A DNA stretch of 64,000 bases from Klebsiella pneumoniae (GTDB taxonomy: Bacteria > Pseudomonadota > Gammaproteobacteria > Steroidobacterales > Steroidobacteraceae), in assembly GCA_945873095.1 (NCBI GenBank), contig CAMCBU010000004.1:62001-126000 (forward strand), written 5' to 3'. Of the stretch, positions 1 through 64,000 are shown one piece after another. The notes beneath the pieces were generated by a model that saw only the letters and a program-made list of their open reading frames with translations, was not told where the DNA came from and did no database searches. Both the position numbers and the translations under genes were made by a program. Each line of letters starts with the position of its first letter. Positions within the stretch are counted from its first letter, which is position 1.

Positions 1-707
1 GGATCCTTGGCGGCATCGATGCCCACCCGCAGCGTCGCAAGCAGTGGCTCTCGCGCACCGATTTGACCGGGCGACTGTCGCGGCAGCCCCTTCAAAACGA
101 TCACCATCGGAATCAGACAAATTGCCGCCACACTCCAATAGGCGGCTTGACCGGCTGCGATCGGATCCATTCCTTGACCGAGATAGATTTTCGGTAGTTG
201 CGCCGCAAGGCCCACGAGCGAAGCCACTCCGAGTCCATTGAGGAAGAAACAAATCCCGACCAACTTGCCGCGCGAGGTTTCCTGCGGATAGTCGGCGATC
301 ACGGTCGACAACATCGCAGCGATCAAAGACGCCCCGCAGGCGGTGAGGAAGATCATCGCGTACAGCGTCCAGTTGAACTCGGCGAACGGGAACAAGAAAT
401 AACCCACCGCCAAGATCGCAAACCCCATGCCGTAGATGATCCGTCGGCCGAGACGATCGGACATCGCACCGACGAGGCCCGACAGCAAGAGTGCAGGAAT
501 TTCGCTGATGACATCCATCGTGCCGCTGACCCGACCTTGGATGTCGTCGGGAATCCCGAGCATCGAATTGAACAAGTAGGGACGAAGGTTACCGACGAGC
601 GTCAGCAAGCCGATCGAGAAGAACGCCGTGCCCAACAAGGCGTAAAAGTTCGACCGCTGGATACCCGGCGCAAGATCCCAAATGCCGACTCGGATTCCGT
701 TGCTCAT
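1..707 (-). CDS. MFS transporter, N-terminal part (gene runs off the window)
   Basis: Reading the minus strand from an ATG at 705-707 gives about 235 residues with no stop before the window edge, so the C-terminal half is missing. The protein begins MSNGIRVGIWDLAPGIQRSN and continues through several hydrophobic helices. After TM2 it has the major-facilitator loop signature GAMSDRLGRRIIYGMGF, followed by helices around LTACGASLIAAML and GICFFLNGLGVASLVGL. This places it in the major facilitator superfamily of inner-membrane secondary transporters. The substrate cannot be read from the sequence. The ORF track misses it because its stop is outside the window. It is divergent from the channel gene at 917, with about 209 bp of non-coding DNA between them. 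Confidence 0.85.
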   Translation of the reverse strand, partial: MSNGIRVGIWDLAPGIQRSNFYALLGTAFFSIGLLTLVGNLRPYLFNSMLGIPDDIQGRVSGTMDVISEIPALLLSGLVGAMSDRLGRRIIYGMGFAILAVGYFLFPFAEFNWTLYAMIFLTACGASLIAAMLSTVIADYPQETSRGKLVGICFFLNGLGVASLVGLAAQLPKIYLGQGMDPIAAGQAAYWSVAAICLIPMVIVLKGLPRQSPGQIGAREPLLATLRVGIDAAKD

Positions 708-916
708 AGCTTCGATCCTACCGATGACCGCGACTCGAGGCCCACGCACACCGCACCCAACGACCGTTATCCGCGCTCTGCAACATCCTTGTGTCGCTTC
801 TGGCCCCGCAACGTCATCGCATTGACTTTATCCCCGGCTGCTCCAAACATACTTGTAGATCAATAATTGAGCATTCTGCGAAACCTAGACGGAATGCCGC
901 TTCTCCCGGAGGCCCG

Positions 917-2437
917 ATGACACTGCTGCAATCTGCCCGATCGGCCGTCTTCACCCATCTGTTCGACGTCGACGGCAACAGCGCCACGGCGCGCCAGTTC
1001 GACAAAGTCGTGACGTGGTTGATCATCGCAAATCTGGTTGCGCTGGCACTGGAACACCTCCCGACGGTGTATGTCACACACGAGGCCGCGTTCGGTACTT
1101 TTGACCGACTCTCGATCTATTTCTTCACCGCCGAATACTTGCTGCGGCTCTTTGCCGCGCCGGCGGATCCGGCCTTCAAAGGGCGGCGGTTTGCCACCTT
1201 ACGGTTCTCGGTAACCCCGTTCGCCTTGATCGATCTGCTCGTGATCGCACCCTACTGGCTACATCTGCTCGGAGTTTTGAACCTCGATCTGCGGATGCTG
1301 CGCGCGCTGCGCTTGCTGCGGCTGCTGAAATTGATGCGCGATTTCGTCCCGGCGGTGAAAGATTTTCGGCGCATGAACGAAGGCCGAACCTTCCGACAAA
1401 AGATCGACGCTTTGATGAATGAAACGCCGACGTCAGGTCGTTTGCATCACCAGCTTGATCTGATCTTCATCTTTTTCATCATCACTAGCGTCATCGCCGT
1501 ATTTTTGGAGACGATTTCATCGATCTACGAACCGCTGCGAGCGGAGTTCTATTGGTTCGATTTGATCGCGATCGCCGTCTTCACCATCGAATTCGTGTTG
1601 CGTATTTACGCAGCTCCGGAACAGTTTCACGGTAAATCAGCGATCGGATCTCGATTCGCATTCCTCAAAAAACCCACCAGCCTCATCGATCTGATCGCGA
1701 TCGCGCCGTTCTATTTACAGTTTTTGATCGCTGTCGACTTGCGCTTCGTTCGAGTTCTGCGGGTGTTGCGAGTCTTAAAGCTCACTCGATACAACTCGGC
1801 GCTCAAAACCTTCGGCATGGTGCTCAATCGGGAGAAGCGCGCTTTCGCTGCGGCTATGTTCATCACCATGCTCATCACGATTCTCTCGGGCGCCATCGTC
1901 TACGAGTTCGAGCATCTTGCTCAACCTGAGAAATTTGACACCATGCCGCGGGCGATGTACTGGGCGGTGATCACCCTAGCCAGCGTCGGTTACGGCGACA
2001 TCTCACCGATCACGCCCATCGGTCAAGCGTTCACGATGTTTCTCGCGCTCCTCGGGATCGGCATCGTGGCGCTGCCCGCGGGCATACTTGGCTCGGCGTT
2101 TTCAGATCAATTGCATCAGCAACGCGAAGAAATGCTCAAGGCGGTCGAGGATGCGTTCGCCGACGGTGTCCTGACCGAGGATGAAGCTAAACAGCTCGAG
2201 GAGGAGCGAATTCGTCTGCACTTGACGGAGGAGCAATTCGAACGCCTCAAGCAGCGCACCATGTTGAAGCACGCACACCAGATTAACGCCGCTCAGTCGA
2301 TGGTCGAGATCAGTGACAAACTAAACGATCTGCGAAAAGCGCTCGATTCGTTACCGAGCGGACTCGCGATCGAGGAAATCCGTAAGCTGCCGTTGTCCGA
2401 ACAAGAGCGGGCGGCACTGATCGTCTTGCTCAAGTAA
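917..2437 (+). CDS. Voltage-gated K+-channel-like protein with an extra N-terminal voltage sensor
   Basis: The start was moved from 791 to the ATG at 917, which has a GGAGG Shine-Dalgarno at 908-912 (506 aa). Two S1-S4-like modules occur in tandem. The first ends in an Arg-rich S4, MLRALRLLRLLKLMR, but has no pore after it; a soluble linker follows directly. The second has S4 RFVRVLRVLRVLKLTR and then a normal S5-pore-S6 with the K+ filter TLASVGYGD. The C-terminal ~110 residues are charged and helical (AFADGVLTEDEAKQLEEE) and may form a coiled coil. Typical bacterial Kv-type subunits have a single sensor-pore unit of about 250-300 aa, so this one carries an additional sensor domain. It is likely an inner-membrane K+ channel; ion and gating are inferred. 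Confidence 0.85.
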   Translation: MTLLQSARSAVFTHLFDVDGNSATARQFDKVVTWLIIANLVALALEHLPTVYVTHEAAFGTFDRLSIYFFTAEYLLRLFAAPADPAFKGRRFATLRFSVTPFALIDLLVIAPYWLHLLGVLNLDLRMLRALRLLRLLKLMRDFVPAVKDFRRMNEGRTFRQKIDALMNETPTSGRLHHQLDLIFIFFIITSVIAVFLETISSIYEPLRAEFYWFDLIAIAVFTIEFVLRIYAAPEQFHGKSAIGSRFAFLKKPTSLIDLIAIAPFYLQFLIAVDLRFVRVLRVLRVLKLTRYNSALKTFGMVLNREKRAFAAAMFITMLITILSGAIVYEFEHLAQPEKFDTMPRAMYWAVITLASVGYGDISPITPIGQAFTMFLALLGIGIVALPAGILGSAFSDQLHQQREEMLKAVEDAFADGVLTEDEAKQLEEERIRLHLTEEQFERLKQRTMLKHAHQINAAQSMVEISDKLNDLRKALDSLPSGLAIEEIRKLPLSEQERAALIVLLK

Positions 2438-2444
2438 GGGGCGC

Positions 2445-3677
2445 TCAACGATCGCTAGGGAGGCCTCGATCCGGGCTCACCCAGGTCGCAGGTTTGCCCC
2501 GTCGGCGCATCAATACGAGCGGGTACGCGACGATGGTCGTGGCGAACTGCAACAGCCAGAACGCCAGCGGGTACCAGATCGACCAGACCAGATCTCGGAT
2601 CACTCGCTCATCGTAACGTCGGTCGATGATCGCACCGGCCGTGAACTGCACGACGCAGCAAGCACCCAGAATCAGGCCGGTCGCCGCCAAAGAAAAGGGC
2701 TGGTCTGCCATCACGAGCCGCCAAACGATGGCCGCGAGGAAAGACGCCGCAAGCAAATAACACCAAGCGACGCTCGCTAGCATCTCGAGCATCAGCGGTC
2801 GCATGCCGTGCGAGCGACGACTCCACAACACATCGATATTACGGAGCATCACCTGCGCACCGCCCATGGCCCAGCGCAATCTCTGCCGCCAAAGGCCATG
2901 CAAGGTTTCAGGCGTGAGTATCCACACCAGCGCATGCGGCTCGAACGTGGCACGCCACCCCGCTCGCTGCAGCTTCCAGGTCATGTCGATATCTTCGGTC
3001 AGTGCGTCTAGCGTCCAGTAGTCCACTTGTCGCACCGCCGCTTTTCGAAAGGCGGCTATCACGCCCGAAACCGTGAACAAGCGCTTGAGAATGAGTTGCG
3101 CCCGCTTGATGATGCCAATCATCGCGGAGAACTCGCCGACTTGCATGCGGCCAAGCAGCGTCGAGCGATTGGCAATGCGCGGATTGCCCGTCAGCGCACC
3201 GAGTTGATCGTCGCCAGCGAATGCGGCGGCGATCCATGTCGGCGCAAACGGATCGATACACGCGTCCCCATCGATACAAACGAGAATTTCGTGGCTCGCT
3301 TCGAGCGCGCCTGCCTTCAGCGCCGCTGCCTTGCCTTGGTTGAAGGGCTGACGAACCACCTTCAAACGCCAAGCACTCTCAGCCAACGAATCCAAAATCA
3401 CCGCCGTTCCGTCCGTGCTGCCATCATCGACGGCAATGACTTCAAAGTCGGGGTGACGAACGGCGAGCGCATGCTTGATCGTTTCGACGACATGCGCCGC
3501 TTCGTTGAAGCACGGAATGATGATCGACACCGGCGGCAAGTGGGTGGCATCCGGTGGGGCATCGTGCCTCGGCGTGTGCCGCTCGTACCGGAACCACGTG
3601 TAGAGCGCGCCCGTCGTCCACAGCAGTGACATGACGAGCGGAAAAAAGAACAGGTAGTCGCCGATCAGTGCATCCAT
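2445..3677 (-). CDS. pgaC: Poly-beta-1,6-N-acetylglucosamine synthase (GT2)
   Basis: This 410 aa protein is a processive family-2 glycosyltransferase that polymerises UDP-GlcNAc into PNAG/PGA at the inner membrane. It has an N-terminal TM segment (YLFFFPLVMSLLWTTG), the GT-A nucleotide-binding region with AVDDGSTDG, a second acidic motif IDGDACIDP, the catalytic TEDIDMTWKLQ and the processivity motif QRLRWAMGG. C-terminal TM helices follow. It starts 3 nt after the pgaB stop, so the two are co-transcribed and probably translationally coupled. No outer-membrane porin (pgaA) or PgaD accessory gene lies next to it. Its stop is 7 bp from the stop of the convergent channel gene. Confidence 0.9.
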   Translation of the reverse strand: MDALIGDYLFFFPLVMSLLWTTGALYTWFRYERHTPRHDAPPDATHLPPVSIIIPCFNEAAHVVETIKHALAVRHPDFEVIAVDDGSTDGTAVILDSLAESAWRLKVVRQPFNQGKAAALKAGALEASHEILVCIDGDACIDPFAPTWIAAAFAGDDQLGALTGNPRIANRSTLLGRMQVGEFSAMIGIIKRAQLILKRLFTVSGVIAAFRKAAVRQVDYWTLDALTEDIDMTWKLQRAGWRATFEPHALVWILTPETLHGLWRQRLRWAMGGAQVMLRNIDVLWSRRSHGMRPLMLEMLASVAWCYLLAASFLAAIVWRLVMADQPFSLAATGLILGACCVVQFTAGAIIDRRYDERVIRDLVWSIWYPLAFWLLQFATTIVAYPLVLMRRRGKPATWVSPDRGLPSDR

Positions 3678-3680
3678 GAG

Positions 3681-5657
3681 TTAGTTCATGGGAGGGTCGT
3701 TCGGCTGTCGCGAAAAGATCTGTCGCATCTTGGCGGGCTCGGGATGCGAGTCGAACAGCATGTCGGGGTAGTACGCGATATGAATCACGCCCGCGTCATA
3801 GAGCAGGCCGATCGTCGCAACGATATCGTCGGTCGGAATCGCCCGCTGATCGTGACGCCAATCGACGGTCTGCAGTTCGAAGACGATCCGATTGCGTGCC
3901 TGCGGAAAGCGCTCGATCCCTGCCAGAATTTGACGCTGGAACGCGATCGGGTCGGGCGCTTGCTCCATGTAGGGCATCGCCATGATTGCGGTGAAGTCGT
4001 AATGTGCGAGCGAGTTCTCGAGTGCTTGCGCATACCACACTTCCGCTCGCGGATTGATCGCGACCTGCGCATACAGATTCCGCGCGGTGATCAAAGTAGG
4101 TTTGTAACGGCGAACCGCCGCGGAAATCTCGGTCGCAAACTGATCCAGTGCATTGATCTTCAAAATAGTCCAACGGCCGAGGGCGTCGTCGTTCGCACGA
4201 ATGTCGGCAATCGAGGCCGGCAAGCCCCAGGAGCGATACGTCGCGAGCGCATCGGGATGGGCATCCTCGAAATCCGACAGCGTGATGTCATCATGGTAGA
4301 TCACGCCCTCGAACGAAGTCGTCCGGGCGAGATCGTCGAAAATCTCGGTGATGACCTTGCGTGCGGGTTTCGAAAACGGCGAGAGACGCCGGTAACCCAT
4401 GTTGAGCGCGTTGGAGGACTTACCCGGCAGCGTGATGACTTTGTCACCCGCAACCGGATGGTCTGCCGGCAACTCCCAAGCCAACAACGGCATCCACGCG
4501 TAAACGCGTCGGGCCGGAGTGCGCGTGCGGATTTCCCATGCGACATAACTGAACAAGTCCGCTCTGACCGGCACGTGTCGATTCGGAAAATACACGGCAT
4601 CAGCAGAGCCGTTGGCATCGGGGTCGGCGAAGGCCTGTAGATAGACGGCGTTGACCCCGAGCCAAGTCAATCGATCAACCAAGTGATTGATGTTGCGGCG
4701 CTGCTGTTCTGGATCCGGATCGTAGATGTAATCGAGATCGATATGCGCGATCTTCTGCGGGCGATCGTTTTCCGTAAAACCGTGACTGCGGATGTTGATC
4801 GCATAGCGCAGATCGCCGATGTTCATCTTTGATTCGATCAGAATACGTCGTAGGCGTGACAGCGGTACGCCCGCGTGATTGTCGCCATCGTCCAACGTCA
4901 GTCCGATCGTCATGCCGTACTTGGCTGCAGCAGACTCGACCATCTCGTTGTACTTGCCGTAAGGCCACGTCACGATCCGCGGCGCCGTGCCGATACGCTT
5001 GCGGATGAGATCCCGACTCGAGCGCAGGTCTGCCTCGACGCGCTTGAGATATTGGGTTTCGGCTTCGTAACCACGCACCGGGTCGAATCGACGCGCCGTT
5101 GCTGCCGGCTGGGCGCTGCCCTGGGGGTTCGCTTTCAAACCGTAGTGCAGATCGTGGGTGTGGCTCGCAATCTCGACAAGCCCGGTGGATTGCATCTCGC
5201 GCAGCGCGTCCCACGACAAAAATCGCTCGCGCGGTACCGGCTTACCATCGTAGTCAACCTGCCCGGTGCTCTCCTGCCAGCTCGTCACGACCGAGATGAC
5301 TGACGGGATCTTCAGCATCTTCAGCAAAGGCCAGGCGTGCTGATAAACCGAGGTGTAAGCATCATCAAAGGTCAGCAGTACCGCCTTGGGCGGTAGCGGC
5401 GCGCCACCGCTTCTCGCGCTCAACACCTGATCGACGGAGACGAACACGAAACCGTTGTTGCGCAACCAATCGACATGGCGCACGAACATCGTCGGACTGA
5501 CCGCATAGCCCGGAATCAGCGACCGAGTGGGCTCCTCGATCTCGTGGTAACTGATCACCGTCAATCGATCGAAATGGGTGGCGTGGCTGACCAACGGGGC
5601 CAACGCCAACCACACCCATGACAACCAGACGCGCGAGATGCGATGCACGGCGCGCAT
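3681..5657 (-). CDS. pgaB: Poly-beta-1,6-N-acetylglucosamine N-deacetylase
   Basis: This 658 aa protein matches the usual two-domain PgaB length. After a signal-peptide-like start (VWLSWVWLALAPLVSHA) comes a NodB-type polysaccharide deacetylase domain with VLLTFDDAYTS (metal-site Asp pair) and the His motif ASHTHDLHYG. The C-terminal half is the glycoside-hydrolase-like PgaB domain, beginning around AHIDLDYIYDPDPEQQ and containing IYHDDITLSDFED. PgaB partly deacetylates PNAG in the periplasm for export. No lipobox cysteine is evident (the N-terminus ends VSHATHFD), so it may be soluble rather than a lipoprotein. It lies between alx and pgaC on the minus strand with short gaps (24 and 3 nt). 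Confidence 0.9.
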   Translation of the reverse strand: MRAVHRISRVWLSWVWLALAPLVSHATHFDRLTVISYHEIEEPTRSLIPGYAVSPTMFVRHVDWLRNNGFVFVSVDQVLSARSGGAPLPPKAVLLTFDDAYTSVYQHAWPLLKMLKIPSVISVVTSWQESTGQVDYDGKPVPRERFLSWDALREMQSTGLVEIASHTHDLHYGLKANPQGSAQPAATARRFDPVRGYEAETQYLKRVEADLRSSRDLIRKRIGTAPRIVTWPYGKYNEMVESAAAKYGMTIGLTLDDGDNHAGVPLSRLRRILIESKMNIGDLRYAINIRSHGFTENDRPQKIAHIDLDYIYDPDPEQQRRNINHLVDRLTWLGVNAVYLQAFADPDANGSADAVYFPNRHVPVRADLFSYVAWEIRTRTPARRVYAWMPLLAWELPADHPVAGDKVITLPGKSSNALNMGYRRLSPFSKPARKVITEIFDDLARTTSFEGVIYHDDITLSDFEDAHPDALATYRSWGLPASIADIRANDDALGRWTILKINALDQFATEISAAVRRYKPTLITARNLYAQVAINPRAEVWYAQALENSLAHYDFTAIMAMPYMEQAPDPIAFQRQILAGIERFPQARNRIVFELQTVDWRHDQRAIPTDDIVATIGLLYDAGVIHIAYYPDMLFDSHPEPAKMRQIFSRQPNDPPMN

Positions 5658-5681
5658 TCTAGAGGATATCGAGGGCGGCTA

Positions 5682-6701
5682 TCAGTTGTCCGTCGAGTCC
5701 GGACCGCGCGCCCGGTTCCAGGCGATGGAAACCAGGATCGACACGGCGAGGATGGCGCCGATGATGGCGAGCGACCAAGTGATCGGAAACTTGCCGCCAA
5801 AGGCATGATTCAACCAGACCATCTTCAGACCGACGAAAACCAAGATCACCCCGAGCCCGTATTTCAAGAAAAGGAACGCCTTGACCATGCTTTGCAGCAC
5901 GAAAAAGAGCGACCGCAACCCGATGATGGCAAAGATGTTGGAGGTGAAGACGATGAAGGGCTCGTTGGTGAGTGCGAATATCGCCGGTACCGAATCGATC
6001 GCGAAGATGATGTCGCTGAACTCGATGAAGGCGAGCGCCACGAAGAGCGGGGTCACCCAAGTCTTTCCGTCGATCTCAACCCAAAACTTGTCGCCGTGGA
6101 AGGCGGGCGTGACCGGGAACAGCTTCTTGACGCCGAGGATGATGGGGTTACGCGACGGATCGAGCGGCTTTTCCGGCAGAAACAGAATCTTGAAACCGGT
6201 GAGAATCAAAAACACACCGAAGATCACTACGATCCACTCGTACTGCATCAGGATCGAGCCGAGCGAGATGAACAAGGCGCGGAAGAGGATCGCGCCCATG
6301 ATCCCGTAGAACAGGACCTTTTGCTGGTACTGCACGGGCACCGCGAAGTACGAGAACACGGCGACGAAGACGAACACGTTGTCGATCGCCAGCGCGTATT
6401 CGACCACATAGCCTGCGAGGAACTCCAAAGAGGTATCCCGCGCGAGCTGAGCATGGTCCATACCGGCAAGCACGGGGCGAGTCGGCAAGTCGTAAAGCAA
6501 GAACTGATAGAGGCCGTAGTTGAAGGCCAACGCCAACGCGATGAAGATGACGCTACGAATCGCAGCGGACTTCAGACTCGGGATCGTACCCGGCTTACTG
6601 AACACCCCAAGGTCAAAGGCCAGAACGGCCAAGAGCGCGAGGATGAACCCGACGTAGGCCCACCAATAATCGGCAAAAGGGATCAGCAGCAAGTCTTCCA
6701 T
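5682..6701 (-). CDS. Alx-type TerC family membrane protein
   Basis: This 339 aa integral membrane protein has about nine hydrophobic helices. It carries the TerC/Alx acidic membrane motifs EYALAIDNVFVF and FSDIIFAIDSVPAIFALTNEPFIVF, and the overall layout of the E. coli Alx (YgjT) branch (about 320 aa). Members of this branch are linked to Mn2+ export and pH response. E. coli alx follows a yybP-ykoY Mn riboswitch. Here only 48 bp separate the start from the upstream lipoprotein stop, so there is no room for that riboswitch, and the gene is more likely read from the promoter upstream of the 56 aa gene. A second, unrelated-looking TerC protein is encoded at 33,627. Confidence 0.88.
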   Translation of the reverse strand: MEDLLLIPFADYWWAYVGFILALLAVLAFDLGVFSKPGTIPSLKSAAIRSVIFIALALAFNYGLYQFLLYDLPTRPVLAGMDHAQLARDTSLEFLAGYVVEYALAIDNVFVFVAVFSYFAVPVQYQQKVLFYGIMGAILFRALFISLGSILMQYEWIVVIFGVFLILTGFKILFLPEKPLDPSRNPIILGVKKLFPVTPAFHGDKFWVEIDGKTWVTPLFVALAFIEFSDIIFAIDSVPAIFALTNEPFIVFTSNIFAIIGLRSLFFVLQSMVKAFLFLKYGLGVILVFVGLKMVWLNHAFGGKFPITWSLAIIGAILAVSILVSIAWNRARGPDSTDN

Positions 6702-6749
6702 GACCGGCCTATCGAGCGAACTTGAGATCGCAACAGTTTACTGGTTCGA

Positions 6750-7190
6750 CTACGGTCTGACCAGAACGACGCGGGGGCCATCCGGCCCGGGCTGCGCCAG
6801 ATAGGGCACCGTCGCCTCGATCGGGGCGACACCCGGAGTACCAAGGTTGATGCGAACCTCGGCTTGGCACGACAGGGCGTCGGTCGTCGAATCCTTGAAG
6901 CGATCCGTCACCGAGCTGAAGGTGACTTCGACATGGTCTTCGTAGAACTCGCGACACGCGTCTCGACAAGCCTGCCCGGGCTTACCACTCGAAACGTCGC
7001 ACGCCGACTCGACCGACGGGGATTCCGGCCAGCGTCCACCGAGACATTGCGACGAAAACTCCGCTACCGCACGTTCCTTCAGAATGTCGGCGACGCGAGC
7101 GCTGACCGACGAATCGGCGCAACTCAAGCGGGGCTCCGAACAGCCGGCCGACAAAACGGCCATCAGCGCGATCAACACGACGAGCTTCAT
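6750..7190 (-). CDS. Predicted lipoprotein
   Basis: The start was moved to the ATG at 7188-7190, which gives 146 aa with a clear lipoprotein signal: MKLVVLIALMAVLSAGCSEP, lipobox LSAGC. The mature part is Cys-rich (about six cysteines) with DILKERAVAEFSSQ and DHVEVTFSSVTDRFKDS. No family is recognised. Its ATG overlaps the stop of the 56 aa upstream gene (ATGA), so translation is probably coupled, and alx lies 48 nt downstream. Location at the inner or outer membrane cannot be decided. The longer ORF-track start at 7298 would put the signal peptide internally and is rejected. Confidence 0.75.
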   Translation of the reverse strand: MKLVVLIALMAVLSAGCSEPRLSCADSSVSARVADILKERAVAEFSSQCLGGRWPESPSVESACDVSSGKPGQACRDACREFYEDHVEVTFSSVTDRFKDSTTDALSCQAEVRINLGTPGVAPIEATVPYLAQPGPDGPRVVLVRP

Positions 7191-7357
7191 GCCATGCACC
7201 ATAAACCGACGCACCATCCGGTGGACCACTGGATCGCCAGATCGACGAGTGCGCCGAGCAGCATCACGGGTACTCCCAGATAAAGGAACAAGTACCATAG
7301 TCCCCAGGCGGTGATCCGCGGCTTGCCGACGTCGATCCCCTTTACCGGCTTGGACAT
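7187..7357 (-). CDS. Small membrane protein (56 aa), absent from the ORF track
   Basis: An ATG at 7355-7357 opens a 56-codon frame (MSKPVKGIDVGKPRITAWGL...). A hydrophobic, Trp-rich stretch, WYLFLYLGVPVMLLGALVDL, forms one TM helix, and a second short hydrophobic tail, CVGLWCMA, ends it. A Shine-Dalgarno-like AAGGTAG sits about 8 nt upstream. Its TGA overlaps the ATG of the lipoprotein gene (ATGA), which supports real translation. The start codon shares the palindrome CATG with the divergent gene on the plus strand. No family is recognised. It is probably the first gene of the minus-strand run that ends at pgaC. Confidence 0.65.
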   Translation of the reverse strand: MSKPVKGIDVGKPRITAWGLWYLFLYLGVPVMLLGALVDLAIQWSTGWCVGLWCMA

Positions 7358-8309
7358 GGCACTACCTTACAACATCAACGTCGTCATCGACGAGCCCGAC
7401 CAAGATCGATGGAACGAATTCCACCACGCAGGTCACGGCGCTTGGGAACAGGCTTGGGCGTACGGGGAAGCGATGCGCTCGCTCGGGTCCGTCGTTCGTC
7501 GAGTGCGTGTGACGAGTGACGATGAAACCGTCGCGATCGCGCAGATTCTGGAGCGCGGACTGTTCGGCTATCTTGGCTTCGCGTCCTGTTCTCGTGGGCC
7601 GATCTGGGGCGTCCGCGCGCGAGGCGATGTCGCGCTGCGAAAAGATGCTCTGGGCGCTATTCGCCAAGCGTTGCGCAATCGCCTGCTGCACGTCACGGCC
7701 TTCACGCCCGAATTCGACGATCGCGCCAGTCGCGCAGGCGAAGAATACGTCGGCTTCCGCCAGATCATGACCGGCCTCTCCACCGTGGTGTTGGACCTCA
7801 CACGCCCACTTACCGAGATCCGTGCTGCGATGGAGACTCGTTGGCGCAATCGCTTGAGTTACGCCGAGCGTCACTGGCGCGGCGATCTCAATGTGGGTAG
7901 CAGCCTATCGGGCTTGCGTACGTTGCTCCGACTGGAGGAGCAGCAGCGCCGCGCCCGTAAATTCAACGGTCTGCCGGTCGCCTTGGTCGAGCGCTATGTC
8001 GAGGCCTCCGGCGCAACTCGCCCCTCGTTCATCATAGCCAGAGCCAATCAAAGAAATGAGCTGCAGGCAGCGATGCTCTTCGTACTGCATGCCGATCGCG
8101 CCACTTATCACATCGGGTGGGCCAACGACGCTGCACGAAAAGTCAATTTGCACAATTTGCTGCTGTGGCGCTCGCTGCCCGCACTGTGCGAGCGCGGCGT
8201 CATCGAGCTCGACCTCGGCGTCATCAACACGCGTAGCCTGCCTGGCATCTCCCGATTCAAACTCGGTGCCGGTGGCCGAGCGATCACTTTGCCCGGCACT
8301 TATCTTTGA
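7356..8309 (+). CDS. FemAB/GNAT-fold acyltransferase-like protein
   Basis: The start is placed at the ATG 7356 (317 aa; M16 of the ORF-track entry). An alternative start at 7311 would lie inside the opposite small gene. The protein resembles the FemAB/peptidoglycan-bridge acetyltransferase family of tandem GNAT folds. The supporting region is ETRWRNRLSYAERHWRGDLN followed by LLRLEEQQRRARKFNGLP and LQAAMLFVLHADRATYHIGW, then VIELDLGVINTRSLPGISRFKLG, typical of the second GNAT fold. The substrate is unknown; proteins of this type also act in exopolysaccharide clusters. Its 3' end overlaps the convergent gene at 8300 by 10 bp. Confidence 0.7.
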   Translation: MALPYNINVVIDEPDQDRWNEFHHAGHGAWEQAWAYGEAMRSLGSVVRRVRVTSDDETVAIAQILERGLFGYLGFASCSRGPIWGVRARGDVALRKDALGAIRQALRNRLLHVTAFTPEFDDRASRAGEEYVGFRQIMTGLSTVVLDLTRPLTEIRAAMETRWRNRLSYAERHWRGDLNVGSSLSGLRTLLRLEEQQRRARKFNGLPVALVERYVEASGATRPSFIIARANQRNELQAAMLFVLHADRATYHIGWANDAARKVNLHNLLLWRSLPALCERGVIELDLGVINTRSLPGISRFKLGAGGRAITLPGTYL

Positions 8310-9013
8310 GTTGTGACGGCCTGTGGCGACATCGTCGCCGCCTCGATCCAGTGCAACTTGTCTTCAAGAATCCACCAAGGAAAGTAAGCCCGCGGATGCT
8401 GAGCGGGAAACAACCGCCCGGTCCCGTGATCCCGCCACTCGCCGCCCAAGCCCAAGCGCTGTAGATCGCCTGCATGCATTCTTCGTTGCAACGTGAGCGG
8501 CGCCAACGCCGCGAATTCGTGGCGCGACACATCACCGGTATAGCAATCGTGGAAGCTCGCCCAATGATGCCGCTCCAGCAGGCGAGGTAACGCCGTCAAG
8601 ATCGTCGCATGATCCTCGCGCTCGACCGCCAGCTGCCCCAACACATTGCAGAACAAAACCGCTGCATCAGGCCATGCCGCCAAACGCGGTGCAAGCTCGG
8701 TGACGAGATCACCGCGTAGCCAGGTGAGTTCTCTGCAGCGAGGGTGATTCAGAGCGAAGAGCCAACGCGCCAGCGGATCCAAATCGAGGGCGCAGATTTC
8801 GCGAAAGCCCGCCAGCCAAGCGCTCGGCAGCGTCCAACCCGCGCTCGGCCCGACCAGAATCAGTCGCTCACCGGGCGGTGACCACTCGGTCAGCCACGAC
8901 TCGATCGCAAGACGAAACGGACGATAGCGCCGCGCCGCGCGCCATGCCCGCCAATGCCAAGCCAACCCACCGCTCGGTCGCCACAATCGGAAATCGGGCC
9001 TCATAACCACCAT
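8300..9013 (-). CDS. SAM-dependent-methyltransferase-like protein, function unknown
   Basis: This protein of 237 aa (or 234 from the in-frame ATG at 9004) shows a Rossmann-like pattern: a glycine-containing strand-loop LILVGPSAGWTLP, then an acidic second strand ICALDLDPLARWLFALNHP and VLFCNVLGQL. That layout suggests a class-I methyltransferase fold, though the first glycine motif is not a classic GxGxG. The C-terminal half contains SFHDCYTGDVSRHEF and a Trp-rich tail. No substrate can be proposed. Both ends overlap neighbours: the 5' end overlaps the opposite lipoprotein frame by 2 bp and the 3' end overlaps the FemAB-like gene by 10 bp. Confidence 0.55.
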   Translation of the reverse strand: MVVMRPDFRLWRPSGGLAWHWRAWRAARRYRPFRLAIESWLTEWSPPGERLILVGPSAGWTLPSAWLAGFREICALDLDPLARWLFALNHPRCRELTWLRGDLVTELAPRLAAWPDAAVLFCNVLGQLAVEREDHATILTALPRLLERHHWASFHDCYTGDVSRHEFAALAPLTLQRRMHAGDLQRLGLGGEWRDHGTGRLFPAQHPRAYFPWWILEDKLHWIEAATMSPQAVTTQR

Positions 9014-9563
9014 GCTAGTATCGCTCGCCGTGAATACTTCGGCACAACGCTACGCGCGAGCAGCCCTGCTGGCCTGCCTGATCGGCCTGCCGGCTTGTTC
9101 TGTTCTGTCAGGTTCGAGCAAACCCGGTGATCGGCTCGAAACGCCGGCCGAGCCAGCGCCGCCCGCTGCAGTTCTCGAGCCGACCGAGGCGCCACCCAAA
9201 GATGCCGCTCCGGCGCAGACCGGCAGCGCAGTATCGGCATCAGCATCAGCATCGGCTACGGCACCGCCAGCGCCGGCGTTCACGCCCGTAGCGCGCGTGC
9301 AGCGTATCGCGCCGTTCCGACACGTCTCTGAATTCATGTCGGCCGCCGAGTGGCAGCGCCTCAAGGCCGATACGGTCGGACTGAAAATCTGCGCTCCGAC
9401 ACCGGCGGACGGAAAAACCGTGGAATTGGCCGACCCTTCCCCGCTCTCGATGCTCAACGAGGCGGCCATCGCGTGGGGAAAAGCGAGCAGCTGGGAAGTC
9501 GTCAACGCCGAGGGCGCGACCTTTCCGATTTGCACTTTCGTGGTCGCGCGCTTCGGGCGCTGA
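9012..9563 (+). CDS. Predicted Ala/Pro-rich lipoprotein
   Basis: The ORF-track start ATG 9012 gives 183 aa, and an in-frame GTG at 9030 would give 177 aa and a more normal signal sequence. The signal ends in LIGLPACSVL, a lipobox with Cys about 29 residues in. A low-complexity linker follows (PAEPAPPAAVLEPTEAPP, then a Ser-Ala run encoded by repeated atcagc units), and then a compact domain, RIAPFRHVSEFMSAAEWQRLK, to the end, GATFPICTFVVARFGR. This linker-plus-domain layout fits an envelope-anchored protein. No family is recognised. Confidence 0.7.
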   Translation: MLVSLAVNTSAQRYARAALLACLIGLPACSVLSGSSKPGDRLETPAEPAPPAAVLEPTEAPPKDAAPAQTGSAVSASASASATAPPAPAFTPVARVQRIAPFRHVSEFMSAAEWQRLKADTVGLKICAPTPADGKTVELADPSPLSMLNEAAIAWGKASSWEVVNAEGATFPICTFVVARFGR

Positions 9564-9569
9564 AACGGC

Positions 9570-10100
9570 TCAAAGAATTTCGAACTCGCGCGGCATGCGG
9601 TAGGTCTGCCGGTACTGCGCGATCGTTTTGTCGGCCCTCGCCGATTCTGCCGCCGTCAAAACGCGGCGCATCAAGTTGATGTTGACGGCCAAGTTTTCAC
9701 GAAAGTCGGTCTCCCACTTCGCGGCTGTCAATCGCGCGATAGACAACCAGACGTAAGACTTGTAGGCGTTGGGCTCCACGCCCTTCCCGTAGGCATAACG
9801 AATGCCGATTTCGGCGCGCCCGCGGGAAAAGCCGCGCAGCGCTGCCGTCAAATACCAACGACTCGCTTGGACCTGATCTTCTTTGATACAGAGACCGCGC
9901 GAATAGGTTTCGGCGATACCGAAGGCCGACGAGGAGTCCCCATCGGGCTCATTGTCCAACCAGGCTTCACGGGCCTCGCAGAATTCGCCCCGCTGAAAAT
10001 GATCGAAGCCGTCGAGAAACTGCGCCTGCGCCGTCTGCGGCAACCATAGCCACAGCCACAATGCGAAACCCATGGGCTTGATGATGGCGCGCGACATCAT
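9570..10100 (-). CDS. Sel1-like repeat protein, exported
   Basis: This 176 aa protein has a signal peptide (GFALWLWLWLPQTAQAQF) and then helical Sel1/TPR-like repeats. These include FDHFQRGEFCEAREAW, AFGIAETYSRGLCIKEDQ and GRAEIGIRYAYGKGVEPNA, with the characteristic A-x-x-x-L/Y...G.GV spacing of Sel1 repeats. Such repeats mediate protein-protein contacts, often in the periplasm. The gene begins within 4 nt of the motB stop, so it is probably co-transcribed with motAB. Nothing in the sequence shows a role in motility. Confidence 0.75.
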   Translation of the reverse strand: MMSRAIIKPMGFALWLWLWLPQTAQAQFLDGFDHFQRGEFCEAREAWLDNEPDGDSSSAFGIAETYSRGLCIKEDQVQASRWYLTAALRGFSRGRAEIGIRYAYGKGVEPNAYKSYVWLSIARLTAAKWETDFRENLAVNINLMRRVLTAAESARADKTIAQYRQTYRMPREFEIL

Positions 10101-11122
10101 TCCTTACGGGTCGGGATCTGGCTCGGATCACGATATAGCACCGTGATACTGATCCGCCGATTCTTGGGATCGTACGGATCAGCGGCATTCACCGGCTGCG
10201 AGTCGGCCACACCCTCGATCCGGGCGAACCGCGAATCGTCCACCCCCATATTGTTCAGCAGCTGTCTTGTCGCATCGGCCCGGTTGGCCGAGAGGCTCCA
10301 GTTGTTATTGCCCGAACCTTTGAATTGATGGCTATCGGTATGCCCGCGCACGGCGACCTCATTGGCGACGCCCTTCAGGCTCTCGCCCACCTTCTGCATC
10401 AGCGCGCGCGCCTCGGGATCCATCGCGTTCGTACCCGAGGTGAACATCGAGAAACCGGCGTCATCGAGAATCTCGATTCGCAGACCCTCTTTTTCTTTGA
10501 CGAAGCTGACGAGCGTCATGAGGTCGGCCGTCTTCTCATCGCTCTGAATTTGCTGCTCAAGCTTTTTTTGCAGCGCTTCGAACTGCTTTTCATCCTGCTC
10601 GGCGGCGATCTTTTTGCGCTCCTCCTCGCTCAAACCTTCGGGCATCGCTTCGTCCGGATGCGTGCTCTCTTCTTCCTCACGACCCGGCGCCTGCAACTGC
10701 ATCAAGCCCGACTGGGTCATTTGCTGCGGCAATGCCTTGGGATCGATAACCGACATGCCACCAAAGAAACCGGTCGAGCCGCCAGACTTGTCCGCCATCG
10801 TCACGACCGAGGTCGGCTTGAAGTAGTCGGCGATGCTCTTGCGCTGATCGGCATCGGTCGCGCCCAAAATCCACATCAACAAGAAGAAGGCCATCATGGC
10901 CGTCATCATGTCGGCGAGCGCGATCTTCCAAGCACCACCGTGACCGCCAGCATGGCCGTCGGCCATGACCTTTTTGATGATGATGGGCGGCAGTTGCGCT
11001 GCCGCCTCGGCCGCGGTTTGTTCCGCAGCCGGTGCGGACTCGGCAGCCGCTGCTTGCTGAGCGGCCTCGTCAGCGGGCGGCGCTACGGCAGCCGCCGGCG
11101 CGTTACTTGCCTCGGAGGCCAT
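10097..11122 (-). CDS. motB: Flagellar stator protein MotB
   Basis: This 341 aa protein has an unusually long Ala/Pro/Glu-rich cytoplasmic N-terminus (~50 aa), then HGGAWKIALADMMTAMMAFF with the proton-channel Asp (about D71) leading the single TM helix. A periplasmic linker is rich in charged residues (EEERKKIAAEQDEKQFEALQ). The C-terminal OmpA-like peptidoglycan-binding domain contains VRGHTDSHQF and NWSLSANRADATRQLL. MotB anchors the stator to the cell wall. The start overlaps the motA stop by 20 nt, so the two are translationally coupled. No other flagellar genes are in the window. Confidence 0.95.
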   Translation of the reverse strand: MASEASNAPAAAVAPPADEAAQQAAAAESAPAAEQTAAEAAAQLPPIIIKKVMADGHAGGHGGAWKIALADMMTAMMAFFLLMWILGATDADQRKSIADYFKPTSVVTMADKSGGSTGFFGGMSVIDPKALPQQMTQSGLMQLQAPGREEEESTHPDEAMPEGLSEEERKKIAAEQDEKQFEALQKKLEQQIQSDEKTADLMTLVSFVKEKEGLRIEILDDAGFSMFTSGTNAMDPEARALMQKVGESLKGVANEVAVRGHTDSHQFKGSGNNNWSLSANRADATRQLLNNMGVDDSRFARIEGVADSQPVNAADPYDPKNRRISITVLYRDPSQIPTRKE

Positions 11123-11966
11123 CGAATACCTCCGCGAATGACGGTTGCGAGTGGTGGCTGATGGCCGCTCGCGCGCTCTCGATGATCAACGGCACGGGAT
11201 AACCCTGCAGGTGACCGATCAACGCATGCTTGGCGACGTGATAAATCTCGCCGTCTTCGTCGATGATTTGTTTCAGACGAGTCGCCATCGGTTCGACGAT
11301 ACCGTATGCGAGGAACACGCCCAAGAACGTGCCGACGAGCGCCGCGCCGACGAGCGCGCCGAGTACCGGCGGCGGCTGATCGATGGCGGCCATGGTCTTC
11401 ACGACGCCAAGCACGCAGGCCACGATACCGAGCGCCGGCAAGGCACCCGAGAGCGCAGCCAACGCCTCGGCCGGCTTCATTTCGTTGTGGTGGTGGGTCT
11501 TGATCGCCAAGATGAGCACGTCTTCGACGGCTTCGGGCTTCGGCGGCTGGTTTGACGTGACGAGCAGGCGGATCGTGTCTGCGATCATGTTGATCAGCGA
11601 GTGGTCTTTCAGCAGCTTCGGATACTCACCGAAGATCGAACTCGCCTCCGGGTTCTCGATGTGAGATTCGAGCGCAACCGCTCCCTCCGCCTTGAAGACC
11701 TTGAAGAGCTTCACGACCAGGAAGATCGTGTCCATGTATTCCTGCTTGTGGTACTTCGGGCCACCGAACACTTTGCCGACGCCCGCGCCAACACCCTTGA
11801 GCACGTCGATGCTGTTCGAGATCACCATCGCGCCGACACCGGCACCGCCGATGATCAGCATTTCAAACGGCAGCGCCTTGAGAATCGGTGCCATCTTGCC
11901 ACCGGCCAAGATGTAGCCACCGAACACACAGCCGAATAACACCACCAGACCGATGATCGCGAACAC
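11103..11966 (-). CDS. motA: Flagellar stator protein MotA
   Basis: This 287 aa protein has the usual MotA length and topology. TM1/TM2 are at MFAIIGLVVLFGCVFGGYIL and FEMLIIGGAGVGAMVISNS, followed by a large cytoplasmic loop. TM3/TM4 carry the conserved prolines and glycines, PALGIVACVLGVVKTM and ALVGTFLGVFLAYGIVEP. With MotB it forms the ion-conducting stator of the flagellar motor. It is the first gene of the motA-motB(-Sel1) run on the minus strand. Its upstream region (11,967-12,099) is shared with the divergent arsR-glgP operon. Confidence 0.95.
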   Translation of the reverse strand: MFAIIGLVVLFGCVFGGYILAGGKMAPILKALPFEMLIIGGAGVGAMVISNSIDVLKGVGAGVGKVFGGPKYHKQEYMDTIFLVVKLFKVFKAEGAVALESHIENPEASSIFGEYPKLLKDHSLINMIADTIRLLVTSNQPPKPEAVEDVLILAIKTHHHNEMKPAEALAALSGALPALGIVACVLGVVKTMAAIDQPPPVLGALVGAALVGTFLGVFLAYGIVEPMATRLKQIIDEDGEIYHVAKHALIGHLQGYPVPLIIESARAAISHHSQPSFAEVFDGLRGK

Positions 11967-12079
11967 AGGGAATCTCCAAAACGGAACAAACAGATGCTAG
12001 CAAACGCCGCACTCTCTCGTGCTTAAGTCGTCGCCACAATCCATATTTGAAGTCCGTAAACCCCTCGCGTATCCGTTTT

Positions 12080-12102
12080 ATTTCTATAATATTGGAAATA
12101 TG
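12080..12102 (+). promoter_or_regulatory. -10-like TATAAT inside a dyad, upstream of the ArsR gene
   Basis: A consensus -10 hexamer TATAAT lies at 12,085-12,090, only 9 nt before the ATG at 12,100. It is bracketed by the inverted repeat ATTTC (12,080-12,084) and GAAAT (12,095-12,099). A dyad over the promoter is where an ArsR-type dimer would act, so autoregulation is plausible. If the TATAAT is used, the transcript would start about 3 nt before the ATG and be effectively leaderless. I see no good -35 at 16-18 bp spacing, which keeps confidence low. Confidence 0.4.
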
Positions 12103-12390
12103 GAACTGAACCAGGCAGCAGAGTCCTTCAACGCGCTCTCCCAACCGAGCCGGCTGGCCATCGTCAGCCTGCTCGGGCAGGTGGGCAACGCCGGGGCGCG
12201 GCCCTCGGATATGGCCGTCTTACTTCGGCTGCCTGCGAATACCCTGTCTTTTCACCTCCGGCAGCTGCGCCACGCGGGCTTGGTGACGGAAGAACGCAGC
12301 GGTCGCGACCGCATTTACCGGGCGAACCTCAGCGCGCTGCAACAACTCATCCTCTATTTGGGTGAGGCCTCGAGCCGGTCATCGACATGA
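12100..12390 (+). CDS. ArsR-family winged-helix transcriptional regulator
   Basis: The start is placed at ATG 12,100, giving 96 aa (MELNQAAESFNALSQPSRLA). The ORF-track start 27 codons earlier would run through the promoter. The fold is standard ArsR: FNALSQPSRLAIVSLL, a recognition helix in the PANTLSFHLRQLRHAGLV stretch, and a wing RSGRDRIYRANL. No metal-binding CxC in the recognition helix is seen (the position reads LRLPANT), so it is probably not a classical metal sensor of the ArsR/SmtB type. Its stop overlaps the glgP start (ATGA), so the regulator and glycogen phosphorylase are translated together. It may respond to a sugar or redox signal; this is inference. Confidence 0.85.
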   Translation: MELNQAAESFNALSQPSRLAIVSLLGQVGNAGARPSDMAVLLRLPANTLSFHLRQLRHAGLVTEERSGRDRIYRANLSALQQLILYLGEASSRSST

Positions 12391-14807
12391 CACCGCTCGC
12401 CCGCGCCATCGACGAGCGTCTCATCGGCGAATTCGGCGTCACGCCGGCCGATGCCAACGACACCCAGTGGCTCGCAGCCATCGCCCGTTTGTTGCGCGAG
12501 GACCTGTCGGCCCGCGCCCTGCGCAGCCAGCTACAGGACCGCGCCAACAAGGCTCGTCGCGTGCATTACCTCTCGATGGAATTTTTGATCGGACGTTCGC
12601 TCACCAATGCGGCCGACGCGTTGGGATTCGACGCGCCGCTGCGTGAGGCACTCGCCGCACGCGGTCGTCATCTCGAGCAATTGCAGGAGATCGAGTCGGA
12701 TGCGGGGCTCGGGAACGGCGGGCTCGGACGACTCGCGGCCTGCTTCCTCGACTCGATGGCCACGGTGGACATCCCCGCTTTCGGATATGGCATCCGTTAT
12801 CGATTCGGCATGTTCCAGCAACGCATCGAAGACGGCGCGCAAGCCGAAGCGCCGGACGAGTGGCTGAAGGATGGCTCGCCTTGGGAGCGCGCAAGAACGG
12901 ATCGGGACGTCGAGGTGGGCTTCGGTGGACGAACCGATCACGACGAGCACGGCCGAGCAATTTGGCGGCCGGAGCGCCGCATCATCGCCCGCGCGCACGA
13001 TATGTTCGTGCCTGGTCATACCACCCGTCGAGTGGGTGTGCTGCGTCTGTGGGAAGCCCAGGCCACACCCGCTCTCGACATGTCGCTCTTCAATGCGGGT
13101 CATTTCGACTCGGCCACCGCGATCAAAGGGCGAGACGAAATGCTCTCCTGGGTGCTCTACCCGAACGACAGCACGGACGCAGGTCGTGAACTGCGGCTGC
13201 GGCAGGAGTATTTCTTCGTCTGTGCATCCATCGCCGACATTCTGCAGCGCCATCTGGAAGAGCATCCGACCCTCTTGAATCTCGCCGATCACGTGGCGAT
13301 TCACCTGAACGACACGCACCCTGCGCTCGCGATAGCCGAGTTGATCCGCGCGCTCGTCGATCGGCATGCAATGGATTGGGCGATCGCCTGGCAGCTCACG
13401 CGCGAGATATTCTCGTACACGAATCACACCCTGATGCCTGAGGCACTCGAGACTTGGAGCGCCGAACTCATCCAGCGTGTACTACCCCGCCATGTCGAGA
13501 TCATCGAGCGGCTGAACGAAGCCTTGTTAGCCGAGGTGGCCGTACGCTTTCCGGACGATCCGGAGCGTCTCGCCCGAATGAGCATCGTCAAGGCTCAAGG
13601 CGATGCGCCGAGCGAGCGCCAGATTCGTATGGCGCATCTGGCAGTCATGGGTAGCCACACCGTCAATGGTGTCTCGGCGCTGCACTCGACACTGATGGTC
13701 GAGCATGTCTTCAAAGATTTCGCCGAGCTATGGCCTCAGCGCTTCACGAACGTCACCAACGGCGTCACTTTGCGACGCTGGCTATCGCAAGCCAATCCGG
13801 AACTCGCTCGACTGTTGGATCTGAAAATCGGGCGGCAGTGGCGCTTCGAGTCAGAGCGACTCGCACTGCTGAAGGCCCATTCACACGATGACAGCTTCAT
13901 CAGCGAGTTTCACGCCATCAAACGGGGCAACAAGCGTCGCTTGTGCGATCTCATCCAGCGCGCGACGGGCATCGAAACGGATGCAAACAGTCTCCTCGAC
14001 GTGCAAATCAAGCGCATCCACGAATACAAGCGACAGTTGCTCAACGTGCTGCATGTGGTATCGCGATATCACGCCATACTCGCCAATCCGAACGCCGACT
14101 GGGTCGCGCGCACCGTTGTCTTTGCCGGCAAGGCGGCCTCGTCGTATCGGACCGCCAAGCAGATCATTCGCTTGATCAACGACGTCGCTGCCGTCGTCAA
14201 TCACGATTCGACGCTCGCCGGACGATTGAAAGTCATTTTTCTGCCTAACTACAGCGTCTCGCTGGCCGAGATCATCATCCCGGGCGCGGACCTCTCGGAA
14301 CAAATATCGACTGCAGGTACCGAAGCGTCCGGCACCGGCAACATGAAGTTCGCACTCAACGGCGCGCTGACGATCGGCACGCAAGATGGCGCCACCATCG
14401 AAATGCGCGAGCGGATCGGCGCAGACAACATGTTCACATTCGGTTTGAGCAGCGACGAGATCGTGACGCTCAAAGCAAACGGCTATCGACCCGAGGACAT
14501 CATCGGCGCCGACCCCGACTTGGCCGCTGTACTCGATTCGATCGCAAGCGGTCGGTTCTCGCCAACTGAACCGGAGCGGTATCGCGAACTCATCGACGAT
14601 TTACGCGGCGGTGGCGATCGATACTGCCTGATCGCAGATTTCGCGAGCTATCGTCGAGCACAGCACCAAGCCGATGAACTGTTCCGACAGCCCTCTCGTT
14701 GGACCTCGGCGGCGATCGAGAATGTTGCCGGCATGGGCTACTTCTCATCCGATCGTGCCATCCTCGAGTACGCCCAGAATATCTGGCGTATCGCCCCGCA
14801 GCGATAA
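12387..14807 (+). CDS. glgP: Glycogen/starch/alpha-glucan phosphorylase
   Basis: This 806 aa protein has the normal length of the family. It releases glucose-1-phosphate from alpha-1,4-glucans with pyridoxal phosphate. Visible motifs are VHYLSMEFLIGRSLTNA near the N-terminus, AGLGNGGLGRLAACFLDS, the substrate/phosphate region QIKRIHEYKRQLLN, and the PLP-lysine motif GTEASGTGNMKFALNG with K at about residue 654. It is translationally coupled to the ArsR gene upstream and followed after 13 nt by glgB, forming a glycogen-metabolism operon. No glgA, glgC or glgX lies in the window. Confidence 0.96.
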   Translation: MTPLARAIDERLIGEFGVTPADANDTQWLAAIARLLREDLSARALRSQLQDRANKARRVHYLSMEFLIGRSLTNAADALGFDAPLREALAARGRHLEQLQEIESDAGLGNGGLGRLAACFLDSMATVDIPAFGYGIRYRFGMFQQRIEDGAQAEAPDEWLKDGSPWERARTDRDVEVGFGGRTDHDEHGRAIWRPERRIIARAHDMFVPGHTTRRVGVLRLWEAQATPALDMSLFNAGHFDSATAIKGRDEMLSWVLYPNDSTDAGRELRLRQEYFFVCASIADILQRHLEEHPTLLNLADHVAIHLNDTHPALAIAELIRALVDRHAMDWAIAWQLTREIFSYTNHTLMPEALETWSAELIQRVLPRHVEIIERLNEALLAEVAVRFPDDPERLARMSIVKAQGDAPSERQIRMAHLAVMGSHTVNGVSALHSTLMVEHVFKDFAELWPQRFTNVTNGVTLRRWLSQANPELARLLDLKIGRQWRFESERLALLKAHSHDDSFISEFHAIKRGNKRRLCDLIQRATGIETDANSLLDVQIKRIHEYKRQLLNVLHVVSRYHAILANPNADWVARTVVFAGKAASSYRTAKQIIRLINDVAAVVNHDSTLAGRLKVIFLPNYSVSLAEIIIPGADLSEQISTAGTEASGTGNMKFALNGALTIGTQDGATIEMRERIGADNMFTFGLSSDEIVTLKANGYRPEDIIGADPDLAAVLDSIASGRFSPTEPERYRELIDDLRGGGDRYCLIADFASYRRAQHQADELFRQPSRWTSAAIENVAGMGYFSSDRAILEYAQNIWRIAPQR

Positions 14808-14820
14808 GCCGGCTAGCCCG

Positions 14821-16995
14821 ATGCGCCGCGACAGCGTTCCCTCCGTTGCCGATCGCGGCCCCCACCGAAATCAGGACGGTTGCACGCTCATCCGAGTCTT
14901 CCAGCCCGATGCCCGAGCGCTCGAGCTGCTCGATTCGCACGCCAACCATTCTTTGGGGCTTTTCTCGCAACTACATCCCGATGGCTCCTTCCAACTCTCA
15001 GTCGAGGGAGTACTCACGGACTATCGACTGCGAGCCACTTGGAGTGATGGCAGTACGTGGGTATTCGACGATCCTTACCGACACGCGCCCACCATATCCG
15101 AGACAGATCTTTGGCTGTTCGCAGAAGGCACGCTACTGCGCCCGCACGAGGTGCTCGGCGCACAACGGATCCAAAGCCAGGGCGTCGATGGCACTCGATT
15201 TGCCGTGTGGGCACCGAATGCGAGCGGCGTGAGTGTCGTCGGCGACTTCAACTTCTGGGACGAACGACGCCACCCCATGCGACTTCGCGGAAAAAGCGGT
15301 GTTTGGGAGTTGTTCATACCGGGCGTTTTGGACGGCGCGCTCTATAAATTTGCATTGAAAGATCGTCGTGGTCGACGAGTCGGTCAGAAAAGCGATCCGT
15401 TTGCCCGGCGTGTCGAACTGCGTCCGTCCAATGCCAGCATCGTAAGTGCCGCGCTTGCGCCCATCGAGTGCGATTCAACCTCGCTGCGACGCAACCGATT
15501 CGATGCACCGATCAGTATCTATGAAGTACATGCGAGCTCTTGGCGCTACTCGCGCCAGAGCGGACGTCGCTTCGCCGACTGGAACGAGCTGCGCGAAACG
15601 CTGATCCCCTATGTGGCCGAGTTGGGCTTCAGCCACATCGAACTGCTGCCCATTACGGAATATCCACTCGATGAGTCTTGGGGTTATCAACCCACCGGGC
15701 TTTACGCGGCGACATCGCGACATGGCGACGCCGAAGATTTTCGTCACTTCGTCGCCGCCTGCCATGCGGCGGGCCTCGGCGTGATCGTCGACTGGGTACC
15801 GGCCCATTTTCCGTCCGATGCGCACGGACTCGCCCGATTCGACGGTAGCGCGCTGTTCGAATATGCAGACCCGCGCGAGGGCAAGCACCCTGATTGGAAT
15901 ACGCTGATTTACGATTTCAAAAAACCGCAGGTGCGTAATTTTTTGCTCGGTAGCGCCCTCTACTGGCTCGAGTCGTTCGATGTCGATGCGCTACGCGTCG
16001 ATGCCGTGGCCTCCATGCTCTATCGAGACTACAGTCGTCGCCACGGTGAATGGCTGCCGAACGAACATGGCGGCAAAGAAAATCTCGAGGCTATCCAGTT
16101 CTTGCGGCAATTGAACGAACTCGTGGGGAAACATCGTCCCGGCGCCATCGTCATCGCCGAGGAGTCGACCGCCTTTCCGCAAGTGACCCACCCGACGTAT
16201 CTCGGCGGGCTTGGTTTCCACTACAAGTGGAACATGGGATGGATGAACGACACCTTGCGGTACATCAGTCGCGAACCGATCCACCGCAGACACCACCACA
16301 AAGAGCTGAACTTCAACATCTCCTACGCTTACAGCGAAAACTTCATCCTGCCGGTCTCGCATGATGAGGTCGTGCATGGCAAAGGCTCGCTACTCGGCCG
16401 AACCCCCGGTACGCGTCAGCAAAAGTTCGCCAATCTTCGGGCGTATCTCGGCTTCATGTTCGCCCACCCCGGCAAGAAGCTCCTGTTCATGGGCAGCGAG
16501 TTCGCCCAAGCACGAGAGTGGAACCATGCAGCCGAGCTCGACTGGAATCTGCTCGACGACGCGATGCACCGCGGTGTGCAACGCTTGGTGCGCGATTTGA
16601 ACCGCCTCCTGCGCGATCTACCGCCGCTCCACGAGCGCGATCATGACCGCGCCGGATTCGAATGGTTAGACGTCGACAACCACCAGCAATCGCTCATTGC
16701 CTTCTCGCGAGCAGGCGTCGGCCCCGAATCGGCCTTGGTCGTGATTTGCAATTTCACTCCGGCGGCGCGCGAGGGGTATCGAGTGGGTGTCCCGGTGGCC
16801 GGCGTCTATGAGGAACGCCTCAACACCGATTCCGAGCACTACGGCGGCAAGAATATCGGTACGCCGCTCGGACGGGCTCACTCGGAAAAGAAAGCGGCTC
16901 ATGGCAAGAGCCATTCGATCGTCGTGCGCGTGCCGCCGCTCGCGACGATCTTCCTGTCTAATCAATCGGTCGTTAGCGCGCCACCTGCCGAATGA
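14821..16995 (+). CDS. glgB: 1,4-alpha-glucan branching enzyme
   Basis: The start was moved to ATG 14,821 (724 aa), just after the glgP stop; the ORF-track start at 14,674 lies inside glgP. The N-terminus carries the branching-enzyme beta domain (LELLDSHANHSLGLFSQL) and a CBM48 module (GTRFAVWAPNASGVSVVGDF). The GH13 barrel has the nucleophile in DALRVDAVASMLY (D about 394), the acid/base in IVIAEESTAFP (E about 447) and VSHDEVVHGKGSL. It introduces alpha-1,6 branches into glycogen. The 3' end overlaps the convergent small regulator gene by 23 bp. Confidence 0.96.
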   Translation: MRRDSVPSVADRGPHRNQDGCTLIRVFQPDARALELLDSHANHSLGLFSQLHPDGSFQLSVEGVLTDYRLRATWSDGSTWVFDDPYRHAPTISETDLWLFAEGTLLRPHEVLGAQRIQSQGVDGTRFAVWAPNASGVSVVGDFNFWDERRHPMRLRGKSGVWELFIPGVLDGALYKFALKDRRGRRVGQKSDPFARRVELRPSNASIVSAALAPIECDSTSLRRNRFDAPISIYEVHASSWRYSRQSGRRFADWNELRETLIPYVAELGFSHIELLPITEYPLDESWGYQPTGLYAATSRHGDAEDFRHFVAACHAAGLGVIVDWVPAHFPSDAHGLARFDGSALFEYADPREGKHPDWNTLIYDFKKPQVRNFLLGSALYWLESFDVDALRVDAVASMLYRDYSRRHGEWLPNEHGGKENLEAIQFLRQLNELVGKHRPGAIVIAEESTAFPQVTHPTYLGGLGFHYKWNMGWMNDTLRYISREPIHRRHHHKELNFNISYAYSENFILPVSHDEVVHGKGSLLGRTPGTRQQKFANLRAYLGFMFAHPGKKLLFMGSEFAQAREWNHAAELDWNLLDDAMHRGVQRLVRDLNRLLRDLPPLHERDHDRAGFEWLDVDNHQQSLIAFSRAGVGPESALVVICNFTPAAREGYRVGVPVAGVYEERLNTDSEHYGGKNIGTPLGRAHSEKKAAHGKSHSIVVRVPPLATIFLSNQSVVSAPPAE

Positions 16996-17335
16996 CGGCG
17001 GCGTATTCTTCGAAATAACGCAACGCCCGCGCGGTCGGCACCACCAACTTCACACGAGAATCGGACTGCGTGCCCTGAAACTCGACCAGACCGGCATTTT
17101 TGAGTTGGTGGATACGCTTGCGCACCGTGTTGAAGTGACCGATTTCCTGTCGATCAAGCAATTTGTTGATCGGATAGGGATCGCCGCTCTTCCACGCCTG
17201 CGTGATATCCGCCAGCAACAGCTCGACGTTCGGAATCGAAAGCACATCGGTCGACGGCAAGTTTTGGAGCCCATCGACGAGCCAGCGGAATCTCAGATAG
17301 AGATCAAGGAGATTCGGATTTGGTGTTTCGCTCAT
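16973..17335 (-). CDS. Small winged-helix DNA-binding protein
   Basis: This 120 aa protein has a predicted winged-helix core: NKLLDRQEIGHFNTVRKRIHQLKNAGLVEF, followed by a wing QSDSRVKLVVPTARAL and a C-terminal helix YFEEYAAVIRQV. This resembles MarR/PadR-like regulators that read substrate-dependent replication or persistence signals, but no subfamily can be fixed. The start lies inside the 3' end of the upstream membrane-protein gene (32 bp overlap), so it is the last gene of the minus-strand run from malic enzyme. Its 3' end overlaps glgB. Confidence 0.65.
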   Translation of the reverse strand: MSETPNPNLLDLYLRFRWLVDGLQNLPSTDVLSIPNVELLLADITQAWKSGDPYPINKLLDRQEIGHFNTVRKRIHQLKNAGLVEFQGTQSDSRVKLVVPTARALRYFEEYAAVIRQVAR

Positions 17336-17927
17336 GATGAATTGCGTTCGAGGTCAGGTTACGGAGCAGTAAGATACATCCCTTGAGGATGTAGAGCAGC
17401 AATAGGGCACCAAAAAGATCTCCAAGGAACATCGCGATCAAAAGTTCAGCCCAATCCTGCGCTTCGCTGCCGAGCGCATAACGCGCCGTGATGTGCGATG
17501 TCGCATTCAGCGCGGCGGACACGACAGCGAGCGACAGCAGCGAGCGTGCGTTCAAGGCACGCGTACCGTCAAAGATCCACGGTTGCAGGCTGCGGCCCGG
17601 CCACTGACGAAAAGTCAGCATCACCGCCAACCATGCCGCCAGCCCGGGAATCACCGCGAGCACCAGATCCAGCCAAGGGTCGATATGTGCGCCGTACCCC
17701 GGATACCGGCTGTGAGCCGCCGCGCCGATCGTGAAACCAAGCGCCCCGGCCGGCCCAAACAACAGCACCAGGATCATCCGCAAACCATGCGGTAAATAAA
17801 TCCAATTGATGCCGGGCACATGCTCTGTCCAAGCGAACAGCCAGTCGTAGAGCGGCAAAAATCCGAGCCACAGCGCGGCTCCGATCACGGTGAAAAGCGC
17901 GAATCGACGGTACTGACCTGTTGCCAT
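17304..17927 (-). CDS. MASE1-like integral membrane protein without output domain
   Basis: This protein of 207 aa starts at ATG 17,925-17,927; the ORF-track GTG at 17,930 lies 1 codon earlier. About six TM helices are visible: FALFTVIGAALWLGFLPLYDW, INWIYLPHGLRMILVLLFGPAGALG, LDLVLAVIPGLAAWLAVM, LLSLAVVSAALNATSH and LIAMFLGDLFGALLLLYIL. The PHGLRM...LFG motif and DLFGALLLLY ending resemble MASE1-type sensory membrane domains, but no kinase or GGDEF domain follows. Its ATG overlaps the last base of the malic-enzyme TGA, suggesting coupled translation. Function unknown. Confidence 0.65.
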   Translation of the reverse strand: MATGQYRRFALFTVIGAALWLGFLPLYDWLFAWTEHVPGINWIYLPHGLRMILVLLFGPAGALGFTIGAAAHSRYPGYGAHIDPWLDLVLAVIPGLAAWLAVMLTFRQWPGRSLQPWIFDGTRALNARSLLSLAVVSAALNATSHITARYALGSEAQDWAELLIAMFLGDLFGALLLLYILKGCILLLRNLTSNAIHHERNTKSESP

Positions 17928-19177
17928 CACTTCACATAATGAGAGGGATAGGCTTTACCCGCAACACCACTGGCGATCGCCGCTTTGGCCACCGCGCTCG
18001 CCACCACCTCGCGCAGACGAGGATCCATCGGCTTCGGCAGAATGTATTCAGGCCCGAAAGCGAGCGCCGTGACATCCGGATAGGCCTTGATCACCTCCTC
18101 CGGAACCGTTTCTTTGGTGAGATTGGCAATCGCGTGTGCCGCAGCGATCTTCATCTCCTCGGTGATGGCATGCGCGCGCACATCCAGCGCGCCACGGAAG
18201 ATGAACGGAAAGCACAGCACGTTGTTCACCTGGTTCGGAAAATCCGAACGCCCCGTCGCGACGATCACATCGTCGCGGATCGCCCGCGCCGCCGAAGGCC
18301 GAACCTCGGGCTCAGGATTAGCGAGCGCGAAAATCACCGGTCGCGGCGCCATGGATCGAAGCAGCTCGGCATCGAGCAAACCGGCGGCCGAGACTCCGAT
18401 GAAGACATCGGCACCCTGCAACGCCTCTGCCAGCGTGCGATGCGCACTGTCATTGGCAAACTCGGCTTTGTAGTCGGGCAGATTTTTCCGTCCGGAATGA
18501 ATGACGCCCTGCCGATCGACAGCCGTCATGTTGGCGACCGGCACGCCCATCGATCGCAACAAGCGCAGAGTCGCCGTGCCCGCAGCACCGCTGCCAAGAC
18601 ACACGATCTTCACCTCGTCGAGGCGCTTGCCCTGCAACTCGAGGGCGTTGAGCAAACCCGCGACCACGCAAATGGCCGTACCGTGTTGATCGTCGTGGAA
18701 CACGGGCACCTTACAACGCGCTTTCAGTGCCTCTTCGATGGCGAAGCACTGGGGAGCGCCCACATCCTCGATGTTGATACCGCCGAAGCTGTCCGCGATC
18801 CGCGCGACCGTATCGACGAAGCTTTCGGCCGTCTCGGCGTTGATCTCGATGTCCACGCAATCGAGGTCTGCGAAGCGTTTGAAGAGCAACGCCTTGCCCT
18901 CCATCACGGGCTTGCTTGCCAGCGCACCGAGATTGCCGAGCCCCAAAATCGCCGAGCCATCGGTCACGATGCCGATGAGATTGCCTTTATTGGTGTATTC
19001 GTAAGCCGCCTCCGGATCGGCAGCGATGGCCAATACCGGCTCGGCGACGCCCGGGCTGTAGGCCAGCGCCAGATCGCGGCTCGATTCCGCCGGCTTGAAT
19101 ACGTGCGTTCCGATCTTTCCCGGCCGCGGCATCGCGTGGTACGCGAGCGCTGCCTCGCGCAAGGCCTCGTCAGACAT
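17927..19177 (-). CDS. Malic enzyme (NAD(P)-dependent, short form)
   Basis: This 416 aa protein contains the malic domain (SRDLALAYSPGVAEPVLAI, GNLIGIVTDGSAILGLGNLG, metal-binding IEDVGAPQCF and FHDDQHGTA) and the NAD(P)-binding domain (VCLGSGAAGTATLRLL, FALANPEPEVRP, SDFPNQVNNVLCFP). It oxidatively decarboxylates malate to pyruvate. The proteobacterial MaeB of about 750 aa carries a C-terminal phosphotransacetylase-like domain that is absent here, so this is the short form. It is divergent from sthA, and together they would make and rebalance NADPH. Cofactor preference cannot be assigned by eye. Confidence 0.92.
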   Translation of the reverse strand: MSDEALREAALAYHAMPRPGKIGTHVFKPAESSRDLALAYSPGVAEPVLAIAADPEAAYEYTNKGNLIGIVTDGSAILGLGNLGALASKPVMEGKALLFKRFADLDCVDIEINAETAESFVDTVARIADSFGGINIEDVGAPQCFAIEEALKARCKVPVFHDDQHGTAICVVAGLLNALELQGKRLDEVKIVCLGSGAAGTATLRLLRSMGVPVANMTAVDRQGVIHSGRKNLPDYKAEFANDSAHRTLAEALQGADVFIGVSAAGLLDAELLRSMAPRPVIFALANPEPEVRPSAARAIRDDVIVATGRSDFPNQVNNVLCFPFIFRGALDVRAHAITEEMKIAAAHAIANLTKETVPEEVIKAYPDVTALAFGPEYILPKPMDPRLREVVASAVAKAAIASGVAGKAYPSHYVK

Positions 19178-19219
19178 GTCATCTCCCCCTGATATGGCCG
19201 GTCACTATAGAGGCTCGGC

Positions 19220-19255
19220 ATCTCGGCCGGCAGGGGTTTGAATCCCCGCCGAGAT
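19220..19255. promoter_or_regulatory. Long hairpin/dyad between malic enzyme and sthA
   Basis: ATCTCGGC (19,220-19,227) and GCCGAGAT (19,248-19,255) are perfect complements. Inside them GGGG (19,233-19,236) pairs with CCCC (19,244-19,247) around a TTTGAAT loop. Both neighbouring genes point away from it and no T-run follows, so it is not a terminator for either. It may be an operator or a structured 5' leader element of sthA. Confidence 0.5.
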
Positions 19256-19304
19256 CAAACTAGGATCAGAAGCACAACATCAACAAGATCCAAAGGGGAT
19301 CGAT

Positions 19305-20720
19305 ATGGGGGAGCGCGGGTTCGACTACGACCTGGTAGTCATCGGATCAGGTCCGTCTGGTCAACGGGCGGCCATCCAAGCGGCCAAACTAGGCAAGTCT
19401 GTTGCAATCATCGAACGGGCTCGCACCGTCGGTGGGATCTGCGTCAACTACGGCACGATCCCTTCGAAGACCTTTCGAGAGGCGGTGCTGCACCTCTCGG
19501 GTTATCGTGAACGGGGCATCTACGGCTCGTCTTATCGCGTGAAGCAAGAGATCACCATCGATGATCTGCTCTATCGCGTTCAGCAAGTCGTACGCTCGGA
19601 GATCGACGTCATCCGTAACCAGATGACACGCAACCGCGTCGAACTCATCGAAGCGACCGCGACGTTTCTCGATCCGCATCTCATCGAACTGACCACCGAA
19701 GGGCGGCACGGCAAACGACAGATCACCGCTCGCAAGGTCGTGATCGCTTGCGGCACCGAAGCTGCGCGCGACACCCATATTCCGTTCGACGGTCAAAAAG
19801 TCTTCACGAGCGACGATGTGCTCGGGCTCGAGCGTCTGCCGAGATCCATCATCGTCGTTGGCGCCGGCGTCATCGGCATCGAATACGCGACCATGTTTGC
19901 GGCGCTCGGTGTCCGAGTCACGGTCGTGGACAAACGGCCGACACTGCTGCCTTTTCTGGATCACGAAATTTCGGCGGCGCTCACCTATGTCGTGCAACAG
20001 AGCAACGTCACCATGCGGCTCGGCGAAGAAGTCGCCGAAATCGTCATTCTCAAGGGCGTTTCGAAACCAGTTGAAGTGCGCTTGAAAAGCGGCAAGGTGT
20101 TGCACGCGGAAGCCGCGCTCTACTCGATTGGTCGCGTCGGCGCGACCGAACGCCTGCAACTCGGCAACGCCGGCGTGCAAGCGGATGATCGCAACCGTAT
20201 CCCCGTCAACGAGCACTTCCAAAGCAACGTCGAGCATGTCTATGCCGTCGGCGATGTCATCGGCTTCCCGTCGTTAGCATCGACCTCGTACGAACAAGGT
20301 CGAGCGGCGGCGCGCCATGCTTTCGGTCTGCGCAATGATCACGAAGGTGGTATCGGTCTCTTTCCGTATGGCATCTACACGGTCCCAGAGATTTCGACCA
20401 TCGGCAAAAGCGAAGACGAGCTGACCGCCGCCGGCATCGCCTATGAGATCGGCAAAGCCAACTACCGCGAAATCTCTCGCGGTCAGATCATCGGCGACCG
20501 AACGGGCTTGCTGAAGATCATCTTCAGCCCCGAGTCTCGGCAGTTGCTCGGCGTACACATCATGGGCGAAGGTGCGAGCGAGTTGATTCACATCGGACAA
20601 GTTTTGATGGCTCACAACGGCAAGATCGATTACTTCGCCGATGCCGTCTTCAACTTCCCGACTCTCGCCGAGTGCTACAAAACCGCTGCGCTCGACGGAC
20701 TTAACCGCCTCAGCATCTAG
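19305..20720 (+). CDS. sthA: Soluble pyridine nucleotide transhydrogenase
   Basis: This 471 aa flavoprotein is of the disulfide-reductase family. FAD binding is seen in YDLVVIGSGPSGQRAAIQAAKLG and the central NAD(P) site in IIVVGAGVIGIEYATMFAALG. The redox CxxxxC of lipoamide dehydrogenases is replaced by CVNYGTIPSKT, the SthA pattern that lacks the second cysteine. The C-terminal dimer domain contains YKTAALDGLNRL. It transfers hydride between NADPH and NAD+ in the cytoplasm. Start ATG 19,305 has the Shine-Dalgarno AAAGGGGA. It is divergent from malic enzyme. Confidence 0.95.
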   Translation: MGERGFDYDLVVIGSGPSGQRAAIQAAKLGKSVAIIERARTVGGICVNYGTIPSKTFREAVLHLSGYRERGIYGSSYRVKQEITIDDLLYRVQQVVRSEIDVIRNQMTRNRVELIEATATFLDPHLIELTTEGRHGKRQITARKVVIACGTEAARDTHIPFDGQKVFTSDDVLGLERLPRSIIVVGAGVIGIEYATMFAALGVRVTVVDKRPTLLPFLDHEISAALTYVVQQSNVTMRLGEEVAEIVILKGVSKPVEVRLKSGKVLHAEAALYSIGRVGATERLQLGNAGVQADDRNRIPVNEHFQSNVEHVYAVGDVIGFPSLASTSYEQGRAAARHAFGLRNDHEGGIGLFPYGIYTVPEISTIGKSEDELTAAGIAYEIGKANYREISRGQIIGDRTGLLKIIFSPESRQLLGVHIMGEGASELIHIGQVLMAHNGKIDYFADAVFNFPTLAECYKTAALDGLNRLSI

Positions 20721-20772
20721 ACTCGGCCTCGAGAAGTAGCCCAAGGCCCCCTAAAGGCGGCAGAATCATCGG

Positions 20773-23328
20773 GTGAGTGATCGCCTGACGATACTGGGAC
20801 TGAGTGAGACCGAGGCGCGGCAACGCTGGGTCGCAGATGGGCCTAACGTCATCGCCGGACGGACGCGCCCGCCGACCTTGACCGTTGCGCTCGATGCGCT
20901 GCGCGAACCCATGTTCATCATGTTGGTCGCAGGCGGTGGTCTCTACCTCGCAATGGGTAAGCTCAGTGATGGGCTGCTGTTGTTGAGTTTCGTGCTCGTC
21001 GTCATCGGCAGTACGATCTTGCAGCGTCGCCGGACTGAGAAAGCGCTTGATGCGCTACGTCAAATGTCGAGCCCGCGATGCCTCGTCATTCGTGGTGGCA
21101 AAGAAATCCGTCTCTCGGCCACCGAGCTGGTATGCGGCGACATCATCGTTCTCGGCGAAGGCGATCGCGTGCCCGCAGATGCGCTACTGCGTCAATCTAG
21201 TCACTTGGCCATCGACGAGTCATTGCTGACCGGAGAATCCGTCCCCGTTAGCAAAGCCCCATCTACCGGCACGGTCGAACTCGGCGAGCCGAGCGGGGAC
21301 CATCCGAGCAGTCTTTATGGGGGGACACTGGTGACATCGGGTGCGGGCCTTGCCGAAATCGTCGCGACGGGTGCGCGCACCCGCGTGGCGAGAATCGGGG
21401 CGGCATTGACCCACATCGACAGCGACCGGACACCGCTGCAAAAAGAGACCGATCGTCTCGTGCGATGGTTGGCGACCGCCGGCATTGTGGCATGCATCGG
21501 GGCTGCCGTCGTTTTTGCATTGACGCGGGGGGGAGATCTCGCGGCATGGCGAGAGGGCGGGCTCGCCGGCATCGCGATGGCGATGTCGTTGATACCCGAA
21601 GAATTCCCGGTCGTACTCTCGGTATTTTTGGCTGTCGGCGCGTGGCATATGTCAAAGCGCAATGTGCTCACCCGCCATATTCCAGCGATCGAAGGCTTGA
21701 GCGCCATGAATGTCCTGTGTGTCGACAAGACCGGCACACTCACTCGCAATCAACTTCAGTTGGCGCACTTGGCCGATATGACCCATGAGGTCGAGTTGGC
21801 CGCCGTGGATCATCTCGATTCGCGATTCGCCACGCTGCTGACGACCGCGTTCGCCGCCACGAAGCCTCAATCGCAAGATCCGCTCGATAAAGCCATCCGT
21901 CATGCAGCGGAGCGACTGATGGGTGTCACGAGCTGCGAACAACACACCCTGCTTCACGAGTACCCGTTGACGGCTGCGCGCCCCGCAATGGGCTACGTCC
22001 GATACGACAGCGACAACTGCGTTCGACTCGCGAGCAAGGGGGCTCCGGAGGTCATAGCGCGTCTGTGCAACTTCACGGACCCACAACAAGTTGCACTGCA
22101 CGCCGTCGTCAGCCGGCTGGCCGAGCAAGGATTGCGCGTCATCGGTGTCGCGCAAGCAGCCAGCAGTGCCGCTAGGCAGTATGTCGACCTACAGGCGGAT
22201 TTTGGCCAACTCGAGTTTCTCGGGCTGCTTGCTTTCGCCGACCCGCTACGTGCCGACGTGCCGCAAGCGGTGGCGGACTGCCGCGAGGCCGGGATACGCG
22301 TAGTCATGATCACGGGTGACTATCCCAAAACGGCGCTCGCTATCGCGCGCCAGGCCGGGATCGTCGCACCGGATCACCCATCCGTGCTGACCGGCGCCGA
22401 GATGGATGCACTCGATGAGACAACCCTCGCCGCGGCGGTTCAACAGCACTGCGTCTTTGCCCGAGTGCGGCCCGAGCAGAAGCTGCGCCTCGTGAGAGCC
22501 TTGCAGGCAAGGGGTCATGTCGTGGCGATGACCGGTGACGGCGTCAACGATGCACCGGCACTGAAAGCCGCTGATATCGGTATTGCGATGGGGCAGCGTG
22601 GCTCGGAGGTGGCTCGAGAAGCGTCCGATCTCGTTCTACTCGATGACGCGTTTCCGTCCATCGTCGCGGCAATCCGTCAGGGTCGAAAGATCTACGACAA
22701 CATCAAAAAAGCGAGCGTCTTCATCATCGCCGTACACGTACCCATCGCAGGACTCGCGCTATTACCTTTGCTCGACTCAGCCGCGCCATTGATCTTGCTC
22801 CCAATCCATATCGTCATCATCGAAATGATCATCGATCCCACCTGCGCCTTGGTCTTCGAGGCCGAGCAGCCAGATCGGGACCTGATGCAGCGGCCGGCTC
22901 GATCGCTGGATCAATCACTCTTCTCCTCGCGTGAGTTAACACTGGCGCTGCTACAAGGACTGAGCGTCTTACTTGCCTGCACGGTGGTCTATGAAATCTC
23001 GACTACGACAGAGGGGTATGAGGTCGCCAGAACGTCGGTGTTTTGCACCTTGATCGCGTCGTTGATCGCACTGATTTATTTCAATCGATCGTGGTCTGCT
23101 TCGTTGCGAGAGGTGCTCTCGCGACGCAATCCCGCGCTGTATGCTGTCACCGCCTTTGCCGTCATCTGTCTGTTGCTGGCATTGTCGGTTCCGATGATTC
23201 GCGATCGCTTTTCGTTTGTCGTGATCGGCCTAGATCAAGTTCTTTGGAGTTCACTCCTCGGAGTGGCCAGCTTGCTGTGGTTCGAAGCCACCAAGCGCCG
23301 GCTTTTAACTCGGTCGCGCAGGGGCTAA
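20773..23328 (+). CDS. P-type cation-translocating ATPase
   Basis: This 851 aa protein starts at GTG 20,773. It shows the full P-type cycle machinery: actuator LLTGESVPVSK, phosphorylation site CVDKTGTLT (D about 318), nucleotide domain ASKGAPEVI, hinge MTGDGVNDAPALKAADIGIAMG. TM4 carries MSLIPEEFPVVLSVFLAVGAW and TM6 IHIVIIEMIIDPTCALVFEAE. This is the P2-type (Ca2+/Mg2+-ATPase-like) layout, not a heavy-metal P1B pump, as no CPC motif or N-terminal metal domain is present. The ion (Ca2+, Mn2+ or Mg2+) is unknown. It lies 52 bp after sthA on the same strand. Confidence 0.93.
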   Translation: MSDRLTILGLSETEARQRWVADGPNVIAGRTRPPTLTVALDALREPMFIMLVAGGGLYLAMGKLSDGLLLLSFVLVVIGSTILQRRRTEKALDALRQMSSPRCLVIRGGKEIRLSATELVCGDIIVLGEGDRVPADALLRQSSHLAIDESLLTGESVPVSKAPSTGTVELGEPSGDHPSSLYGGTLVTSGAGLAEIVATGARTRVARIGAALTHIDSDRTPLQKETDRLVRWLATAGIVACIGAAVVFALTRGGDLAAWREGGLAGIAMAMSLIPEEFPVVLSVFLAVGAWHMSKRNVLTRHIPAIEGLSAMNVLCVDKTGTLTRNQLQLAHLADMTHEVELAAVDHLDSRFATLLTTAFAATKPQSQDPLDKAIRHAAERLMGVTSCEQHTLLHEYPLTAARPAMGYVRYDSDNCVRLASKGAPEVIARLCNFTDPQQVALHAVVSRLAEQGLRVIGVAQAASSAARQYVDLQADFGQLEFLGLLAFADPLRADVPQAVADCREAGIRVVMITGDYPKTALAIARQAGIVAPDHPSVLTGAEMDALDETTLAAAVQQHCVFARVRPEQKLRLVRALQARGHVVAMTGDGVNDAPALKAADIGIAMGQRGSEVAREASDLVLLDDAFPSIVAAIRQGRKIYDNIKKASVFIIAVHVPIAGLALLPLLDSAAPLILLPIHIVIIEMIIDPTCALVFEAEQPDRDLMQRPARSLDQSLFSSRELTLALLQGLSVLLACTVVYEISTTTEGYEVARTSVFCTLIASLIALIYFNRSWSASLREVLSRRNPALYAVTAFAVICLLLALSVPMIRDRFSFVVIGLDQVLWSSLLGVASLLWFEATKRRLLTRSRRG

Positions 23329-23341
23329 AATCGTGCACAGC

Positions 23342-23917
23342 ATGACCGATAACGCCCAACCACCCGAACAGCCGACGCAACCCGATTTCTTCAGTTCGGA
23401 TGCCAAGGTGGCCGAGTGTCGTCGGCAAAGCGACCAGCTCAACTATTTCGCCCACTCGTATTGCAAAATCTATGGCGAGTGGCTGGATGCGATCGCGCGC
23501 CTGCACGAAGCGCGGCAGCGTCAACCGCTGCTGCTCGTGCTGATCGCCGCCATCGTCGTTGCCCTGATGGCGTCGGTGTATGTCGTAACTTCGAACCCGG
23601 TGCTCACGTCCATGATCGTCATCCTCGGAGCAGCGCTCGTTTACGGCGTGCTCGAACGCGTGCGTCGCGAGGAAGAACGATTCGACGAGATCAAACGGTC
23701 CAAAGATCGGTTCAGCACCACCTTGTACTTAGCGGGCGTCGATCTGCACCTCGCGGTGCTCGAAGAGGCGATCGCCAAAAATACGGCGGGCGAATGGGTC
23801 TTCAACTCGAAGTTCAACGACTGGCGAGCCCATCGCTTGAACAGTATTTTTTATCGCGTTTACGGAACGGCCGTGCCGAAAACGGTGATTGACAAGATCT
23901 GCAGCTACGGCGCCTGA
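23342..23917 (+). CDS. Membrane protein of unknown function
   Basis: The start is placed at ATG 23,342 (191 aa), 13 bp after the ATPase stop. After a soluble, Pro-rich N-terminus and a helical stretch (SDQLNYFAHSYCKIYGEWL) there are two adjacent TM helices, LLLVLIAAIVVALMASVYVV and TSMIVILGAALVYGVLERV. A cytoplasmic helical tail follows with RREEERFDEIKRSKDRF and FNSKFNDWRAHRL. No known family is recognised. Its 3' end overlaps the convergent serine hydrolase gene by 13 bp. Probably in the same transcript as the ATPase. Confidence 0.7.
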   Translation: MTDNAQPPEQPTQPDFFSSDAKVAECRRQSDQLNYFAHSYCKIYGEWLDAIARLHEARQRQPLLLVLIAAIVVALMASVYVVTSNPVLTSMIVILGAALVYGVLERVRREEERFDEIKRSKDRFSTTLYLAGVDLHLAVLEEAIAKNTAGEWVFNSKFNDWRAHRLNSIFYRVYGTAVPKTVIDKICSYGA

Positions 23918-25101
23918 ACCACCGGCTTCACAAGCGCACGCACCTGCGCGTAAAACGCCTCACGCGCTTTCGGCTCTGGGCCGAGCGTGGCGCGGGACCA
24001 ATTCGAGTTGCTTGCGATGACCAAACGGCGTGAAGGGTCGATGAAGATTCCCTGCCCAAAAATGCCTTGCGCAGCGACCGCGCCGTCGTCGTAGGTCCAC
24101 CACTGAAAGCCGTAACCGCGCCCCGGCTCACCGATTTCTTTTTGCTTACGAGTCGCCTGAGCGAACCAATCGGCGGGAACCACTTGAACGCCATTAGCTT
24201 GGCCATTGGCCAAGACGAAAAGGCCGAAGCGAGCAAAATCCCGCGTTGCAGCCTGCAAACAACAACCCGCAATTTCATGCCCCGTCTTACCCTGCAGCCA
24301 AGTCGCTTGGGCTTCCATGCCGGCGGGATGCCAAATTTTCTCCTGCAAGTACTGCGCGAGCGGCTTGCCCGTCGCCGATGAAACCAATACTCCGATCAGG
24401 TTCGTCTCACCCGTGTTGTAGCGCCACACTTCGCCCGGCGGATGGGCGCGCGGCAGCTTGCGCATGTAGCTGACGGTTGCGTCGACACCGGAGTCGGGTT
24501 TTGCGTTGTTGAACTTGGCGACGTCAGCTTGCGGGTCTTCGTAGTCTTCGTTCCAACGCACTCCCGAACTCATCGTCAACAATTGACGGATGGTGACATC
24601 GTCGTAGGCGGACCCACGCAGATCCGGGATGTACTCGCTGACTTTGTCTTCGAGACTGCGTATCGACCCATCCTGCAAAGCCGCGCCAACCAATGTCGAT
24701 GTGAACGACTTGGCGACGGAAAAGCTGGTCCAACGCCCTTTCGAGTCGAACCCTTGTCCGTAGCGCTCCAAACGAACCTTGCCATCTTGGATGATGACGA
24801 GCCCTGCGGTTCCCTGCGCCTGAAGATATTGATCGAGGCCCGGGATCACGAGCGGCTCACCGACCGGCAGAGGCATTGGAGTGGGCGATGGCGTCACCAC
24901 GGCCGCTTTAGCCAGCAACGGCAGACGATCCATCGCACGAAATGCGGCATGACGCTGCTCTTGCTCCCAACTCAACACGTCCGCGTTGGTTGGCAACGCC
25001 TTCAACAACCCTCGCGTCTCCTGATCGAGACTTGCGTACCAAGCGCCGCCTGCGAGCGCTGAAACGGAGAGCAATGCCAACACCACGGTTCGAGTACGCA
25101 T
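23905..25101 (-). CDS. Serine hydrolase of the beta-lactamase/class C family
   Basis: This 398 aa protein has an N-terminal signal anchor (VVLALLSVSALAGGAWYA) and the penicillin-binding-type hydrolase domain. The catalytic S-x-x-K is in WTSFSVAKSFTSTLVGAAL (S about 128), the YxN motif is WRYNTGETNLIG, and ILRDLRGSAYDDVTIRQLLTMSSGVRW is typical of EstB/6-aminohexanoate-dimer-hydrolase-like enzymes. The third motif lies near AAQGIFGQGIFIDPSRRLV. The substrate is unknown; esterase or amide hydrolase activity is more likely than beta-lactamase. It is the last gene of the kyn-linked minus-strand operon, 12 bp after the C-N hydrolase. Confidence 0.85.
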   Translation of the reverse strand: MRTRTVVLALLSVSALAGGAWYASLDQETRGLLKALPTNADVLSWEQEQRHAAFRAMDRLPLLAKAAVVTPSPTPMPLPVGEPLVIPGLDQYLQAQGTAGLVIIQDGKVRLERYGQGFDSKGRWTSFSVAKSFTSTLVGAALQDGSIRSLEDKVSEYIPDLRGSAYDDVTIRQLLTMSSGVRWNEDYEDPQADVAKFNNAKPDSGVDATVSYMRKLPRAHPPGEVWRYNTGETNLIGVLVSSATGKPLAQYLQEKIWHPAGMEAQATWLQGKTGHEIAGCCLQAATRDFARFGLFVLANGQANGVQVVPADWFAQATRKQKEIGEPGRGYGFQWWTYDDGAVAAQGIFGQGIFIDPSRRLVIASNSNWSRATLGPEPKAREAFYAQVRALVKPVVQAP

Positions 25102-25113
25102 GATCGTCTTACC

Positions 25114-26310
25114 TTACCAGTTGACGTTCTTGGGATCGTTCAGCCACTGACCCGCTTCGCGCAGATCGGCGGGCAACGTGTTCGCGAACTTATTCGGCGG
25201 GTATTTCCGCACGTGTTGTGAATAAACCGGTGCGTACAAGTCCCAAGCGAAATCCGGCAGCTTGTGCCCGGCTCGGAAAGACTTGATCGGAATGTTGGCA
25301 GCGACCAACTGTTCGAACTCGTTTCGCGCCATGGCGATGGCGGTTCCGTTCGGATCATAAATGGCACTGCCACCGGCGCCGCCTGGTTCCTCGAAGAATT
25401 GGTTGCCTGGCGATACCGCATTGTTACAGACCGCCGTGTAGACGCGGTGATAAACCGAATTCATCTGCATATCCGCCGGCACGAAGCTGCCGGTGGCGGT
25501 GCGCAGAAAAAGTTCACCGCCTTTCAACGCCATGGCCCGAAACAGTTCGGGCTCACGCTGCATGGCACCCGTGCAAATATTACCTAGCGGCGTCCGTGTT
25601 ACCGGTATGACCGCATCAGCACCGTACATCTCGATATAGCGATCGAGACAGTTATAGATCGTGCTGGTCATCAGTTCGATCGGCGACTGACCGATGCGAA
25701 ACACGCCCATGATATTGCGGACCTTCCAGTGCTTGTCGACGATCTGACCATCCGGCCCGATGATGGTGGTGATCGACAGCACATGACCGGGCCAATCCTT
25801 CTCTCGGGCATAGGACCCAAAGACGATGTAGCAATTATATTTTTTGGCCGCCTTGCCGAGCGCCTCGGTCTCGGGCCCCGGTAAATCGATCGAAAGGCTC
25901 AGAATGTCTTTGCGGCTCCAGTCGTAACTGAAGCCGGTGATTGGGAATTCGTGAAACAGCAGAATATCCGAGGGCGGATTCCACTCCTGCGCGTTGGTGA
26001 TCAACTTCAGCATGTGCTCGAGATTTTCATGGCGGCCCTTTTCAGGGTTGGCGGGGTCGATCGGGCGAACTCGCGTCTGCATCACACCGAGTCGGATGTT
26101 GTCTTTGGCCAGCGGAACCGTCGCATAACGACCGTCTTGTCGCACCGACAGTTGATCGCTGCCTTTACCGATTGCAGCTTGCGCCGACGGGGCTCCCCCC
26201 AAGGCAAGACCCACCGCGCCCGCCGCGCCCCCTTGCAGAAACCCGCGGCGACTCAACTCCTCGGTGAGGGTTGTGCTGCCATCCGGTTTACCGATACGCC
26301 CCTTCTTCAT
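25114..26310 (-). CDS. Tat-exported carbon-nitrogen hydrolase (nitrilase superfamily)
   Basis: The start was moved to ATG 26,308-26,310 (398 aa), which overlaps the kynU stop (ATGA). The N-terminus has a twin-arginine signal, ELSRRGFLQGGAAGAVGLALGG. The nitrilase fold shows the catalytic triad: Glu in LLFHEFPITGF, Lys in IVDKHWKVRNIMG and Cys in GNICTGAMQREPELF. The family cleaves amides, formamides or nitriles, and an aliphatic amidase/formamidase-like role is likely. Its tight link to kynB/kynU suggests it hydrolyses a compound connected to kynurenine metabolism, perhaps outside the cytoplasm. That is inference from context. Confidence 0.88.
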   Translation of the reverse strand: MKKGRIGKPDGSTTLTEELSRRGFLQGGAAGAVGLALGGAPSAQAAIGKGSDQLSVRQDGRYATVPLAKDNIRLGVMQTRVRPIDPANPEKGRHENLEHMLKLITNAQEWNPPSDILLFHEFPITGFSYDWSRKDILSLSIDLPGPETEALGKAAKKYNCYIVFGSYAREKDWPGHVLSITTIIGPDGQIVDKHWKVRNIMGVFRIGQSPIELMTSTIYNCLDRYIEMYGADAVIPVTRTPLGNICTGAMQREPELFRAMALKGGELFLRTATGSFVPADMQMNSVYHRVYTAVCNNAVSPGNQFFEEPGGAGGSAIYDPNGTAIAMARNEFEQLVAANIPIKSFRAGHKLPDFAWDLYAPVYSQHVRKYPPNKFANTLPADLREAGQWLNDPKNVNW

Positions 26311-27545
26311 GTCTCGCCCCTTTGCTTGTTTTTGTCGATAAAATTTTTGTCGATCTCTTCGCCGAGAATCTGTACGGCATCCCACACGTCCACGAAGCGC
26401 AGATACAGTGGCGTCAGTCCGAATCGCAGCAGATCCGGCGCACGGAAATCACCAATGACGCCGCGTTTGATGAGTCGCCGCATCACCGCGCCCGCGTCGG
26501 CGTGGGCAAAGGACAGATGACTGCCCCGCCGCGCGGGATCACGCGGCGAAACGAGCTGCAGAGAATTCGCCTGCGGCAGATCTTCCACGAGTGCGATGAA
26601 TAGATCTGAGAGTTCAATCGACTTTCGTCTGATGCACTCGACATCAACACCGTCGAATACATCGAGTGCGCCCTCCAAAGCGGCATAGGCCAGCACGGGC
26701 GGCGTTCCACACCGATGGCGATCGATACCGGGCGCCGGCTGATAGTCATCCAGAAACTCGAAGGGTCGAGCGTCGCCGAGCCAACCACTCAAGACCGGCT
26801 GCTGCGCACTCTGTAAATCGCGCCGCACATAAAGGAAACCCGGAGCACCCGGGCCCCCATTCAAATATTTGTAGGTGCAGCCCACGGCGAAGTCGGCTTC
26901 GGCGACGCCGAGATCAATCGGTAGCGCCCCAGTGGAATGAGACAGATCCCATACGACACGCGCGCCGACCGAATGCACGTGCGCGGTCATCGCCGCCAAG
27001 TCATACATCTCGGCCGTTCGGTAGTGCACATGGGTGAGCACGACCAGAAGAGTATCGTGATCGATCGCCGCCGACAGCTGTTCGCGCGGCACGGCGATCA
27101 CGTCGAGCTCGGGAACGAGCTGCGCAAGTCCGCGCAAGATATACAGATCCGTCGGGAAGTTGCCGAGCTCGGTGACCAACTTGCAGCGCTTGCCGCGTTG
27201 CAGCGCCACCGCCGAGACGATTTTGAAGAGATCGATCGAGGTCGAATCACAGACCAGCACTTCGCCGGGCGATGCGCCGATCAAGGGTGCGATTCGGTCG
27301 CCTAATCGCGATGGATAGTCGAGCCAGCCGTTTTCGCTCCAACTGCGAATGAGGTCGACCCCCCATTGCTCCTGCATCACCGCCGCCACTTGCCGTTCGG
27401 CAGAGCGCGTCAAAGCGCCGAGTGAATTGCCGTCGAGGTAGACCACATCCGGGGGAAGTCGAAACTGCTCGCGATGTACCGCGAGCGGATCGATTCGATC
27501 CCGCTCGGCACACTCCGCTCGACTGGGCGAGCGCATCAAAGCCAC
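26307..27545 (-). CDS. kynU: Kynureninase
   Basis: This 412 aa PLP enzyme cleaves kynurenine to anthranilate and alanine (or 3-hydroxykynurenine to 3-hydroxyanthranilate). Visible motifs are VYLDGNSLGAL near the N-terminus, VVWDLSHSTGALPIDLG, the PLP lysine in FAVGCTYKYLNGGPGAPGFLYV, and GTPPVLAYAALEGAL. It overlaps kynB upstream by 10 bp and the C-N hydrolase downstream by 4 bp, so the three are coupled. The gene for the first pathway enzyme, tryptophan 2,3-dioxygenase, is not in the window. Confidence 0.95.
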   Translation of the reverse strand: MALMRSPSRAECAERDRIDPLAVHREQFRLPPDVVYLDGNSLGALTRSAERQVAAVMQEQWGVDLIRSWSENGWLDYPSRLGDRIAPLIGASPGEVLVCDSTSIDLFKIVSAVALQRGKRCKLVTELGNFPTDLYILRGLAQLVPELDVIAVPREQLSAAIDHDTLLVVLTHVHYRTAEMYDLAAMTAHVHSVGARVVWDLSHSTGALPIDLGVAEADFAVGCTYKYLNGGPGAPGFLYVRRDLQSAQQPVLSGWLGDARPFEFLDDYQPAPGIDRHRCGTPPVLAYAALEGALDVFDGVDVECIRRKSIELSDLFIALVEDLPQANSLQLVSPRDPARRGSHLSFAHADAGAVMRRLIKRGVIGDFRAPDLLRFGLTPLYLRFVDVWDAVQILGEEIDKNFIDKNKQRGET

Positions 27546-28186
27546 TCGCGAAGCACCGCGCGTACCGGTGTTGCTTCAACGCCGAGAATGGGTAACGGCA
27601 GAGCGATGAGCTCATACCGCCCCTCGGGAATCCCATCCAGCACAACCCCCTCGAGAATCGCCATACCGGCTCGATGACAGGCGTGATGCGAGCGGAGCTG
27701 CTTGCAGGTCGCCGGATCGATGGAAGGCGCATCCGTTGCGATCAATCGACAGCCACGCGCGGCAACCGCCTCAATCAGTTCTGGGTCGAGCGCACGAAAT
27801 CCGGCTGGCCACACGGTCCAATCGGGATTCGCGAAAGTGCGCAGCACCAATCGCTCCACCCGCGACGGCAAGCGATCGAGCACCGCCGATGCCGGAATGA
27901 CGCCCTGTCGATCGATGTGCTGCGCACCACTGACATCGCGCAGCTCACACTCGCCCACGAAGGCGGCCAAGTCGAGTGTTGCCAAATCGCCGGCATCATC
28001 TCTCACGTGACGCGAGCACTCGGCATGGGTACCCGACTGCGTCGAGAGCGTGAGCCGATGTAGGTTGACACTCGAACCGGCCGCCACCGCACCGGTCACG
28101 CTGCAGTCGAACGGCACATCGCCAGGCCACACGGGCAGATTGGTCCGCAGCGTTTGCGAGATATCCCAGATGCGGCGTTGAGTCAT
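27536..28186 (-). CDS. kynB: Kynurenine formamidase with altered metal-site residues
   Basis: This 216 aa protein has the length and order of the KynB cyclase family. It starts IWDISQTLRTNLPVWPGDVPF and ends GVPEG-like GIPEGRYELIALPLPILGVEATPVRAVLREW. The C-terminal metal/catalytic His-Glu region, LRSHHACHRAGMAILEG, is intact. The usual HxGxHxDxPxH stretch reads TQSGTHAECSRH, so the first ligand His is Gln and the Asp is Glu. The enzyme hydrolyses N-formylkynurenine; whether this copy is fully active is open. Start codon overlaps the transporter stop (ATGA), and it overlaps kynU. Confidence 0.88.
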   Translation of the reverse strand: MTQRRIWDISQTLRTNLPVWPGDVPFDCSVTGAVAAGSSVNLHRLTLSTQSGTHAECSRHVRDDAGDLATLDLAAFVGECELRDVSGAQHIDRQGVIPASAVLDRLPSRVERLVLRTFANPDWTVWPAGFRALDPELIEAVAARGCRLIATDAPSIDPATCKQLRSHHACHRAGMAILEGVVLDGIPEGRYELIALPLPILGVEATPVRAVLREWL

Positions 28187-29058
28187 GGCGAGATGCGCGG
28201 TACCGACACCGTTCGCGTAAGCCCGTAAGCGAACACGCCCGCTGTCAAAAACATGATGATGCTGTAAACGGCAGCGGGAATCGACATCTGCGCGTTCTGC
28301 AAAACATTGAGCGCGATGAAGATCGCCAGCGTGCCGTTATGGATGCCGATCTCCATCGAGATGGCGATGGACTGACTGCGCTCCAGTTTCAGTAATCGAG
28401 GTAATCCATAACCCACCCCGATACTGAGCAGATTGAACGCAAGGCAAGCACCGCCCACTGCGGCGATGAACCCGGGCAGTCGATCCCACTCGGCGCCAAT
28501 CGCCGCCAGAATCACGGCCAGCAGCACCAATACCGCAAAAATTCGGATCGGCTTTTCCAGTCGGGCGGCCCACAGCGGCCGATTAGCGCGCAGCGCCATC
28601 CCGATCAGTACCGGCAATACGATGATCATCGCGACCTCGACAATCTTGCGCGTCGGCGGAGGCACGTACTGTTCCTGCCCTAAGAAATGCGCCAAAGACA
28701 AATTGACGATCAGCGGCAAGGTGACGAGTGCCAACGCGCTGTTGATGGCGGTCAGGGTGATATTGAGCGCCACATCACCCTTGGCAAGATGACTGTAGAT
28801 GTTGGCGGTCGCTCCGCCCGGTGAGGCGGCCAGCAGCATCAAGCCGACCGACAACTCGGGTGAGAGATCGAACCATTGCGTCAACGCATAGGCAATGGCG
28901 ACTAAAACGAGGGTTTGTGTCGCAAGACCAATCAGCACCGCTCTCGGGTAGCGAACGATGCGCTTGAAGTCGTCCGTCGTCAGCGACAGCCCCAAGCCCA
29001 ACATGACGATGCCGAGCGCCAACGGCAACAGCAGATTCGTAACGACGGAACTTTCCAT
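28183..29058 (-). CDS. Bile acid:sodium symporter (BASS) family transporter
   Basis: The start is placed at ATG 29,056-29,058 (291 aa), giving an immediate first helix, NLLLPLALGIVMLGLGLSL. About nine to ten TM helices follow with family signatures: LGLSLTTDDFKRIVRYPRAV, the crossover region LLAASPGGATANIYSHLAKGDVALNI and the second repeat MEIGIHNGTLAIFIAL. BASS proteins are Na+-coupled importers of organic acids. Being first in an overlapping operon with kynB and kynU suggests it imports a tryptophan-pathway compound, but this is inferred. The preceding 160 bp to the divergent lipoprotein probably holds both promoters. Confidence 0.9.
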   Translation of the reverse strand: MESSVVTNLLLPLALGIVMLGLGLSLTTDDFKRIVRYPRAVLIGLATQTLVLVAIAYALTQWFDLSPELSVGLMLLAASPGGATANIYSHLAKGDVALNITLTAINSALALVTLPLIVNLSLAHFLGQEQYVPPPTRKIVEVAMIIVLPVLIGMALRANRPLWAARLEKPIRIFAVLVLLAVILAAIGAEWDRLPGFIAAVGGACLAFNLLSIGVGYGLPRLLKLERSQSIAISMEIGIHNGTLAIFIALNVLQNAQMSIPAAVYSIIMFLTAGVFAYGLTRTVSVPRISP

Positions 29059-29218
29059 GGGCACGCATCTTAGGCGGGATTCGGTAGATTGAGTCATTTT
29101 TGAGCGATCGCCCGCCGGTCGAGGGCAGGCTAGCGCCTCCCCGTTTGTCAAAACTTGACTTGTTCAGCGCCGTGCTTCGCGGTAAATGTGAGTACAGAAG
29201 ATCGGGGTAAAGAGATTC

Positions 29219-31969
29219 ATGGCGGCAAGTGAAATGGGATGGCCGAGAAAATGGCTCGCTCCGGCCTTGGTCAGCTTGCTCTCAGCTTGCGGGGGCGGTG
29301 GCGGGTCCGACTCGCGATCCAACACGACGGCACCCACCGTCACCGCGCCCGTGCAGACGCCAACCTCGCCCATCGAGGCGAGTCAAGGAGCGCTCCTGCA
29401 GAATCCCGTGTTTCAGTGTGGCAGCTCCACCGACACGCTGACGGCAGACTCTGCGCCAACGAGCGTCACCGTTTTCGAAAGCGGTCCGGTGCGGCCACTC
29501 GCGCTGTCGGCTGACGGTCAACGACTGTACGTCGTCAACGGACCGGCCGCTTGTCTCGAAGTCTATGCCGTCAACGGCGATTCACTCAGTTTACTCAGCA
29601 GCGTCAGCGTCGGCCTTGAGCCGGTTTCGATCGCCGAGCGAACGTCTAACGAACTGTGGGTCGTCAATCATCTCTCCGATTCCGTCAGCGTGGTTCGCCT
29701 CGACGGGACGCCACGCGTGTTGCGTACGCTGCAGGTTGGCGACGAACCACGCGATATCGTGTTCGCCGGTAGCAATCGCACTCGGGCCTTCATCAGTGCT
29801 GCAAATCGGGGACAAAACCGCCCGGGTTTCACCTCCGCCTCCTTGACGACACCCGGGAGCGGTCGCGCCGACGTTTGGATTTTTGATGCCACTCAGCTTG
29901 ACGATTCTTTGACCGGCAAACCGTTGAACATCGTCACGCTGCCCGCCGAGGTACCGCGTGCGTTGGCTGTCAGTGGCGATGGCCGCACGGTTTACGCGGC
30001 GGCGTTCATGTCGGGAAATCGAACGACGGTGCTGCATCGCGATGGCTTGAACACGCCCAAGCCCGGTTTGACGACCAGCACCGACGGTGTGCAAGCCCCC
30101 GCCACCGGTATGATCGTTCGCTACGACGGTGCGGCTTGGCGTGACGAGGCCCGCGCCGACTGGTCGAGCCAAATCAAATTCAGTCTGCCGGACGAAGATG
30201 TCTTTGCCATTGACGCAGCCGCAACGACTCCGGCCATCACTGCACGCTTTGCCAGCGTCGGTACGACGCTCTTCAACATGGTTGTCGGTACCGACGGACG
30301 CATCTTCGTCAGCAATACCGAGGCCTTCAACGAAGTTCGGTTCGAGGGCAGTGGCCGTCGGGGTAACAGCACGGTCCGAGGGCGTATCGCGGAGAGCCGA
30401 ATATCGGTGATTTCTGCTGCATCGGGAACTGTCAACGCGGTCCACCTGAATCGTCATGTCGATTTCAACCTGCCGCAAGGCGCGAGCGTCTCAGCCGCCG
30501 AGAAAGCGCGCTCACTCGCGCAGCCGACTGCGATGGTTTTGAGCGACAGCGGCGACACGCTCTTTACGGCCGCCTTCGGATCAGCCAAGGTCGCTGCACT
30601 TCCCACGGCAGCATTGATCTCGGGTTCGTACACGGCGGACGCATCGCGACACATCGATGTTCCAGCCGGCCCAGCCGGACTCGCAATCAACAGCGCGGGA
30701 TCGCGCCTGTTCGTGTATTCGCGTATCGCTCACGCCGTCAGCGTCATTGATGTTCCCAACCGGACGCTGTTGTCGAGTCGATCTTTGTTCTCCCCCGAGA
30801 GCACGGCTGTCAAAGAGGGTCGTCGATTCCTCTACGACGCCAGTTTGACTTCCGCTAACGGCACCGTTTCGTGCGCTAGTTGCCATGTATTTGGTGATCT
30901 CGATCATCTTGCATGGGACCTCGGCAATCCCGACGAGCGGATGCAGAACAATCCCAACGCCTATCTTCCGCTCAGCCCGAGAACAACGCCGCGCTTTCAT
31001 CCACTCAAAGGACCGATGACGACGCAAACCTTACGCGGCATGAAAGGTAACGGACCGATGCATTGGCGAGGCGATCGAACGGGAACGTCGCGCTCCCTCG
31101 TGCGTGGTGCGACCGAATCGTTGGAAGAAGCAGCGTTCAAGGAATTCAATAGCGCGTTCGTAGCCCTCCTCGGACGCGAAACCGTGCTGCCGGCAACTCA
31201 GATGCAAGCCTTCACCGATTTCGTGATGCAACTCGCCATGCCTCCCAACCCCGTCAGGGCGCTCGACAACTCTTTGAGTGACCAAGAATCGGCAGGCCGT
31301 ACTTTCTACATGAATTTCCCATCCACGCTGCTCGGCTCCTGCGATAACTGTCATCGTCTTCGGCCGCTAGAGGGGCAGTTCGGCACCAATGGACTGATGA
31401 CCTTCGAGGGCGGACGAATTACCGAGAACTTCAAGATTCCACAGCTGCGTAACATGTACACCAAAGTTGGCATGTTCGGCTTCAGTGGTGACACCGGCGC
31501 AGCGACCGGAGCGCAGATTCGCGGCTTCGGGTTCAGTCACGATGGCGCGGTCGACACTCTCGAAAACTTTCTCCGTGATCCGGTTTTCATCTTCCCTCCA
31601 CCGGCTGACGTAACCCGTCGACAAGTCGCCGCATTCGTCCTCGCTTTCGATTCGGATTTTTTGCCGATCATCGGCCAGCAGGTTACGTGGCGCCCGGGGG
31701 CGAGCAGCGCGATCGAGGATCGACTCTCGCTGCTACGCACTCAGGCGCAGACGAGAACGCCTCGGGCGTCTTGCGACTTGGTGGCACGAATCACCGCCAA
31801 TGGCGTAGCGCATAGCGCCTTGCTGCAGCCCGATGGCAACTGGGCGCTCCGAAGCGGCGGCACACGCAGCGAGTCGCAACTCAAAGAATTGGCCAGTGTC
31901 ACGCAGCCGATCACCTTCACCTGCTTACCACCGGGAACCGGCCAACGTGCCGCACTCGATCGAACATGA
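29219..31969 (+). CDS. Di-heme cytochrome c / beta-propeller lipoprotein
   Basis: This 916 aa protein starts at ATG 29,219 (Shine-Dalgarno GGGGTAAAG). It has a lipoprotein signal, LVSLLSACGGGGG. The middle part is a YVTN/Lactonase-like beta-propeller with repeats such as PLALSADGQRLYVVNG, ELWVVNHLSDSVSVVRL, ALAVSGDGRTVYAAAF and GLAINSAGSRLFVYSR. The C-terminal part carries two c-type heme sites, CASCH (about residue 552) and CDNCH (about 707), in a MauG/CcpA-like di-heme arrangement. It is probably an outer-membrane or periplasmic electron-transfer or oxidoreductase protein. It is followed by the DCC protein after 52 bp. Confidence 0.88.
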   Translation: MAASEMGWPRKWLAPALVSLLSACGGGGGSDSRSNTTAPTVTAPVQTPTSPIEASQGALLQNPVFQCGSSTDTLTADSAPTSVTVFESGPVRPLALSADGQRLYVVNGPAACLEVYAVNGDSLSLLSSVSVGLEPVSIAERTSNELWVVNHLSDSVSVVRLDGTPRVLRTLQVGDEPRDIVFAGSNRTRAFISAANRGQNRPGFTSASLTTPGSGRADVWIFDATQLDDSLTGKPLNIVTLPAEVPRALAVSGDGRTVYAAAFMSGNRTTVLHRDGLNTPKPGLTTSTDGVQAPATGMIVRYDGAAWRDEARADWSSQIKFSLPDEDVFAIDAAATTPAITARFASVGTTLFNMVVGTDGRIFVSNTEAFNEVRFEGSGRRGNSTVRGRIAESRISVISAASGTVNAVHLNRHVDFNLPQGASVSAAEKARSLAQPTAMVLSDSGDTLFTAAFGSAKVAALPTAALISGSYTADASRHIDVPAGPAGLAINSAGSRLFVYSRIAHAVSVIDVPNRTLLSSRSLFSPESTAVKEGRRFLYDASLTSANGTVSCASCHVFGDLDHLAWDLGNPDERMQNNPNAYLPLSPRTTPRFHPLKGPMTTQTLRGMKGNGPMHWRGDRTGTSRSLVRGATESLEEAAFKEFNSAFVALLGRETVLPATQMQAFTDFVMQLAMPPNPVRALDNSLSDQESAGRTFYMNFPSTLLGSCDNCHRLRPLEGQFGTNGLMTFEGGRITENFKIPQLRNMYTKVGMFGFSGDTGAATGAQIRGFGFSHDGAVDTLENFLRDPVFIFPPPADVTRRQVAAFVLAFDSDFLPIIGQQVTWRPGASSAIEDRLSLLRTQAQTRTPRASCDLVARITANGVAHSALLQPDGNWALRSGGTRSESQLKELASVTQPITFTCLPPGTGQRAALDRT

Positions 31970-32021
31970 GCCGGCTCTCGCCACCGTCAACGAGAAGCCG
32001 TCTTTCGGTCACAATCACGGC

Positions 32022-32408
32022 ATGACGAAGACCGATTCCTCAGACGCCGATACGCTGGTCGTGATGTACGACGGCGCGTGCCCATTGTGTCGACGCGAAA
32101 TCGGTGTTTATCGTCACTTGGCACCGGTACAGCCGGTCGAGTTTTGCGATGTCAGTGGACCTGCGGTGCCGCTACCAGTAGAGCTGACCCGCGAGCAAGC
32201 CCTTGCTCGATTTCATGTCCAACATGCCGACGGTCGCATCGAAAGTGGAGCGCGCGCGTTCATCGCCCTATGGGAACGGTTGCCGTATTGGCGCTGGCTC
32301 GCGAAATTCGCCCGCTTGCCCGGCGTCGCAGCGCTGATGGAGATCGCGTACCGGGGCTTCTTGCGAGTCCGACCGGCAATACAGCGCTGGGCTGGCAGAC
32401 GAGCGTGA
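32022..32408 (+). CDS. DCC-family thiol-disulfide oxidoreductase-like protein
   Basis: The start is placed at ATG 32,022 (128 aa); the ORF-track start lies inside the previous gene. The DUF393/DCC hallmark is present: VVMYDGACPLCRREIGVYRHL with CPLC as the possible redox pair, followed by EFCDVSG, ALARFHVQHADGRIESGARAFIALW and a C-terminal hydrophobic end, PGVAALMEIAYRGFLRVRP. Function in the family is uncertain; thioredoxin-like activity is usually proposed. It is the last gene before the island boundary. Confidence 0.85.
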   Translation: MTKTDSSDADTLVVMYDGACPLCRREIGVYRHLAPVQPVEFCDVSGPAVPLPVELTREQALARFHVQHADGRIESGARAFIALWERLPYWRWLAKFARLPGVAALMEIAYRGFLRVRPAIQRWAGRRA

Positions 32409-32433
32409 CCCGTGCGAATAAACGGGCGTCGAA

Positions 32434-32800
32434 CTAACCGGCGACTCGTTTCGCGAAGACGCGAGTGAAGTTTTTTTCCTGCGCAACCTTCACAGCCTCT
32501 CGAAGGATCTCGTTCTCCCGGGTTTTCCTGTCCAAGACCCGCTCGAGTTCCCGGATGCGCGTCTCGAGAACTTTGACCTCCGAGGACCCGACGACTTCTT
32601 CATCGACCCGGACCGCCTCCTTCCCACCCTCGGCCATGCGCCGTCTCCAGTGAAACAACAGGGAGGGAGAAATACCATGCTGCCGAGCCACATAGGAAAT
32701 CGTGATCCCGGGACGAGATGCGGGCTGCTCCAGTGAACATGCAAGTAGTTCGACCATGGTGGGTCGCGGGAAGCTTCTCGCAGCTCAAAATTTAGATGCG
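32434..32800 (-). mobile_element. IS3-family orfA remnant (truncated insertion sequence)
   Basis: The 107-codon ORF 32,434-32,757 encodes an OrfA-type helix-turn-helix, ISYVARQHGISPSLLFHWRRRM, followed by the leucine-zipper-like VLETRIRELERVLDRKTREN and ILREAVK. This is the standard IS3-family OrfA layout. The reading frame can be traced about seven codons further upstream before a stop, and the usual first helix is missing. No orfB/integrase-core follows, and no terminal inverted repeats are apparent. It is therefore a fragment. It lies between the last core gene and a tRNA fragment, as expected at an island edge. Confidence 0.75.
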
Positions 32801-32917
32801 TTTTATGTTGCGACCCGTCAACCGGAGAAGGCGGGGCGGTTTCGGCAGCTCGCCCGCCAGCCGTAAAGTTGTCGGAGACAGATCCGACAGTGGCTCGATA
32901 AAGTCTGGCTTAGTGAA

Positions 32918-32963
32918 TGGTGGCCGGAGTCGGAATCGAACCAACGACACGCGGATTTTCAAA
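32918..32963 (-). other. tRNA-Phe(GAA) 3'-half fragment, candidate attachment-site remnant
   Basis: On the minus strand the sequence runs from the anticodon loop TTGAAAA through the TCCGC stem strand, a GTGTC variable loop, the T arm (GTTGG, TTCGATT, CCGAC), the acceptor strand and CCA. The 5' half (acceptor, D arm and 5' anticodon strand) is absent. Tyrosine recombinases often use exactly this part of a tRNA gene as an attachment core, so this looks like one end of an integrated element. No intact tRNA-Phe is present in the window. Confidence 0.6.
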
Positions 32964-33102
32964 GTCTCATCGCCAATTAATACGTAAATATTTCAATAAC
33001 TTATATCGTCGGAATCGTGGTGCGACACAGGTGCGACAAGCGTCAATTTTTATTTTTGACGGGGCTTTTCAAGCGCTAGCACGCCGTAATTTCGAGGTCG
33101 AA

Positions 33103-33118
33103 TGTCGTTTAAACGACA
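33103..33118. repeat. 16 bp palindrome TGTCGTTTAAACGACA, copy 1
   Basis: Perfect copy, preceded by cgaa as in three other copies. It lies in non-coding DNA between the tRNA-Phe fragment and the terC-like gene. Confidence 0.8.
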
Positions 33119-33626
33119 ACTGGTCTTTGATCGAAAGCAGTACAGTCGACGCCTCAGGGGTCGTGGAATCACCGTCTGCCCCTGACCGATAAGCACATCG
33201 CCCTCCCTGGGCTTATGAATGATCTCCTCGGTCGCCTATCTCTGCTGCTCCATCGCCCCAGTCTCCCGGCCCAGTTACTAACATTAAACCTGGGCCAACA
33301 ATACCGGGTCATGTCACAAGCAACAGCCAACTAGCGGCGAACTAACTCGTCAAGCAATCGCACTCCGAAGCCGACAGCCGCCCCATGCCTCGTTCGGCCA
33401 CTGCAATCGCCGCCGCCCAGTTCTCGGGCCTCTACAGGCCTTACTGACGGCGTTTAAAATTCCTATGCACGCTGGATCCGCCCCAATTTATCCTCCGTGC
33501 AAACCCGAAACGGCGAATGCCATCGCTTCAAGCAATACTAAGGTAGCGCCAGATAGACGACCGCGCCGGGACTTTCGCCGCATCCTTGGGTAACGCCTTG
33601 CTGCACGCCAGATCTGGAGAACCGAC

Positions 33627-34415
33627 ATGATCGAATACCTCACGCAGCTCGCCGCCGACCCGGCGGCCTGGGCCGCCCTCGTCACGCTGATCACCATGGA
33701 AGTGGTGCTGGGGATCGACAATCTGATCTTCATCTCGGTCCTGACGAACAAGCTTCCCGTCGAACAACGCGAGCGGGCACGAAGGATTGGGATCGGCTGC
33801 GCCCTGGGGATGCGCCTTGTTCTTCTTGGCACGATTGCCATCATCGTCCAGCTCACCGAGCCGGTCATTGAAGTTTTCGGCCAGGGTCTCTCGTGGCGCG
33901 ACCTGATCCTGATCGCCGGCGGCCTGTTCCTCGTCTGGAAGGCGACAAAGGAAATCCATCACAACGTAGACCCGACCCCAAACCCGGACATGTTCAACAC
34001 CCGGGCCGCGTCCATCGGCTTTTCCGCCGCCGTCGCCCAGATCCTGATCCTCGATCTCGTCTTCTCGGTGGACAGCATCATCACCGCCGTCGGCATGACC
34101 GAGCATGTCCCCATCATGGTCATCGCGGTCCTCGTCACGGTGGCCGTGATGCTGGCCGCCGCCAACCCTCTCGCTAACTTCATCAGTGCCAACCCCACGA
34201 TCATCATGCTGGCCCTCGCCTTCCTGTTGATGATCGGAACCACGCTGATTGCCGAGGGCTTCGGGGTCCATGTGCCAAAAGGGTACATCTACGCCGCCAT
34301 GGCCTTCTCGGCAATAGTCGAGACTCTCAACATGATGGCCCGCAACAGGGCGAGGAAGAAGGCTGCCCTCGCCGCCGCGGGCGTGGAGCCCGACAGAGGA
34401 ACTTCCTCGCATTGA
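33627..34415 (+). CDS. TerC family integral membrane protein
   Basis: This 262 aa protein with about seven TM helices carries the TerC acidic motifs [20 protein letters not shown] and [18 protein letters not shown], plus a C-terminal helix [20 protein letters not shown]. This is the short TerC/YoaE-membrane-domain type, different from the Alx-type protein at 5,682. The family is linked to metal (Mn2+, tellurite) homeostasis. A Shine-Dalgarno TGGAGAA precedes ATG 33,627. Its GC-rich codon use resembles the core more than the rest of the island, so it may be a core gene left between integrated segments or separately acquired cargo. Confidence 0.88.
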
Positions 34416-34542
34416 AGTCATCGCCTTGAGCGTTTGCGTGGCGGGGCTCTGGCTCTACAGTCGAAAAGGTCGGAGTAGCAGCAGAGCATTGGTGCAGGGA
34501 TAGGCACAGCGGACAGCGTGTGAGCACTGCTGGCAGATCTGG

Positions 34543-34854
34543 ACTGGGCCCGCTTGGATTCGAACCAAGGACCAAGGGATTATGAGAAGACAGGACTAAC
34601 TCAATCCCATTGGCCATCAATCACTTACGCACTCCGAAATTCCGTGTGTAAGAGAATGTGTATGTAACAATCGTGTTTTTGACAAGTTTTTCAGGGGTTT
34701 TGACACTTTTCAATTCTACGCCGAACAACAGCCCTCCTATTTCGAGGTAACAGATAAACAGTTTTCTTTGAGCGATAAAAGAGTCGTCAAAAACGAGGGG
34801 TGACGAACCTACTCAGTCGCTGCGTTGAGCATCACGAATGTCGTTTAAACGACA
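34543..34854. repeat. Direct repeat copy 1 (312 bp) carrying a tRNA-Met 3'-half
   Basis: This block is nearly identical to 37,670-37,984. It begins with a minus-strand tRNA-Met(CAT) 3'-half (34,545-34,586: anticodon loop CTCATAA through T arm and acceptor strand, no encoded CCA). It continues through a well-conserved non-coding stretch (tcacttacgcactccgaaat) and ends in the 16 bp palindrome. The 5' half of the tRNA is missing. This resembles an integration-site repeat extended by shared element-end DNA. It flanks a 3.1 kb segment with two genes. Confidence 0.8.
34839..34854. repeat. 16 bp palindrome, copy 2
   Basis: Perfect TGTCGTTTAAACGACA at the end of direct repeat copy 1. A variant copy lies 38 bp further along. 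Confidence 0.8.
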
Positions 34855-34872
34855 TCGCGTCGACTGTTGTAT

Positions 34873-35319
34873 CTACTGTCGTTTAACCGACAAGCTCACT
34901 CGGGATAACATCTCTTCGATGATGGGCAGATTTGTGGCACGAAAGTCAGCTGGGCGTTCATCCATGCATCCAATTAGGCCCTGACTCAGTGCCTCGGCGG
35001 CACCGGGACTCCAGGGAACGAGATCATGCCCCATCGCTAGCGCAGCGAAGTAGGTCAAAAACTGTATCGCATGCTCGAGCTCGTTGACTCGATGATTTAG
35101 AAAGTATTGATCGAAGGATTTCTTCAGTGACGCCAGAGACGCCCAGGCTTGCGCGCCTTCGGGATCATATCTGCGCTCCCAACGGCTGAGGGCCGAAAGC
35201 GACTTCCCGAGGTGGTAATAGGCGGCTGAGCCCTCTGCGGCTTGCCTCGCAAAGGCGCAGGTCCGTCCAAGATCGAGGATTGCCGCCAAAGGAACGTCTC
35301 CCTGTTCCCGAGGGTCCAT
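34873..35319 (-). CDS. Hypothetical protein, helical
   Basis: This 148 aa protein starts MDPREQGDVPLAAILDLGR and consists mainly of helices (AFARQAAEGSAAYYHLGKSL, LKKSFDQYFLNHRVNELEH, PIIEEMLSRVSL). No family or motif is recognised. The last codons (SVKRQ) are encoded by the variant palindrome at 34,877-34,892, so the C-terminus may have been set by that repeat. It lies inside the segment bounded by the tRNA-Met repeats. Confidence 0.5.
   Translation of the reverse strand: MDPREQGDVPLAAILDLGRTCAFARQAAEGSAAYYHLGKSLSALSRWERRYDPEGAQAWASLASLKKSFDQYFLNHRVNELEHAIQFLTYFAALAMGHDLVPWSPGAAEALSQGLIGCMDERPADFRATNLPIIEEMLSRVSLSVKRQ
34877..34892. repeat. 16 bp palindrome, variant copy 3
   Basis: TGTCGTTTAACCGACA, one mismatch to the consensus. 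It encodes the last residues of the ORF 34,873-35,319 on the minus strand. Confidence 0.65.
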
Positions 35320-35627
35320 AGTCCCATATGGCAGTCAGTACAGCCACTTATTTCCGTCGGCTACCGGGTGTAGTCACGGCGCGTACTGTCCTAACAAGGA
35401 CCTGGAAATGACGGCTTAGACGCTAAGCGGCGCCTGGTCGTTCACTTAGGAACTCCGCCTTATCAGTAGTCCGACGACGTACGATGTGGATGTAATACCG
35501 AACAACGATTGATACGGTATTAAGATCTGGCGATGACTATTCTCGAAGGCGTCCACCCGCAGGCGCCATTCGACCAAGGTCGTTATTCGCTGTGGCGGGA
35601 TAAGGTGCCTGCGAACCGGGGTTTGAA
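35320..35627. other. Intergenic region between divergent cargo genes
   Basis: About 308 bp between the hypothetical gene (-) and the sensor gene (+). It presumably holds both promoters, but I see no clear consensus element, repeat or RNA structure in it. Confidence 0.4.
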
Positions 35628-37376
35628 ATGCGTAGTTGGATAACACCCTTAATTTTCGGTTGGATACTGTCACTCGCTGTTGCGATTACCACAATAACAA
35701 CAGTTAACTTTTCTGCACATCTTGCGGACCGCGGATTCACGACGGCCATCGCAGATGGCCGTGCAACCGTCACAGAAGTGGTCTCCGGTAGCGCCGCCGA
35801 ACGCGCAGGAATCAAAGTAGGTGACGTGCTAGATCGCGAAACGGCGAGACGAACAGAGACCGAATTCCTGCAGATTGACGATCCGCTACGATTTGACATC
35901 AGCCGCGAGGGCCGCTCGCTTAGAGTCACTTTCGTTCCAGATCGATCCGACAAATCATTCGAACAACGACTCTACGAGATCCATGCAGCGCTCACTCTCG
36001 TAGTCGTATTGTTTACCTCGCTCTTCATCACGTTATCGAAAGTGCGATTTACGTCGAGTAAATGGTTGGTAGCGAGTCTACTCGTCTTTCCACTTACAGG
36101 AATGCTGCAAACCAATCACCCCGATTTATCGCAGTTTGCGTTATTTGCCTTTACTCCAGCGACATGCGCTACGTTAGCGTTACTTCTGCAGTTTTGGATT
36201 TCCTTTGCTGCGGAAATTCGGTCACCGCTCGCAAAGGGTTGGGTGCATACGCTTCGAATAGCATGGATTATTACCGTAACGTCCTCGGTCACCGCCTCTA
36301 TCGCCGCAGCCAAAGAGACGCTACTAGCCGATAAGTACGCAAGTTTTTTCGAATTAGTCGGAAATAGTGCGTGGTTAGATCCCCTTAACGCATACCAGTG
36401 GTGGGGATACTCCATCGTCCTGCCCATTCTTTGCGTTGTAGCCCCGATTAAAATCATTCGACGATCAACTGGTGATGTCGAGAACCATGCTTACTGGGTC
36501 GCAGCGACGCTGTTGGGATTCGCAATTCCATGGTCTATCGGGCAGCCCGCGTTTTTCATTCTCGACCAACTTGGCTTGATCACGACCTATGGCGCCACGC
36601 TAAATCAAGTCATGGGATATTTGATCTGGCTCATCCCACTAAGTCTTTTATTGTTCTGCTACGTCGGCGTCTCTCAGCGAATGCTGAGCTTCAACTTCGC
36701 AGTCAATAAGACCGTTGTTTACTTGCTTACCGGTGGTCTTTTGTTGCTCGCTTATCTACTCTTAAAGCGTAATATCGAAACGATCTTACCGTCGGATGCG
36801 GAGACCAAGAAGAGTGCTGTAAACGGCCTAATTGCTTGTCTGGTCTTCATGGCTAAGCAACTCCGCGACCTATCAGACATTGCACTTAAGAAGTTTATTT
36901 TTGTGGATCTCAATCGGAGAGAAAATAAACTTTCCGAATTTCGAAACAAAATGAGCCACTTCAAGACGAGCACCGCATTAGAGGACGCCACAGCGAGTAC
37001 GCTTTCCTCGTTTTGTCATGGCGCCCGCGTACAAATATTTTCCCACTCTAACGGTTCTTATTGTGACCGTCGTACCCAGGAGCAGATCTTGGTCGACGAC
37101 GAAATTCCAGTCGCGCTCAGGACGGGACGGAGCTCTGTCCTGAATCCCGGTGATCCTCAAGCAAGCCGCTGGCGGGTCGTCACGCCGATATTTGATCGAC
37201 AAGACTTGGTTGGATTCGTCGGAATTGAATACGATCCTATGCTGCCGACGTTACGACCGGATGAGATACGATGGATTGAGAAGATTGTTCGTCAATTCGG
37301 AATTCAGTCGGCATTGCTTGAATTAGATTTATTACGGGCCACCCAACGACGTCTCGCCTCGGCCGAAGGATCTTAG
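35628..37376 (+). CDS. PDZ / multi-TM / GAF-like membrane sensor without an output domain
   Basis: This 582 aa protein has a first TM helix (ITPLIFGWILSLAVAITTITT), then a PDZ-like periplasmic module (ATVTEVVSGSAAERAGIKVGDVLD). About seven to eight TM helices follow (LTLVVVLFTSLFITLSKV to VVYLLTGGLLLLAYLLLK). Next is a short helical linker (KKFIFVDLNRRENKLSEFRNKM) and a C-terminal GAF-like domain (STLSSFCHGARVQIFSHSNG, WRVVTPIFDRQDLVGFVGIEY). The layout is that of a membrane sensor, but no histidine kinase, GGDEF or phosphatase domain is present. The base composition is clearly more AT-rich than core genes, which supports recent transfer. It lies between the two tRNA-Met repeats as cargo. Confidence 0.65.
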   Translation: MRSWITPLIFGWILSLAVAITTITTVNFSAHLADRGFTTAIADGRATVTEVVSGSAAERAGIKVGDVLDRETARRTETEFLQIDDPLRFDISREGRSLRVTFVPDRSDKSFEQRLYEIHAALTLVVVLFTSLFITLSKVRFTSSKWLVASLLVFPLTGMLQTNHPDLSQFALFAFTPATCATLALLLQFWISFAAEIRSPLAKGWVHTLRIAWIITVTSSVTASIAAAKETLLADKYASFFELVGNSAWLDPLNAYQWWGYSIVLPILCVVAPIKIIRRSTGDVENHAYWVAATLLGFAIPWSIGQPAFFILDQLGLITTYGATLNQVMGYLIWLIPLSLLLFCYVGVSQRMLSFNFAVNKTVVYLLTGGLLLLAYLLLKRNIETILPSDAETKKSAVNGLIACLVFMAKQLRDLSDIALKKFIFVDLNRRENKLSEFRNKMSHFKTSTALEDATASTLSSFCHGARVQIFSHSNGSYCDRRTQEQILVDDEIPVALRTGRSSVLNPGDPQASRWRVVTPIFDRQDLVGFVGIEYDPMLPTLRPDEIRWIEKIVRQFGIQSALLELDLLRATQRRLASAEGS

Positions 37377-37974
37377 GTGCCGCTTTACTCAGCGACTGAT
37401 TGGAACGGCACAGATAAAAATCGGTGATGGCGAAGGGGACGAACCTTGCGGAGGAGAGCATGCACGTTCGTCGAAAAATCGACGTGTTGATCCTTTGCAG
37501 AGTCTCGACGGCGCGAATGACAAAACAAGACAAGTATGCGGCGAGTGTGTAAGCGCCCTGCTCTTCTAACTCGCTGATTTTTCTCACGGCGAAATGAACT
37601 CAAAGGGATTAGTTCGTTTCTGACGTGTCAGATCAGAATTTGTGACACGCTAACTCATTGATTTGTAAGACTGGGCCCGCTTGGATTCGAACCAAGGACC
37701 AAGGGATTATGAGAAGACAGGACCAATTCAATCCCATTGGCCATCAATCACTTACGCACTCCGAAATTCCGTGTGTAAGAGAATGTGTATGTAACAAACG
37801 TGTTTTTGACGTATTTTTCTGGGGTTTTTGACACTCTTGACCTACAACGTCGAATAGCAGATTACCTACTCCTCAGATAACAGGTAAACACTTTTCTTTG
37901 AGCGATAAACGAGTCGTCAAAAACGAGGATTGACGAACCCGCGCAGTCACCGCGTGGAGCGTCCCGAATGTCGT
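37377..37974. other. Non-coding stretch including direct repeat copy 2
   Basis: About 600 bp. The first ~290 bp after the sensor gene hold no convincing gene or terminator; the 116 aa minus-strand ORF overlapping 37,237-37,587 is an antisense shadow of the sensor's 3' end. The rest is copy 2 of the tRNA-Met repeat. Confidence 0.5.
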
Positions 37975-37984
37975 TTAAACGACA
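37670..37984. repeat. Direct repeat copy 2 (315 bp) carrying a tRNA-Met 3'-half
   Basis: This is the second copy of the block at 34,543-34,854. The tRNA-Met(CAT) 3'-half lies at 37,672-37,713 and again lacks the 5' half and CCA. The first ~130 bp are nearly identical to copy 1, the middle has more differences, and the end (gagcgataaacgagtcgtca, then the palindrome) is again well conserved. The palindrome supplies the stop codon of the macro-domain gene. Confidence 0.8.
37969..37984. repeat. 16 bp palindrome, copy 4
   Basis: Perfect TGTCGTTTAAACGACA. On the minus strand its GTC GTT TAA provides the last two codons and the stop of the macro-domain gene. Confidence 0.8.
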
Positions 37985-38505
37985 TTTACCTGCGTAACAG
38001 GGATGGCCTCGTAGAAGATCTGATACAGCATCGCATCCACGACTGTGAATCGGATCTCCTGCAGGTGGCTAAGATTGGGAGCCAGCTGAAAGGCGGTTTT
38101 CACGAGTATCGGTACCGCCTCATCGATCGGATATCCATAGATCCCCGTCGATATCGCCGGTACGGCGAGGCGCCGTATCTTTTGAGCGTCGGCAAGCCGC
38201 ACCGCGCTCTCTAATGCCCTAGCCAAATTGGCGGGAGGATTCGGGTCTTCGTGGTACTTCGGTCCGCGGGTATGGAAGAGTTTTGCCGTAATCTCGAACC
38301 CTGGCGAGGCGATGGCTTCCCCGAGCCCGAGCGGTGCCAACGGACGGGTGTAACGCTCGAGTTCTGGTCCGGCGGCTTTATAGATCGCGCCGCAGACACC
38401 GCCGCCTGCGATGAGATACGCGTTAGCGGAATTGACCAGGCCGTCGCAGTCGGTCTGCTTGAGGATATCCCCTAAAACTACGGTGACCTGAGCGGTCGCT
38501 TTCAA
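37975..38505 (-). CDS. Macro domain protein (ADP-ribose binding)
   Basis: This 176 aa single-domain protein carries the macro-fold hallmarks: VVLGDILKQTDCDGLVNSAN, the ADP-ribose loop YLIAGGGVCGAIYKAAG and the phosphate loop RLAVPAISTGIYGYP. Such proteins bind or hydrolyse ADP-ribose, O-acetyl-ADP-ribose or ADP-ribosylated targets. In mobile DNA they occur both as metabolic enzymes and as antitoxins for ADP-ribosyltransferase toxins. No such toxin gene is recognisable next to it. The last codons and the TAA come from the repeat palindrome, so the C-terminus may be altered. A MORN gene lies 12 bp upstream on the same strand. Confidence 0.85.
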   Translation of the reverse strand: MKATAQVTVVLGDILKQTDCDGLVNSANAYLIAGGGVCGAIYKAAGPELERYTRPLAPLGLGEAIASPGFEITAKLFHTRGPKYHEDPNPPANLARALESAVRLADAQKIRRLAVPAISTGIYGYPIDEAVPILVKTAFQLAPNLSHLQEIRFTVVDAMLYQIFYEAIPVTQVNVV

Positions 38506-38517
38506 CCCGCGCCCTCT

Positions 38518-39030
38518 CTAAGAGGATGTTTGACCTGCCGGCTGATCCGCTCGCCATGATCCGGAGTAGATCACCTCACAGGCAGGACCGTACAACGTGC
38601 CCTCGCCATGACGCATGTCGTCCTTCCATGCGCCCTGATAAATCTGGCCGTTCGAGTAAAAGAACGTCCCTTCGCCGTTCCGCTGACCCGACGAGTAAGT
38701 GCCTCGAAAAGTGACGTAGTTGTCGATCGTGGCGGCTGCGACGAGGTGTAACTCGAAAAGACATTCGCACTCATCTCTGGTGTTCTCAAGGCAGGGCGCG
38801 CTGACCGGCTTCGTCATCGGCGGAGCGAGCATGGCTTTGCTCGGGGGCTCACGTCCAATGACACACCCACCCACACCCCATCCGTCAGGCGCGCCGTGCT
38901 TCATCGAACCCGACCAATAGCAGAACGGATACTCTGCAGCGATCTCGATGTCTTGTCCGATGTTATGACTCGGTATCGGTAACGCCACGAAGCCAATCGC
39001 GGCGACGAACAAAAGTATCGCGTACTGCAC
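38518..39030 (-). CDS. MORN-repeat protein, exported
   Basis: This 170 aa protein has an N-terminal hydrophobic signal (AILLFVAAIGFVALPIP). A first MORN-like unit, YWSGSMKHGAPDGWGVG, is followed by clear MORN repeats: FRGTYSSGQRNGEGTFFYSN and YQGAWKDDMRHGEGTLYG, then a partial YSGSWRADQPAG. Between them is a segment with several cysteines (ENTRDECECLFEL). MORN repeats bind lipids or act as scaffolds; the bacterial function is unclear. It sits in a same-strand row with the macro gene and the protease lipoprotein, whose stop is only 4 bp upstream. Confidence 0.8.
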   Translation of the reverse strand: MQYAILLFVAAIGFVALPIPSHNIGQDIEIAAEYPFCYWSGSMKHGAPDGWGVGGCVIGREPPSKAMLAPPMTKPVSAPCLENTRDECECLFELHLVAAATIDNYVTFRGTYSSGQRNGEGTFFYSNGQIYQGAWKDDMRHGEGTLYGPACEVIYSGSWRADQPAGQTSS

Positions 39031-39034
39031 GTCT

Positions 39035-40099
39035 TTACTCCGTCTCGACCTTACACACTGACTTCATCACGCGCTTCAATAACTGATCGCGCGACAGCGA
39101 GGTATTGGCGGAGGGAAGCGCGGTCTCCGAGGGGAGCATCAGCGACGCCACCTGTGCATGACGTGCGTAGTTGACGAGCTGCATCGGGCTACCCGATCCG
39201 TCTTCCTCGATCGACGAATCGATCACGCCGATCACCTTACCGGAATACGACACGACCGGTCCGCCGGAGCTCCCCGGCTGAATGGGGATCGATACCTGTA
39301 GCAAGGTCGGCTCCTGCGAAGGACCAGAGAGCGAGGTGACATTACCCTCCGTGAACTTCGCCTCGGCACCGAGCATCTTGGGGTTCGGGAATCCGATCGT
39401 GAACGCCGACATGCCGACCGAGATGTCACTCGATTCACCGAGGGGCAGCCACTCAGGGGTAGACACCTTGGTTCGTAGGAGTGCGAGATCGTTGTCGGAA
39501 GATTCGCGCAGTACGTCCGCCTCGCCTTTTCGGCCATCCGGAAAGACCACCGCGATTTTGGTTGCGTTATCAACCACGTGATACGAGGTCAGTAATAAAC
39601 CATCCGGCGATATGGCGAAACACGTGCCGGTCCCGGTCACAGGATCGTCGTACTGAAACTGCGACACAGCATAGGCGCAGCTCGATGCGTTACAACTTGG
39701 CATGCGCACCTTGAGCACGAGCTTGTTGGTCTTGCCAGATTCAAGATCGACTCGGGGGGTGTCGTCTTCCCCTTCATCGAGTTCCATCAGCCGGCCATCT
39801 GCTGTGACGATACGCAGATCGAGATCTGCACAAGCCCGATCGCAGGCTGCAATCACGGTGGCGTCATGCGCACCTGTGATATCGAGCGGGATCGTTGTTT
39901 CTTCACCATGCCCGAGTCGCCCGACGTATACCGTGCCGATCTGCCGAATGGTCCGGTCACGGCTATCGGCCTTTGCCTTGAGCCACCCACTGTAATCCGC
40001 CATCTGTAGCCGCGCCTGATGCTCGCTAGAACTGACGTAAGAGTCGCAGCCTGCTATCAGAGCGACTGACACCAGAATCGAAATAATGCAGTGCTTCAC
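39035..40099 (-). CDS. Trypsin-like (S1C) serine protease lipoprotein
   Basis: This 354 aa protein has a lipoprotein signal, IISILVSVALIAGCDSY. The N-terminal ~150 residues form a beta-rich domain (VYVGRLGHGEETTIPLDI, NKLVLKVRMPSCNASSCAY). A chymotrypsin-fold protease follows, with His in LLTSYHVVDNATKI, Asp in ESSDNDLALLRTKV and Ser in PIQPGSSGGPVV. There is no PDZ domain, unlike DegP/DegS. It is probably an envelope-anchored protease. The start overlaps the stop of the upstream 109 aa gene (ATGA), so they are coupled. Confidence 0.88.
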   Translation of the reverse strand: MKHCIISILVSVALIAGCDSYVSSSEHQARLQMADYSGWLKAKADSRDRTIRQIGTVYVGRLGHGEETTIPLDITGAHDATVIAACDRACADLDLRIVTADGRLMELDEGEDDTPRVDLESGKTNKLVLKVRMPSCNASSCAYAVSQFQYDDPVTGTGTCFAISPDGLLLTSYHVVDNATKIAVVFPDGRKGEADVLRESSDNDLALLRTKVSTPEWLPLGESSDISVGMSAFTIGFPNPKMLGAEAKFTEGNVTSLSGPSQEPTLLQVSIPIQPGSSGGPVVSYSGKVIGVIDSSIEEDGSGSPMQLVNYARHAQVASLMLPSETALPSANTSLSRDQLLKRVMKSVCKVETE

Positions 40100-40425
40100 A
40101 GCTGATGTATTTCTCGAACGTGCATTTTGAATGTTTCGATATCGATCTGCTGTCCATGCAACACGGTGAACGGATGTAGTTCTCTTGGAGGCGCGACACC
40201 GTAGTTATATGCCAGATCGAGATCAGTCCAAATCACGCAGGGATTACCATCGACGAGGTAGAAGTCCGGGTTGCCGTCGAGATCGCGTTCTAGACGCTGC
40301 GCCATTGTCGGTTCAACCCAATCATCCGGTCGTTTTGTGTACCCACCAATGAACGGCTCGTCTGATGTGAGCAGATCATCGAAGAGGATGGTGGGTCCGT
40401 CTTTCCGAAACTTATTTTCTTCCAT
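40096..40425 (-). CDS. Hypothetical protein, acidic
   Basis: The start is placed at ATG 40,423-40,425 (109 aa); the ORF-track TTG is two codons earlier. The protein is soluble and acidic, with GPTILFDDLLTSDEPFIGG, ERDLDGNPDFYLVDGNP and WTDLDLAYNYG. No family is recognised. Its stop overlaps the protease start, so it may be a cytoplasmic partner or simply an operon neighbour. Confidence 0.6.
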   Translation of the reverse strand: MEENKFRKDGPTILFDDLLTSDEPFIGGYTKRPDDWVEPTMAQRLERDLDGNPDFYLVDGNPCVIWTDLDLAYNYGVAPPRELHPFTVLHGQQIDIETFKMHVREIHQL

Positions 40426-40495
40426 CAGCAAAACCCTAAGCGACGACTAGCTCAAGCTTTGATACGGATTTGGCGCTGGCGCATTTAAAGTCGAG

Positions 40496-40858
40496 CTAGT
40501 TACAGATTTGCTCCCATGCGCCATCTACGCACCGCCCGATACGACAACCGAGTTCCGGCAAAGGCTTGAGACCGCAAGAGAGCGAGGGTGTCCTGTCGCA
40601 TATCTGCTCCCACGAACCGTCGATGCACCGACCTATCCGGCAACCTAGATTCGGGAGCGGCTTGATCCCACAGGATAGCGCGGGATTCTGGTCACATATT
40701 TGCTCCCACGCACCATTCACACAACGCCCGATTCGGCAGCCGAGCTCAGGAAGCGGTCTAAGCCCGCAACTTGCGGACTGTGCGGACACGTCCGTGGTCG
40801 GCGTGATTGAACCTATACCGACCATTACCAGCGCGATCAACAATCGAAGTAACGTCAT
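40496..40858 (-). CDS. Secreted protein with three tandem Cys-rich repeats
   Basis: This 120 aa protein has a signal peptide (LLIALVMVGIGSITPTTDVSA) and then three near-identical ~33-residue repeats. Each follows CGLRPLPELGCRIGRC, then a short V/I-(N/D)-G-(A/S)-W-EQIC stretch. Every unit has four cysteines in the same register, which suggests one or two disulfides per repeat after export. The repeats are also visible at the DNA level (about 99 bp period), so they arose by recent duplication. No family is recognised. Function could be adhesive, inhibitory or structural. Confidence 0.75.
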   Translation of the reverse strand: MTLLRLLIALVMVGIGSITPTTDVSAQSASCGLRPLPELGCRIGRCVNGAWEQICDQNPALSCGIKPLPNLGCRIGRCIDGSWEQICDRTPSLSCGLKPLPELGCRIGRCVDGAWEQICN

Positions 40859-40886
40859 AAGTTTTTTCTCACGGGAAACTTTTATA

Positions 40887-41432
40887 TCAGTCTCGCCAGG
40901 CTTCTAATATTTGGCCGTCAGTGATCGTATCAATCTCATGAATCACAATTAACTTGTAGTCTCTCAACTGACGAAAGAATTCGGGTTCTGAACGCACGAT
41001 CGGTAGCCACGTCGTCTCAGGGCCTGCCTGACCATGAATTTCGGTATAGCCACCGATCACAACGTCTCGACCTTTTCTATCCTGAATCGTGCAATAGACG
41101 ATCGAGGGGGTTACACAATCATCTACCTCCTCTGCTAGATGGGACATCATCTCTCGAGCAAATGCCAATCGATCGCTATCCGCGATTGGTTCGTCATCCT
41201 CAAGCCCGACATGGCTGCGCAGCTCCGGGTCGTCCAAGTATCGCTCGGAGAAGAGTTCAAAATTAAAGGCGATCAAATCATTCGAGGCGCTGAAAAGATC
41301 GTCCCATCCGTCGATCTCAAGGTACTCGTGAAGCGCTTTCAATTCGCCGCTATCGGATCGATGGTTGAGGAAGCCCTCGATCACCGCATCGACGCTTTTT
41401 TGGAGTGCCTCAGGGACTGCGATCAAGGTCAT
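40887..41432 (-). CDS. Hypothetical protein, acidic
   Basis: The start is placed at ATG 41,430-41,432 (181 aa); the longer ORF-track start would overlap the upstream lipoprotein by about 130 bp. The protein is helical and acidic at first (ALQKSVDAVIEGFLNHRSDS, LHEYLEIDGWDDLFSASND), with a beta-rich second half (SIVYCTIQDRKGRDVVIGG). No family is recognised. It lies in the same-strand row of envelope-related genes. Confidence 0.55.
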   Translation of the reverse strand: MTLIAVPEALQKSVDAVIEGFLNHRSDSGELKALHEYLEIDGWDDLFSASNDLIAFNFELFSERYLDDPELRSHVGLEDDEPIADSDRLAFAREMMSHLAEEVDDCVTPSIVYCTIQDRKGRDVVIGGYTEIHGQAGPETTWLPIVRSEPEFFRQLRDYKLIVIHEIDTITDGQILEAWRD

Positions 41433-41452
41433 GACCGTCGGGCTCCCAACAC

Positions 41453-41842
41453 TTAAGACGTTCCACGCTCGTGATGCCTCTTTCGGTATTCGTCGATTAA
41501 GGACAATACCGTCAGCGCATAGGCCCGGCAGCCTTCCTGATACTCCGTCTGCGACCAAAGGCCTGCTTCGTATTCGTTTACGCACTGTGAGGGTTTAGTG
41601 ATCTTGACGCTACGCGCGTGATCAAATCCGCGCTCGAAGACATCACACGCATCTCGGCAATCGGAATCTTTCGTGACGCCGAGGTAGGTCATTCCATGCA
41701 GTGCGACATGAGCGCGTTCAATCGCCGCTACCTGATCGAACGCGGTGATGGGTGGCGGCAGATACCCGTCGTCCTCGACCTGTGCGCATCCCGAGACGAC
41801 CAGGGCAATTAAGGACGCTGAAATGATGATCATTAGTCGCAT
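41453..41842 (-). CDS. Predicted lipoprotein
   Basis: This 129 aa protein has the signal and lipobox IIISASLIALVVSGCAQVED. The mature part has four cysteines (DCRDACDVFERGF, SQCVNEYEAGLW, QEGCRAYAL) and is mostly helical. No family is recognised. It starts 3 bp after the WYL-regulator stop on the same strand, so it may be part of that transcript. Confidence 0.7.
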   Translation of the reverse strand: MRLMIIISASLIALVVSGCAQVEDDGYLPPPITAFDQVAAIERAHVALHGMTYLGVTKDSDCRDACDVFERGFDHARSVKITKPSQCVNEYEAGLWSQTEYQEGCRAYALTVLSLIDEYRKRHHERGTS

Positions 41843-41845
41843 GCT

Positions 41846-42817
41846 TTAACGCTCCGCATATTTACCGGCCGCCGCATCTAGCGCTTCGCCGACGGTCTTT
41901 CGTAAGGACGCCGGCCCGAGCACTTCGACGTTGGGGCCATGCCGAAGGATGTCCATCACGAGCTCGGGCTCGTGTTTGTAGGGGATGCGCAGGATCACCC
42001 CGCCGTCTTTTTGCGGTTCGCTCTTGACGCCGGGGTGCCACTCTTCTTCTGCAACCCAGCGTGCGGCAAGTTCGTTGAATCGCAGCACCGCGATCTTGTC
42101 AGCTTTCCCTGTGAAGATGCCGTAGCCCGAGTCGAGCTCTCCGGCAATCAGATCGGGTGGCGGGTCGTAAACAGTCTCAGTCATACAGCGCGGTGCGGTA
42201 ATACGATCCACTGAGAACACCCTCATCTCCTCGCGCTCGTGACACCACGCGGCGAGATACCAATTGCTGCGATAAAAGGTCAGGCGCAGTGGGGAAGCAC
42301 TTCGTGATTTTTCCTCGTTACGAGTTCGGCTGCGATACACAAACTGCAGCCGTTTTCGGGCACGGAGCGCTGACAGCACCGTCGCAAAGGCATCCGCACT
42401 GGTATTCCGCAGCTGCGACATGCGCAGTCGGATGCGCTCGGTCAGATCCCCTTTTCCAAAGGCCTGACGTCGAACCTTACCGAGACGGGAGCGGACCGAT
42501 TGAGTCTCATCGCGCACAAATCCCGGCGGGATTTGCTCAAGCAATGCCTCGACCTCCAACAACGCCGAGATCTCCCGGCCTGACAGTCCGAGCAGTACCG
42601 CGGCGTTGGGATCATCAGGACTACGCTCTAATCGATACCCGCCCTGCTCCCAATCGTAGCGGATGTCGACGCCGCGCTGATCGCGCAGGAATGAAATCAG
42701 CCGCTTGACCGTCGCCGGGGAGGCGCCCGTCTCATCGCAGAGTGCGGCAAGCGGTAACGGCTCGCGGGTGCGGCAGAAGATGCCGAAGATCTCTTGGAGT
42801 TTTTCGAAACGGGCCAT
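41846..42817 (-). CDS. WYL-domain transcriptional regulator
   Basis: This 323 aa protein has an N-terminal winged helix (KLQEIFGIFCRTREPLPLAALCDETGASPATVKRLISFLRD) and a WYL domain (RLQFVYRSRTRNEEKSRSASPLRLTFYRSNWYLAAWCHER, FSVDRI). A C-terminal WCX-like extension follows (GVILRIPYKHEPELVMDILRHGPNVEVLGP). WYL regulators bind nucleotides and often repress phage-defence operons (BrxR/CapW type). Here it is divergent from the small HTH gene and the 1808 aa helicase-nuclease. A perfect 10 bp palindrome lies 34 bp upstream of its start as a possible operator. Confidence 0.9.
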   Translation of the reverse strand: MARFEKLQEIFGIFCRTREPLPLAALCDETGASPATVKRLISFLRDQRGVDIRYDWEQGGYRLERSPDDPNAAVLLGLSGREISALLEVEALLEQIPPGFVRDETQSVRSRLGKVRRQAFGKGDLTERIRLRMSQLRNTSADAFATVLSALRARKRLQFVYRSRTRNEEKSRSASPLRLTFYRSNWYLAAWCHEREEMRVFSVDRITAPRCMTETVYDPPPDLIAGELDSGYGIFTGKADKIAVLRFNELAARWVAEEEWHPGVKSEPQKDGGVILRIPYKHEPELVMDILRHGPNVEVLGPASLRKTVGEALDAAAGKYAER

Positions 42818-42851
42818 GCAGCACCAATAGAACCGACCATCGGCTCAAAAT

Positions 42852-42861
42852 ATGAGCTCAT
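42852..42861. promoter_or_regulatory. Palindrome ATGAGCTCAT, candidate WYL-regulator operator
   Basis: A perfect 10 bp inverted repeat about 34 bp upstream of the WYL gene start and within the divergent intergenic region of the defence-like locus. A second weaker dyad (TATC-ggct-GATA) is near 42,943-42,954. Position suggests autoregulation; the binding protein is inferred. Confidence 0.4.
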
Positions 42862-43046
42862 CCTATGTTGTTCAACAGCTGGATGGAATCGCGGATTGAC
42901 GCTCAAACAACCCTGATTTTTGATGGTAATTCACAATCAGCTTATCGGCTGATACTGCGCCTATGGACGATGGGCTCGGCGGGGTTTCAGTTTATGAAAC
43001 TTTTCCCCTATCCTGCCCTCCAGTACCCGTAACCGGACAGACCCAA

Positions 43047-43256
43047 ATGGCCACGACCCACGGCCGGACCGGCATCCTGACCATCCCCGAAATCGCCAAG
43101 CACCTGAAGGTCACCGAGCGAACTAGTTACAAGATCGCGGCGTCGAGGAAGATCACGGCATTTAAAGTTGGGAGGAGCTGGCGGCTTTCGATGCCAGACA
43201 TCGACCGCTGGATTACGAAACAGTCAACCACCGCGCACAGATCGAGACTGAGATAA
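43047..43256 (+). CDS. Small excisionase/MerR-like HTH protein
   Basis: The start is tentatively at ATG 43,047 (69 aa); an in-frame ATG at 42,963 would add 28 unconvincing residues. It carries the HTH_17/excisionase pattern: ILTIPEIAKHLKVTERTSYK, IAASRKITAFKVGRSWRLS, then DIDRWITKQ. Such proteins act as recombination directionality factors or as small transcription factors. It precedes the helicase-nuclease gene by 42 bp on the same strand, so it is probably its operon partner. No strong Shine-Dalgarno is visible. Confidence 0.7.
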   Translation: MATTHGRTGILTIPEIAKHLKVTERTSYKIAASRKITAFKVGRSWRLSMPDIDRWITKQSTTAHRSRLR

Positions 43257-43298
43257 ACGCCAATCATCGCTATGAACTATTTCTTGCGTGCTTAACCT

Positions 43299-46200
43299 AT
43301 GACAGAGCGGACATCATTGCTCACTGCTGCATTAGAGCAGCTACGTCTGAAACTGCTTGATCTGACCGGCCGTAACCGTCTCGTTAATTTCAAGCATACG
43401 GCAGGAAGATCGCTGCAGTTTGTCCAAGGTAATCCCGAAGCAATTTATAACAAGCTGGTGGAAGGAACAGGTCGTAGTGCCATCAACATCCTCGGTCTTT
43501 CCGAACCACCCCGTAAAAACTGGATCGAACGCAACGGACGGTTACAGCGACCCGACCCGCGCGAATGGGCGACCGTCGATCGTGTTCCGACTTCTTACGA
43601 CATCGTGTCCGGCACAGACGGAATAGCGGACGCGAATGTTCGAGCATTGATGTACCCGGATGATCTAGCTAAGCACTGCCGCAAGATCGAGCGCGAGGCA
43701 AAATTAGCCATTGAAGAAACCGGCGCGAACATGCTTTTTATCGTACTCGGGTTTCTTGAGTTCCCGGATCAACGTAATAGCGATAACAAGTTTCTGGCGC
43801 CTTTAATCAGCATTCCCGTGTCGCTTCAAAAGCGTGAAGTGGCTGGCATTCAGCAGTTCTCTGCTCAATACACTGGCGATGACATCACGGAAAATCTATC
43901 TCTCAGAGAGAAGCTGCGTAACGATTTCGAAATCGTATTGCCAGAGCTATCAGAAGACGAGATTGATGTTGAAGGCTATTTTAGAAGTATCCGAAAGGTA
44001 ATCAAGCATCAGCCTGAGTTCGCAATCCGAACTCGCGTGTCACTTTGCTTGCTTAGCTTTAGCAACATGCTACTAGTCAGGGACCTCGACCCCTCAAAGT
44101 GGCCATCTATTGATGATAAAAATGCGTTACTCGATCACCCAATAGTCAAGGAGGTATTTGAAGGTCGGGCAGATGCTGGCGGGGCTGCATTGGGAATAGC
44201 GGAAGAACATCCTGTTGAGGAAGGCCCCGGTACAGAGATCCCACTTATCTATGACGCAGACAGCTCACAACACAGCGCGCTCGTCGACGTTCTGGCACTA
44301 AACAGAAACCTCGTCATTGAGGGTCCGCCAGGCACTGGCAAATCGCAGACGATCACGAACCTCATAGCTGCATGCCTCTCGAAAGGAAAGAAGGTCCTAT
44401 TTGTTGCTGAAAAACTGGCAGCGCTCGAAGTCGTCAAAAACAGACTGACTCTCGCCGGTCTCGATCCTTTCGTTTTAGAACTACACAGCAATAAAACGAG
44501 CAAGAAACGAGTCCTTGAGGAGCTTGAAGCTCGAATCAAATTTCGGCCGAGTGTCTCCAAAGAACTACCGAGACTTCAAGAACAGATGGAGTCACACCGC
44601 CGAGACCTAAAGGCGTACTCCGATCTAATCAATTCAGTGTCATGTAACTCCTTCGGGCTCACGCTGCATCAAATCATGTGGCGAGCTGAGAAGTATCGTC
44701 AAAATCTCAAGACGGACGAAACCTCGCTGACTCAGATCGCCGTCGAGGATGCGTCTCAAGTTTCCGCGGTTGAGTTAAGTCGTCGGATGGAGCTCCTCGG
44801 GTATCTGGCCGATCAATATCGCGCCACAGGGGGATTTGATTCGAATTGCGCGTTTTGGGGCTTCTACCCAAAACCGTTAGTCCCTGGCGATGAAATTCGG
44901 CTTTCAGCTATTTTCAAAGAGGCGGAGACTACCAGCGAGAACCTTGTCCATTTCGCCGATGCCTTAGCCGGGGCATTGGGTGAGAGCATCCATAACGTAG
45001 GCGTCCAGTATTGTGAAAAGCAGATCCATACGCTTAATCCGCTGATCGCGGCCGCGAATGCCCGACTCCCGTTTGAGCTAACCCCTACGTTATTCGCGGA
45101 CGATGACTCCGGCCGTGCCGCCTCTGCCGCGCTGAGCACCTTCTCGAGCCGAGTGACTCGGTATCACGAACTGGAACCTAGCGTAACCTGTGCACTGACA
45201 GACGATGCGAAGGTTAGTAACGAGTCCCGTGCGGGGCTCCAAACCCTGCAACGGTCTGCCGATAGCCTGGGCGCCGCCTTGGCAACACTCCACGATATTG
45301 AGTCACTAGCACAGCGGCTTTCTGATTTGGCGGAAAGCCTAGGAGCGGCTGCGGCGAAGCTGGAGACTTTCTCCCAGCGCCTTCAGATCCCGTTCGATGG
45401 TTCTCGCGAATCTCTGAAGCGACTCGCAGAACTGACCGCACTTGTCAGCGAGCCACCCGAGCAGCATCTACATCTTTACTCCCCAGCCATTGGTCGGGAT
45501 GGAGCCACTCAGGCGATCGAAGCGCTTGATGCTCTTCAGTCGCAGTGGGTTAGCCTTGAGGAGTCACTCAATCAGTCGCTGTATCTCGATGTCCTTCCGC
45601 CTGAATCGGAGATTCGGGAGGCAATGCTGACTCTTCGTGAAGGCGATGCTTGGTACCGAGTTTTTCAGAGTCACTGGCGCCGTGCGATCCGACTCCACAA
45701 ACGCCTTCTACGCATAAAGCAACGATCACCGACTCTAGATCGACTAATTCAGCTTGAGCAAATCCTGAAGCTGATTGACTTGAAGCGCCAGTGGCAATCG
45801 TCAACTACGTGGAGAGATTACTTAGGGATACAAGGCTCTGAAGCGGCCGTGCCACTCGATGGCTATCTCGCGCTCGCGAAATGGAGCCACTCCTTAAAAC
45901 GGTCACTTGACGAGATTGAGGCCACGCTGATCAGACCGGAAGATTTCACCGCTGAAAGGATTCGCTTGCTTCGGCGTGAGTTTTCTGCGAACAGGGGCGA
46001 TGTTTCATCCGCGGTATCGGCGTTCGGCAGCCTGCACGACCTGCTGCCTCGGCTCGTTGACTTCAACGGTGGCAGTACAATTTCAAAAACTATCGAGAAG
46101 TCCGTCGAATTAAAAAATGCGCTTTCGGCACGCCTTCCATGGCTTCGAGCCAATGCGAGAAGCACTGCGAATTTCAATAACGTCATCGCTGGCTGTGATG

Positions 46201-48725
46201 CAGCTTTAGAGCGCCACGAGCTGAGGAATCTGATCGAGTCAGATCAAAACGTCAAAAATCTCCTCAGCACCACTTATCACGGTGTCCAGACAAACTGTTT
46301 GGATGCGATGGAGGTTTTGCGGATTGGTCAGAGCTTAGATTCGCTCGACTTATCTCCTCAGGTGAAGACCCGACTCAGGAGCGCGCATCTTCTCGACACC
46401 GCGAAGATACTCGTCGCACGCCTCGCAGATGTCCTTGGCGAACTTCGCAGTGTTGAGGCGTTTAGCAACACGCTCTCCGAGTTCGGAGTCTTCGATCTTG
46501 CTGACTGGGTTGGCGATGACCCTAATGGCGATATACAGAGCTTTGCGCGAGCGTTCCGCGATTCGTCGAAAAAGGCCGCTGCTAGTCCGGATCTTCTGAT
46601 CCCTTGGGCGCTTTACATCGCGCGACGAGGAGAAGCGGTCGAGGCTTCTCTGAGTGTCTTTGTAGAGCTACTTGAAGAACGACGCTTAGATCCGAACGAG
46701 CTTACAGATGCCTACGCGTACTGCGTATACAGTTCGATTACTCGGATGGCCTTCAGAAAAATCTCACAGCTTGGAAGATTCACGGGACTGAAACATAACC
46801 AGATCCGCGAAGAGTTCCAACGACTTGATAAAGAACTCATCTCGCTACGCGGAAAGGCTGTTGGACAACAGTGCGCTCGGACGATTCGAATCCCGCCCGG
46901 ACGCAGCGGAGCGCGGCTCGACGACAAAACCGAGATGGTTCTTTTGAACTATCTGATACCGCAGCAGAGACCGCGGATGCCTGTCAGGAAAATGCTGAGC
47001 CGTGCCGGAAGCGCAGTCCAGGCACTTAAACCTTGTTTCATGATGGGCCCGCAGGCGGTGGCTCAGTACCTGGCACCGGGTGCCGTTAAGTTTGATCTCG
47101 TCATTATGGACGAAGCCTCGCAGCTGCGGCCCGAGGAGGCTATCGGCGCGATCGCTCGTGGCGGTCAGTTAGTCGTGGTTGGTGACCCGAAGCAATTACC
47201 ACCAACCTCATTCTTCTCACGGATGACCCAAGATGGTGACTCGGGCGAGGAACAGTTCTCGACGACCGATGCTGAAAGCATCCTTGATGTCTGCTCGTCG
47301 CACTTTCATCCGACTCGAGCGCTTCGGTGGCACTACCGCTCGCAGCACCACTCCCTGATCGCTTTCTCAAATCACAACTTTTACCAAGGCAACCTTGTCA
47401 TATTCCCCTCCCCTTACGGTCAAGGCGGACGATTGGGAGTTCGAGCGACTTATCTCGCGGATGCGGTCTACGAGCAGCAAACAAACATACGGGAGGCTAA
47501 GCGCGTCGTAGATGCCGTCGCTGAGCACATCGCGACACGCCCCGGCGAATCGCTGGGTGTCGTCACCCTCAATATTAAGCAGCGCGATTTAATCGCTGAG
47601 CTGTTAGACGAGCGACTCAAGACGGCGCCTGGGGCCGATTCGTATCGTGATCATTGGACCACCGCGGGGCAACCGCTCTTCATCAAGAACCTAGAGAATG
47701 TTCAAGGCGATGAACGTGATGCGATAATCATCTCGACAACTTTCGGAAAACCGCAAGGAGCAAATGCGGTAAGACAGAACTTTGGTCCGATCAGCCGACA
47801 GGGTGGATGGCGTCGACTAAACGTGCTCTTCACTCGAGCCAAGAAATCGATCGCGCTGTATACCTCGCTTCGTCCAGAAGACATCATCGTGGACGGAGCG
47901 ACGCCTGAGGGCACTAAAGCACTTCGAAATTACCTTGAATACGCTCGCACGGGTTTGTTGCCCACGATACAAGAAACGGGTCGCGATCCTGATAGCGATT
48001 TTGAAATTGCAGTCATGGATGTCCTAAAGCGACGCGGCTATGCGGTTACACCTCAGCTTGGGGTTGCGGGGTATCGAATAGACATAGCGGTCAAGCACCC
48101 GGATGCGCCGGGCGCGTATCTGGCAGCCATCGAATGCGACGGCGCCTCCTATCATTCAGCACTTTCCGTGCGCGACAGGGATCGTATCCGGCAAGAGATT
48201 CTTGAGGCTTTGGGATGGCGCGGACGAATTTGGCGCATCTGGTCAACCGATTGGTTTCGCACGCCGAGGCAGGAGACTGAGAAATTGCTCGGTTTCCTCG
48301 ATGATCTCCGACGTAACTGGCGCCCGGAACACACCTCAAGCGATGCGTGGATTGAGGAGGGACAGGCGCCTAATGCTACCGTCGATGATTCACAATTTAG
48401 ACCCGCAGTCGGTGATGTTCCGACACTCTCCGAGACTGATCGAAAAACCGTCAGCGCCGCATTGATCGATACTGGTGAGGACCTAGAAGTTGAAGTGGGC
48501 GATCTCGTCCGTTACCTAGACAAAGCCCGACCCGATGACGTTTTGTCCGTTCAGATAACCAAGGGCAAGGATGACTTCACCAATGGCATCGTGAATGAAA
48601 GTCGACCTCTTGCCCAAGCGCTACTTGGTGCCGTCATTGGAGATGAAGTGGCTTTACATCTCGTTGGACAGCCCCCAAAAAAATTATTGGTCATTGAGAT
48701 AAGACGGCTTAAATCAGATATCTAA
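43299..48725 (+). CDS. Giant DUF4011-type SF1 helicase with Vsr-like nuclease and GreA/B-like C-terminus
   Basis: This 1808 aa protein starts at ATG 43,299. Residues 1-300 match the DUF4011-type N-terminus (LRLKLLDLTGRNRLVNFKH). A superfamily-1 (DNA2/NAM7, COG1112-like) helicase follows: Walker A EGPPGTGKSQTITNL (K about 348), then a ~900 aa helical insertion, Walker B LVIMDEASQLRPEEA (D about 1271), VVVGDPKQLPPTSFF, WHYRSQHHSLIAFSN and NVLFTRAKKSIALYT. A Vsr/MTES_1575-like nuclease follows: GYRIDIAVKHP (D about 1595) and AIECDGASYHS (E about 1612). The last ~75 residues (VGDLVRYLDKARPDDVLSVQ to ESRPLAQALLGAVIGDEVAL) align by eye with the GreA/GreB C-terminal domain. It is likely a defence effector acting on foreign nucleic acid. 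Lower GC than the core. Confidence 0.85.
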   Translation: MTERTSLLTAALEQLRLKLLDLTGRNRLVNFKHTAGRSLQFVQGNPEAIYNKLVEGTGRSAINILGLSEPPRKNWIERNGRLQRPDPREWATVDRVPTSYDIVSGTDGIADANVRALMYPDDLAKHCRKIEREAKLAIEETGANMLFIVLGFLEFPDQRNSDNKFLAPLISIPVSLQKREVAGIQQFSAQYTGDDITENLSLREKLRNDFEIVLPELSEDEIDVEGYFRSIRKVIKHQPEFAIRTRVSLCLLSFSNMLLVRDLDPSKWPSIDDKNALLDHPIVKEVFEGRADAGGAALGIAEEHPVEEGPGTEIPLIYDADSSQHSALVDVLALNRNLVIEGPPGTGKSQTITNLIAACLSKGKKVLFVAEKLAALEVVKNRLTLAGLDPFVLELHSNKTSKKRVLEELEARIKFRPSVSKELPRLQEQMESHRRDLKAYSDLINSVSCNSFGLTLHQIMWRAEKYRQNLKTDETSLTQIAVEDASQVSAVELSRRMELLGYLADQYRATGGFDSNCAFWGFYPKPLVPGDEIRLSAIFKEAETTSENLVHFADALAGALGESIHNVGVQYCEKQIHTLNPLIAAANARLPFELTPTLFADDDSGRAASAALSTFSSRVTRYHELEPSVTCALTDDAKVSNESRAGLQTLQRSADSLGAALATLHDIESLAQRLSDLAESLGAAAAKLETFSQRLQIPFDGSRESLKRLAELTALVSEPPEQHLHLYSPAIGRDGATQAIEALDALQSQWVSLEESLNQSLYLDVLPPESEIREAMLTLREGDAWYRVFQSHWRRAIRLHKRLLRIKQRSPTLDRLIQLEQILKLIDLKRQWQSSTTWRDYLGIQGSEAAVPLDGYLALAKWSHSLKRSLDEIEATLIRPEDFTAERIRLLRREFSANRGDVSSAVSAFGSLHDLLPRLVDFNGGSTISKTIEKSVELKNALSARLPWLRANARSTANFNNVIAGCDAALERHELRNLIESDQNVKNLLSTTYHGVQTNCLDAMEVLRIGQSLDSLDLSPQVKTRLRSAHLLDTAKILVARLADVLGELRSVEAFSNTLSEFGVFDLADWVGDDPNGDIQSFARAFRDSSKKAAASPDLLIPWALYIARRGEAVEASLSVFVELLEERRLDPNELTDAYAYCVYSSITRMAFRKISQLGRFTGLKHNQIREEFQRLDKELISLRGKAVGQQCARTIRIPPGRSGARLDDKTEMVLLNYLIPQQRPRMPVRKMLSRAGSAVQALKPCFMMGPQAVAQYLAPGAVKFDLVIMDEASQLRPEEAIGAIARGGQLVVVGDPKQLPPTSFFSRMTQDGDSGEEQFSTTDAESILDVCSSHFHPTRALRWHYRSQHHSLIAFSNHNFYQGNLVIFPSPYGQGGRLGVRATYLADAVYEQQTNIREAKRVVDAVAEHIATRPGESLGVVTLNIKQRDLIAELLDERLKTAPGADSYRDHWTTAGQPLFIKNLENVQGDERDAIIISTTFGKPQGANAVRQNFGPISRQGGWRRLNVLFTRAKKSIALYTSLRPEDIIVDGATPEGTKALRNYLEYARTGLLPTIQETGRDPDSDFEIAVMDVLKRRGYAVTPQLGVAGYRIDIAVKHPDAPGAYLAAIECDGASYHSALSVRDRDRIRQEILEALGWRGRIWRIWSTDWFRTPRQETEKLLGFLDDLRRNWRPEHTSSDAWIEEGQAPNATVDDSQFRPAVGDVPTLSETDRKTVSAALIDTGEDLEVEVGDLVRYLDKARPDDVLSVQITKGKDDFTNGIVNESRPLAQALLGAVIGDEVALHLVGQPPKKLLVIEIRRLKSDI

Positions 48726-48836
48726 ACGATATTTTTACTTACGCGATTTGAGGTTCATTCACAGAACTTTTAACGTAAATCCTACAGGACGATTCATTGA
48801 GCATTACTGAGTAATTTTACTCGCCATCAATTCCCA

Positions 48837-49280
48837 CTACACGTTTTGAGTGGATCGAATTTTGATCCGGTGCCGACGAATCTCAAGATAAAGATACCCG
48901 AGAACCGGGATCCCGAGACCCGCTTGGGCGAGACCAATCTCATAGTGCAGCGGATCGGCCCAATCGACGATTTGAATGAGATACCCAAGCGCGATCAGCA
49001 GGAGCAGTGCATAGCCAAACCACCGTACACCCGACCCCTGGCGCACCAAAACCATCGCAAAAAGAAGACAGGCGAGAGAGAAGAGCCCGTAAAACATCAT
49101 CCCCATGAGCGGGATGCCGATAGAGTCCCCATCGGATGGATACACATCGTTACTCTGGTTTCGAACGAGCACGGCCTCTGAGACCTCGAGCGCGACGAAG
49201 GTCAACAAGAGATTCAGTAATCCATGAACCCAGCGGCTCGGCGCCAGAAACTTTTCGCGGATGCGAATCAGATAAGACAT
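48837..49280 (-). CDS. Small four-TM membrane protein
   Basis: This 147 aa protein has four TM segments: WVHGLLNLLLTFVALEVSEAV, IPLMGMMFYGLFSLACLLF, VRWFGYALLLLIALGYLIQI and EIGLAQAGLGIPVLGYLYL. It has a basic C-terminus. No family is recognised. Its ATG directly follows the TAG of the PD-(D/E)XK gene (TAGATG), so they are translated together. It is the last gene of a three-gene operon. Confidence 0.65.
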   Translation of the reverse strand: MSYLIRIREKFLAPSRWVHGLLNLLLTFVALEVSEAVLVRNQSNDVYPSDGDSIGIPLMGMMFYGLFSLACLLFAMVLVRQGSGVRWFGYALLLLIALGYLIQIVDWADPLHYEIGLAQAGLGIPVLGYLYLEIRRHRIKIRSTQNV

Positions 49281-50033
49281 CTATTTTTTCTTCTTTCGAC
49301 CGAGCAGCGCCGAACGCTCTGAGACATACCGACAGGTATCGCAATCATCCGCGGCATCCGGTATTTGATCGTGCTGAAAACATGCCACCGCCGCACTGAT
49401 GCAATCATCGACCCAGTCTGTATTGCCTTCGTGAGCCAACAACGTGGTCACGAATCTCATACGACCTTCACTCTCATCGTAGAAGCCGCCTTCCTTAATG
49501 CCGTTGACGTACAAAAAGTAACCGATCGAGCTGACCGTAAACCCCGCTTGCCGATAGATCCATTGATAGATCTCGATCTGCCGCTTGTAGCCTGCACCAA
49601 ACCCGCCCTCGAGATCGGGGATTTCTTTTTTCGACGTCGACTTGTAATCGACGATGTGCAGATCGTCACTCTCTCGGTGCTGCCAGAGATCGTCGATGGC
49701 GCCGTAAATAGTCGCCCCCGTGGCCGCGTGCGTAACGCGCAGACCTTTGAAGTTACTGCGCCAGGTTTCGAGGTCCGGATGCGAAAACGCCCGAACCGAA
49801 AGACCGTTCTCGTCCCACACGGGGTGCGAGGCTTCGCTTCCTCGAATGGCGTCAAATTCATTCTTGAGCAGCGCATCGGTGGCGACGGCGAGCGTCAATG
49901 GAATCCGCGAAAGCGGTTTGAGCCCCTGGCGGCGGTGCAGATAAAAGCACCGCGGACATTTGAGATAGTCCTCCAGCGCCGAGCGGGATAACACGGGGGC
50001 CTCGCCGGGGACATACGCTTTTTTCTTAGGCAT
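49281..50033 (-). CDS. PD-(D/E)XK nuclease (Cas4/RecB-like)
   Basis: This 250 aa protein shows the RecB/Cas4-type nuclease core. It has LSRSALEDYLKCPRCFYLHRR at the N-terminus, GAIDDLWQHRESDDLHIVDYKSTSK with the catalytic D...DxK, and QIEIYQWIYRQAG as motif QxxxY. Two cysteines in CPRC and two in DDCDTCRYV could hold an Fe-S cluster as in Cas4/AddB, but spacing was not checked against a structure. No cas genes or CRISPR arrays are present in the window. It lies 9 bp after the zinc-ribbon protein gene and joins the membrane protein gene downstream. Confidence 0.85.
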   Translation of the reverse strand: MPKKKAYVPGEAPVLSRSALEDYLKCPRCFYLHRRQGLKPLSRIPLTLAVATDALLKNEFDAIRGSEASHPVWDENGLSVRAFSHPDLETWRSNFKGLRVTHAATGATIYGAIDDLWQHRESDDLHIVDYKSTSKKEIPDLEGGFGAGYKRQIEIYQWIYRQAGFTVSSIGYFLYVNGIKEGGFYDESEGRMRFVTTLLAHEGNTDWVDDCISAAVACFQHDQIPDAADDCDTCRYVSERSALLGRKKKK

Positions 50034-50042
50034 TGCACCATG

Positions 50043-50720
50043 CTAGTGCTGAAGAGTCGGATTGTCTTCGGGGATCGCCGCAAAAGCCTGCTCGCAGGTG
50101 TAGCAATCGACGTCATAACGGGAAATGAGGTGCTTTTGGAACCGCAAAACCCGAGAGATCTCGGACGTCATCGCCGGATGCGTTAGAAGCCGATCGACCA
50201 GCGCCTCGGCCTCATCAAAGTGCTCTGACCGCCTCAGTACATCCACCAATACGGTCTGCTGCCGGACCCCCTCGTCGTTGACCGGCCATGCCACCCCCGC
50301 CCAGAGATCCGCGCACCCCTCCCGGCAATCGCTCGCCAAGGCCAGATCTTTGAGGTCATCGGCAACCCAGGCCGCATAGAGCAGCGACCACCCGGCCTTG
50401 ATGGGATCGACGCTCACGAGGAGCGCATGTCGTTTAAACGACAACACGAGTGGCGGAGTCACCCGATCCGCCCTGAGATCTTGGTACTCGGGAGACCGGA
50501 CGACCTCCACCGCCCCAGGAATGAGGTCCTCTACAGACTCGTTCACATACCCGCAGTTCGGGCAGTCCTGAAGCCAAAGCCCCATCGTGTGCCGCGTGAG
50601 GGGTGGCGCGCGTAAGTCCAGATCGTAACTGCCGAACGAGGACGTACTCCCCATGACTTGAAACTCCGTCTCTTGATGACACACGGCGCAAGTTTGAGAT
50701 GAGGGAAAAACGGTCGTCAT
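50043..50720 (-). CDS. DUF2225-like zinc-ribbon protein interrupted by the repeat palindrome
   Basis: The start is placed at ATG 50,718-50,720 (225 aa), giving SSQTCAVCHQETEFQVMGS at the N-terminus. Two CxxC pairs (CAVC and DCPNCGYVNES) form a probable zinc ribbon with a DUF2225-like layout. The second half is helical (WSLLYAAWVADDLKDLAL, HFDEAEALVDRLLTH) and ends with DVDCYTCEQAF. About residues 93-98 (SFKRHA) are encoded by a perfect copy of the 16 bp palindrome, kept in frame. Function unknown; it is the first gene of the operon with the PD-(D/E)XK nuclease. Confidence 0.65.
   Translation of the reverse strand: MTTVFPSSQTCAVCHQETEFQVMGSTSSFGSYDLDLRAPPLTRHTMGLWLQDCPNCGYVNESVEDLIPGAVEVVRSPEYQDLRADRVTPPLVLSFKRHALLVSVDPIKAGWSLLYAAWVADDLKDLALASDCREGCADLWAGVAWPVNDEGVRQQTVLVDVLRRSEHFDEAEALVDRLLTHPAMTSEISRVLRFQKHLISRYDVDCYTCEQAFAAIPEDNPTLQH
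50428..50443. repeat. 16 bp palindrome, copy 5, inside a coding sequence
   Basis: Perfect TGTCGTTTAAACGACA within the zinc-ribbon gene, read on the minus strand as part of LSFKRHAL without breaking the frame. Confidence 0.8.
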
Positions 50721-50835
50721 GGCTTTAAGTCTAGGCGGTAGTCGGCTCAAAAAATGACCCCACGCTCGCCCATTGAAGCGCCCGCGCGCCCGGGAGATGA
50801 TCCGCCTCGCCGTATCGTCTGATCGGGGGTGTCCC

Positions 50836-50958
50836 ATGGCTTCCCACAAAGAACTCAAAGCTCGCCACCGACGCGAGCGTCACACCCACTCGCCAAGCGT
50901 CGCCCTGCGCGTTCATCGTGCGCTCAGCTGGCTCGAGCAGACCGGTGATCCTTCATGA
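50836..50958 (+). CDS. 40 aa small protein
   Basis: ATG 50,836 follows a Shine-Dalgarno-like GGGGGTG and gives MASHKELKARHRRERHTHSP and then SVALRVHRALSWLEQTGDPS. It is very basic at first and helical after. The TGA overlaps the next ATG (ATGA). This short protein paired with the next one looks like a conserved unit I have the impression of having seen in other genomes, but I cannot name the family. Confidence 0.6.
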   Translation: MASHKELKARHRRERHTHSPSVALRVHRALSWLEQTGDPS

Positions 50959-51158
50959 AGTGGGGACCAAGAACGCCATCTATTAAGGGAATGATCGCAG
51001 CACGCCTCTCGCCTGCTCGATTTATCCGCCATAACCTCGGTCTCAAGGCACCGCGGGGCTTTGGCTGGCTCACAAACCCGAAGAAGGCGCTCTACAACCG
51101 CCTCTACAGCCGGATCACGTTCAGTATTTTTGACTTATTTAAACGGCCGAAAGAGTGA
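50955..51158 (+). CDS. 67 aa basic small protein
   Basis: ATG 50,955 overlaps the preceding stop. The protein has a basic N-terminus (MKWGPRTPSIKGMIAARLSP) and a distinctive C-terminus, WLTNPKKALYNRLYSRITFS, then IFDLFKRPKE. The NPKKAxYNxxYxxTTF pattern resembles small proteins often found near phage or mobile genes. Role unknown. Its TGA overlaps the GTG start of the metallophosphoesterase. Confidence 0.65.
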   Translation: MKWGPRTPSIKGMIAARLSPARFIRHNLGLKAPRGFGWLTNPKKALYNRLYSRITFSIFDLFKRPKE

Positions 51159-51919
51159 TTCGCTGGGCGATCACCGGGGTCATCGCACTCCTGCTCATCT
51201 GGATGACCGCAATCGAGCCTTTGTGGCTGGAAATGCGAGAGGTTTCGATCGAGAGCGACCGTAGCACCTATCGCACCATCGCGGTGATCTCCGATCTGCA
51301 TCCGCGAGGATATGGCTCGATCGAGCGACAAGTCATCGAACGCCTTCGCGAGCGATCGCCGGAACTGATCGTGCTCGCCGGTGACATGGTCGACGACCCA
51401 GAAGACTTAAAAACTTTCGGAGATTTTTTGGCACAACTGCCAAAGGCCAACAAAATCGCGGTGCTCGGCAACTGGGAATATTGGAGTGGCATCGATCGGG
51501 TGCGACTCGCGGCTCTTTACGCCGCACATCACGTCTCGCTTTTAGTCAACGACTGCCAGGAAGGTATCGTCGGTCTCGACGATTTCACTGCCGGGAAACC
51601 TTCGCTTAGCAACGCGCTCGCACAATGCGGCGATACGACCCCCTGGCTTCTTGTCCAGCACTCGCCAGGTTTTTTTGATAGCCCCTTGATCAAGTCGAGC
51701 TCAGCACGCTTTGACCTTTTGATTTCCGGCCACACGCATGGCGGACAGCTTGCACTCTTTGGCTGGGCCCCTTTCACGCCCGAGGGCAGTGGGCGTTTTG
51801 TGTCCGGTGAGTATGCGACACCGCTCGGCAGACTTTATGTCACGCGCGGGCTCGGCACCTCGCTGGTGCCGATTCGTCTTGGGGCTCGACCGGAGCTCGT
51901 ATTCATCACGATCGATTAA
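51155..51919 (+). CDS. Metallophosphoesterase, membrane-anchored
   Basis: This 254 aa protein starts at GTG 51,155. It has one N-terminal TM helix (WAITGVIALLLIWMTAIEPL), then a calcineurin-like phosphoesterase domain: AVISDLHPRGYG, VLAGDMVDDPED, AVLGNWEYW and SGHTHGGQLALF. The GNxE form in place of GNHD, and the length, resemble the YkuE/YaeI subfamily, which acts on membrane or cell-wall substrates. It is the third gene of a chain linked by overlapping starts and stops. A palindrome that could end its transcript lies 8 bp downstream. Confidence 0.88.
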   Translation: MIRWAITGVIALLLIWMTAIEPLWLEMREVSIESDRSTYRTIAVISDLHPRGYGSIERQVIERLRERSPELIVLAGDMVDDPEDLKTFGDFLAQLPKANKIAVLGNWEYWSGIDRVRLAALYAAHHVSLLVNDCQEGIVGLDDFTAGKPSLSNALAQCGDTTPWLLVQHSPGFFDSPLIKSSSARFDLLISGHTHGGQLALFGWAPFTPEGSGRFVSGEYATPLGRLYVTRGLGTSLVPIRLGARPELVFITID

Positions 51920-51926
51920 ACGCCCT

Positions 51927-51950
51927 CTGCCTAACAAATTTGTTAGGCAG
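51927..51950. promoter_or_regulatory. 24 bp perfect palindrome, terminator arm or operator
   Basis: CTGCCTAACAAA is followed immediately by its exact reverse complement. A run of eight T begins at 51,955. It may act as the terminator of the phosphoesterase gene, although the zero-length loop is unfavourable, or as an operator for the next promoter, whose -35 it overlaps. Confidence 0.6.
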
Positions 51951-51969
51951 CTGATTTTTTTTGTATACT
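51940..51969 (+). promoter_or_regulatory. Promoter for the structured RNA and small-gene cluster
   Basis: A -35-like TTGTTA (51,940-51,945) and a -10-like TATACT (51,964-51,969) are separated by 18 bp. The -35 lies inside the right arm of the 24 bp palindrome. The predicted start is near 51,976, exactly where the first paired strand of the structured RNA begins. Confidence 0.5.
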
Positions 51970-51976
51970 CTCCCCT

Positions 51977-52113
51977 GCATCAAGAGACGGGACTTCGGTC
52001 CTCGCCAACCTGCCAACTCGGGCAAGGTGGTCGCCGCTAAAGCGGGATGTGGCTGGTCAGGCAAATAAACGAGGCCATGATTAGCAACATTGAACGAGCC
52101 TGACTCGTGATGC
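51977..52113 (+). ncRNA. Strongly structured RNA, leader or independent ncRNA
   Basis: A closing stem pairs GCATCAAGAG (51,977-51,986) with CTCGTGATGC (52,104-52,113), 9 of 10 positions. Inside are a GGAC-TTCG-GTCC tetraloop hairpin (51,990-52,001), a bulged hairpin CCAACCTGCC/GGGCAAGGTGG (about 52,006-52,030) and CCGC-TAAA-GCGG (52,034-52,045). A perfect 7 bp stem GTCAGGC/GCCTGAC (52,056-52,062 with 52,098-52,104) follows. No ORF of length covers it. It ends 28 nt before the start of the 94 aa gene. I do not recognise it as a known RNA family. Confidence 0.6.
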
Positions 52114-52141
52114 GGTTTGTCCAACACCAGGAGCACCGATC

Positions 52142-52426
52142 ATGAGCGACGACTTTGGTATCGATGGTTATAAAGCCGCCATCAAAAACGAACAGGCCAT
52201 TCTCACTGTCACACGAGCCTCGATTCGCGGCGATCTCTTCGTCAAGCAGCAAGGGCGTCGATTTTGGATTTTCGAGGGCAGCACGCCCCGCATCCGTAAC
52301 TTGACTGGCCCAGAGCTCGGCCTGTTTCTCGCTGCCGTCAGCCGCTACTACGCGCAGTTCGGCTCGGTGCACCAAGGGGAGCGGTTCCTCTTTGGCGATC
52401 GGCGTCGACAACCCAGTGCTCATTAG
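52142..52426 (+). CDS. Hypothetical protein (94 aa)
   Basis: ATG 52,142 has the Shine-Dalgarno CAGGAG. The protein is a small alpha/beta-looking domain: FGIDGYKAAIKNEQAILTVT, IRGDLFVKQQGRRFWIFEG and LTGPELGLFLAAVSRYYAQF. No family is recognised. It is the first gene after the structured RNA and probably leads the plus-strand cluster to the HD-domain gene. Confidence 0.65.
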   Translation: MSDDFGIDGYKAAIKNEQAILTVTRASIRGDLFVKQQGRRFWIFEGSTPRIRNLTGPELGLFLAAVSRYYAQFGSVHQGERFLFGDRRRQPSAH

Positions 52427-52455
52427 TCCGCGATAGCGATCAGGAGTACTAAGAG

Positions 52456-52641
52456 ATGCCCGTACGGCGAATGACGGACGAAGAGGCTGAACGGATCTTC
52501 GGCTCGGGGCTGATTTTTATTGGATTAAAGCGCCCAAGTAGACCGATCGCGCCGCATACCAACGAGGTTACCGATGAAAAGACTACAGAAAAAGACGAGC
52601 AGCACAGCGCAAAATCGGTGGAAGGCCGCCCGCTCGGATGA
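52456..52641 (+). CDS. Hypothetical small protein (61 aa)
   Basis: ATG 52,456 has AGGAG nine nt upstream. It begins MPVRRMTDEEAERIFGSGL and is hydrophilic after IFIGLKRPS, with a charged tail. Its 3' end overlaps the next frame by 68 bp. No family recognised. Confidence 0.5.
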   Translation: MPVRRMTDEEAERIFGSGLIFIGLKRPSRPIAPHTNEVTDEKTTEKDEQHSAKSVEGRPLG

Positions 52642-52777
52642 ACGCTGGGAGCGGCGCGCGGATCGCCAGATGGTCGTGTTTTCGGCAGTTTCCGTGATGC
52701 TACCCTCGCAGATCACACATCTCAAAGACCGCTTCGCACAAGGAGACTTCGGTTGTGAGCACGAACGCGGAATATGA
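52574..52777 (+). CDS. Hypothetical small protein (67 aa)
   Basis: ATG 52,574 follows GAGGT at good spacing. The N-terminus is strongly basic (KRLQKKTSSTAQNRWKAARS), then SVMLPSQITHLKDRFAQGDF. It overlaps the preceding ORF by 68 bp and the HD gene by 23 bp, in different frames, so one of the small ORFs may be false. Confidence 0.4.
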   Translation: MKRLQKKTSSTAQNRWKAARSDERWERRADRQMVVFSAVSVMLPSQITHLKDRFAQGDFGCEHERGI

Positions 52778-53300
52778 CCCGAACGTTTATGACCGTCGCG
52801 GGCTGCTCGCCGAGGTACGCCGAGGCTTCACGCTCGCTTGGGCGGGTCATCACGGCGCCAATCATTGGGGTCGGGTGCGATGTCACGCGCTCGCGATCGC
52901 ACGAGCGCGGGGAGCCGATACTCGTGTGGTTGAGCTCTTCGCGTTCCTGCACGACAGCCAACGCAGGGACGAGTGGAAGGATCCCGGACATGGGGCTCGT
53001 GGTGCGGAGTATGCACGCGCTCTTCAGAGTCGGTTCTTCGACTTACGGCCAGCACAAATCGACCAATTGGCTCACGCCATCCGTCATCACAGCGGCGGCG
53101 AAGTCAGCACCGATGCGACCATCCAGACCTGCTGGGATGCCGATCGCCTTGATCTTGGACGCGTGCGGATCAAGCCGAGCGATGAGTATCTCTCAGAGGA
53201 AGGCGCTCGTCGGATCAATCTGGCCTATGCCTGGAGCCGCGGTCGCGCACGACGCCATGAAAAATCTTCTGGCGGATCAGCCTTTGAGACGGCGAGATGA
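52755..53300 (+). CDS. HD-domain phosphohydrolase-like protein
   Basis: This 181 aa protein starts at GTG 52,755 (Shine-Dalgarno AAGGAG). Its HD-superfamily signature is ANHWGRVRCHALAIARARG, ELFAFLHDSQRRDE, HAIRHHSGG and CWDADRLDLGRV, with the H...HD...D metal ligands in place. Such enzymes hydrolyse nucleotides or cyclic dinucleotides. The plus-strand ORF at 52,774 in another frame is a shadow. It is followed by a structured leader and the next gene. Confidence 0.8.
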   Translation: MSTNAEYDPNVYDRRGLLAEVRRGFTLAWAGHHGANHWGRVRCHALAIARARGADTRVVELFAFLHDSQRRDEWKDPGHGARGAEYARALQSRFFDLRPAQIDQLAHAIRHHSGGEVSTDATIQTCWDADRLDLGRVRIKPSDEYLSEEGARRINLAYAWSRGRARRHEKSSGGSAFETAR

Positions 53301-53315
53301 TTAGATACTGAACAT

Positions 53316-53380
53316 CGGGAGACGATTCCCGGAGTGGCTCACCTCACGAGCCGGGGGAGTTCACCAAATTGCGGCCCCGG
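53316..53380 (+). promoter_or_regulatory. Three consecutive hairpins in the leader of the 53,416 gene
   Basis: CGGGA/TCCCG (53,316-53,331), GGCTC/GAGCC (53,336-53,352) and CCGGGG/CCCCGG (about 53,351-53,380) form one after another upstream of the Shine-Dalgarno GAGGAGAAG. No T-run follows, so it is a structured leader and not a terminator. Confidence 0.5.
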
Positions 53381-53415
53381 GTATATCGCCCAAACCCGCT
53401 AAAGAGGAGAAGACC

Positions 53416-54042
53416 ATGTCTGAATCAAAAAAGGCGCTCGACCTGTCCTACCGACCGGCGAGCTATTTCTGGCCCATCACCCACGAGACGCACGCGATCG
53501 CTGCCATCAAAGGCGAACGGCGGCGCAACGCCATCCGCGAAGCCTATGACACCAACCGGGTAACGGTACTCGATGAGTACTACTCGACCCCCGTTTTAGA
53601 AGAACAAGATCGCCGTGCACTTGGCGCAATACACCCGTCTTTCATGGGTGGCGAATATCTGCCCAACCGACACGAGACCGAAGTCGAGATCGCGCGTATC
53701 AATATCGACTCGACGACGAGCGATGTGACCTCGATCTATGCCAAGGCCGGCAAGAACAGAATCTATTACCGAGTAGTCGATGAATATAACGGCGATACTT
53801 TGAACGAGAAGCGCACCCGCAGTTCGAGGCAGCCCTTGACGCTTGATCAGTTGGTTGAATTTTTCCTCGGTGCGTGGTCGCTGAAGGACGTGCTCGACGG
53901 TAATGACCTCAACTTAGAGGAGGCGCATGACTTTACCCATCCTTCCTCCGAGTTCTATCCGCAGTTCAGCGCAGCGATCCGTGCGCATATTGACAGTTGG
54001 TATCCCGCCAAGGACACCGATGAGGAGCAGGACGATGAGTGA
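53416..54042 (+). CDS. Hypothetical protein (208 aa)
   Basis: ATG 53,416 has a strong Shine-Dalgarno (AGAGGAGA). The protein begins SESKKALDLSYRPASYFWPI, has EVEIARINIDSTTSDVTSIY and a helical segment LTLDQLVEFFLGAWSLKDVL, and ends in an acidic tail (KDTDEEQDDE). No family is recognised. Its end overlaps the next gene by 8 bp. Confidence 0.7.
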   Translation: MSESKKALDLSYRPASYFWPITHETHAIAAIKGERRRNAIREAYDTNRVTVLDEYYSTPVLEEQDRRALGAIHPSFMGGEYLPNRHETEVEIARINIDSTTSDVTSIYAKAGKNRIYYRVVDEYNGDTLNEKRTRSSRQPLTLDQLVEFFLGAWSLKDVLDGNDLNLEEAHDFTHPSSEFYPQFSAAIRAHIDSWYPAKDTDEEQDDE

Positions 54043-54232
54043 GGACAAAAAGCCGAATCGAATCACCGCGCATTACGCGACCGACGAGGACTATAAGCGG
54101 ATGAATTTCTATACGATCGGCACGCTATACCGGGCAGACAATCTAACTCCCTACCAAGAAACCGATGGCGCTATTTCCTGCCGCAAAGACGGCCTTGTAC
54201 CGCCATTGCCCGATAGTTCGAAACCTATTTAA
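54035..54232 (+). CDS. Hypothetical small protein (65 aa)
   Basis: ATG 54,035 is preceded by GAGGAGCAGG within the end of the previous gene. The protein starts MSEDKKPNRITAHYATDEDY and ends in a Pro-rich tail (KDGLVPPLPDSSKPI). It is probably translationally coupled. No family recognised. Confidence 0.6.
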   Translation: MSEDKKPNRITAHYATDEDYKRMNFYTIGTLYRADNLTPYQETDGAISCRKDGLVPPLPDSSKPI

Positions 54233-54353
54233 TAAACTTCAGCTTAATCTCGGTACCGAGGGGCAAATCTCCAAATCACTTTAGATTTCGAAAACTTTGA
54301 TATAACAACTGACACGCACTGCGCAATCAGACTTTTCTTGGAAGCGACTACGG

Positions 54354-54980
54354 TTACTCTTCTAAAAAATCGTCAACTAGTGCACCGTATACCCAACGAC
54401 CGGAATGAGTTACTTCGCCGTCTTTATCAAAGATGGTTCCCTCTCCATGGAACTCGCCATTACGAAATTCACCAACGTAGCGACTGCCATCGGGCCACGT
54501 ATAGATGCCATCTCCATTTCCAACAAAGCGCCCGGCCTGAAATTCACCCTCGTACGAGGATCCATCAGAAAGCCTTAGACAGCCTCGCCCATGGTACTTT
54601 CCGTCGAAAAAACCCCCGACATATTTACCGATGTCATGGTAATTAACGTACTCGCCGTGACCGTGAAATTTGCCGTCTTTGAATGTTCCTCGATAAAAAT
54701 CAGAGTTTTTCTTAAATAAGATTCCTTCTTTAACTTCACCGCGTTCAAATCTCCCTACGAATTTTTTCGTTAGGTCTGGATAAAGTAAGGTACCTTCGCC
54801 ATGCGGTAGGTCGCCGTCAAATTGCCCGGTATATACACACCCATCCGGAAATATTGCGGTCGACGGCCCGGGCTCTTCTGTCTCGGGATCACTTAGCTCA
54901 GGGACATCAGTTTCGTTACTAGAACTATCGATTACTTTGTCTGGATCGAAGTACTTACGAACTTTTTTGTCTTTTTTCAT
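54354..54980 (-). CDS. MORN-repeat protein, cytoplasmic
   Basis: The start is placed at ATG 54,978-54,980 with the Shine-Dalgarno GGAGGG (208 aa). The first ~45 residues are charged. Then at least six MORN repeats follow, for example YTGQFDGDLPHGEGTLLY, FYRGTFKDGKFHGHGEY, YEGEFQAGRFVGNGDGIY and YVGEFRNGEFHGEGTIF. No signal peptide is seen, unlike the MORN protein at 38,518. MORN proteins are scaffolds or lipid binders; the role here is unknown. AT-rich compared with neighbours. Confidence 0.8.
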   Translation of the reverse strand: MKKDKKVRKYFDPDKVIDSSSNETDVPELSDPETEEPGPSTAIFPDGCVYTGQFDGDLPHGEGTLLYPDLTKKFVGRFERGEVKEGILFKKNSDFYRGTFKDGKFHGHGEYVNYHDIGKYVGGFFDGKYHGRGCLRLSDGSSYEGEFQAGRFVGNGDGIYTWPDGSRYVGEFRNGEFHGEGTIFDKDGEVTHSGRWVYGALVDDFLEE

Positions 54981-55183
54981 TCGTCCCTCCAAATTGTCTT
55001 ACCAGATAGATTGGTAACGATTTGAGATCTATTTCTTATTCCCGACTCCACTCAGATCCCTAACGCAGACTGTTGTTGAAAGCACAAAAGACTACTCTAA
55101 GCCGCCTTTCAGATTGAGTCGTCCTTCCGTGATATTACAAGACAGGCGCTATCCAACAACCGTCGTTTCTACATGATAGATTT

Positions 55184-55198
55184 GGACCCTAACGGTCC
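55184..55198 (+). promoter_or_regulatory. Hairpin directly upstream of the Shine-Dalgarno of the 55,212 gene
   Basis: GGACC-ctaac-GGTCC ends 3 nt before GAGGA at 55,201 and 13 nt before the ATG. It could control translation initiation. Confidence 0.5.
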
Positions 55199-55211
55199 AT
55201 GAGGATCTCCC

Positions 55212-55808
55212 ATGTCCGACGATGTCCAATCTATACTTGAACTTTTGGCACGTCCATCAGCCAAATCAGAAACTTTTATCCGGCGTTATGGTGATTTGAT
55301 CGATGCGCTTGCATCAAAGTTCGGCGATTTTTGCGGTCCCGATGCAGCGCAGCAGTTCATTGGGTACTTAGCCGAGAACCAATGGTCGGCGCTTCGGCAA
55401 TGGCTATCTCAAGCAGATAGGGTATCTCTCGAGAAGTTTCTGGCCGCAAAAGCTGAGGTCTTCTTCAGAGAACAGCGAAAAACATTAATGGCAAAGGCCA
55501 TGGGCGGCACTCCATGGGCGGAAATCATTCAATACGCTGAAAACCTATCTCCTGGCTACCGAGCGCTAGCTCAGTATTGTTTGGTTGAGGGGCTATCGGG
55601 GGCAGCGCTTAAGAAAGCGGTGCGTTCTGACATGCGATGCCGTCTTGAGACGACGGGAGCAATATCTACCTCTCGATCGAATTTGCTACTAGTCCTGCGA
55701 GCTTGTTGCCGGCCCGACCATGTGGAGATGATCGACGCGGTTCTAAGGCTCCGACAACGTAGTGGCCGTCGCCCCAAGGCACCAACGAGATCGGACGCCA
55801 GCCAGTAA
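55212..55808 (+). CDS. Divergent sigma-70-like protein
   Basis: This 198 aa protein starts at ATG 55,212. Its N-terminal part resembles sigma region 2: ETFIRRYGDLIDALASKFGD, AAQQFIGYLAENQWSALRQW, FLAAKAEVFFREQR. The C-terminal part reads like region 4 (LSPGYRALAQYCLVEGLSGAALKKA, then SRSNLLLVLRACC). The pattern is that of an ECF-type sigma factor, but with a Cys-rich and odd recognition region, so promoter use is uncertain. A hairpin precedes its Shine-Dalgarno. A second sigma-like gene lies 283 bp downstream. Confidence 0.55.
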   Translation: MSDDVQSILELLARPSAKSETFIRRYGDLIDALASKFGDFCGPDAAQQFIGYLAENQWSALRQWLSQADRVSLEKFLAAKAEVFFREQRKTLMAKAMGGTPWAEIIQYAENLSPGYRALAQYCLVEGLSGAALKKAVRSDMRCRLETTGAISTSRSNLLLVLRACCRPDHVEMIDAVLRLRQRSGRRPKAPTRSDASQ

Positions 55809-56025
55809 AGTCATTCCGTCGCCGGCCGTCCGAGACGAGAACCGGGTGCCGTGACAGCCCCCCTAGCACCCCTCTGGGACAATCGAGTTCCTAGCTGTTG
55901 CTTTCTACGGTTCCACCCGTGAATTCCCGATACTTTTCGATCATTTCACGGAGTGAACGGGCTGCGTCTCTTGCCGAAATTAAAATTTTCGTAAGTTCCC
56001 GTTTTTAATAAATCGGGGTGTTTCT

Positions 56026-56062
56026 AGCACTCGGTGCTTCAATGGTTCTACTCCGATTCGGA
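56026..56062 (+). promoter_or_regulatory. Two hairpins upstream of the 56,092 gene
   Basis: AGCAC-tcg-GTGCT (56,026-56,038) and CTCCG-att-CGGAG (56,050-56,062) follow each other before GAGGAAAC, the likely Shine-Dalgarno. No T-run follows. Confidence 0.45.
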
Positions 56063-56091
56063 GCAAGGAACTGAATACGAGGAAACTTGCG

Positions 56092-56724
56092 ATGACTAAC
56101 ATCTCTGCTGCCACCCTGCCATCTAACGTCGTTGACATCTTCAGCCACCCACGTCACCCCGTTCATGCGGATCAGCGGATGGTCGAAGGTGCTCTGCGCG
56201 GGGATGAGTCGGCGATCCAGAAGTTGTGGATTCGCCTTACGCCCTACATCGAAAGCTTCGCCTCAGATCCGATGTGGGAGAGCCACGAATCGGCTTTACA
56301 GCACGGCCGTTCGTTAATTCAGCAAAACCAGTTTGTGGTACTTCACAAGTGGAATCCCAAGGCCCGGTCGCTGACTCAGCACGTAGACTATTTTCTTCGA
56401 GAAGCGCTTCGCCGTGAGCGACTCGCACGACGACAGCAAGCGCGAAAGGATCCGAGTATCGTCAATGCGATCGAAGAAAGCGTTGAAGAACTGCCCGCAC
56501 AGCATTATTGGATTCTGAAGAAGATCGTCAAAGATGGTGTGCGCCCGAAGAAGATCATGACGATGCTCAACGAGTGCCCAGAAGTTCAGATTCGATCAGT
56601 AGCCTCGATTGGTACGACGTATAGCCGCGCACTGAAGCGCCTCCACAGAGTATGTCCCGATCAGTATCGCGACTCTGTCGGCATGTTTATCAATTCACGA
56701 CAACGCAGCGGTCGATATCGTTAA
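56092..56724 (+). CDS. Second divergent sigma-70-like protein
   Basis: This 210 aa protein begins ISAATLPSNVVDIFSHPRHP, then has a region-2-like stretch (MVEGALRGDESAIQKLWIRL, FLREALRRERLARRQQ) and a region-4-like one (LPAQHYWILKKIVKDGVRPK, VASIGTTYSRALKRLHRVCP). Overall it reads like an RNA polymerase sigma factor with a degenerate middle. It is followed by a clear terminator, so it forms its own transcript unit. Whether it is a sigma factor or a related DNA-binding protein cannot be decided by eye. Confidence 0.5.
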   Translation: MTNISAATLPSNVVDIFSHPRHPVHADQRMVEGALRGDESAIQKLWIRLTPYIESFASDPMWESHESALQHGRSLIQQNQFVVLHKWNPKARSLTQHVDYFLREALRRERLARRQQARKDPSIVNAIEESVEELPAQHYWILKKIVKDGVRPKKIMTMLNECPEVQIRSVASIGTTYSRALKRLHRVCPDQYRDSVGMFINSRQRSGRYR

Positions 56725-56751
56725 TTCGCTTCACTGAAGTAAGACCCAATC

Positions 56752-56777
56752 AACGCCCCGCATGCGGGGCGTTTTTC
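56752..56777 (+). terminator. Intrinsic terminator
   Basis: ACGCCCCGCA followed directly by TGCGGGGCGT and then TTTTT: a perfect GC-rich stem with a T-run, 28 bp after the sigma-like gene stop. Confidence 0.85.
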
Positions 56778-56849
56778 ATTCTGCGTCAATAACGTGTTTT
56801 GGCGATTCCGCCATCTCACTCTCATCTCTTGAGACGCTCTCTTCACCAG

Positions 56850-56925
56850 ATTGCTAATGGCTTAGCAATCGGTGCGATACGAATGTCTCGTATCGCCATC
56901 GTGAATTTCGACAGCAATCTGTCGA
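56850..56925 (+). promoter_or_regulatory. Three perfect hairpins in tandem upstream of the AAA operon
   Basis: ATTGCTAA-tggc-TTAGCAAT (56,850-56,869), GCGATACGA-atgtc-TCGTATCGC (56,874-56,896) and TCGACAG-caat-CTGTCGA (56,908-56,925) lie in a row. They end 3 nt before the Shine-Dalgarno AAGGAG (56,928-56,933). All arms pair perfectly. They may be operators, a structured leader or protein-binding sites of an origin-like region. Confidence 0.6.
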
Positions 56926-56940
56926 TTAAGGAGAGTTGTG

Positions 56941-57789
56941 ATGACGACGAAGACGAAAGGGAAAACTGAAACAGCCGGGATGCCTGCGATCTCTGTTGAT
57001 TCGAGTTCCATGACGGTAACGACCCGCGAAGTCGTTGAGGAAGGCACCCCCATTGAGACTTGGGCCGAGTCCATCGTGCGCGAGCAGCGCTCGATTACTC
57101 GGGATGAGGTGTTGGCCCACTTGGGGGATCTTGAGGCGCGTCGCAAGGAAGTCGAGGGTGGCATTTTCCGGCGTGCGCATCACGCCGTGCACTTGCTCCT
57201 CGCTGACTGCTTGGCACTTGCGCAGCTCGATGAGTCGCTCGATCCCGAGCAGGCTCGCGATCGGGCGCTCGATGCCTTTCTCTCAGCCCGAGAGCTCGCG
57301 AGCAAAAAGGACGAGCCTATTTTCTCAAAGGCAATCTCAGCCGTGTTCGGAGAACTGCATCGCTCTCGAGTCAGTACCTATCGCACGGTGCTGAAGGCGG
57401 CGAGTCAGGCGGGGATCACCGCTGCTGCACTGCCCGCTTGGATCGAGCAGCAAGGGGGTGTTCAGGAAGTTCGTCTGAGTGCTGGCGGTACGGGTGGTAC
57501 GAGCTCGTCAGAGATGGCGAACCTCACGCTCGAGTACCTCCTCGACAAAGGCAGTCTCTATGCCCTGCAGAGTGACGCCCTCTCGAAGCAGTTGACGATC
57601 GAGAGTAATGGCAAGGAGGTAGTGCTGGTGGCTACCAAGCAGCGAGATGGAACGTTGATGGTGCATGCAGCCATCGAGGATCCCAATTGCGTGAAGAAGG
57701 CGATCGACGCCTTTCAGCGCAAGAACCAAGAAGCGATCAAGGAGTTCAAGTACGAGCTCAAGTATCGCCCGGGTCTGCGTGCTGCGTAA
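56941..57789 (+). CDS. Hypothetical DNA-binding-like protein, first gene of the AAA operon
   Basis: The start is placed at ATG 56,941 (282 aa), 7 nt after AAGGAG; the ORF-track GTG lies one codon earlier. Residues 60-130 are helical (RSITRDEVLAHLGDLEARRK, RRAHHAVHLLLADCLALAQL). A segment HRSRVSTYRTVLKAASQAGITAAALPAWI looks like a helix-turn-helix. After a Gly/Ser linker (LSAGGTGGTSSSE) the C-terminal domain is beta-rich (LTIESNGKEVVLVATKQRDG). No family is recognised. It is followed by the AAA gene after 95 bp. A ParB-like or partition-related role is possible but unsupported. Confidence 0.65.
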   Translation: MTTKTKGKTETAGMPAISVDSSSMTVTTREVVEEGTPIETWAESIVREQRSITRDEVLAHLGDLEARRKEVEGGIFRRAHHAVHLLLADCLALAQLDESLDPEQARDRALDAFLSARELASKKDEPIFSKAISAVFGELHRSRVSTYRTVLKAASQAGITAAALPAWIEQQGGVQEVRLSAGGTGGTSSSEMANLTLEYLLDKGSLYALQSDALSKQLTIESNGKEVVLVATKQRDGTLMVHAAIEDPNCVKKAIDAFQRKNQEAIKEFKYELKYRPGLRAA

Positions 57790-57884
57790 GCGCTGATCGG
57801 ATTGGGGGCGGCGGTGAGACCTTCATTGCCGCCCCTCTATCCCAGCTTCCCTATTTGCCCTCTTCCCTCGCCGGAGCACCTTCA

Positions 57885-59366
57885 ATGACAACGTCTGATT
57901 TCACCCCTCAATCCGTTCACGACATCATCGTCTCATCGCCGCAGTCACGATCGACACTGCAACGACTGGTAGCGGGAACCTATCCACTTCCTTCCGAGCG
58001 CTCGGCAGTGATCGTGCTCTCGGGACCCTATGGCAGCGGCAAAACCTGTCTTGCGCGATTGCTGCCAGACGCTCTTGAGAGAGCCTATGGATCACCACCC
58101 TCATCGACCAACCCAGTGCCGTACTCCTATTTGGATTGTCGTTCGGGAGCCAGCGGGCGTTCCATCCTCGCGCGCTTAGAGGAACTGACGACCTTTAGCC
58201 CAGCGGGTAATGCCAGTCGGTTCTACCTCATTTGTGATGAGATCGATAATCTCTCGAAGTCCGCTCAAGAAGCGATCTATCAGCTGACCTATCGATCCAA
58301 CATCGTTTGGATCCTGACGACGAACTATCGCTCCCGTATCGACTACCGTCTGCTGGCTACGGGAATCGATATCCTGTTGGACGCTCCCTCTAAAGCGCAT
58401 TTGGCCAAGCTCGCCATCAATATTGCTAAGCACTTTGACCTCAGTATCTCGACTGAAGAGGCTCATCAAATCGCTCTCGCCTGTCATGGCTCATGGCGAC
58501 AAGTGTCGGAACGGACGCTCCAAGCGATCAGTCGAACACTATCGCCGCAGAAAACGGTGCAAGCCTATGGCGATAACCGACGACGATACGATCAGGTCGT
58601 AGAGAATGCTGCACAGACCCCAATTCAGCAACTTAAGCCCCGTTATCTCGATGAACTGATCTTCGACGATAGCGAATCACGCGATGTCGCCTATCGCATT
58701 GCAAGTGGTATCGCCCAGCCACCTGCTGATCGATGCTTCGGGATATTGATTTATGGTGAGCCGGGTACCGGTCGAAAGACGCTCGCCAAGCTCTTACCGA
58801 CAACCATCGAAGGGATCGTCTATCAGCATCACGATCCGCTCTTTGAATCGGATACGGTGATCTGCCGTGATGGTGTTTTGGGCCTGGCAGATGTTAGCCA
58901 TGTATCGATGATGCTCAATCACGCCGTGATCGGTAACCCGAGCGGTCTGCGCTATGTGACATTGGTCGATGTCGAGAAGCTCAGCCCCGGCGCTCAGCAG
59001 GATCTGAAGTCTCTGATGAATCGGCCTCGAGTGGTATTCATTCTTATTGCTAATCGACTGACGGGTATCGATGCGGGCGTCCTTGATCGATGCGCTCATC
59101 GCATCTATATGCCCTGGCCCGAGACAACGCTACTGAAGTCTTGGATTGATCGTGTTGCACACATCACCAAACCGACCGTATCCACAGCGGAACTCAACTC
59201 GCTTTACTCACTCCCCGTACGCGGCTTTGCAAAGCTCGCCGCGGCGATTGACGATGCACTCGCACCTCAACCGCCCGATAACTTTCATCAGATAAATGTA
59301 TCTCGCGCATTTACCGGTATGGATCAAACCGCGCCCATCACCCATGACGAGAGGATGGCGTCATGA
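57885..59366 (+). CDS. Tandem-AAA ATPase, clamp-loader-like
   Basis: The start was moved to ATG 57,885 (493 aa). The first AAA module has Walker A LSGPYGSGKTCLARLL and Walker B FYLICDEIDNLSKSAQEAIY, then a sensor-1-like WILTTNYRSRID. A second module begins near LKPRYLDELIFDD, with IYGEPGTGRKTLAKLL, where the usual lysine position is Arg followed by Lys, no clear Walker B (LVDVEKLSPGAQQDL), and VFILIANRLTGIDAGVLDRC. This active-plus-degenerate tandem recalls clamp-loader or RFC-type subunits. The ATG of the next gene overlaps its stop (ATGA). Probable role in replication or repair of the element. Confidence 0.75.
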   Translation: MTTSDFTPQSVHDIIVSSPQSRSTLQRLVAGTYPLPSERSAVIVLSGPYGSGKTCLARLLPDALERAYGSPPSSTNPVPYSYLDCRSGASGRSILARLEELTTFSPAGNASRFYLICDEIDNLSKSAQEAIYQLTYRSNIVWILTTNYRSRIDYRLLATGIDILLDAPSKAHLAKLAINIAKHFDLSISTEEAHQIALACHGSWRQVSERTLQAISRTLSPQKTVQAYGDNRRRYDQVVENAAQTPIQQLKPRYLDELIFDDSESRDVAYRIASGIAQPPADRCFGILIYGEPGTGRKTLAKLLPTTIEGIVYQHHDPLFESDTVICRDGVLGLADVSHVSMMLNHAVIGNPSGLRYVTLVDVEKLSPGAQQDLKSLMNRPRVVFILIANRLTGIDAGVLDRCAHRIYMPWPETTLLKSWIDRVAHITKPTVSTAELNSLYSLPVRGFAKLAAAIDDALAPQPPDNFHQINVSRAFTGMDQTAPITHDERMAS

Positions 59367-60025
59367 CTCATCTCTACATGGCACGCCGGCGTGTTTACCC
59401 CGCCGAGACCGCCGTTTTTGGCCCTTTCAGTAACCATGCAGCAGCCCTTGCTTGTGCCCAAGATAGCCTTTACCCCGAGTTAGCTGAAGTCGACACCATC
59501 GATCTCTCACGAGTGTCGACACTGTACGTCCCGCAGACAAGCTACCCCGACTGGGTGCTGCGTCAAGAGACAACCTATTACGGATTTCAGGAATCCTTCG
59601 AGGATATCCCCGCGCATCTTCAGACGGGTCTTACGATTGAGATTGCAGATCTGGACTCGTTTTCAGTTGAGTGTTTTGATCAATCACCCGAGAACGTGAC
59701 CGAGTCCATGCTGATCGCAGGGCTCGTTTACGGCATTGATCAGCACTACGAGTGCATGCATGTCATACGAGCAACCCAGGACAGCGCCTTAACTGCACTG
59801 GCGATAGCTCAGCCGTTTGACCGCTTGGTACGAGCTCGGGGATATCACGATCGTCGCACTCTGCTCAACTTAGTCGAGAATTCGAAGCAAATCCGAGATT
59901 GGTCTGTCGAATATATTGACAGCTATATTTCCCAAGCCGATCTTTTAGCTCAAACGTTTTGGGAGCGATTTGTCATCGATCACTCCCAAGTTCCGGAGGC
60001 AGATCTCGATAAGTGGCGCTTCTAA
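59363..60025 (+). CDS. Hypothetical protein, operon partner of the AAA ATPase
   Basis: This 220 aa protein overlaps the AAA gene (ATGA). It begins MTHLYMARRRVYPAETAVFG and contains ACAQDSLYPELAEVDTIDLS, YYGFQESFEDIPAHLQTG and FDRLVRARGYHDRRTLLN. No family or motif is recognised. Its stop lies 5 bp from the convergent integrase stop. Confidence 0.65.
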   Translation: MTHLYMARRRVYPAETAVFGPFSNHAAALACAQDSLYPELAEVDTIDLSRVSTLYVPQTSYPDWVLRQETTYYGFQESFEDIPAHLQTGLTIEIADLDSFSVECFDQSPENVTESMLIAGLVYGIDQHYECMHVIRATQDSALTALAIAQPFDRLVRARGYHDRRTLLNLVENSKQIRDWSVEYIDSYISQADLLAQTFWERFVIDHSQVPEADLDKWRF

Positions 60026-60030
60026 CGAAA

Positions 60031-60630
60031 TCAAATCAGCTCAACGGCTTTTCTCACAGTCTGCGGATCGGTATCGATGTAACGCTGTAGCACCTGAAGA
60101 CTGCGATGTCCCGAGAGCTGCATCAAGACACGAGCCGCCACACCTTTTGCAGCCAAGTTCGTAATGAACCCTCGCCTGCCGCTGTGTGAACTCGCTCCTG
60201 AGATGCCGGCGCCCCGGTAGATGTAATGGAAGACCTGGGCGCCGGTATTGGGTGTAAACCCACGATCGGGATGCTTTTGGGTGGTAAAGAGCGCGCGATT
60301 CAGATCCGTCAGCAACACGGGCTTTAGATCCTTCGTATTGAAGCGATTCAGTAGATACTGACGGATCTCGTCTTGTGCTTTCTTGGGAAGCAATACGACT
60401 CTGCCCCGATCTCCTTTCGTCTGACTGGGCTTGAGACGAATCTCGTCTTTGATCTCCGCTTCCGGGGTCAATACATCCCCCAGTCGTATAGAAACCAATT
60501 CTCCGACGCGCATTCCGGTGTAGTGCGATAGCAATACCAGGGCGCGATTGCGGGATGCGTGTTTACGCCCCGCGATGAACAACAACACTTTTCGAACTTC
60601 TCGATCCGACAGAACTCGGGCTTGTGACAT
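60031..60630 (-). CDS. Tyrosine recombinase of FimB/FimE size
   Basis: This 199 aa protein is a catalytic tyrosine-recombinase domain without the usual N-terminal SAM-like/core-binding domain. The catalytic set is complete: Arg in YTGMRVGELVSIRL (R41), Lys in PSQTKGDRGRVVL, His-Arg in SSHSGRRGF, His in LSGHRSLQVL and Tyr in QRYIDTDP. The length matches FimB/FimE-type invertases more than phage or island integrases of ~400 aa. It may serve the element's integration, or invert a local segment. It lies inside the island, 22-27 kb from the tRNA-fragment repeats. Confidence 0.85.
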   Translation of the reverse strand: MSQARVLSDREVRKVLLFIAGRKHASRNRALVLLSHYTGMRVGELVSIRLGDVLTPEAEIKDEIRLKPSQTKGDRGRVVLLPKKAQDEIRQYLLNRFNTKDLKPVLLTDLNRALFTTQKHPDRGFTPNTGAQVFHYIYRGAGISGASSHSGRRGFITNLAAKGVAARVLMQLSGHRSLQVLQRYIDTDPQTVRKAVELI

Positions 60631-61564
60631 AGATGTTTCTTCTCCTCTAAATCTAATATTTAGTCGAGAAAACTATGCGCCCTATTGATTCGGTCGGACA
60701 ACCGGAATTTCGCCAAAGCGCTTTTTCTATAGGCCTCAATGGCTTACGAAATAATCAAAGTTTTTCGAAATTTCCTTACATTTTTTCCATAGGACGAGGC
60801 CTGAGCGGATCGCACGCTAACTGATGTCAGATAGCGAACTTGATCGAGATCCGCTCAGATCCAGTCCTAGGCGGTCCTATACGGCGAGCCGTTGTCAGCG
60901 ACTCGTGCCCATTCCATTCGTATCCCTGATTTCGGGCAAATGTGTTGCCCAAAACCGCACTTTGATATCGGAACTTTTTCTATTGATTACGAATGAGGAC
61001 TAAATACATTTGTCTGCGAGATGTTATGAGCGTCCCGACAGTCATTCACACCATCGGTAAAGAGCTATGCCCCTCGACTGTTTGGGCATCCTGAACCTGG
61101 CACAACGTATGCTCAAGGAAGGAAAGACCGTTCGATGGCGGAAACATCGTCACTATCCCCCACGTGGGACGCCGCTCGGAGTCGTCGTCGAGCTGATTGG
61201 ATGTTAAGAGACGTAAAGACAGACGCTAGATTGCGTCATGTCACGAGCAGGCTACGCGACTACGGCGACCTGCAGATCTGATCGATGCGGTCATCTCCGC
61301 TACGATCGAGATCGCGTTGTATCAGCAGCGTGTAAAGGGAGACCGCACAGCCGCCCCTTCCCTGAGAAATTAGGGTTACGTATCGAGATGATGTGGTGAA
61401 GGACTCAGCGAAAGAGCCTTTGCGACACTGGGCCAAGAGAGATAGGCCCAGTGTGGCTCGAGATCTTGCGAAAGTGCGAGAGAAACCCAAAGACCAAGTG
61501 CCCCAATATCCTAGTTCTCTCATCCATCCCTGGCCTACTGAAGTGATTTAAGTCTGCCGCGAGA

Positions 61565-61643
61565 TGGCTCGCCCGTGAGCGATCAGCGAACGGTAGCGAG
61601 CCACGAAGCGGCTAGCGAGTGCGTGTCACTCGCTCTTTGGTAA
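61565..61643. other. Two consecutive hairpins in non-coding DNA
   Basis: TGGCTCGC-CCGT pairs with ACGG-(ta)-GCGAGCCA around a short loop. It is followed by AGCGAGTG-cgtgt-CACTCGCT. Coordinates are approximate. Neither is followed by a T-run, so they are unlikely to be simple terminators. They may belong to an unannotated small RNA or a recombination site. Confidence 0.4.
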
Positions 61644-61687
61644 TGGATGAACTGGCATCCCGATCCCAAACCAAAGACGAGTCCTAT

Positions 61688-61703
61688 TGTCGTTTAAATG
61701 ACA
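61688..61703. repeat. 16 bp palindrome, variant copy 6
   Basis: TGTCGTTTAAATGACA, one mismatch, 67 bp before the 61,770 gene. Confidence 0.65.
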
Positions 61704-61769
61704 TGCCTCTCAAAAGCACGATCTGCCGAAGTCATCCTGTAATTAGGCCTATACCAAAGAGCTTTTTCC

Positions 61770-62159
61770 ATGCACGGGCTAAATACACGTATGAAATGCA
61801 GTGAAATACTTCCGCCCTTTACCTGTTATCGCGTTTTTGTGCGACTGAAGACCGGGATGTCGGGCTCCACACTCGTCTTTGCTGAGAATGTCGCCTTTGC
61901 TCGAGATTTGGCATTTGCCTTGTATGGACCTCGCAATGTGGTCTCTGTCGTCGTAAACGAAGAGTCTGATCAGACTAACGAGTCGACGAACTCTATCAAG
62001 CCACCAGATCCTGCAAAGCAACGCCTTAAGTCATTACGAGATCAAGCCAAACGCTATCGCGATATGGCAAAGCAGGAGCAAGCACGCCAGAAAATACAGA
62101 AAGCAAACCAAACACTGACCAAGATCAATCGCCAGTCAAGTAAGCCAGCCGCTCGCTGA
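61770..62159 (+). CDS. Hypothetical protein with helical C-terminus
   Basis: ATG 61,770 gives 129 aa; an in-frame ATG at 61,791 is an alternative. The first half is compact (CYRVFVRLKTGMSGSTLVFA, RDLAFALYGPRNVVSVVVNE). The second half is a charged, probably coiled helix (RLKSLRDQAKRYRDMAKQEQ). No family is recognised. Confidence 0.55.
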   Translation: MHGLNTRMKCSEILPPFTCYRVFVRLKTGMSGSTLVFAENVAFARDLAFALYGPRNVVSVVVNEESDQTNESTNSIKPPDPAKQRLKSLRDQAKRYRDMAKQEQARQKIQKANQTLTKINRQSSKPAAR

Positions 62160-62231
62160 AAGACCGACTGTCAAAATTGAGTTATGGCATTACGCCCTTG
62201 TAGCGCATCGAAGTTTTTAGTCTCTCCACAT

Positions 62232-62246
62232 CGTCCACTCAGGACG
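62232..62246 (+). promoter_or_regulatory. Hairpin upstream of the 62,273 gene
   Basis: CGTCC-actca-GGACG ends 14 nt before the Shine-Dalgarno GGAGG (62,260-62,264), similar in style to the hairpin at 55,184. Confidence 0.4.
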
Positions 62247-62272
62247 CGATTACTTCAGTGGAGGATAGACAG

Positions 62273-62512
62273 ATGGGTAACGGCACATGGTGGGTGGTCA
62301 CCATTCAACGGATAGATGGCCATATGACCGACGGCGTCTTCATGACCAACGACTGGGAAGTCATTCGTCGATTCTCTAGAAAGGTCCATCCGTTGAAGGT
62401 GAAATGCAGCGCGCATCTATCACGATACTTCGGCGCTCGCTTTGTGGGTCGTTACTTCAAGGAGTTCGAACTGCTCGATCCAGATACCTACGATATTGAT
62501 CTTTGCGAGTGA
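62273..62512 (+). CDS. Hypothetical protein (79 aa)
   Basis: The start is placed at ATG 62,273, because GGAGG at 62,260-62,264 has ideal spacing to it; the ORF-track GTG lies within that site. The protein is small and globular-looking: WWVVTIQRIDGHMTDGVFMT, HPLKVKCSAHLSRYFGARF. No family recognised. Confidence 0.6.
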   Translation: MGNGTWWVVTIQRIDGHMTDGVFMTNDWEVIRRFSRKVHPLKVKCSAHLSRYFGARFVGRYFKEFELLDPDTYDIDLCE

Positions 62513-62516
62513 GACT

Positions 62517-62837
62517 CTACGCAAGCCATAACTTGACGAACCAGTAACTACGCCCCGTCAGATTCGGTGCATCAGTAAAGGGCTGCCAAGCCTCGCCGCT
62601 ACTGATCTCGGCATGTAGCACTTCGTGTACCATGAGAGTTTTAAGCACTGCTTGTCGAAATCGCTCAACGCCCTGTGGGTGTCGGTAAAATATCTCACGT
62701 CGAAACGTGACCGAGCCATCTGAGTCTATCGACGCTTCGTCGATTTCCCCGCAGGACTGGGTGATGAGCTCGGCAAGGTGATGAATCTCTCGATTGACGG
62801 GTAATGACTTCTCTGCGTTCCCCCGATTAGCTCGCAT
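62517..62837 (-). CDS. Small protein with an HExxH motif
   Basis: This 106 aa protein contains VLKTLMVHEVLHAEISSG, a HEVLH zinc-metalloprotease-type motif in a predicted helix, after a strand-rich stretch (SIDSDGSVTFRREIFYRHP). The ~100 aa size is small for a protease, and the third ligand is not evident. The motif could be chance. Its stop is 5 bp from the convergent stop of the 79 aa gene. Confidence 0.5.
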   Translation of the reverse strand: MRANRGNAEKSLPVNREIHHLAELITQSCGEIDEASIDSDGSVTFRREIFYRHPQGVERFRQAVLKTLMVHEVLHAEISSGEAWQPFTDAPNLTGRSYWFVKLWLA

Positions 62838-62952
62838 CTGTGCGCCCTCAACTGATGGAAGACGCTCTGTAAGCTATAGCCGAGAACGGGGCAGGACAAC
62901 CGAGTGGCGCAGCTCAATAAAAGGCCTATGGCCTTCAAATAGTTACTTCACC

Positions 62953-64000
62953 TTAGCGCCGCAAACGCGTCAGTGGGTCAAGCGATTCAATGTAGGTCTC
63001 TGCCCACTGAATGAAGTTGACCCGCTGATCGCCGAGCTTATAGATCAGTGGCACGCCCTTTCGCGCGATCTTTAGTGCGCTCAGGTATTCCCTCAGATTG
63101 CTGGCCTGGACCCATTTATCCGCTTGGGATTCGAGCTGTTTCCTCAGGCGATCCTGGATTTCCTGGCGCGCCCTCGCTAGGGCCCGTTGTTTGTCACGCT
63201 CTTCGCGCCGCTTCCGTGCACGCGCCGCTTCCTCTTGCCAACGACGCCGTTCATAGACGGCATGAAGCATCTGAAGAAGAATGTCTTGCACCTTATTTTC
63301 AAGAGGCTTGGTTTTCGCTTCACGATACGAGGGGCCTAGCGTATATCCATCGGCTCCGTCATTGAGCTGCATCATCAGCAATCCGTTTGGGGAGAAGTCG
63401 TACCCGGGATGCATGAAAAATTCGCCCTTCAATTTCGCAAGACGATCTTTGTCCCGCCAAGGGCGCTCCGTTCGCTTTTTCCCCTCGTAAATCCGTATCG
63501 TGAATTTCACTCCCTCGACATCGAAATAGCCGAGCATTCGATAATTGCCATGCTCGCGCCGCCCCCAGACCGCACTGTCGCCCGTTAGCTTCTGCGCGCG
63601 ATACTCCCAGCCCATTTGCGCTGCCGCTTGTATCAATGCGTCAACGATCTTTACAGCACGCGGAGCAAGAGATTTCTGAACCTCGACATTGAAGCCGGGC
63701 ACTGCATAAAACTTTTCGAGCGCGTCCTTTTTCGGTTCTGGGAGTAGCCCACACTCGACGGCTACTCTTCTGGCGGTGGGCGTTAGATTCCTAAGATCCT
63801 TCGGGAATGTGATCTTGACGGCCATCAATTCCAAACGACGCTGCTTCTCGATGTCATAGAGCGTCGGCGCACGCGGTGGAATCTCATCCGGCTGTGGTGG
63901 TCCCCAGTAGACCAATGTGGATGCGCCCTCAGGTACGACCTCGGGTAGAGGACGCCATGACGGCGCTTTACCTGCCTTTTTGCGCAGCCACCACCCAGGA
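62953..64000 (-). CDS. Hypothetical protein with a coiled-coil segment (5' end outside the window)
   Basis: The ORF track starts this at a TTG (63,915), but the frame stays open to the window edge (upstream residues WWLRKKAGKAPSWRPLPEVV), so the gene is longer. The visible 349 residues have an N-terminal domain (AVKITFPKDLRNLTPTARRV, VWGRREHGNYRMLGYFDVEG). A long charged, probably coiled helix follows (RRRWQEEAARARKRREERDK to LRKQLESQADKWVQASNLRE). The C-terminus is short. Similar proteins occur in many proteobacterial mobile elements, in my recollection, without known function. Confidence 0.65.
   Translation of the reverse strand, partial: PGWWLRKKAGKAPSWRPLPEVVPEGASTLVYWGPPQPDEIPPRAPTLYDIEKQRRLELMAVKITFPKDLRNLTPTARRVAVECGLLPEPKKDALEKFYAVPGFNVEVQKSLAPRAVKIVDALIQAAAQMGWEYRAQKLTGDSAVWGRREHGNYRMLGYFDVEGVKFTIRIYEGKKRTERPWRDKDRLAKLKGEFFMHPGYDFSPNGLLMMQLNDGADGYTLGPSYREAKTKPLENKVQDILLQMLHAVYERRRWQEEAARARKRREERDKQRALARARQEIQDRLRKQLESQADKWVQASNLREYLSALKIARKGVPLIYKLGDQRVNFIQWAETYIESLDPLTRLRR

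Follow-up and report, generated by a model that had tools for sequence, protein, structure and literature searches.

The stretch of DNA analysed here, referred to below as the window, comprises 64,000 nucleotides of Klebsiella pneumoniae (assembly GCA_945873095.1, contig CAMCBU010000004.1, positions 62,001-126,000 of the forward strand) and contains three neighbouring genes that a first-pass annotation had combined into one candidate defence locus. The first encodes a WYL protein (41846-42817, minus strand; Pfam WYL 77.5 bits, WCX 54.8 bits). Divergent from it and at a distance of 145 bp lies the gene of a small HTH_17 protein of 97 aa (42963-43256, plus strand; Pfam HTH_17 42 bits), which is followed by the gene of a DUF4011-SF1 helicase-nuclease of 1808 aa that carries a GreA-like tail (43299-48725, plus strand). 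All three open reading frames are present exactly where they had been annotated, and their domains were found by Pfam. Two features had been missed, namely the GreA-like domain at the C terminus of the large protein (about aa 1727-1803) and the boundaries of an insertion at 42826 and 48832. In the wider surroundings, the window encodes a Macro-domain protein (37975-38505, minus strand; Pfam 97.9 bits), a protease-like protein matching the RT-Protease models of PADLOC (39035-40099, minus strand) and a PD-(D/E)XK nuclease-like protein (49281-50033, minus strand; PDDEXK_1, 47.8 bits), the gene of which is resident in genus relatives with 66-92% identity. An AAA ATPase (57687-59366, plus strand) and a phage-integrase-family protein (60031-60630, minus strand) are both encoded in the low-GC half of the window; the latter gene is 11 kb off the inserted segment and not evidently linked to it.

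The large protein had been described as a DUF4011-type SF1 helicase with a Vsr-like nuclease, and the Pfam domains bear this out. Its DUF4011 domain (aa 18-206; 43350-43916, plus strand) scores 119.5 bits, and AAA_11/AAA_12 are found in the helicase as well. The Walker A motif GPPGTGKSQ (aa 342-350; 44322-44348, plus strand) contains K348, and helicase motif II, DEAS (aa 1271-1274; 47109-47120, plus strand), shows a conservation of 90% or more in the family. The MTES_1575/Vsr-like nuclease (aa 1568-1665; 48000-48293, plus strand; Pfam REase_MTES_1575, 116 bits) has D1595 within the sequence RID and E1612 within IECDG. K348, D1595 and E1612, the residues proposed earlier for mutation, are all intact, and almost every full-length relative in the alignment has them as well. 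The core of the helicase most closely resembles those of Sen1, SMUBP-2 and NAM7/Upf1, and Foldseek matches the nuclease to the catalytic domain of I-Bth0305I and to NGO0050. Between motifs I and II lies a large all-helical region (aa 388-1245; 44460-47033, plus strand) that AlphaFold2 predicts with a mean pLDDT of 88, and no convincing fold match was found for these about 860 aa. Within this region there is a WR-x5-H motif (aa 793-800; 45675-45698), in which W and R are conserved to 90% or more across the family as a whole and H is present in 96% of the close relatives. Its spacing is HEPN-like, but fold support for a HEPN reading was looked for and none was found.

The history of the locus can be read from two empty sites, L162 and L163. 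In both cases the nucleotide alignment with the window ends at 42825 and restarts at 48833 with nothing between, and these identical breaks show that a segment of 6.0 kb (42826-48832), containing the HTH and helicase genes only, was inserted between resident genes. The gene on the far side of this cassette (48837-49280, minus strand) lies outside it, and its homologues adjoin the WYL gene at the empty sites: in L162 a 71% homologue lies on the same strand as the WYL gene and 10 bp from it, and in L163 an 83% homologue directly adjoins the WYL gene, with a spacing that equals that of L162 provided the aligned codon is the WYL start. A 69% homologue of the protease-like gene at 39035-40099 also directly adjoins the WYL gene in L162. 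No terminal repeats (none of at least 14 bp) and no target-site duplication beyond an overlap of about 2 bp were found at the ends of the cassette, and a search for promoters and terminators found none. Moreover, none of the 23 genus relatives searched contains a full-length homologue of the helicase. The WYL protein of the window has relatives with 66-92% identity in six genus genomes, all of which are without the helicase, and relatives with 36-48% identity in three further ones. A second copy that is 83% identical is present elsewhere in the window genome (L161; G000:C41:1859-2821), where it adjoins a 67% homologue of the nuclease-like gene at 49281-50033.

The WYL gene is thus a resident gene of the genus and stands outside the defence system; it is not co-inherited with the effector, and its divergent arrangement with the HTH gene is a by-product of the insertion. 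Therefore, the claim of a co-inherited three-gene defence locus, in which the WYL protein would repress the divergent HTH-helicase pair, could not be upheld. The distance of 145 bp and the divergent orientation would fit such a repressor, and eight close relatives (L003, L004, L006, L008, L014, L015, L022 and L030) have a WYL gene directly upstream of the helicase gene, which indicates that WYL regulation of this helicase occurs elsewhere. However, these WYL proteins are encoded on the same strand as the helicase and belong to a different subfamily, being about 26-27% identical to the window WYL protein over about 100 aa. Together with the resident WYL genes in genomes that have no helicase, this leaves the three-gene reading very improbable, and the empty sites largely refute it. 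An initial impression from BLAST (E=1e-3) that WYL is nearly absent from the relatives was corrected by a family search, in which the eight close relatives were positive.

Which regulator sits upstream of the helicase varies. The helicases of L002 and L003 are 90% identical, but L002 has an HTH_17 gene 30 bp upstream, the product of which is 52% identical to the HTH protein of the window, whereas L003 has a WYL gene. The upstream position is therefore taken by different regulators, and for the window helicase the HTH protein of the cassette itself is the likelier regulator. We rejected the idea that HTH_17 is a universal partner, as it is directly upstream in the window and in L002 only, among the genomes checked. 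The HTH protein of the window also stays below the threshold of MAD1 of the MADS system (57.8 bits, cut-off 80). In L003, L008 and L030 a Wadjet JetA-like gene of about 494 aa (about 5400-6890, minus strand) adjoins the WYL-helicase pair, and neighbours of the related loci, considered with no control set, match models of Wadjet JetA, type I methyltransferases and WYL.

Concerning its family, the helicase-nuclease belongs to the Hhe superfamily, where its clade is a third one beside those of Hhe and ProA. Both Hhe and ProA are named anti-phage proteins. The earlier statement that the genes match no named system was too strong, since Hhe is the nearest named system, yet the score against Hhe (NCBIfam NF042953, PADLOC PDLC02194) is 1356 bits and thus below the cut-off of 2000. 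The window protein matches model positions 1-1695 of 1797 and shares with Hhe the build of one large protein with DUF4011, SF1 helicase and MTES_1575 nuclease in the same order and with intact catalytic residues. However, Hhe ends in a helical RLLRP-type tail and the window protein in a GreA-type tail. ProA (NCBIfam NF058533; 1087 bits, cut-off 1500) has the core in common with the window protein, but has a longer N-terminal part, so that aa 9 onwards of the window protein correspond approximately to ProA position 354 onwards, a different tail and a separate clade. A search for papers on ProA found none. The best PADLOC match of the helicase is the phage-defence candidate PDC-S37 with 1213 bits, but we rejected this as a name: the model also scores Hhe with 1290 and ProA with 1243 bits, and the window clade leaves the last part of the model unmatched, so that it does not discriminate. 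There is a further likeness to CnuH of the type III-B CoCoNuTs, in which a helicase with a helical insertion is fused directly to a Vsr-like nuclease (PMC11090510). CoCoNuTs are McrBC-derived systems with a McrB-type GTPase (PMC11090510), whereas no such partner accompanies the window helicase, since the cassette contains the HTH and helicase genes only.

The separate clade was seen in a tree of 80 helicase-nuclease cores, which took in two plasmid-borne annotated Hhe proteins, Hhe-scoring chromosomal proteins and ProA-scoring proteins. The window protein falls into a clade of 49 rows with an SH-aLRT value of 98, in a quick tree that was calculated without bootstrap and has some long branches joining on the side of ProA; the annotated Hhe proteins (L128, L129) fall into another clade. 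Members of the window clade are spread over Pseudomonadota, Acidobacteriota, Nitrospirota, Thermodesulfobacteriota, Myxococcota, Bacteroidota and others.

The feature of this clade is the C-terminal domain of about aa 1727-1803 (48477-48707, plus strand), which resembles the C-terminal domain of GreA/GreB by profile, AlphaFold2 model and Foldseek. Compared as a profile with solved structures, the last approximately 92 residues match GreA (1.4e-5) as well as Gfh1 and Rnk (3.7e-3). In the AlphaFold2 model, nuclease and tail each form a confident domain, and a low-confidence linker runs between them. All 14 Foldseek matches of the tail with E <= 0.001 are GreA, GreB, Gfh1, Rnk or complexes thereof, the best being GreA in an RpoB-GreA model (9.4e-7). 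The fold of the FKBP-like C-terminal domain of GreA/GreB, Gfh1 and Rnk is therefore also that of the tail, but the N-terminal coiled coil with its acidic tip is absent, as the tail is preceded by the low-confidence linker after the nuclease, and the nuclease itself is a further difference from these factors. A profile of the tail was positive in 44 of the 49 clade members, including 16 of the 21 that were not used for building it, and in none of 32 proteins outside the clade. The five members without a match are L006, with a broken reading frame and the Gre-type domain in the next open reading frame, L019, L031 and L060, which are shortened, and L062. Among 399 Pseudomonadota genomes sampled, the tail part of a nuclease-tail profile matched open reading frames of GreA/GreB size in most, and just one genome, that of the window, was found to contain the full Gre-tailed form. 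L123 has a ProA-scoring gene that is immediately followed by a Gre-type tail (8030-8350), decayed and interrupted by an in-frame stop, which looks as though ProA had taken the place of a window-clade gene there.

The exception L062 (labelled Akkermansia) has a DksA-like domain in place of the GreA-like C terminus (L062:13125-13601), which matches PF01258 above the cut-off with 27.9 bits and has a DksA-type PDB match of 1.1e-17. The same genome contains a separate DksA-like open reading frame that is 71% identical to the fused domain. A search of 289 genomes of the phylum of L062 found this fusion in L062 only; the other nuclease-helicases that were read in this phylum have other tails with no Gre match.

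From homology to the Hhe/ProA superfamily and from the mobility of the segment we infer that the cassette is probably a horizontally acquired unit of an HTH_17 regulator and an Hhe-like anti-phage helicase-nuclease, a judgement that extends to the cassette and its Hhe-like defensive role and leaves docking of the tail aside. The scores below the curated cut-offs of Hhe and ProA speak against it. The original proposal of a candidate defence locus is hence still plausible in view of the relatives Hhe, ProA and PDC-S37 and of the absence of a full-length homologue in the 23 relatives, but not with the WYL protein as a member. As an alternative, the protein could be an accessory factor outside defence, whose helicase and nuclease resolve stalled transcription complexes or R-loops at RNA polymerase. 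The Sen1/SMUBP-2/Upf1-like core combined with a GreA-like domain would suit such a factor, as would the precedent of HelD, but we consider it improbable, because its distribution is patchy (the genus relatives without it, and the single Gre-tailed form among the Pseudomonadota sampled), the insert is mobile and the named proteins closest to the enzyme are anti-phage proteins.

For the putative anti-phage enzyme, the ATP-driven SF1 helicase of the Upf1/Sen1 type with its large helical insertion would engage invading nucleic acid, and the Vsr-like nuclease would then cut it in a manner similar to Hhe. The GreA-type domain on its flexible linker may dock on RNA polymerase at the beta-prime rim helices, which are bound by the globular domains of GreA and DksA (PMC7527559), and docking would place the enzyme at phage DNA under transcription or at transcription complexes perturbed by a phage. 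A precedent is HelD; this SF1-like NTPase bears a Gre-like arm and can invade RNA polymerase and dislodge nucleic acids (PMC7749165). Helicase core, GreA-like tail and this precedent together lead to the proposal that an Hhe-like enzyme may be tethered to RNA polymerase, although the window protein differs from HelD in having a nuclease, and the docking of its tail is a prediction. Judged from sequence and models, we hold docking for possible, but only tentatively so. By alignments read by eye, S121 and S124 of GreA correspond to Asn1766 and Arg1769, and the exchange S121P in GreA reduces binding (PMC7527559). Furthermore, the C-terminal Gre domain is present alone, with the coiled coil absent, and the DksA-like domain comes from one genome only.

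It is also quite conceivable, if somewhat short of probable, that the protein is a self-sufficient helicase-nuclease like Hhe, with a tail that serves in folding, oligomerisation or nucleic-acid binding and has no role at RNA polymerase. On the same core, Hhe, ProA and related proteins bear tails that are quite unlike one another, so that the tail may be an accessory that can be exchanged, and the two changed positions match GreA residues at which mutations affect function. Such a plain module sits less well with the conservation of the tail in most clade members across several phyla and with the lone replacement seen, which is DksA, another RNA-polymerase-binding type. The full form of the docking proposal, a transcription-coupled anti-phage nuclease in which an Hhe-type enzyme, brought to RNA polymerase by its GreA-type domain or, in one relative, by a DksA-type domain, cuts DNA transcribed by phage-perturbed polymerase, is doubtful at present, but not far-fetched.

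For the annotation of defence systems, the two empty sites show that regulators beside defence genes can be bystanders, and calls of WYL-controlled systems made from neighbourhood only need caution. Proteins of the Hhe type are encoded in many bacteria, on chromosomes as well as on plasmids, but we found no readable paper explaining how they recognize phages. A clade with a tail of the type that docks on RNA polymerase offers a specific and testable hypothesis of target recognition.

Follow-up and report, generated by a model that had tools for sequence, protein, structure and literature searches.

The leader of gene 53416 very probably holds a riboswitch of the SAM-II/SAM-V type, an H-type pseudoknot closest to SAM-V which, judging from its conserved sequence and layout, would act as a translational OFF switch. 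We read it as a SAM-V-like variant with an added 5′ helix, P0 (Table 1). It lies in a window of 64,000 nucleotides (the whole stretch of DNA analysed, G000:C4:62001-126000), taken from a genome of 2.49 Mb in 69 contigs. The original prediction had singled out five leaders of the window, those at 53,416, 55,212, 56,092, 56,941 and 62,273, for short perfect hairpins ahead of strong Shine-Dalgarno sequences; none of the five matched Rfam at the gathering threshold.

Table 1. Leader elements and neighboring features, in window coordinates.
Feature	Position	Strand	Basis or remark
SAM-I/IV aptamer	51972-52078	+	RF01725, 57.6 bits (threshold 41.1); before ORF 52142
Upstream hairpin CGGGA-N6-TCCCG (RNA: UCCCG)	53316-53331	+	Outside the aptamer core
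Putative SAM-V-like riboswitch, whole element through Shine-Dalgarno, leader of gene 53416	53336-53412	+	Covarying family; model R1, 96.6 bits
P0, GGCUC-ACCUCAC-GAGCC, additional 5′ hairpin directly before P1	53336-53352	+	Covariation
P1, GGGG 53353-53356 with CCCC 53375-53378, around loop L1 53357-53374	53353-53378	+	Covariation
Third strand GAGUUC	53357-53362	+	Aligned to metY SAM-V numbering (PMC6061858)
P2a, CC 53364-53365 with GG 53406-53407, within Shine-Dalgarno GAGGAG 53404-53409	53364-53409	+	
P2 pseudoknot, GCGG 53371-53374 with CCGC 53396-53399	53371-53399	+	Covariation
P3, GGGU-AUAUC-GCCC, between P1 and P2	53379-53391	+	Covariation
Gene 53416, 208 aa, uncharacterised family, putatively controlled	53416-54042	+	ORF
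Hairpin before 55,212, TGGACC-N5-GGTCCA, 6 bp	55183-55199	+	Chance level, p=0.08-0.29
Two hairpins of the 56,092 leader, each 5 bp, loop 3	56026-56038, 56051-56063	+	At or near chance, p=0.03-0.30
Intrinsic terminator of 56092, parting its transcript from the 56941 leader	56752-56773	+	
Three tandem stem-loops of the 56941 leader, 9, 9 and 7 bp	56849-56870, 56874-56896, 56908-56925	+	Separate from the riboswitch
Hairpin of the 62,273 leader, 5 bp, loop 5	62232-62246	+	Chance level, p=0.24

A Covarying RNA Family Ahead of Gene 53416

Relatives of the 53416 gene were present in 14 of 196 related genomes, its own genome counted, which also carries one paralogue. When their leaders were lined up, a conserved block GA(U/G)UUCACC(A/G)AAUUGCGG was evident, followed by a variable GC-rich hairpin and then by CCGCUAAAGAGGAG. 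The aptamer core AUUG...CUAAAGAGG is common to SAM-II/SAM-V and to this family, and the Shine-Dalgarno sequence lies inside the pseudoknot. At least 14 RNAs could be aligned, with covarying helices P0, P1 and P3 and the pseudoknot P2. P0 shows the pair types GC/CG/GU and CG/UA/GC over 12 sequences with every cell paired, and P1 varies at position 4 (GC/CG/UG) and at position 1 (GC/CG). P2 takes the forms GCGG/CCGC, GCCG/CGGC, GCAG/CUGC and GUGC/GCAC across 14 sequences. P3 abuts P1 and was present in 14/14 sequences with GC, CG, AU and GU pair types, reading GGGC/GCCC, GGGA/UCCC, CGAC/GUCG or GGCC/GGCC in relatives, while the CC/GG pairing of P2a, joining L1 to the Shine-Dalgarno, was found in 8/8 sequences of alignment A2.

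In a MAFFT alignment of eight sequences, 97.9% of the cells of P0, P1, P2, P2a and P3 taken together were paired, a value that fell to about 50% when partners were slid by one column, and covariation was 0.261 as opposed to 0.112 in shuffles (0/500). Counted by helix over 14 sequences, which are partly close relatives and whose alignment was hand-made to fit the helices, 223 of 226 cells were paired and covariation reached 8.08 as opposed to 2.31 with 3′ arms dealt among sequences (0/2000); the eight-sequence figure is the more independent one. The nested fold of the leader was unexceptional (z=-0.99), as expected if the pseudoknot matters, and RNAalifold on alignment A3 recovered only the P1 region, two base pairs competing with P0 and P3, because pseudoknots are not modelled.

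A model built from the eight sequences (R1) was run against other genomes, where independent copies scored 41-80 bits and new ones were recovered at loci L080, L081, L082, L099, L100, L101, L102 and L107. Except at one truncated locus, an ORF starts 7-9 nt (once 19 nt) past the core of the R1 copies. Weak matches below about 26 bits (L083, L085-L089, L103) were not counted, and L084 and L104 look like SAM-II. A pattern match in the viral collection (L109) fell inside a coding region and was taken as a chance match; a contig of that collection carries SAM-I/IV together with two copies of the 53,416-type element.

The hairpins originally noted in this leader can be placed against the family. The second, read in DNA as GGCTC-N7-GAGCC, is real, and corresponds to the covarying helix P0 rather than to a generic hairpin; a weak GGGT-N5-GCCC coincides with P3. 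The first, upstream of the element, recurs in L016 with a loop shorter by one and is absent from L014 and L015.

Probable Assignment to a SAM-V-Like Type Rather than SAM-II

SAM-V (RF01826; Poiata et al., 2009) is known in atomic detail from the crystal structure of the metY riboswitch, in which U20:A48.U9 and U19:A49.U10 form base triples, U47 serves the SAM adenine and A50 the methionine end, and U8 contacts U47 (PMC6061858). The 53,416 element has residues available for these triples, for U47 and for A50, and shares with SAM-V a 4 bp P1, a 4 bp P2 pseudoknot, a P3 hairpin and a short CC/GG P2a over the Shine-Dalgarno. The core residues U9, U10, U19, U20, G21, U47, A48, A49 and A50 are kept, with U53400, A53401, A53402 and A53403 standing directly 3′ of P2 as U47, A48, A49 and A50. 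Across the pocket set U8-U10, A18-G21 and U47-A50, the window copy is intact save U8: G53359 occupies position 8, usually U, while U9 and U10 are retained. Position 18 is C in L082 and L099. A further likeness is the association with SAM/methionine genes, in this family metK.

Unlike SAM-V, the 53,416 family has a covarying P0 abutting P1 and an L1 turn that is shorter or longer, and it occurs in GC-rich Gammaproteobacterial hosts as opposed to marine Alphaproteobacteria and Bacteroidetes. The window copy, with its G8, scored 15.5 bits with SAM_V, for which the gathering threshold is 41 bits; the best relative, L082 (34.9 bits), also stayed below it, as did L028 (29.3 bits) and L108 (27.8 bits).

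SAM-II is not known to have a P3 and acts mostly by transcription. The 53,416 element does have a P3, and the window copy reached 9.3 bits with SAM_alpha (RF00521; gathering threshold 36 bits), aligned in its 3′ part only. It has in common with SAM-II the third-strand sequence and the GCUAAAGAGG core, and the two classes have one pocket and cores that superpose (PMC6061858). One could instead take the element for SAM-II itself, or for a sister class of it, and not for a SAM-V-like RNA: its core, GAUUU...AUUGC...GCUAAAGAGG, is similar to the consensus of SAM_alpha, and SAM-II-like copies lie near relatives (L013, L022, L104). We consider this unlikely, as P3, the 4-bp P2 and occlusion of the Shine-Dalgarno make up the SAM-V layout (PMC6061858), and as the partial scores of the window copy, L028, L082 and L108 are higher with SAM_V than with SAM_alpha.

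Within the SAM-V-like assignment, position 8 bears on the ligand. G stands there in the window, in L016 and in L080, the latter two belonging to different clades of the protein tree, whereas most relatives (L014, L015, L017, L028, L081) have U. G8, combined with a score far below the SAM_V threshold, means that affinity or ligand of the window copy could differ. That it has another ligand or has lost sensing altogether is nevertheless improbable: the recurrence of G8 in separate clades shows that the change persists, and reported rare SAM-aptamer variants with new ligands are a precedent (PMC10853860), but every other pocket residue is retained, and G can donate a hydrogen bond. Rfam gives this position a lower-case letter in its SAM_V consensus, so change is tolerated there and G8 need not abolish binding.

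Association with metK and Other SAM Riboswitches

The surroundings of the family bear indirectly on SAM as its presumed ligand. In L018, L026 and L107 a 53,416-type RNA has the SAM synthetase gene metK directly behind it, an identification that Pfam S-AdoMet_synt bears out for L018 and L107; in L070, which covers L018, a 53416 homologue follows directly after metK. Relatives of the 53416 family often stand behind SAM riboswitches. At five loci (L017, L028, L080, L081, L082) the element begins 30-36 nt past the end of a SAM-I/IV aptamer, with an intrinsic terminator between the two in all of these but L082 (4/5). In L102 a weak SAM-II match (24.6 bits) precedes a terminator-like stretch and then the element, and in L019, L021, L022 and L029 the 53416 homologues are found behind SAM-I/IV alone. 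In the window itself, the only SAM-I/IV copy of the genome, with a promoter-like site ahead of it (51940-51969), lies 1.26 kb upstream of the 53,416 element on the same strand, with genes between.

Among the tandem SAM riboswitches counted in a survey of 2022, 149 are SAM-II/SAM-V, seven are SAM-II/SAM-I-IV and two are SAM-I-IV/SAM-II (PMC9481103). The arrangement of the relatives resembles both the Pelagibacter SAM-II/SAM-V bi-mechanism and the SAM-I/IV-SAM-II tandems of that survey, in that a transcriptional SAM switch with a terminator is followed by a translational one. Unlike the surveyed tandems, the 53,416 relatives pair SAM-I/IV with a SAM-V-like RNA, and the two RNAs of the window are separated by more than a kilobase. 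In our literature search, which covered open-access papers, the order SAM-I/IV then SAM-V was absent from that list, although its two SAM-I-IV/SAM-II cases might be such.

We suggest the following scenario for the switch, based on homology. At low SAM, P0, P1 and P3 would be formed while the third strand and P2a stay open, so that ribosomes could reach the GAGGAG sequence. At high SAM, the P2 triplex would close round the ligand, whose binding is presumed from the likeness to SAM-V, and P2a would pair CC with the GG of the Shine-Dalgarno, switching translation of 53416 off. No terminator was seen after the 53,416 element. In the tandem relatives, the one ligand would stop transcription first and translation second.

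The protein under this putative control is linked to SAM through regulation only. It had no match in Pfam, PHROGs, NCBIfam, PADLOC or PDB sequences, and its AF2 model (pLDDT 77) had none in a fold search. Its relatives are about 200 aa long, with invariant residues that include P74, G78, G79, E89, E91, S99, T101, D103, E123 and Y124. Among the neighbors and co-controlled genes are MoxR-like AAA proteins, a VWA protein and calcineurin-like phosphoesterases; L099 matches bpMoxR slightly below the cut-off. A wider picture, in which a SAM-responsive gene set has spread under stacked SAM-I/IV and SAM-V-like switches, with a G8 branch (the window included) of altered ligand preference, strikes us as unlikely. 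The set so conceived would comprise the 53416 family, MoxR-type AAA ATPases with VWA neighbors, calcineurin-like phosphoesterases and accessory metK, and its spread would be sporadic.

Hairpin Content and the 56,941 Leader

The hairpins named in the original prediction were all found in the sequence, and the absence of T-runs after them was borne out at every one. At 56,941 there are three as described, although with stems of 9, 9 and 7 bp as opposed to the 8, 9 and 7 bp claimed. Hairpins with a stem of at least 5 and a loop of 3-6 were counted in 100 nt leaders and compared with 2000 dinucleotide shuffles and, as controls, with 95 intergenic leaders of this genome. The controls came from the window and from stretches amounting to 400 kb, and their gene starts were set with a simple script in place of a gene finder. 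Of the 95, 46 contain one or more hairpins of this kind. Measured against shuffles and other leaders of the genome alike, only 56,941 stands out, with p=0.0005 for its total stem (three hairpins, 25 stem pairs) and 0/95 controls equalling it. Hairpins are about as frequent in shuffled or other leaders as in the leaders of 55,212, 56,092 and 62,273, and by count the same applies to 53,416 (p=0.33). Hairpin count was consequently dropped as a signal for four of the five leaders. The hairpins of 55,212, 56,092 and 62,273 are incidental, and those leaders are ordinary by this measure; divergence of the 56,092 leader is 7% as opposed to 8.1% in its own CDS.

At 56,941 the leader, with its three stem-loops, is real and under constraint, and it is separate from the probable 53,416 riboswitch. 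Its fold has z=-4.07, with the start codon paired in the prediction. Between the window and L004 it diverges by 5.6%, as opposed to 17.4% at third codon positions of its gene (p=2e-4), and stems changed at 2/50 positions, loops at 3/13 (p=0.055). The terminator upstream is identical in the relative save for one added loop base. Such significant structure, together with the conservation, makes leader-level control of 56941 plausible. More specifically, the third stem together with an enclosing CAUCG/UGAUG pairing might hold the start codon until opened by some protein or condition, as a leader acting on translation or stability. The predicted start-codon pairing, the fold score and the conservation of leader and stems fit such a model, which we consider possible, falling somewhat short of an even chance. 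Against it, a search of plasmids, viral contigs and the 196 related genomes turned up only one relative (L004, G015); it contains a mismatch in hairpin 1 and no compensatory change, and palindromic DNA sites would likewise be conserved. The closest named relative of the gene is in a Nevskiaceae MAG, and the host is accordingly presumed to belong there too.

It is thus very unlikely that simple hairpins, repeated before strong Shine-Dalgarno sequences, give the island genes a shared translational control: all five leaders do contain hairpins, and taken together they lie above randomly drawn controls (p=0.001-0.01), but this excess is due to 56,941, without which there is no clear difference from the controls (p=0.06-0.08); the stems differ among leaders in sequence, length and position, and the 53,416 riboswitch family is not common to the other four. 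The leaders of 53,416 and 56,941 themselves are unrelated in sequence and architecture. What survives of the proposed leader-level translational control is a very probable case at 53,416, through the SAM-V-like pseudoknot, and a plausible one at 56,941, while the hairpins of the other three leaders, at or near chance level, give it no footing.

Discussion

Hairpin counting alone (p=0.33) would have dismissed the 53,416 leader, and it was comparison that brought out the putative riboswitch. Copies such as those of the 53,416 family are missed by Rfam thresholds. If read correctly, they would extend SAM-V-type sensing to the Gammaproteobacteria, in a form with an additional helix, and would add a two-step switch of SAM-I/IV and a SAM-V-like RNA to the known tandems. 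The natural G8 branch offers a ready test of the contacts that set ligand choice in the SAM pocket. The switch would also tie an uncharacterised protein family, that of 53416, to the level of SAM.

SAM-V-like riboswitches and 53416-type proteins in other genomes

The SAM-V-like leader element is found in other genomes ahead of homologues of the 208-aa protein encoded at window 53416, as well as ahead of other genes. Genome G039 carries five copies (L066, L067, L099, L100, L101), of which two are followed by 53416 homologues, one by a MoxR-like gene and two by further loci, one of these being a gene of unknown family. At locus L082, from position 1571 on, the 53416-type domain is preceded, in the same fused protein, by a longer N-terminal region whose family is unknown, and this fusion gene would be controlled by the same kind of SAM-V-like riboswitch as 53416.

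Other features of the window

Proteins resembling anti-phage and phage proteins, a MORN-repeat protein, a structured RNA and a repeated palindrome are also present in the window. The integrase lies close to the AAA ATPase, and a second MORN-like ORF was recognized by eye at 38518-39030. In L004, the locus of the sole relative found for window gene 56941, conservation of the Polynucleobacter-1 RNA stretch is about 91%.

Features identified in the window
Feature	Position	Strand	Remarks
1808-aa protein	43299-48725	+	PADLOC: strong hits to the anti-phage proteins PDC-S37 and Hhe
MORN-repeat protein	54354-54992	-	Adjoins 53416 gene
AAA ATPase, two P-loop regions	57882-59366	+	Matches phage clamp-loader PHROGs
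Phage-type integrase, 199 aa	60031-60630		
Polynucleobacter-1 RNA (RF01718)	61062-61202	+	51.7 bits (threshold 37)
TGTCGTTTAAACGACA palindrome sites	33103, 34839, 34877, 37969, 50428, 61688		

With up to 3 mismatches allowed, the window holds six sites of the palindrome TGTCGTTTAAACGACA, where 0.01 would be expected. At ≤1 mismatch, every copy in the genome falls within the window, between 33 and 62 kb. Two of the sites (34839 and 37969), each at the 3' end of a minus-strand gene, share similar 90-base flanks. The palindrome could possibly serve as an island-specific operator or recombination site.
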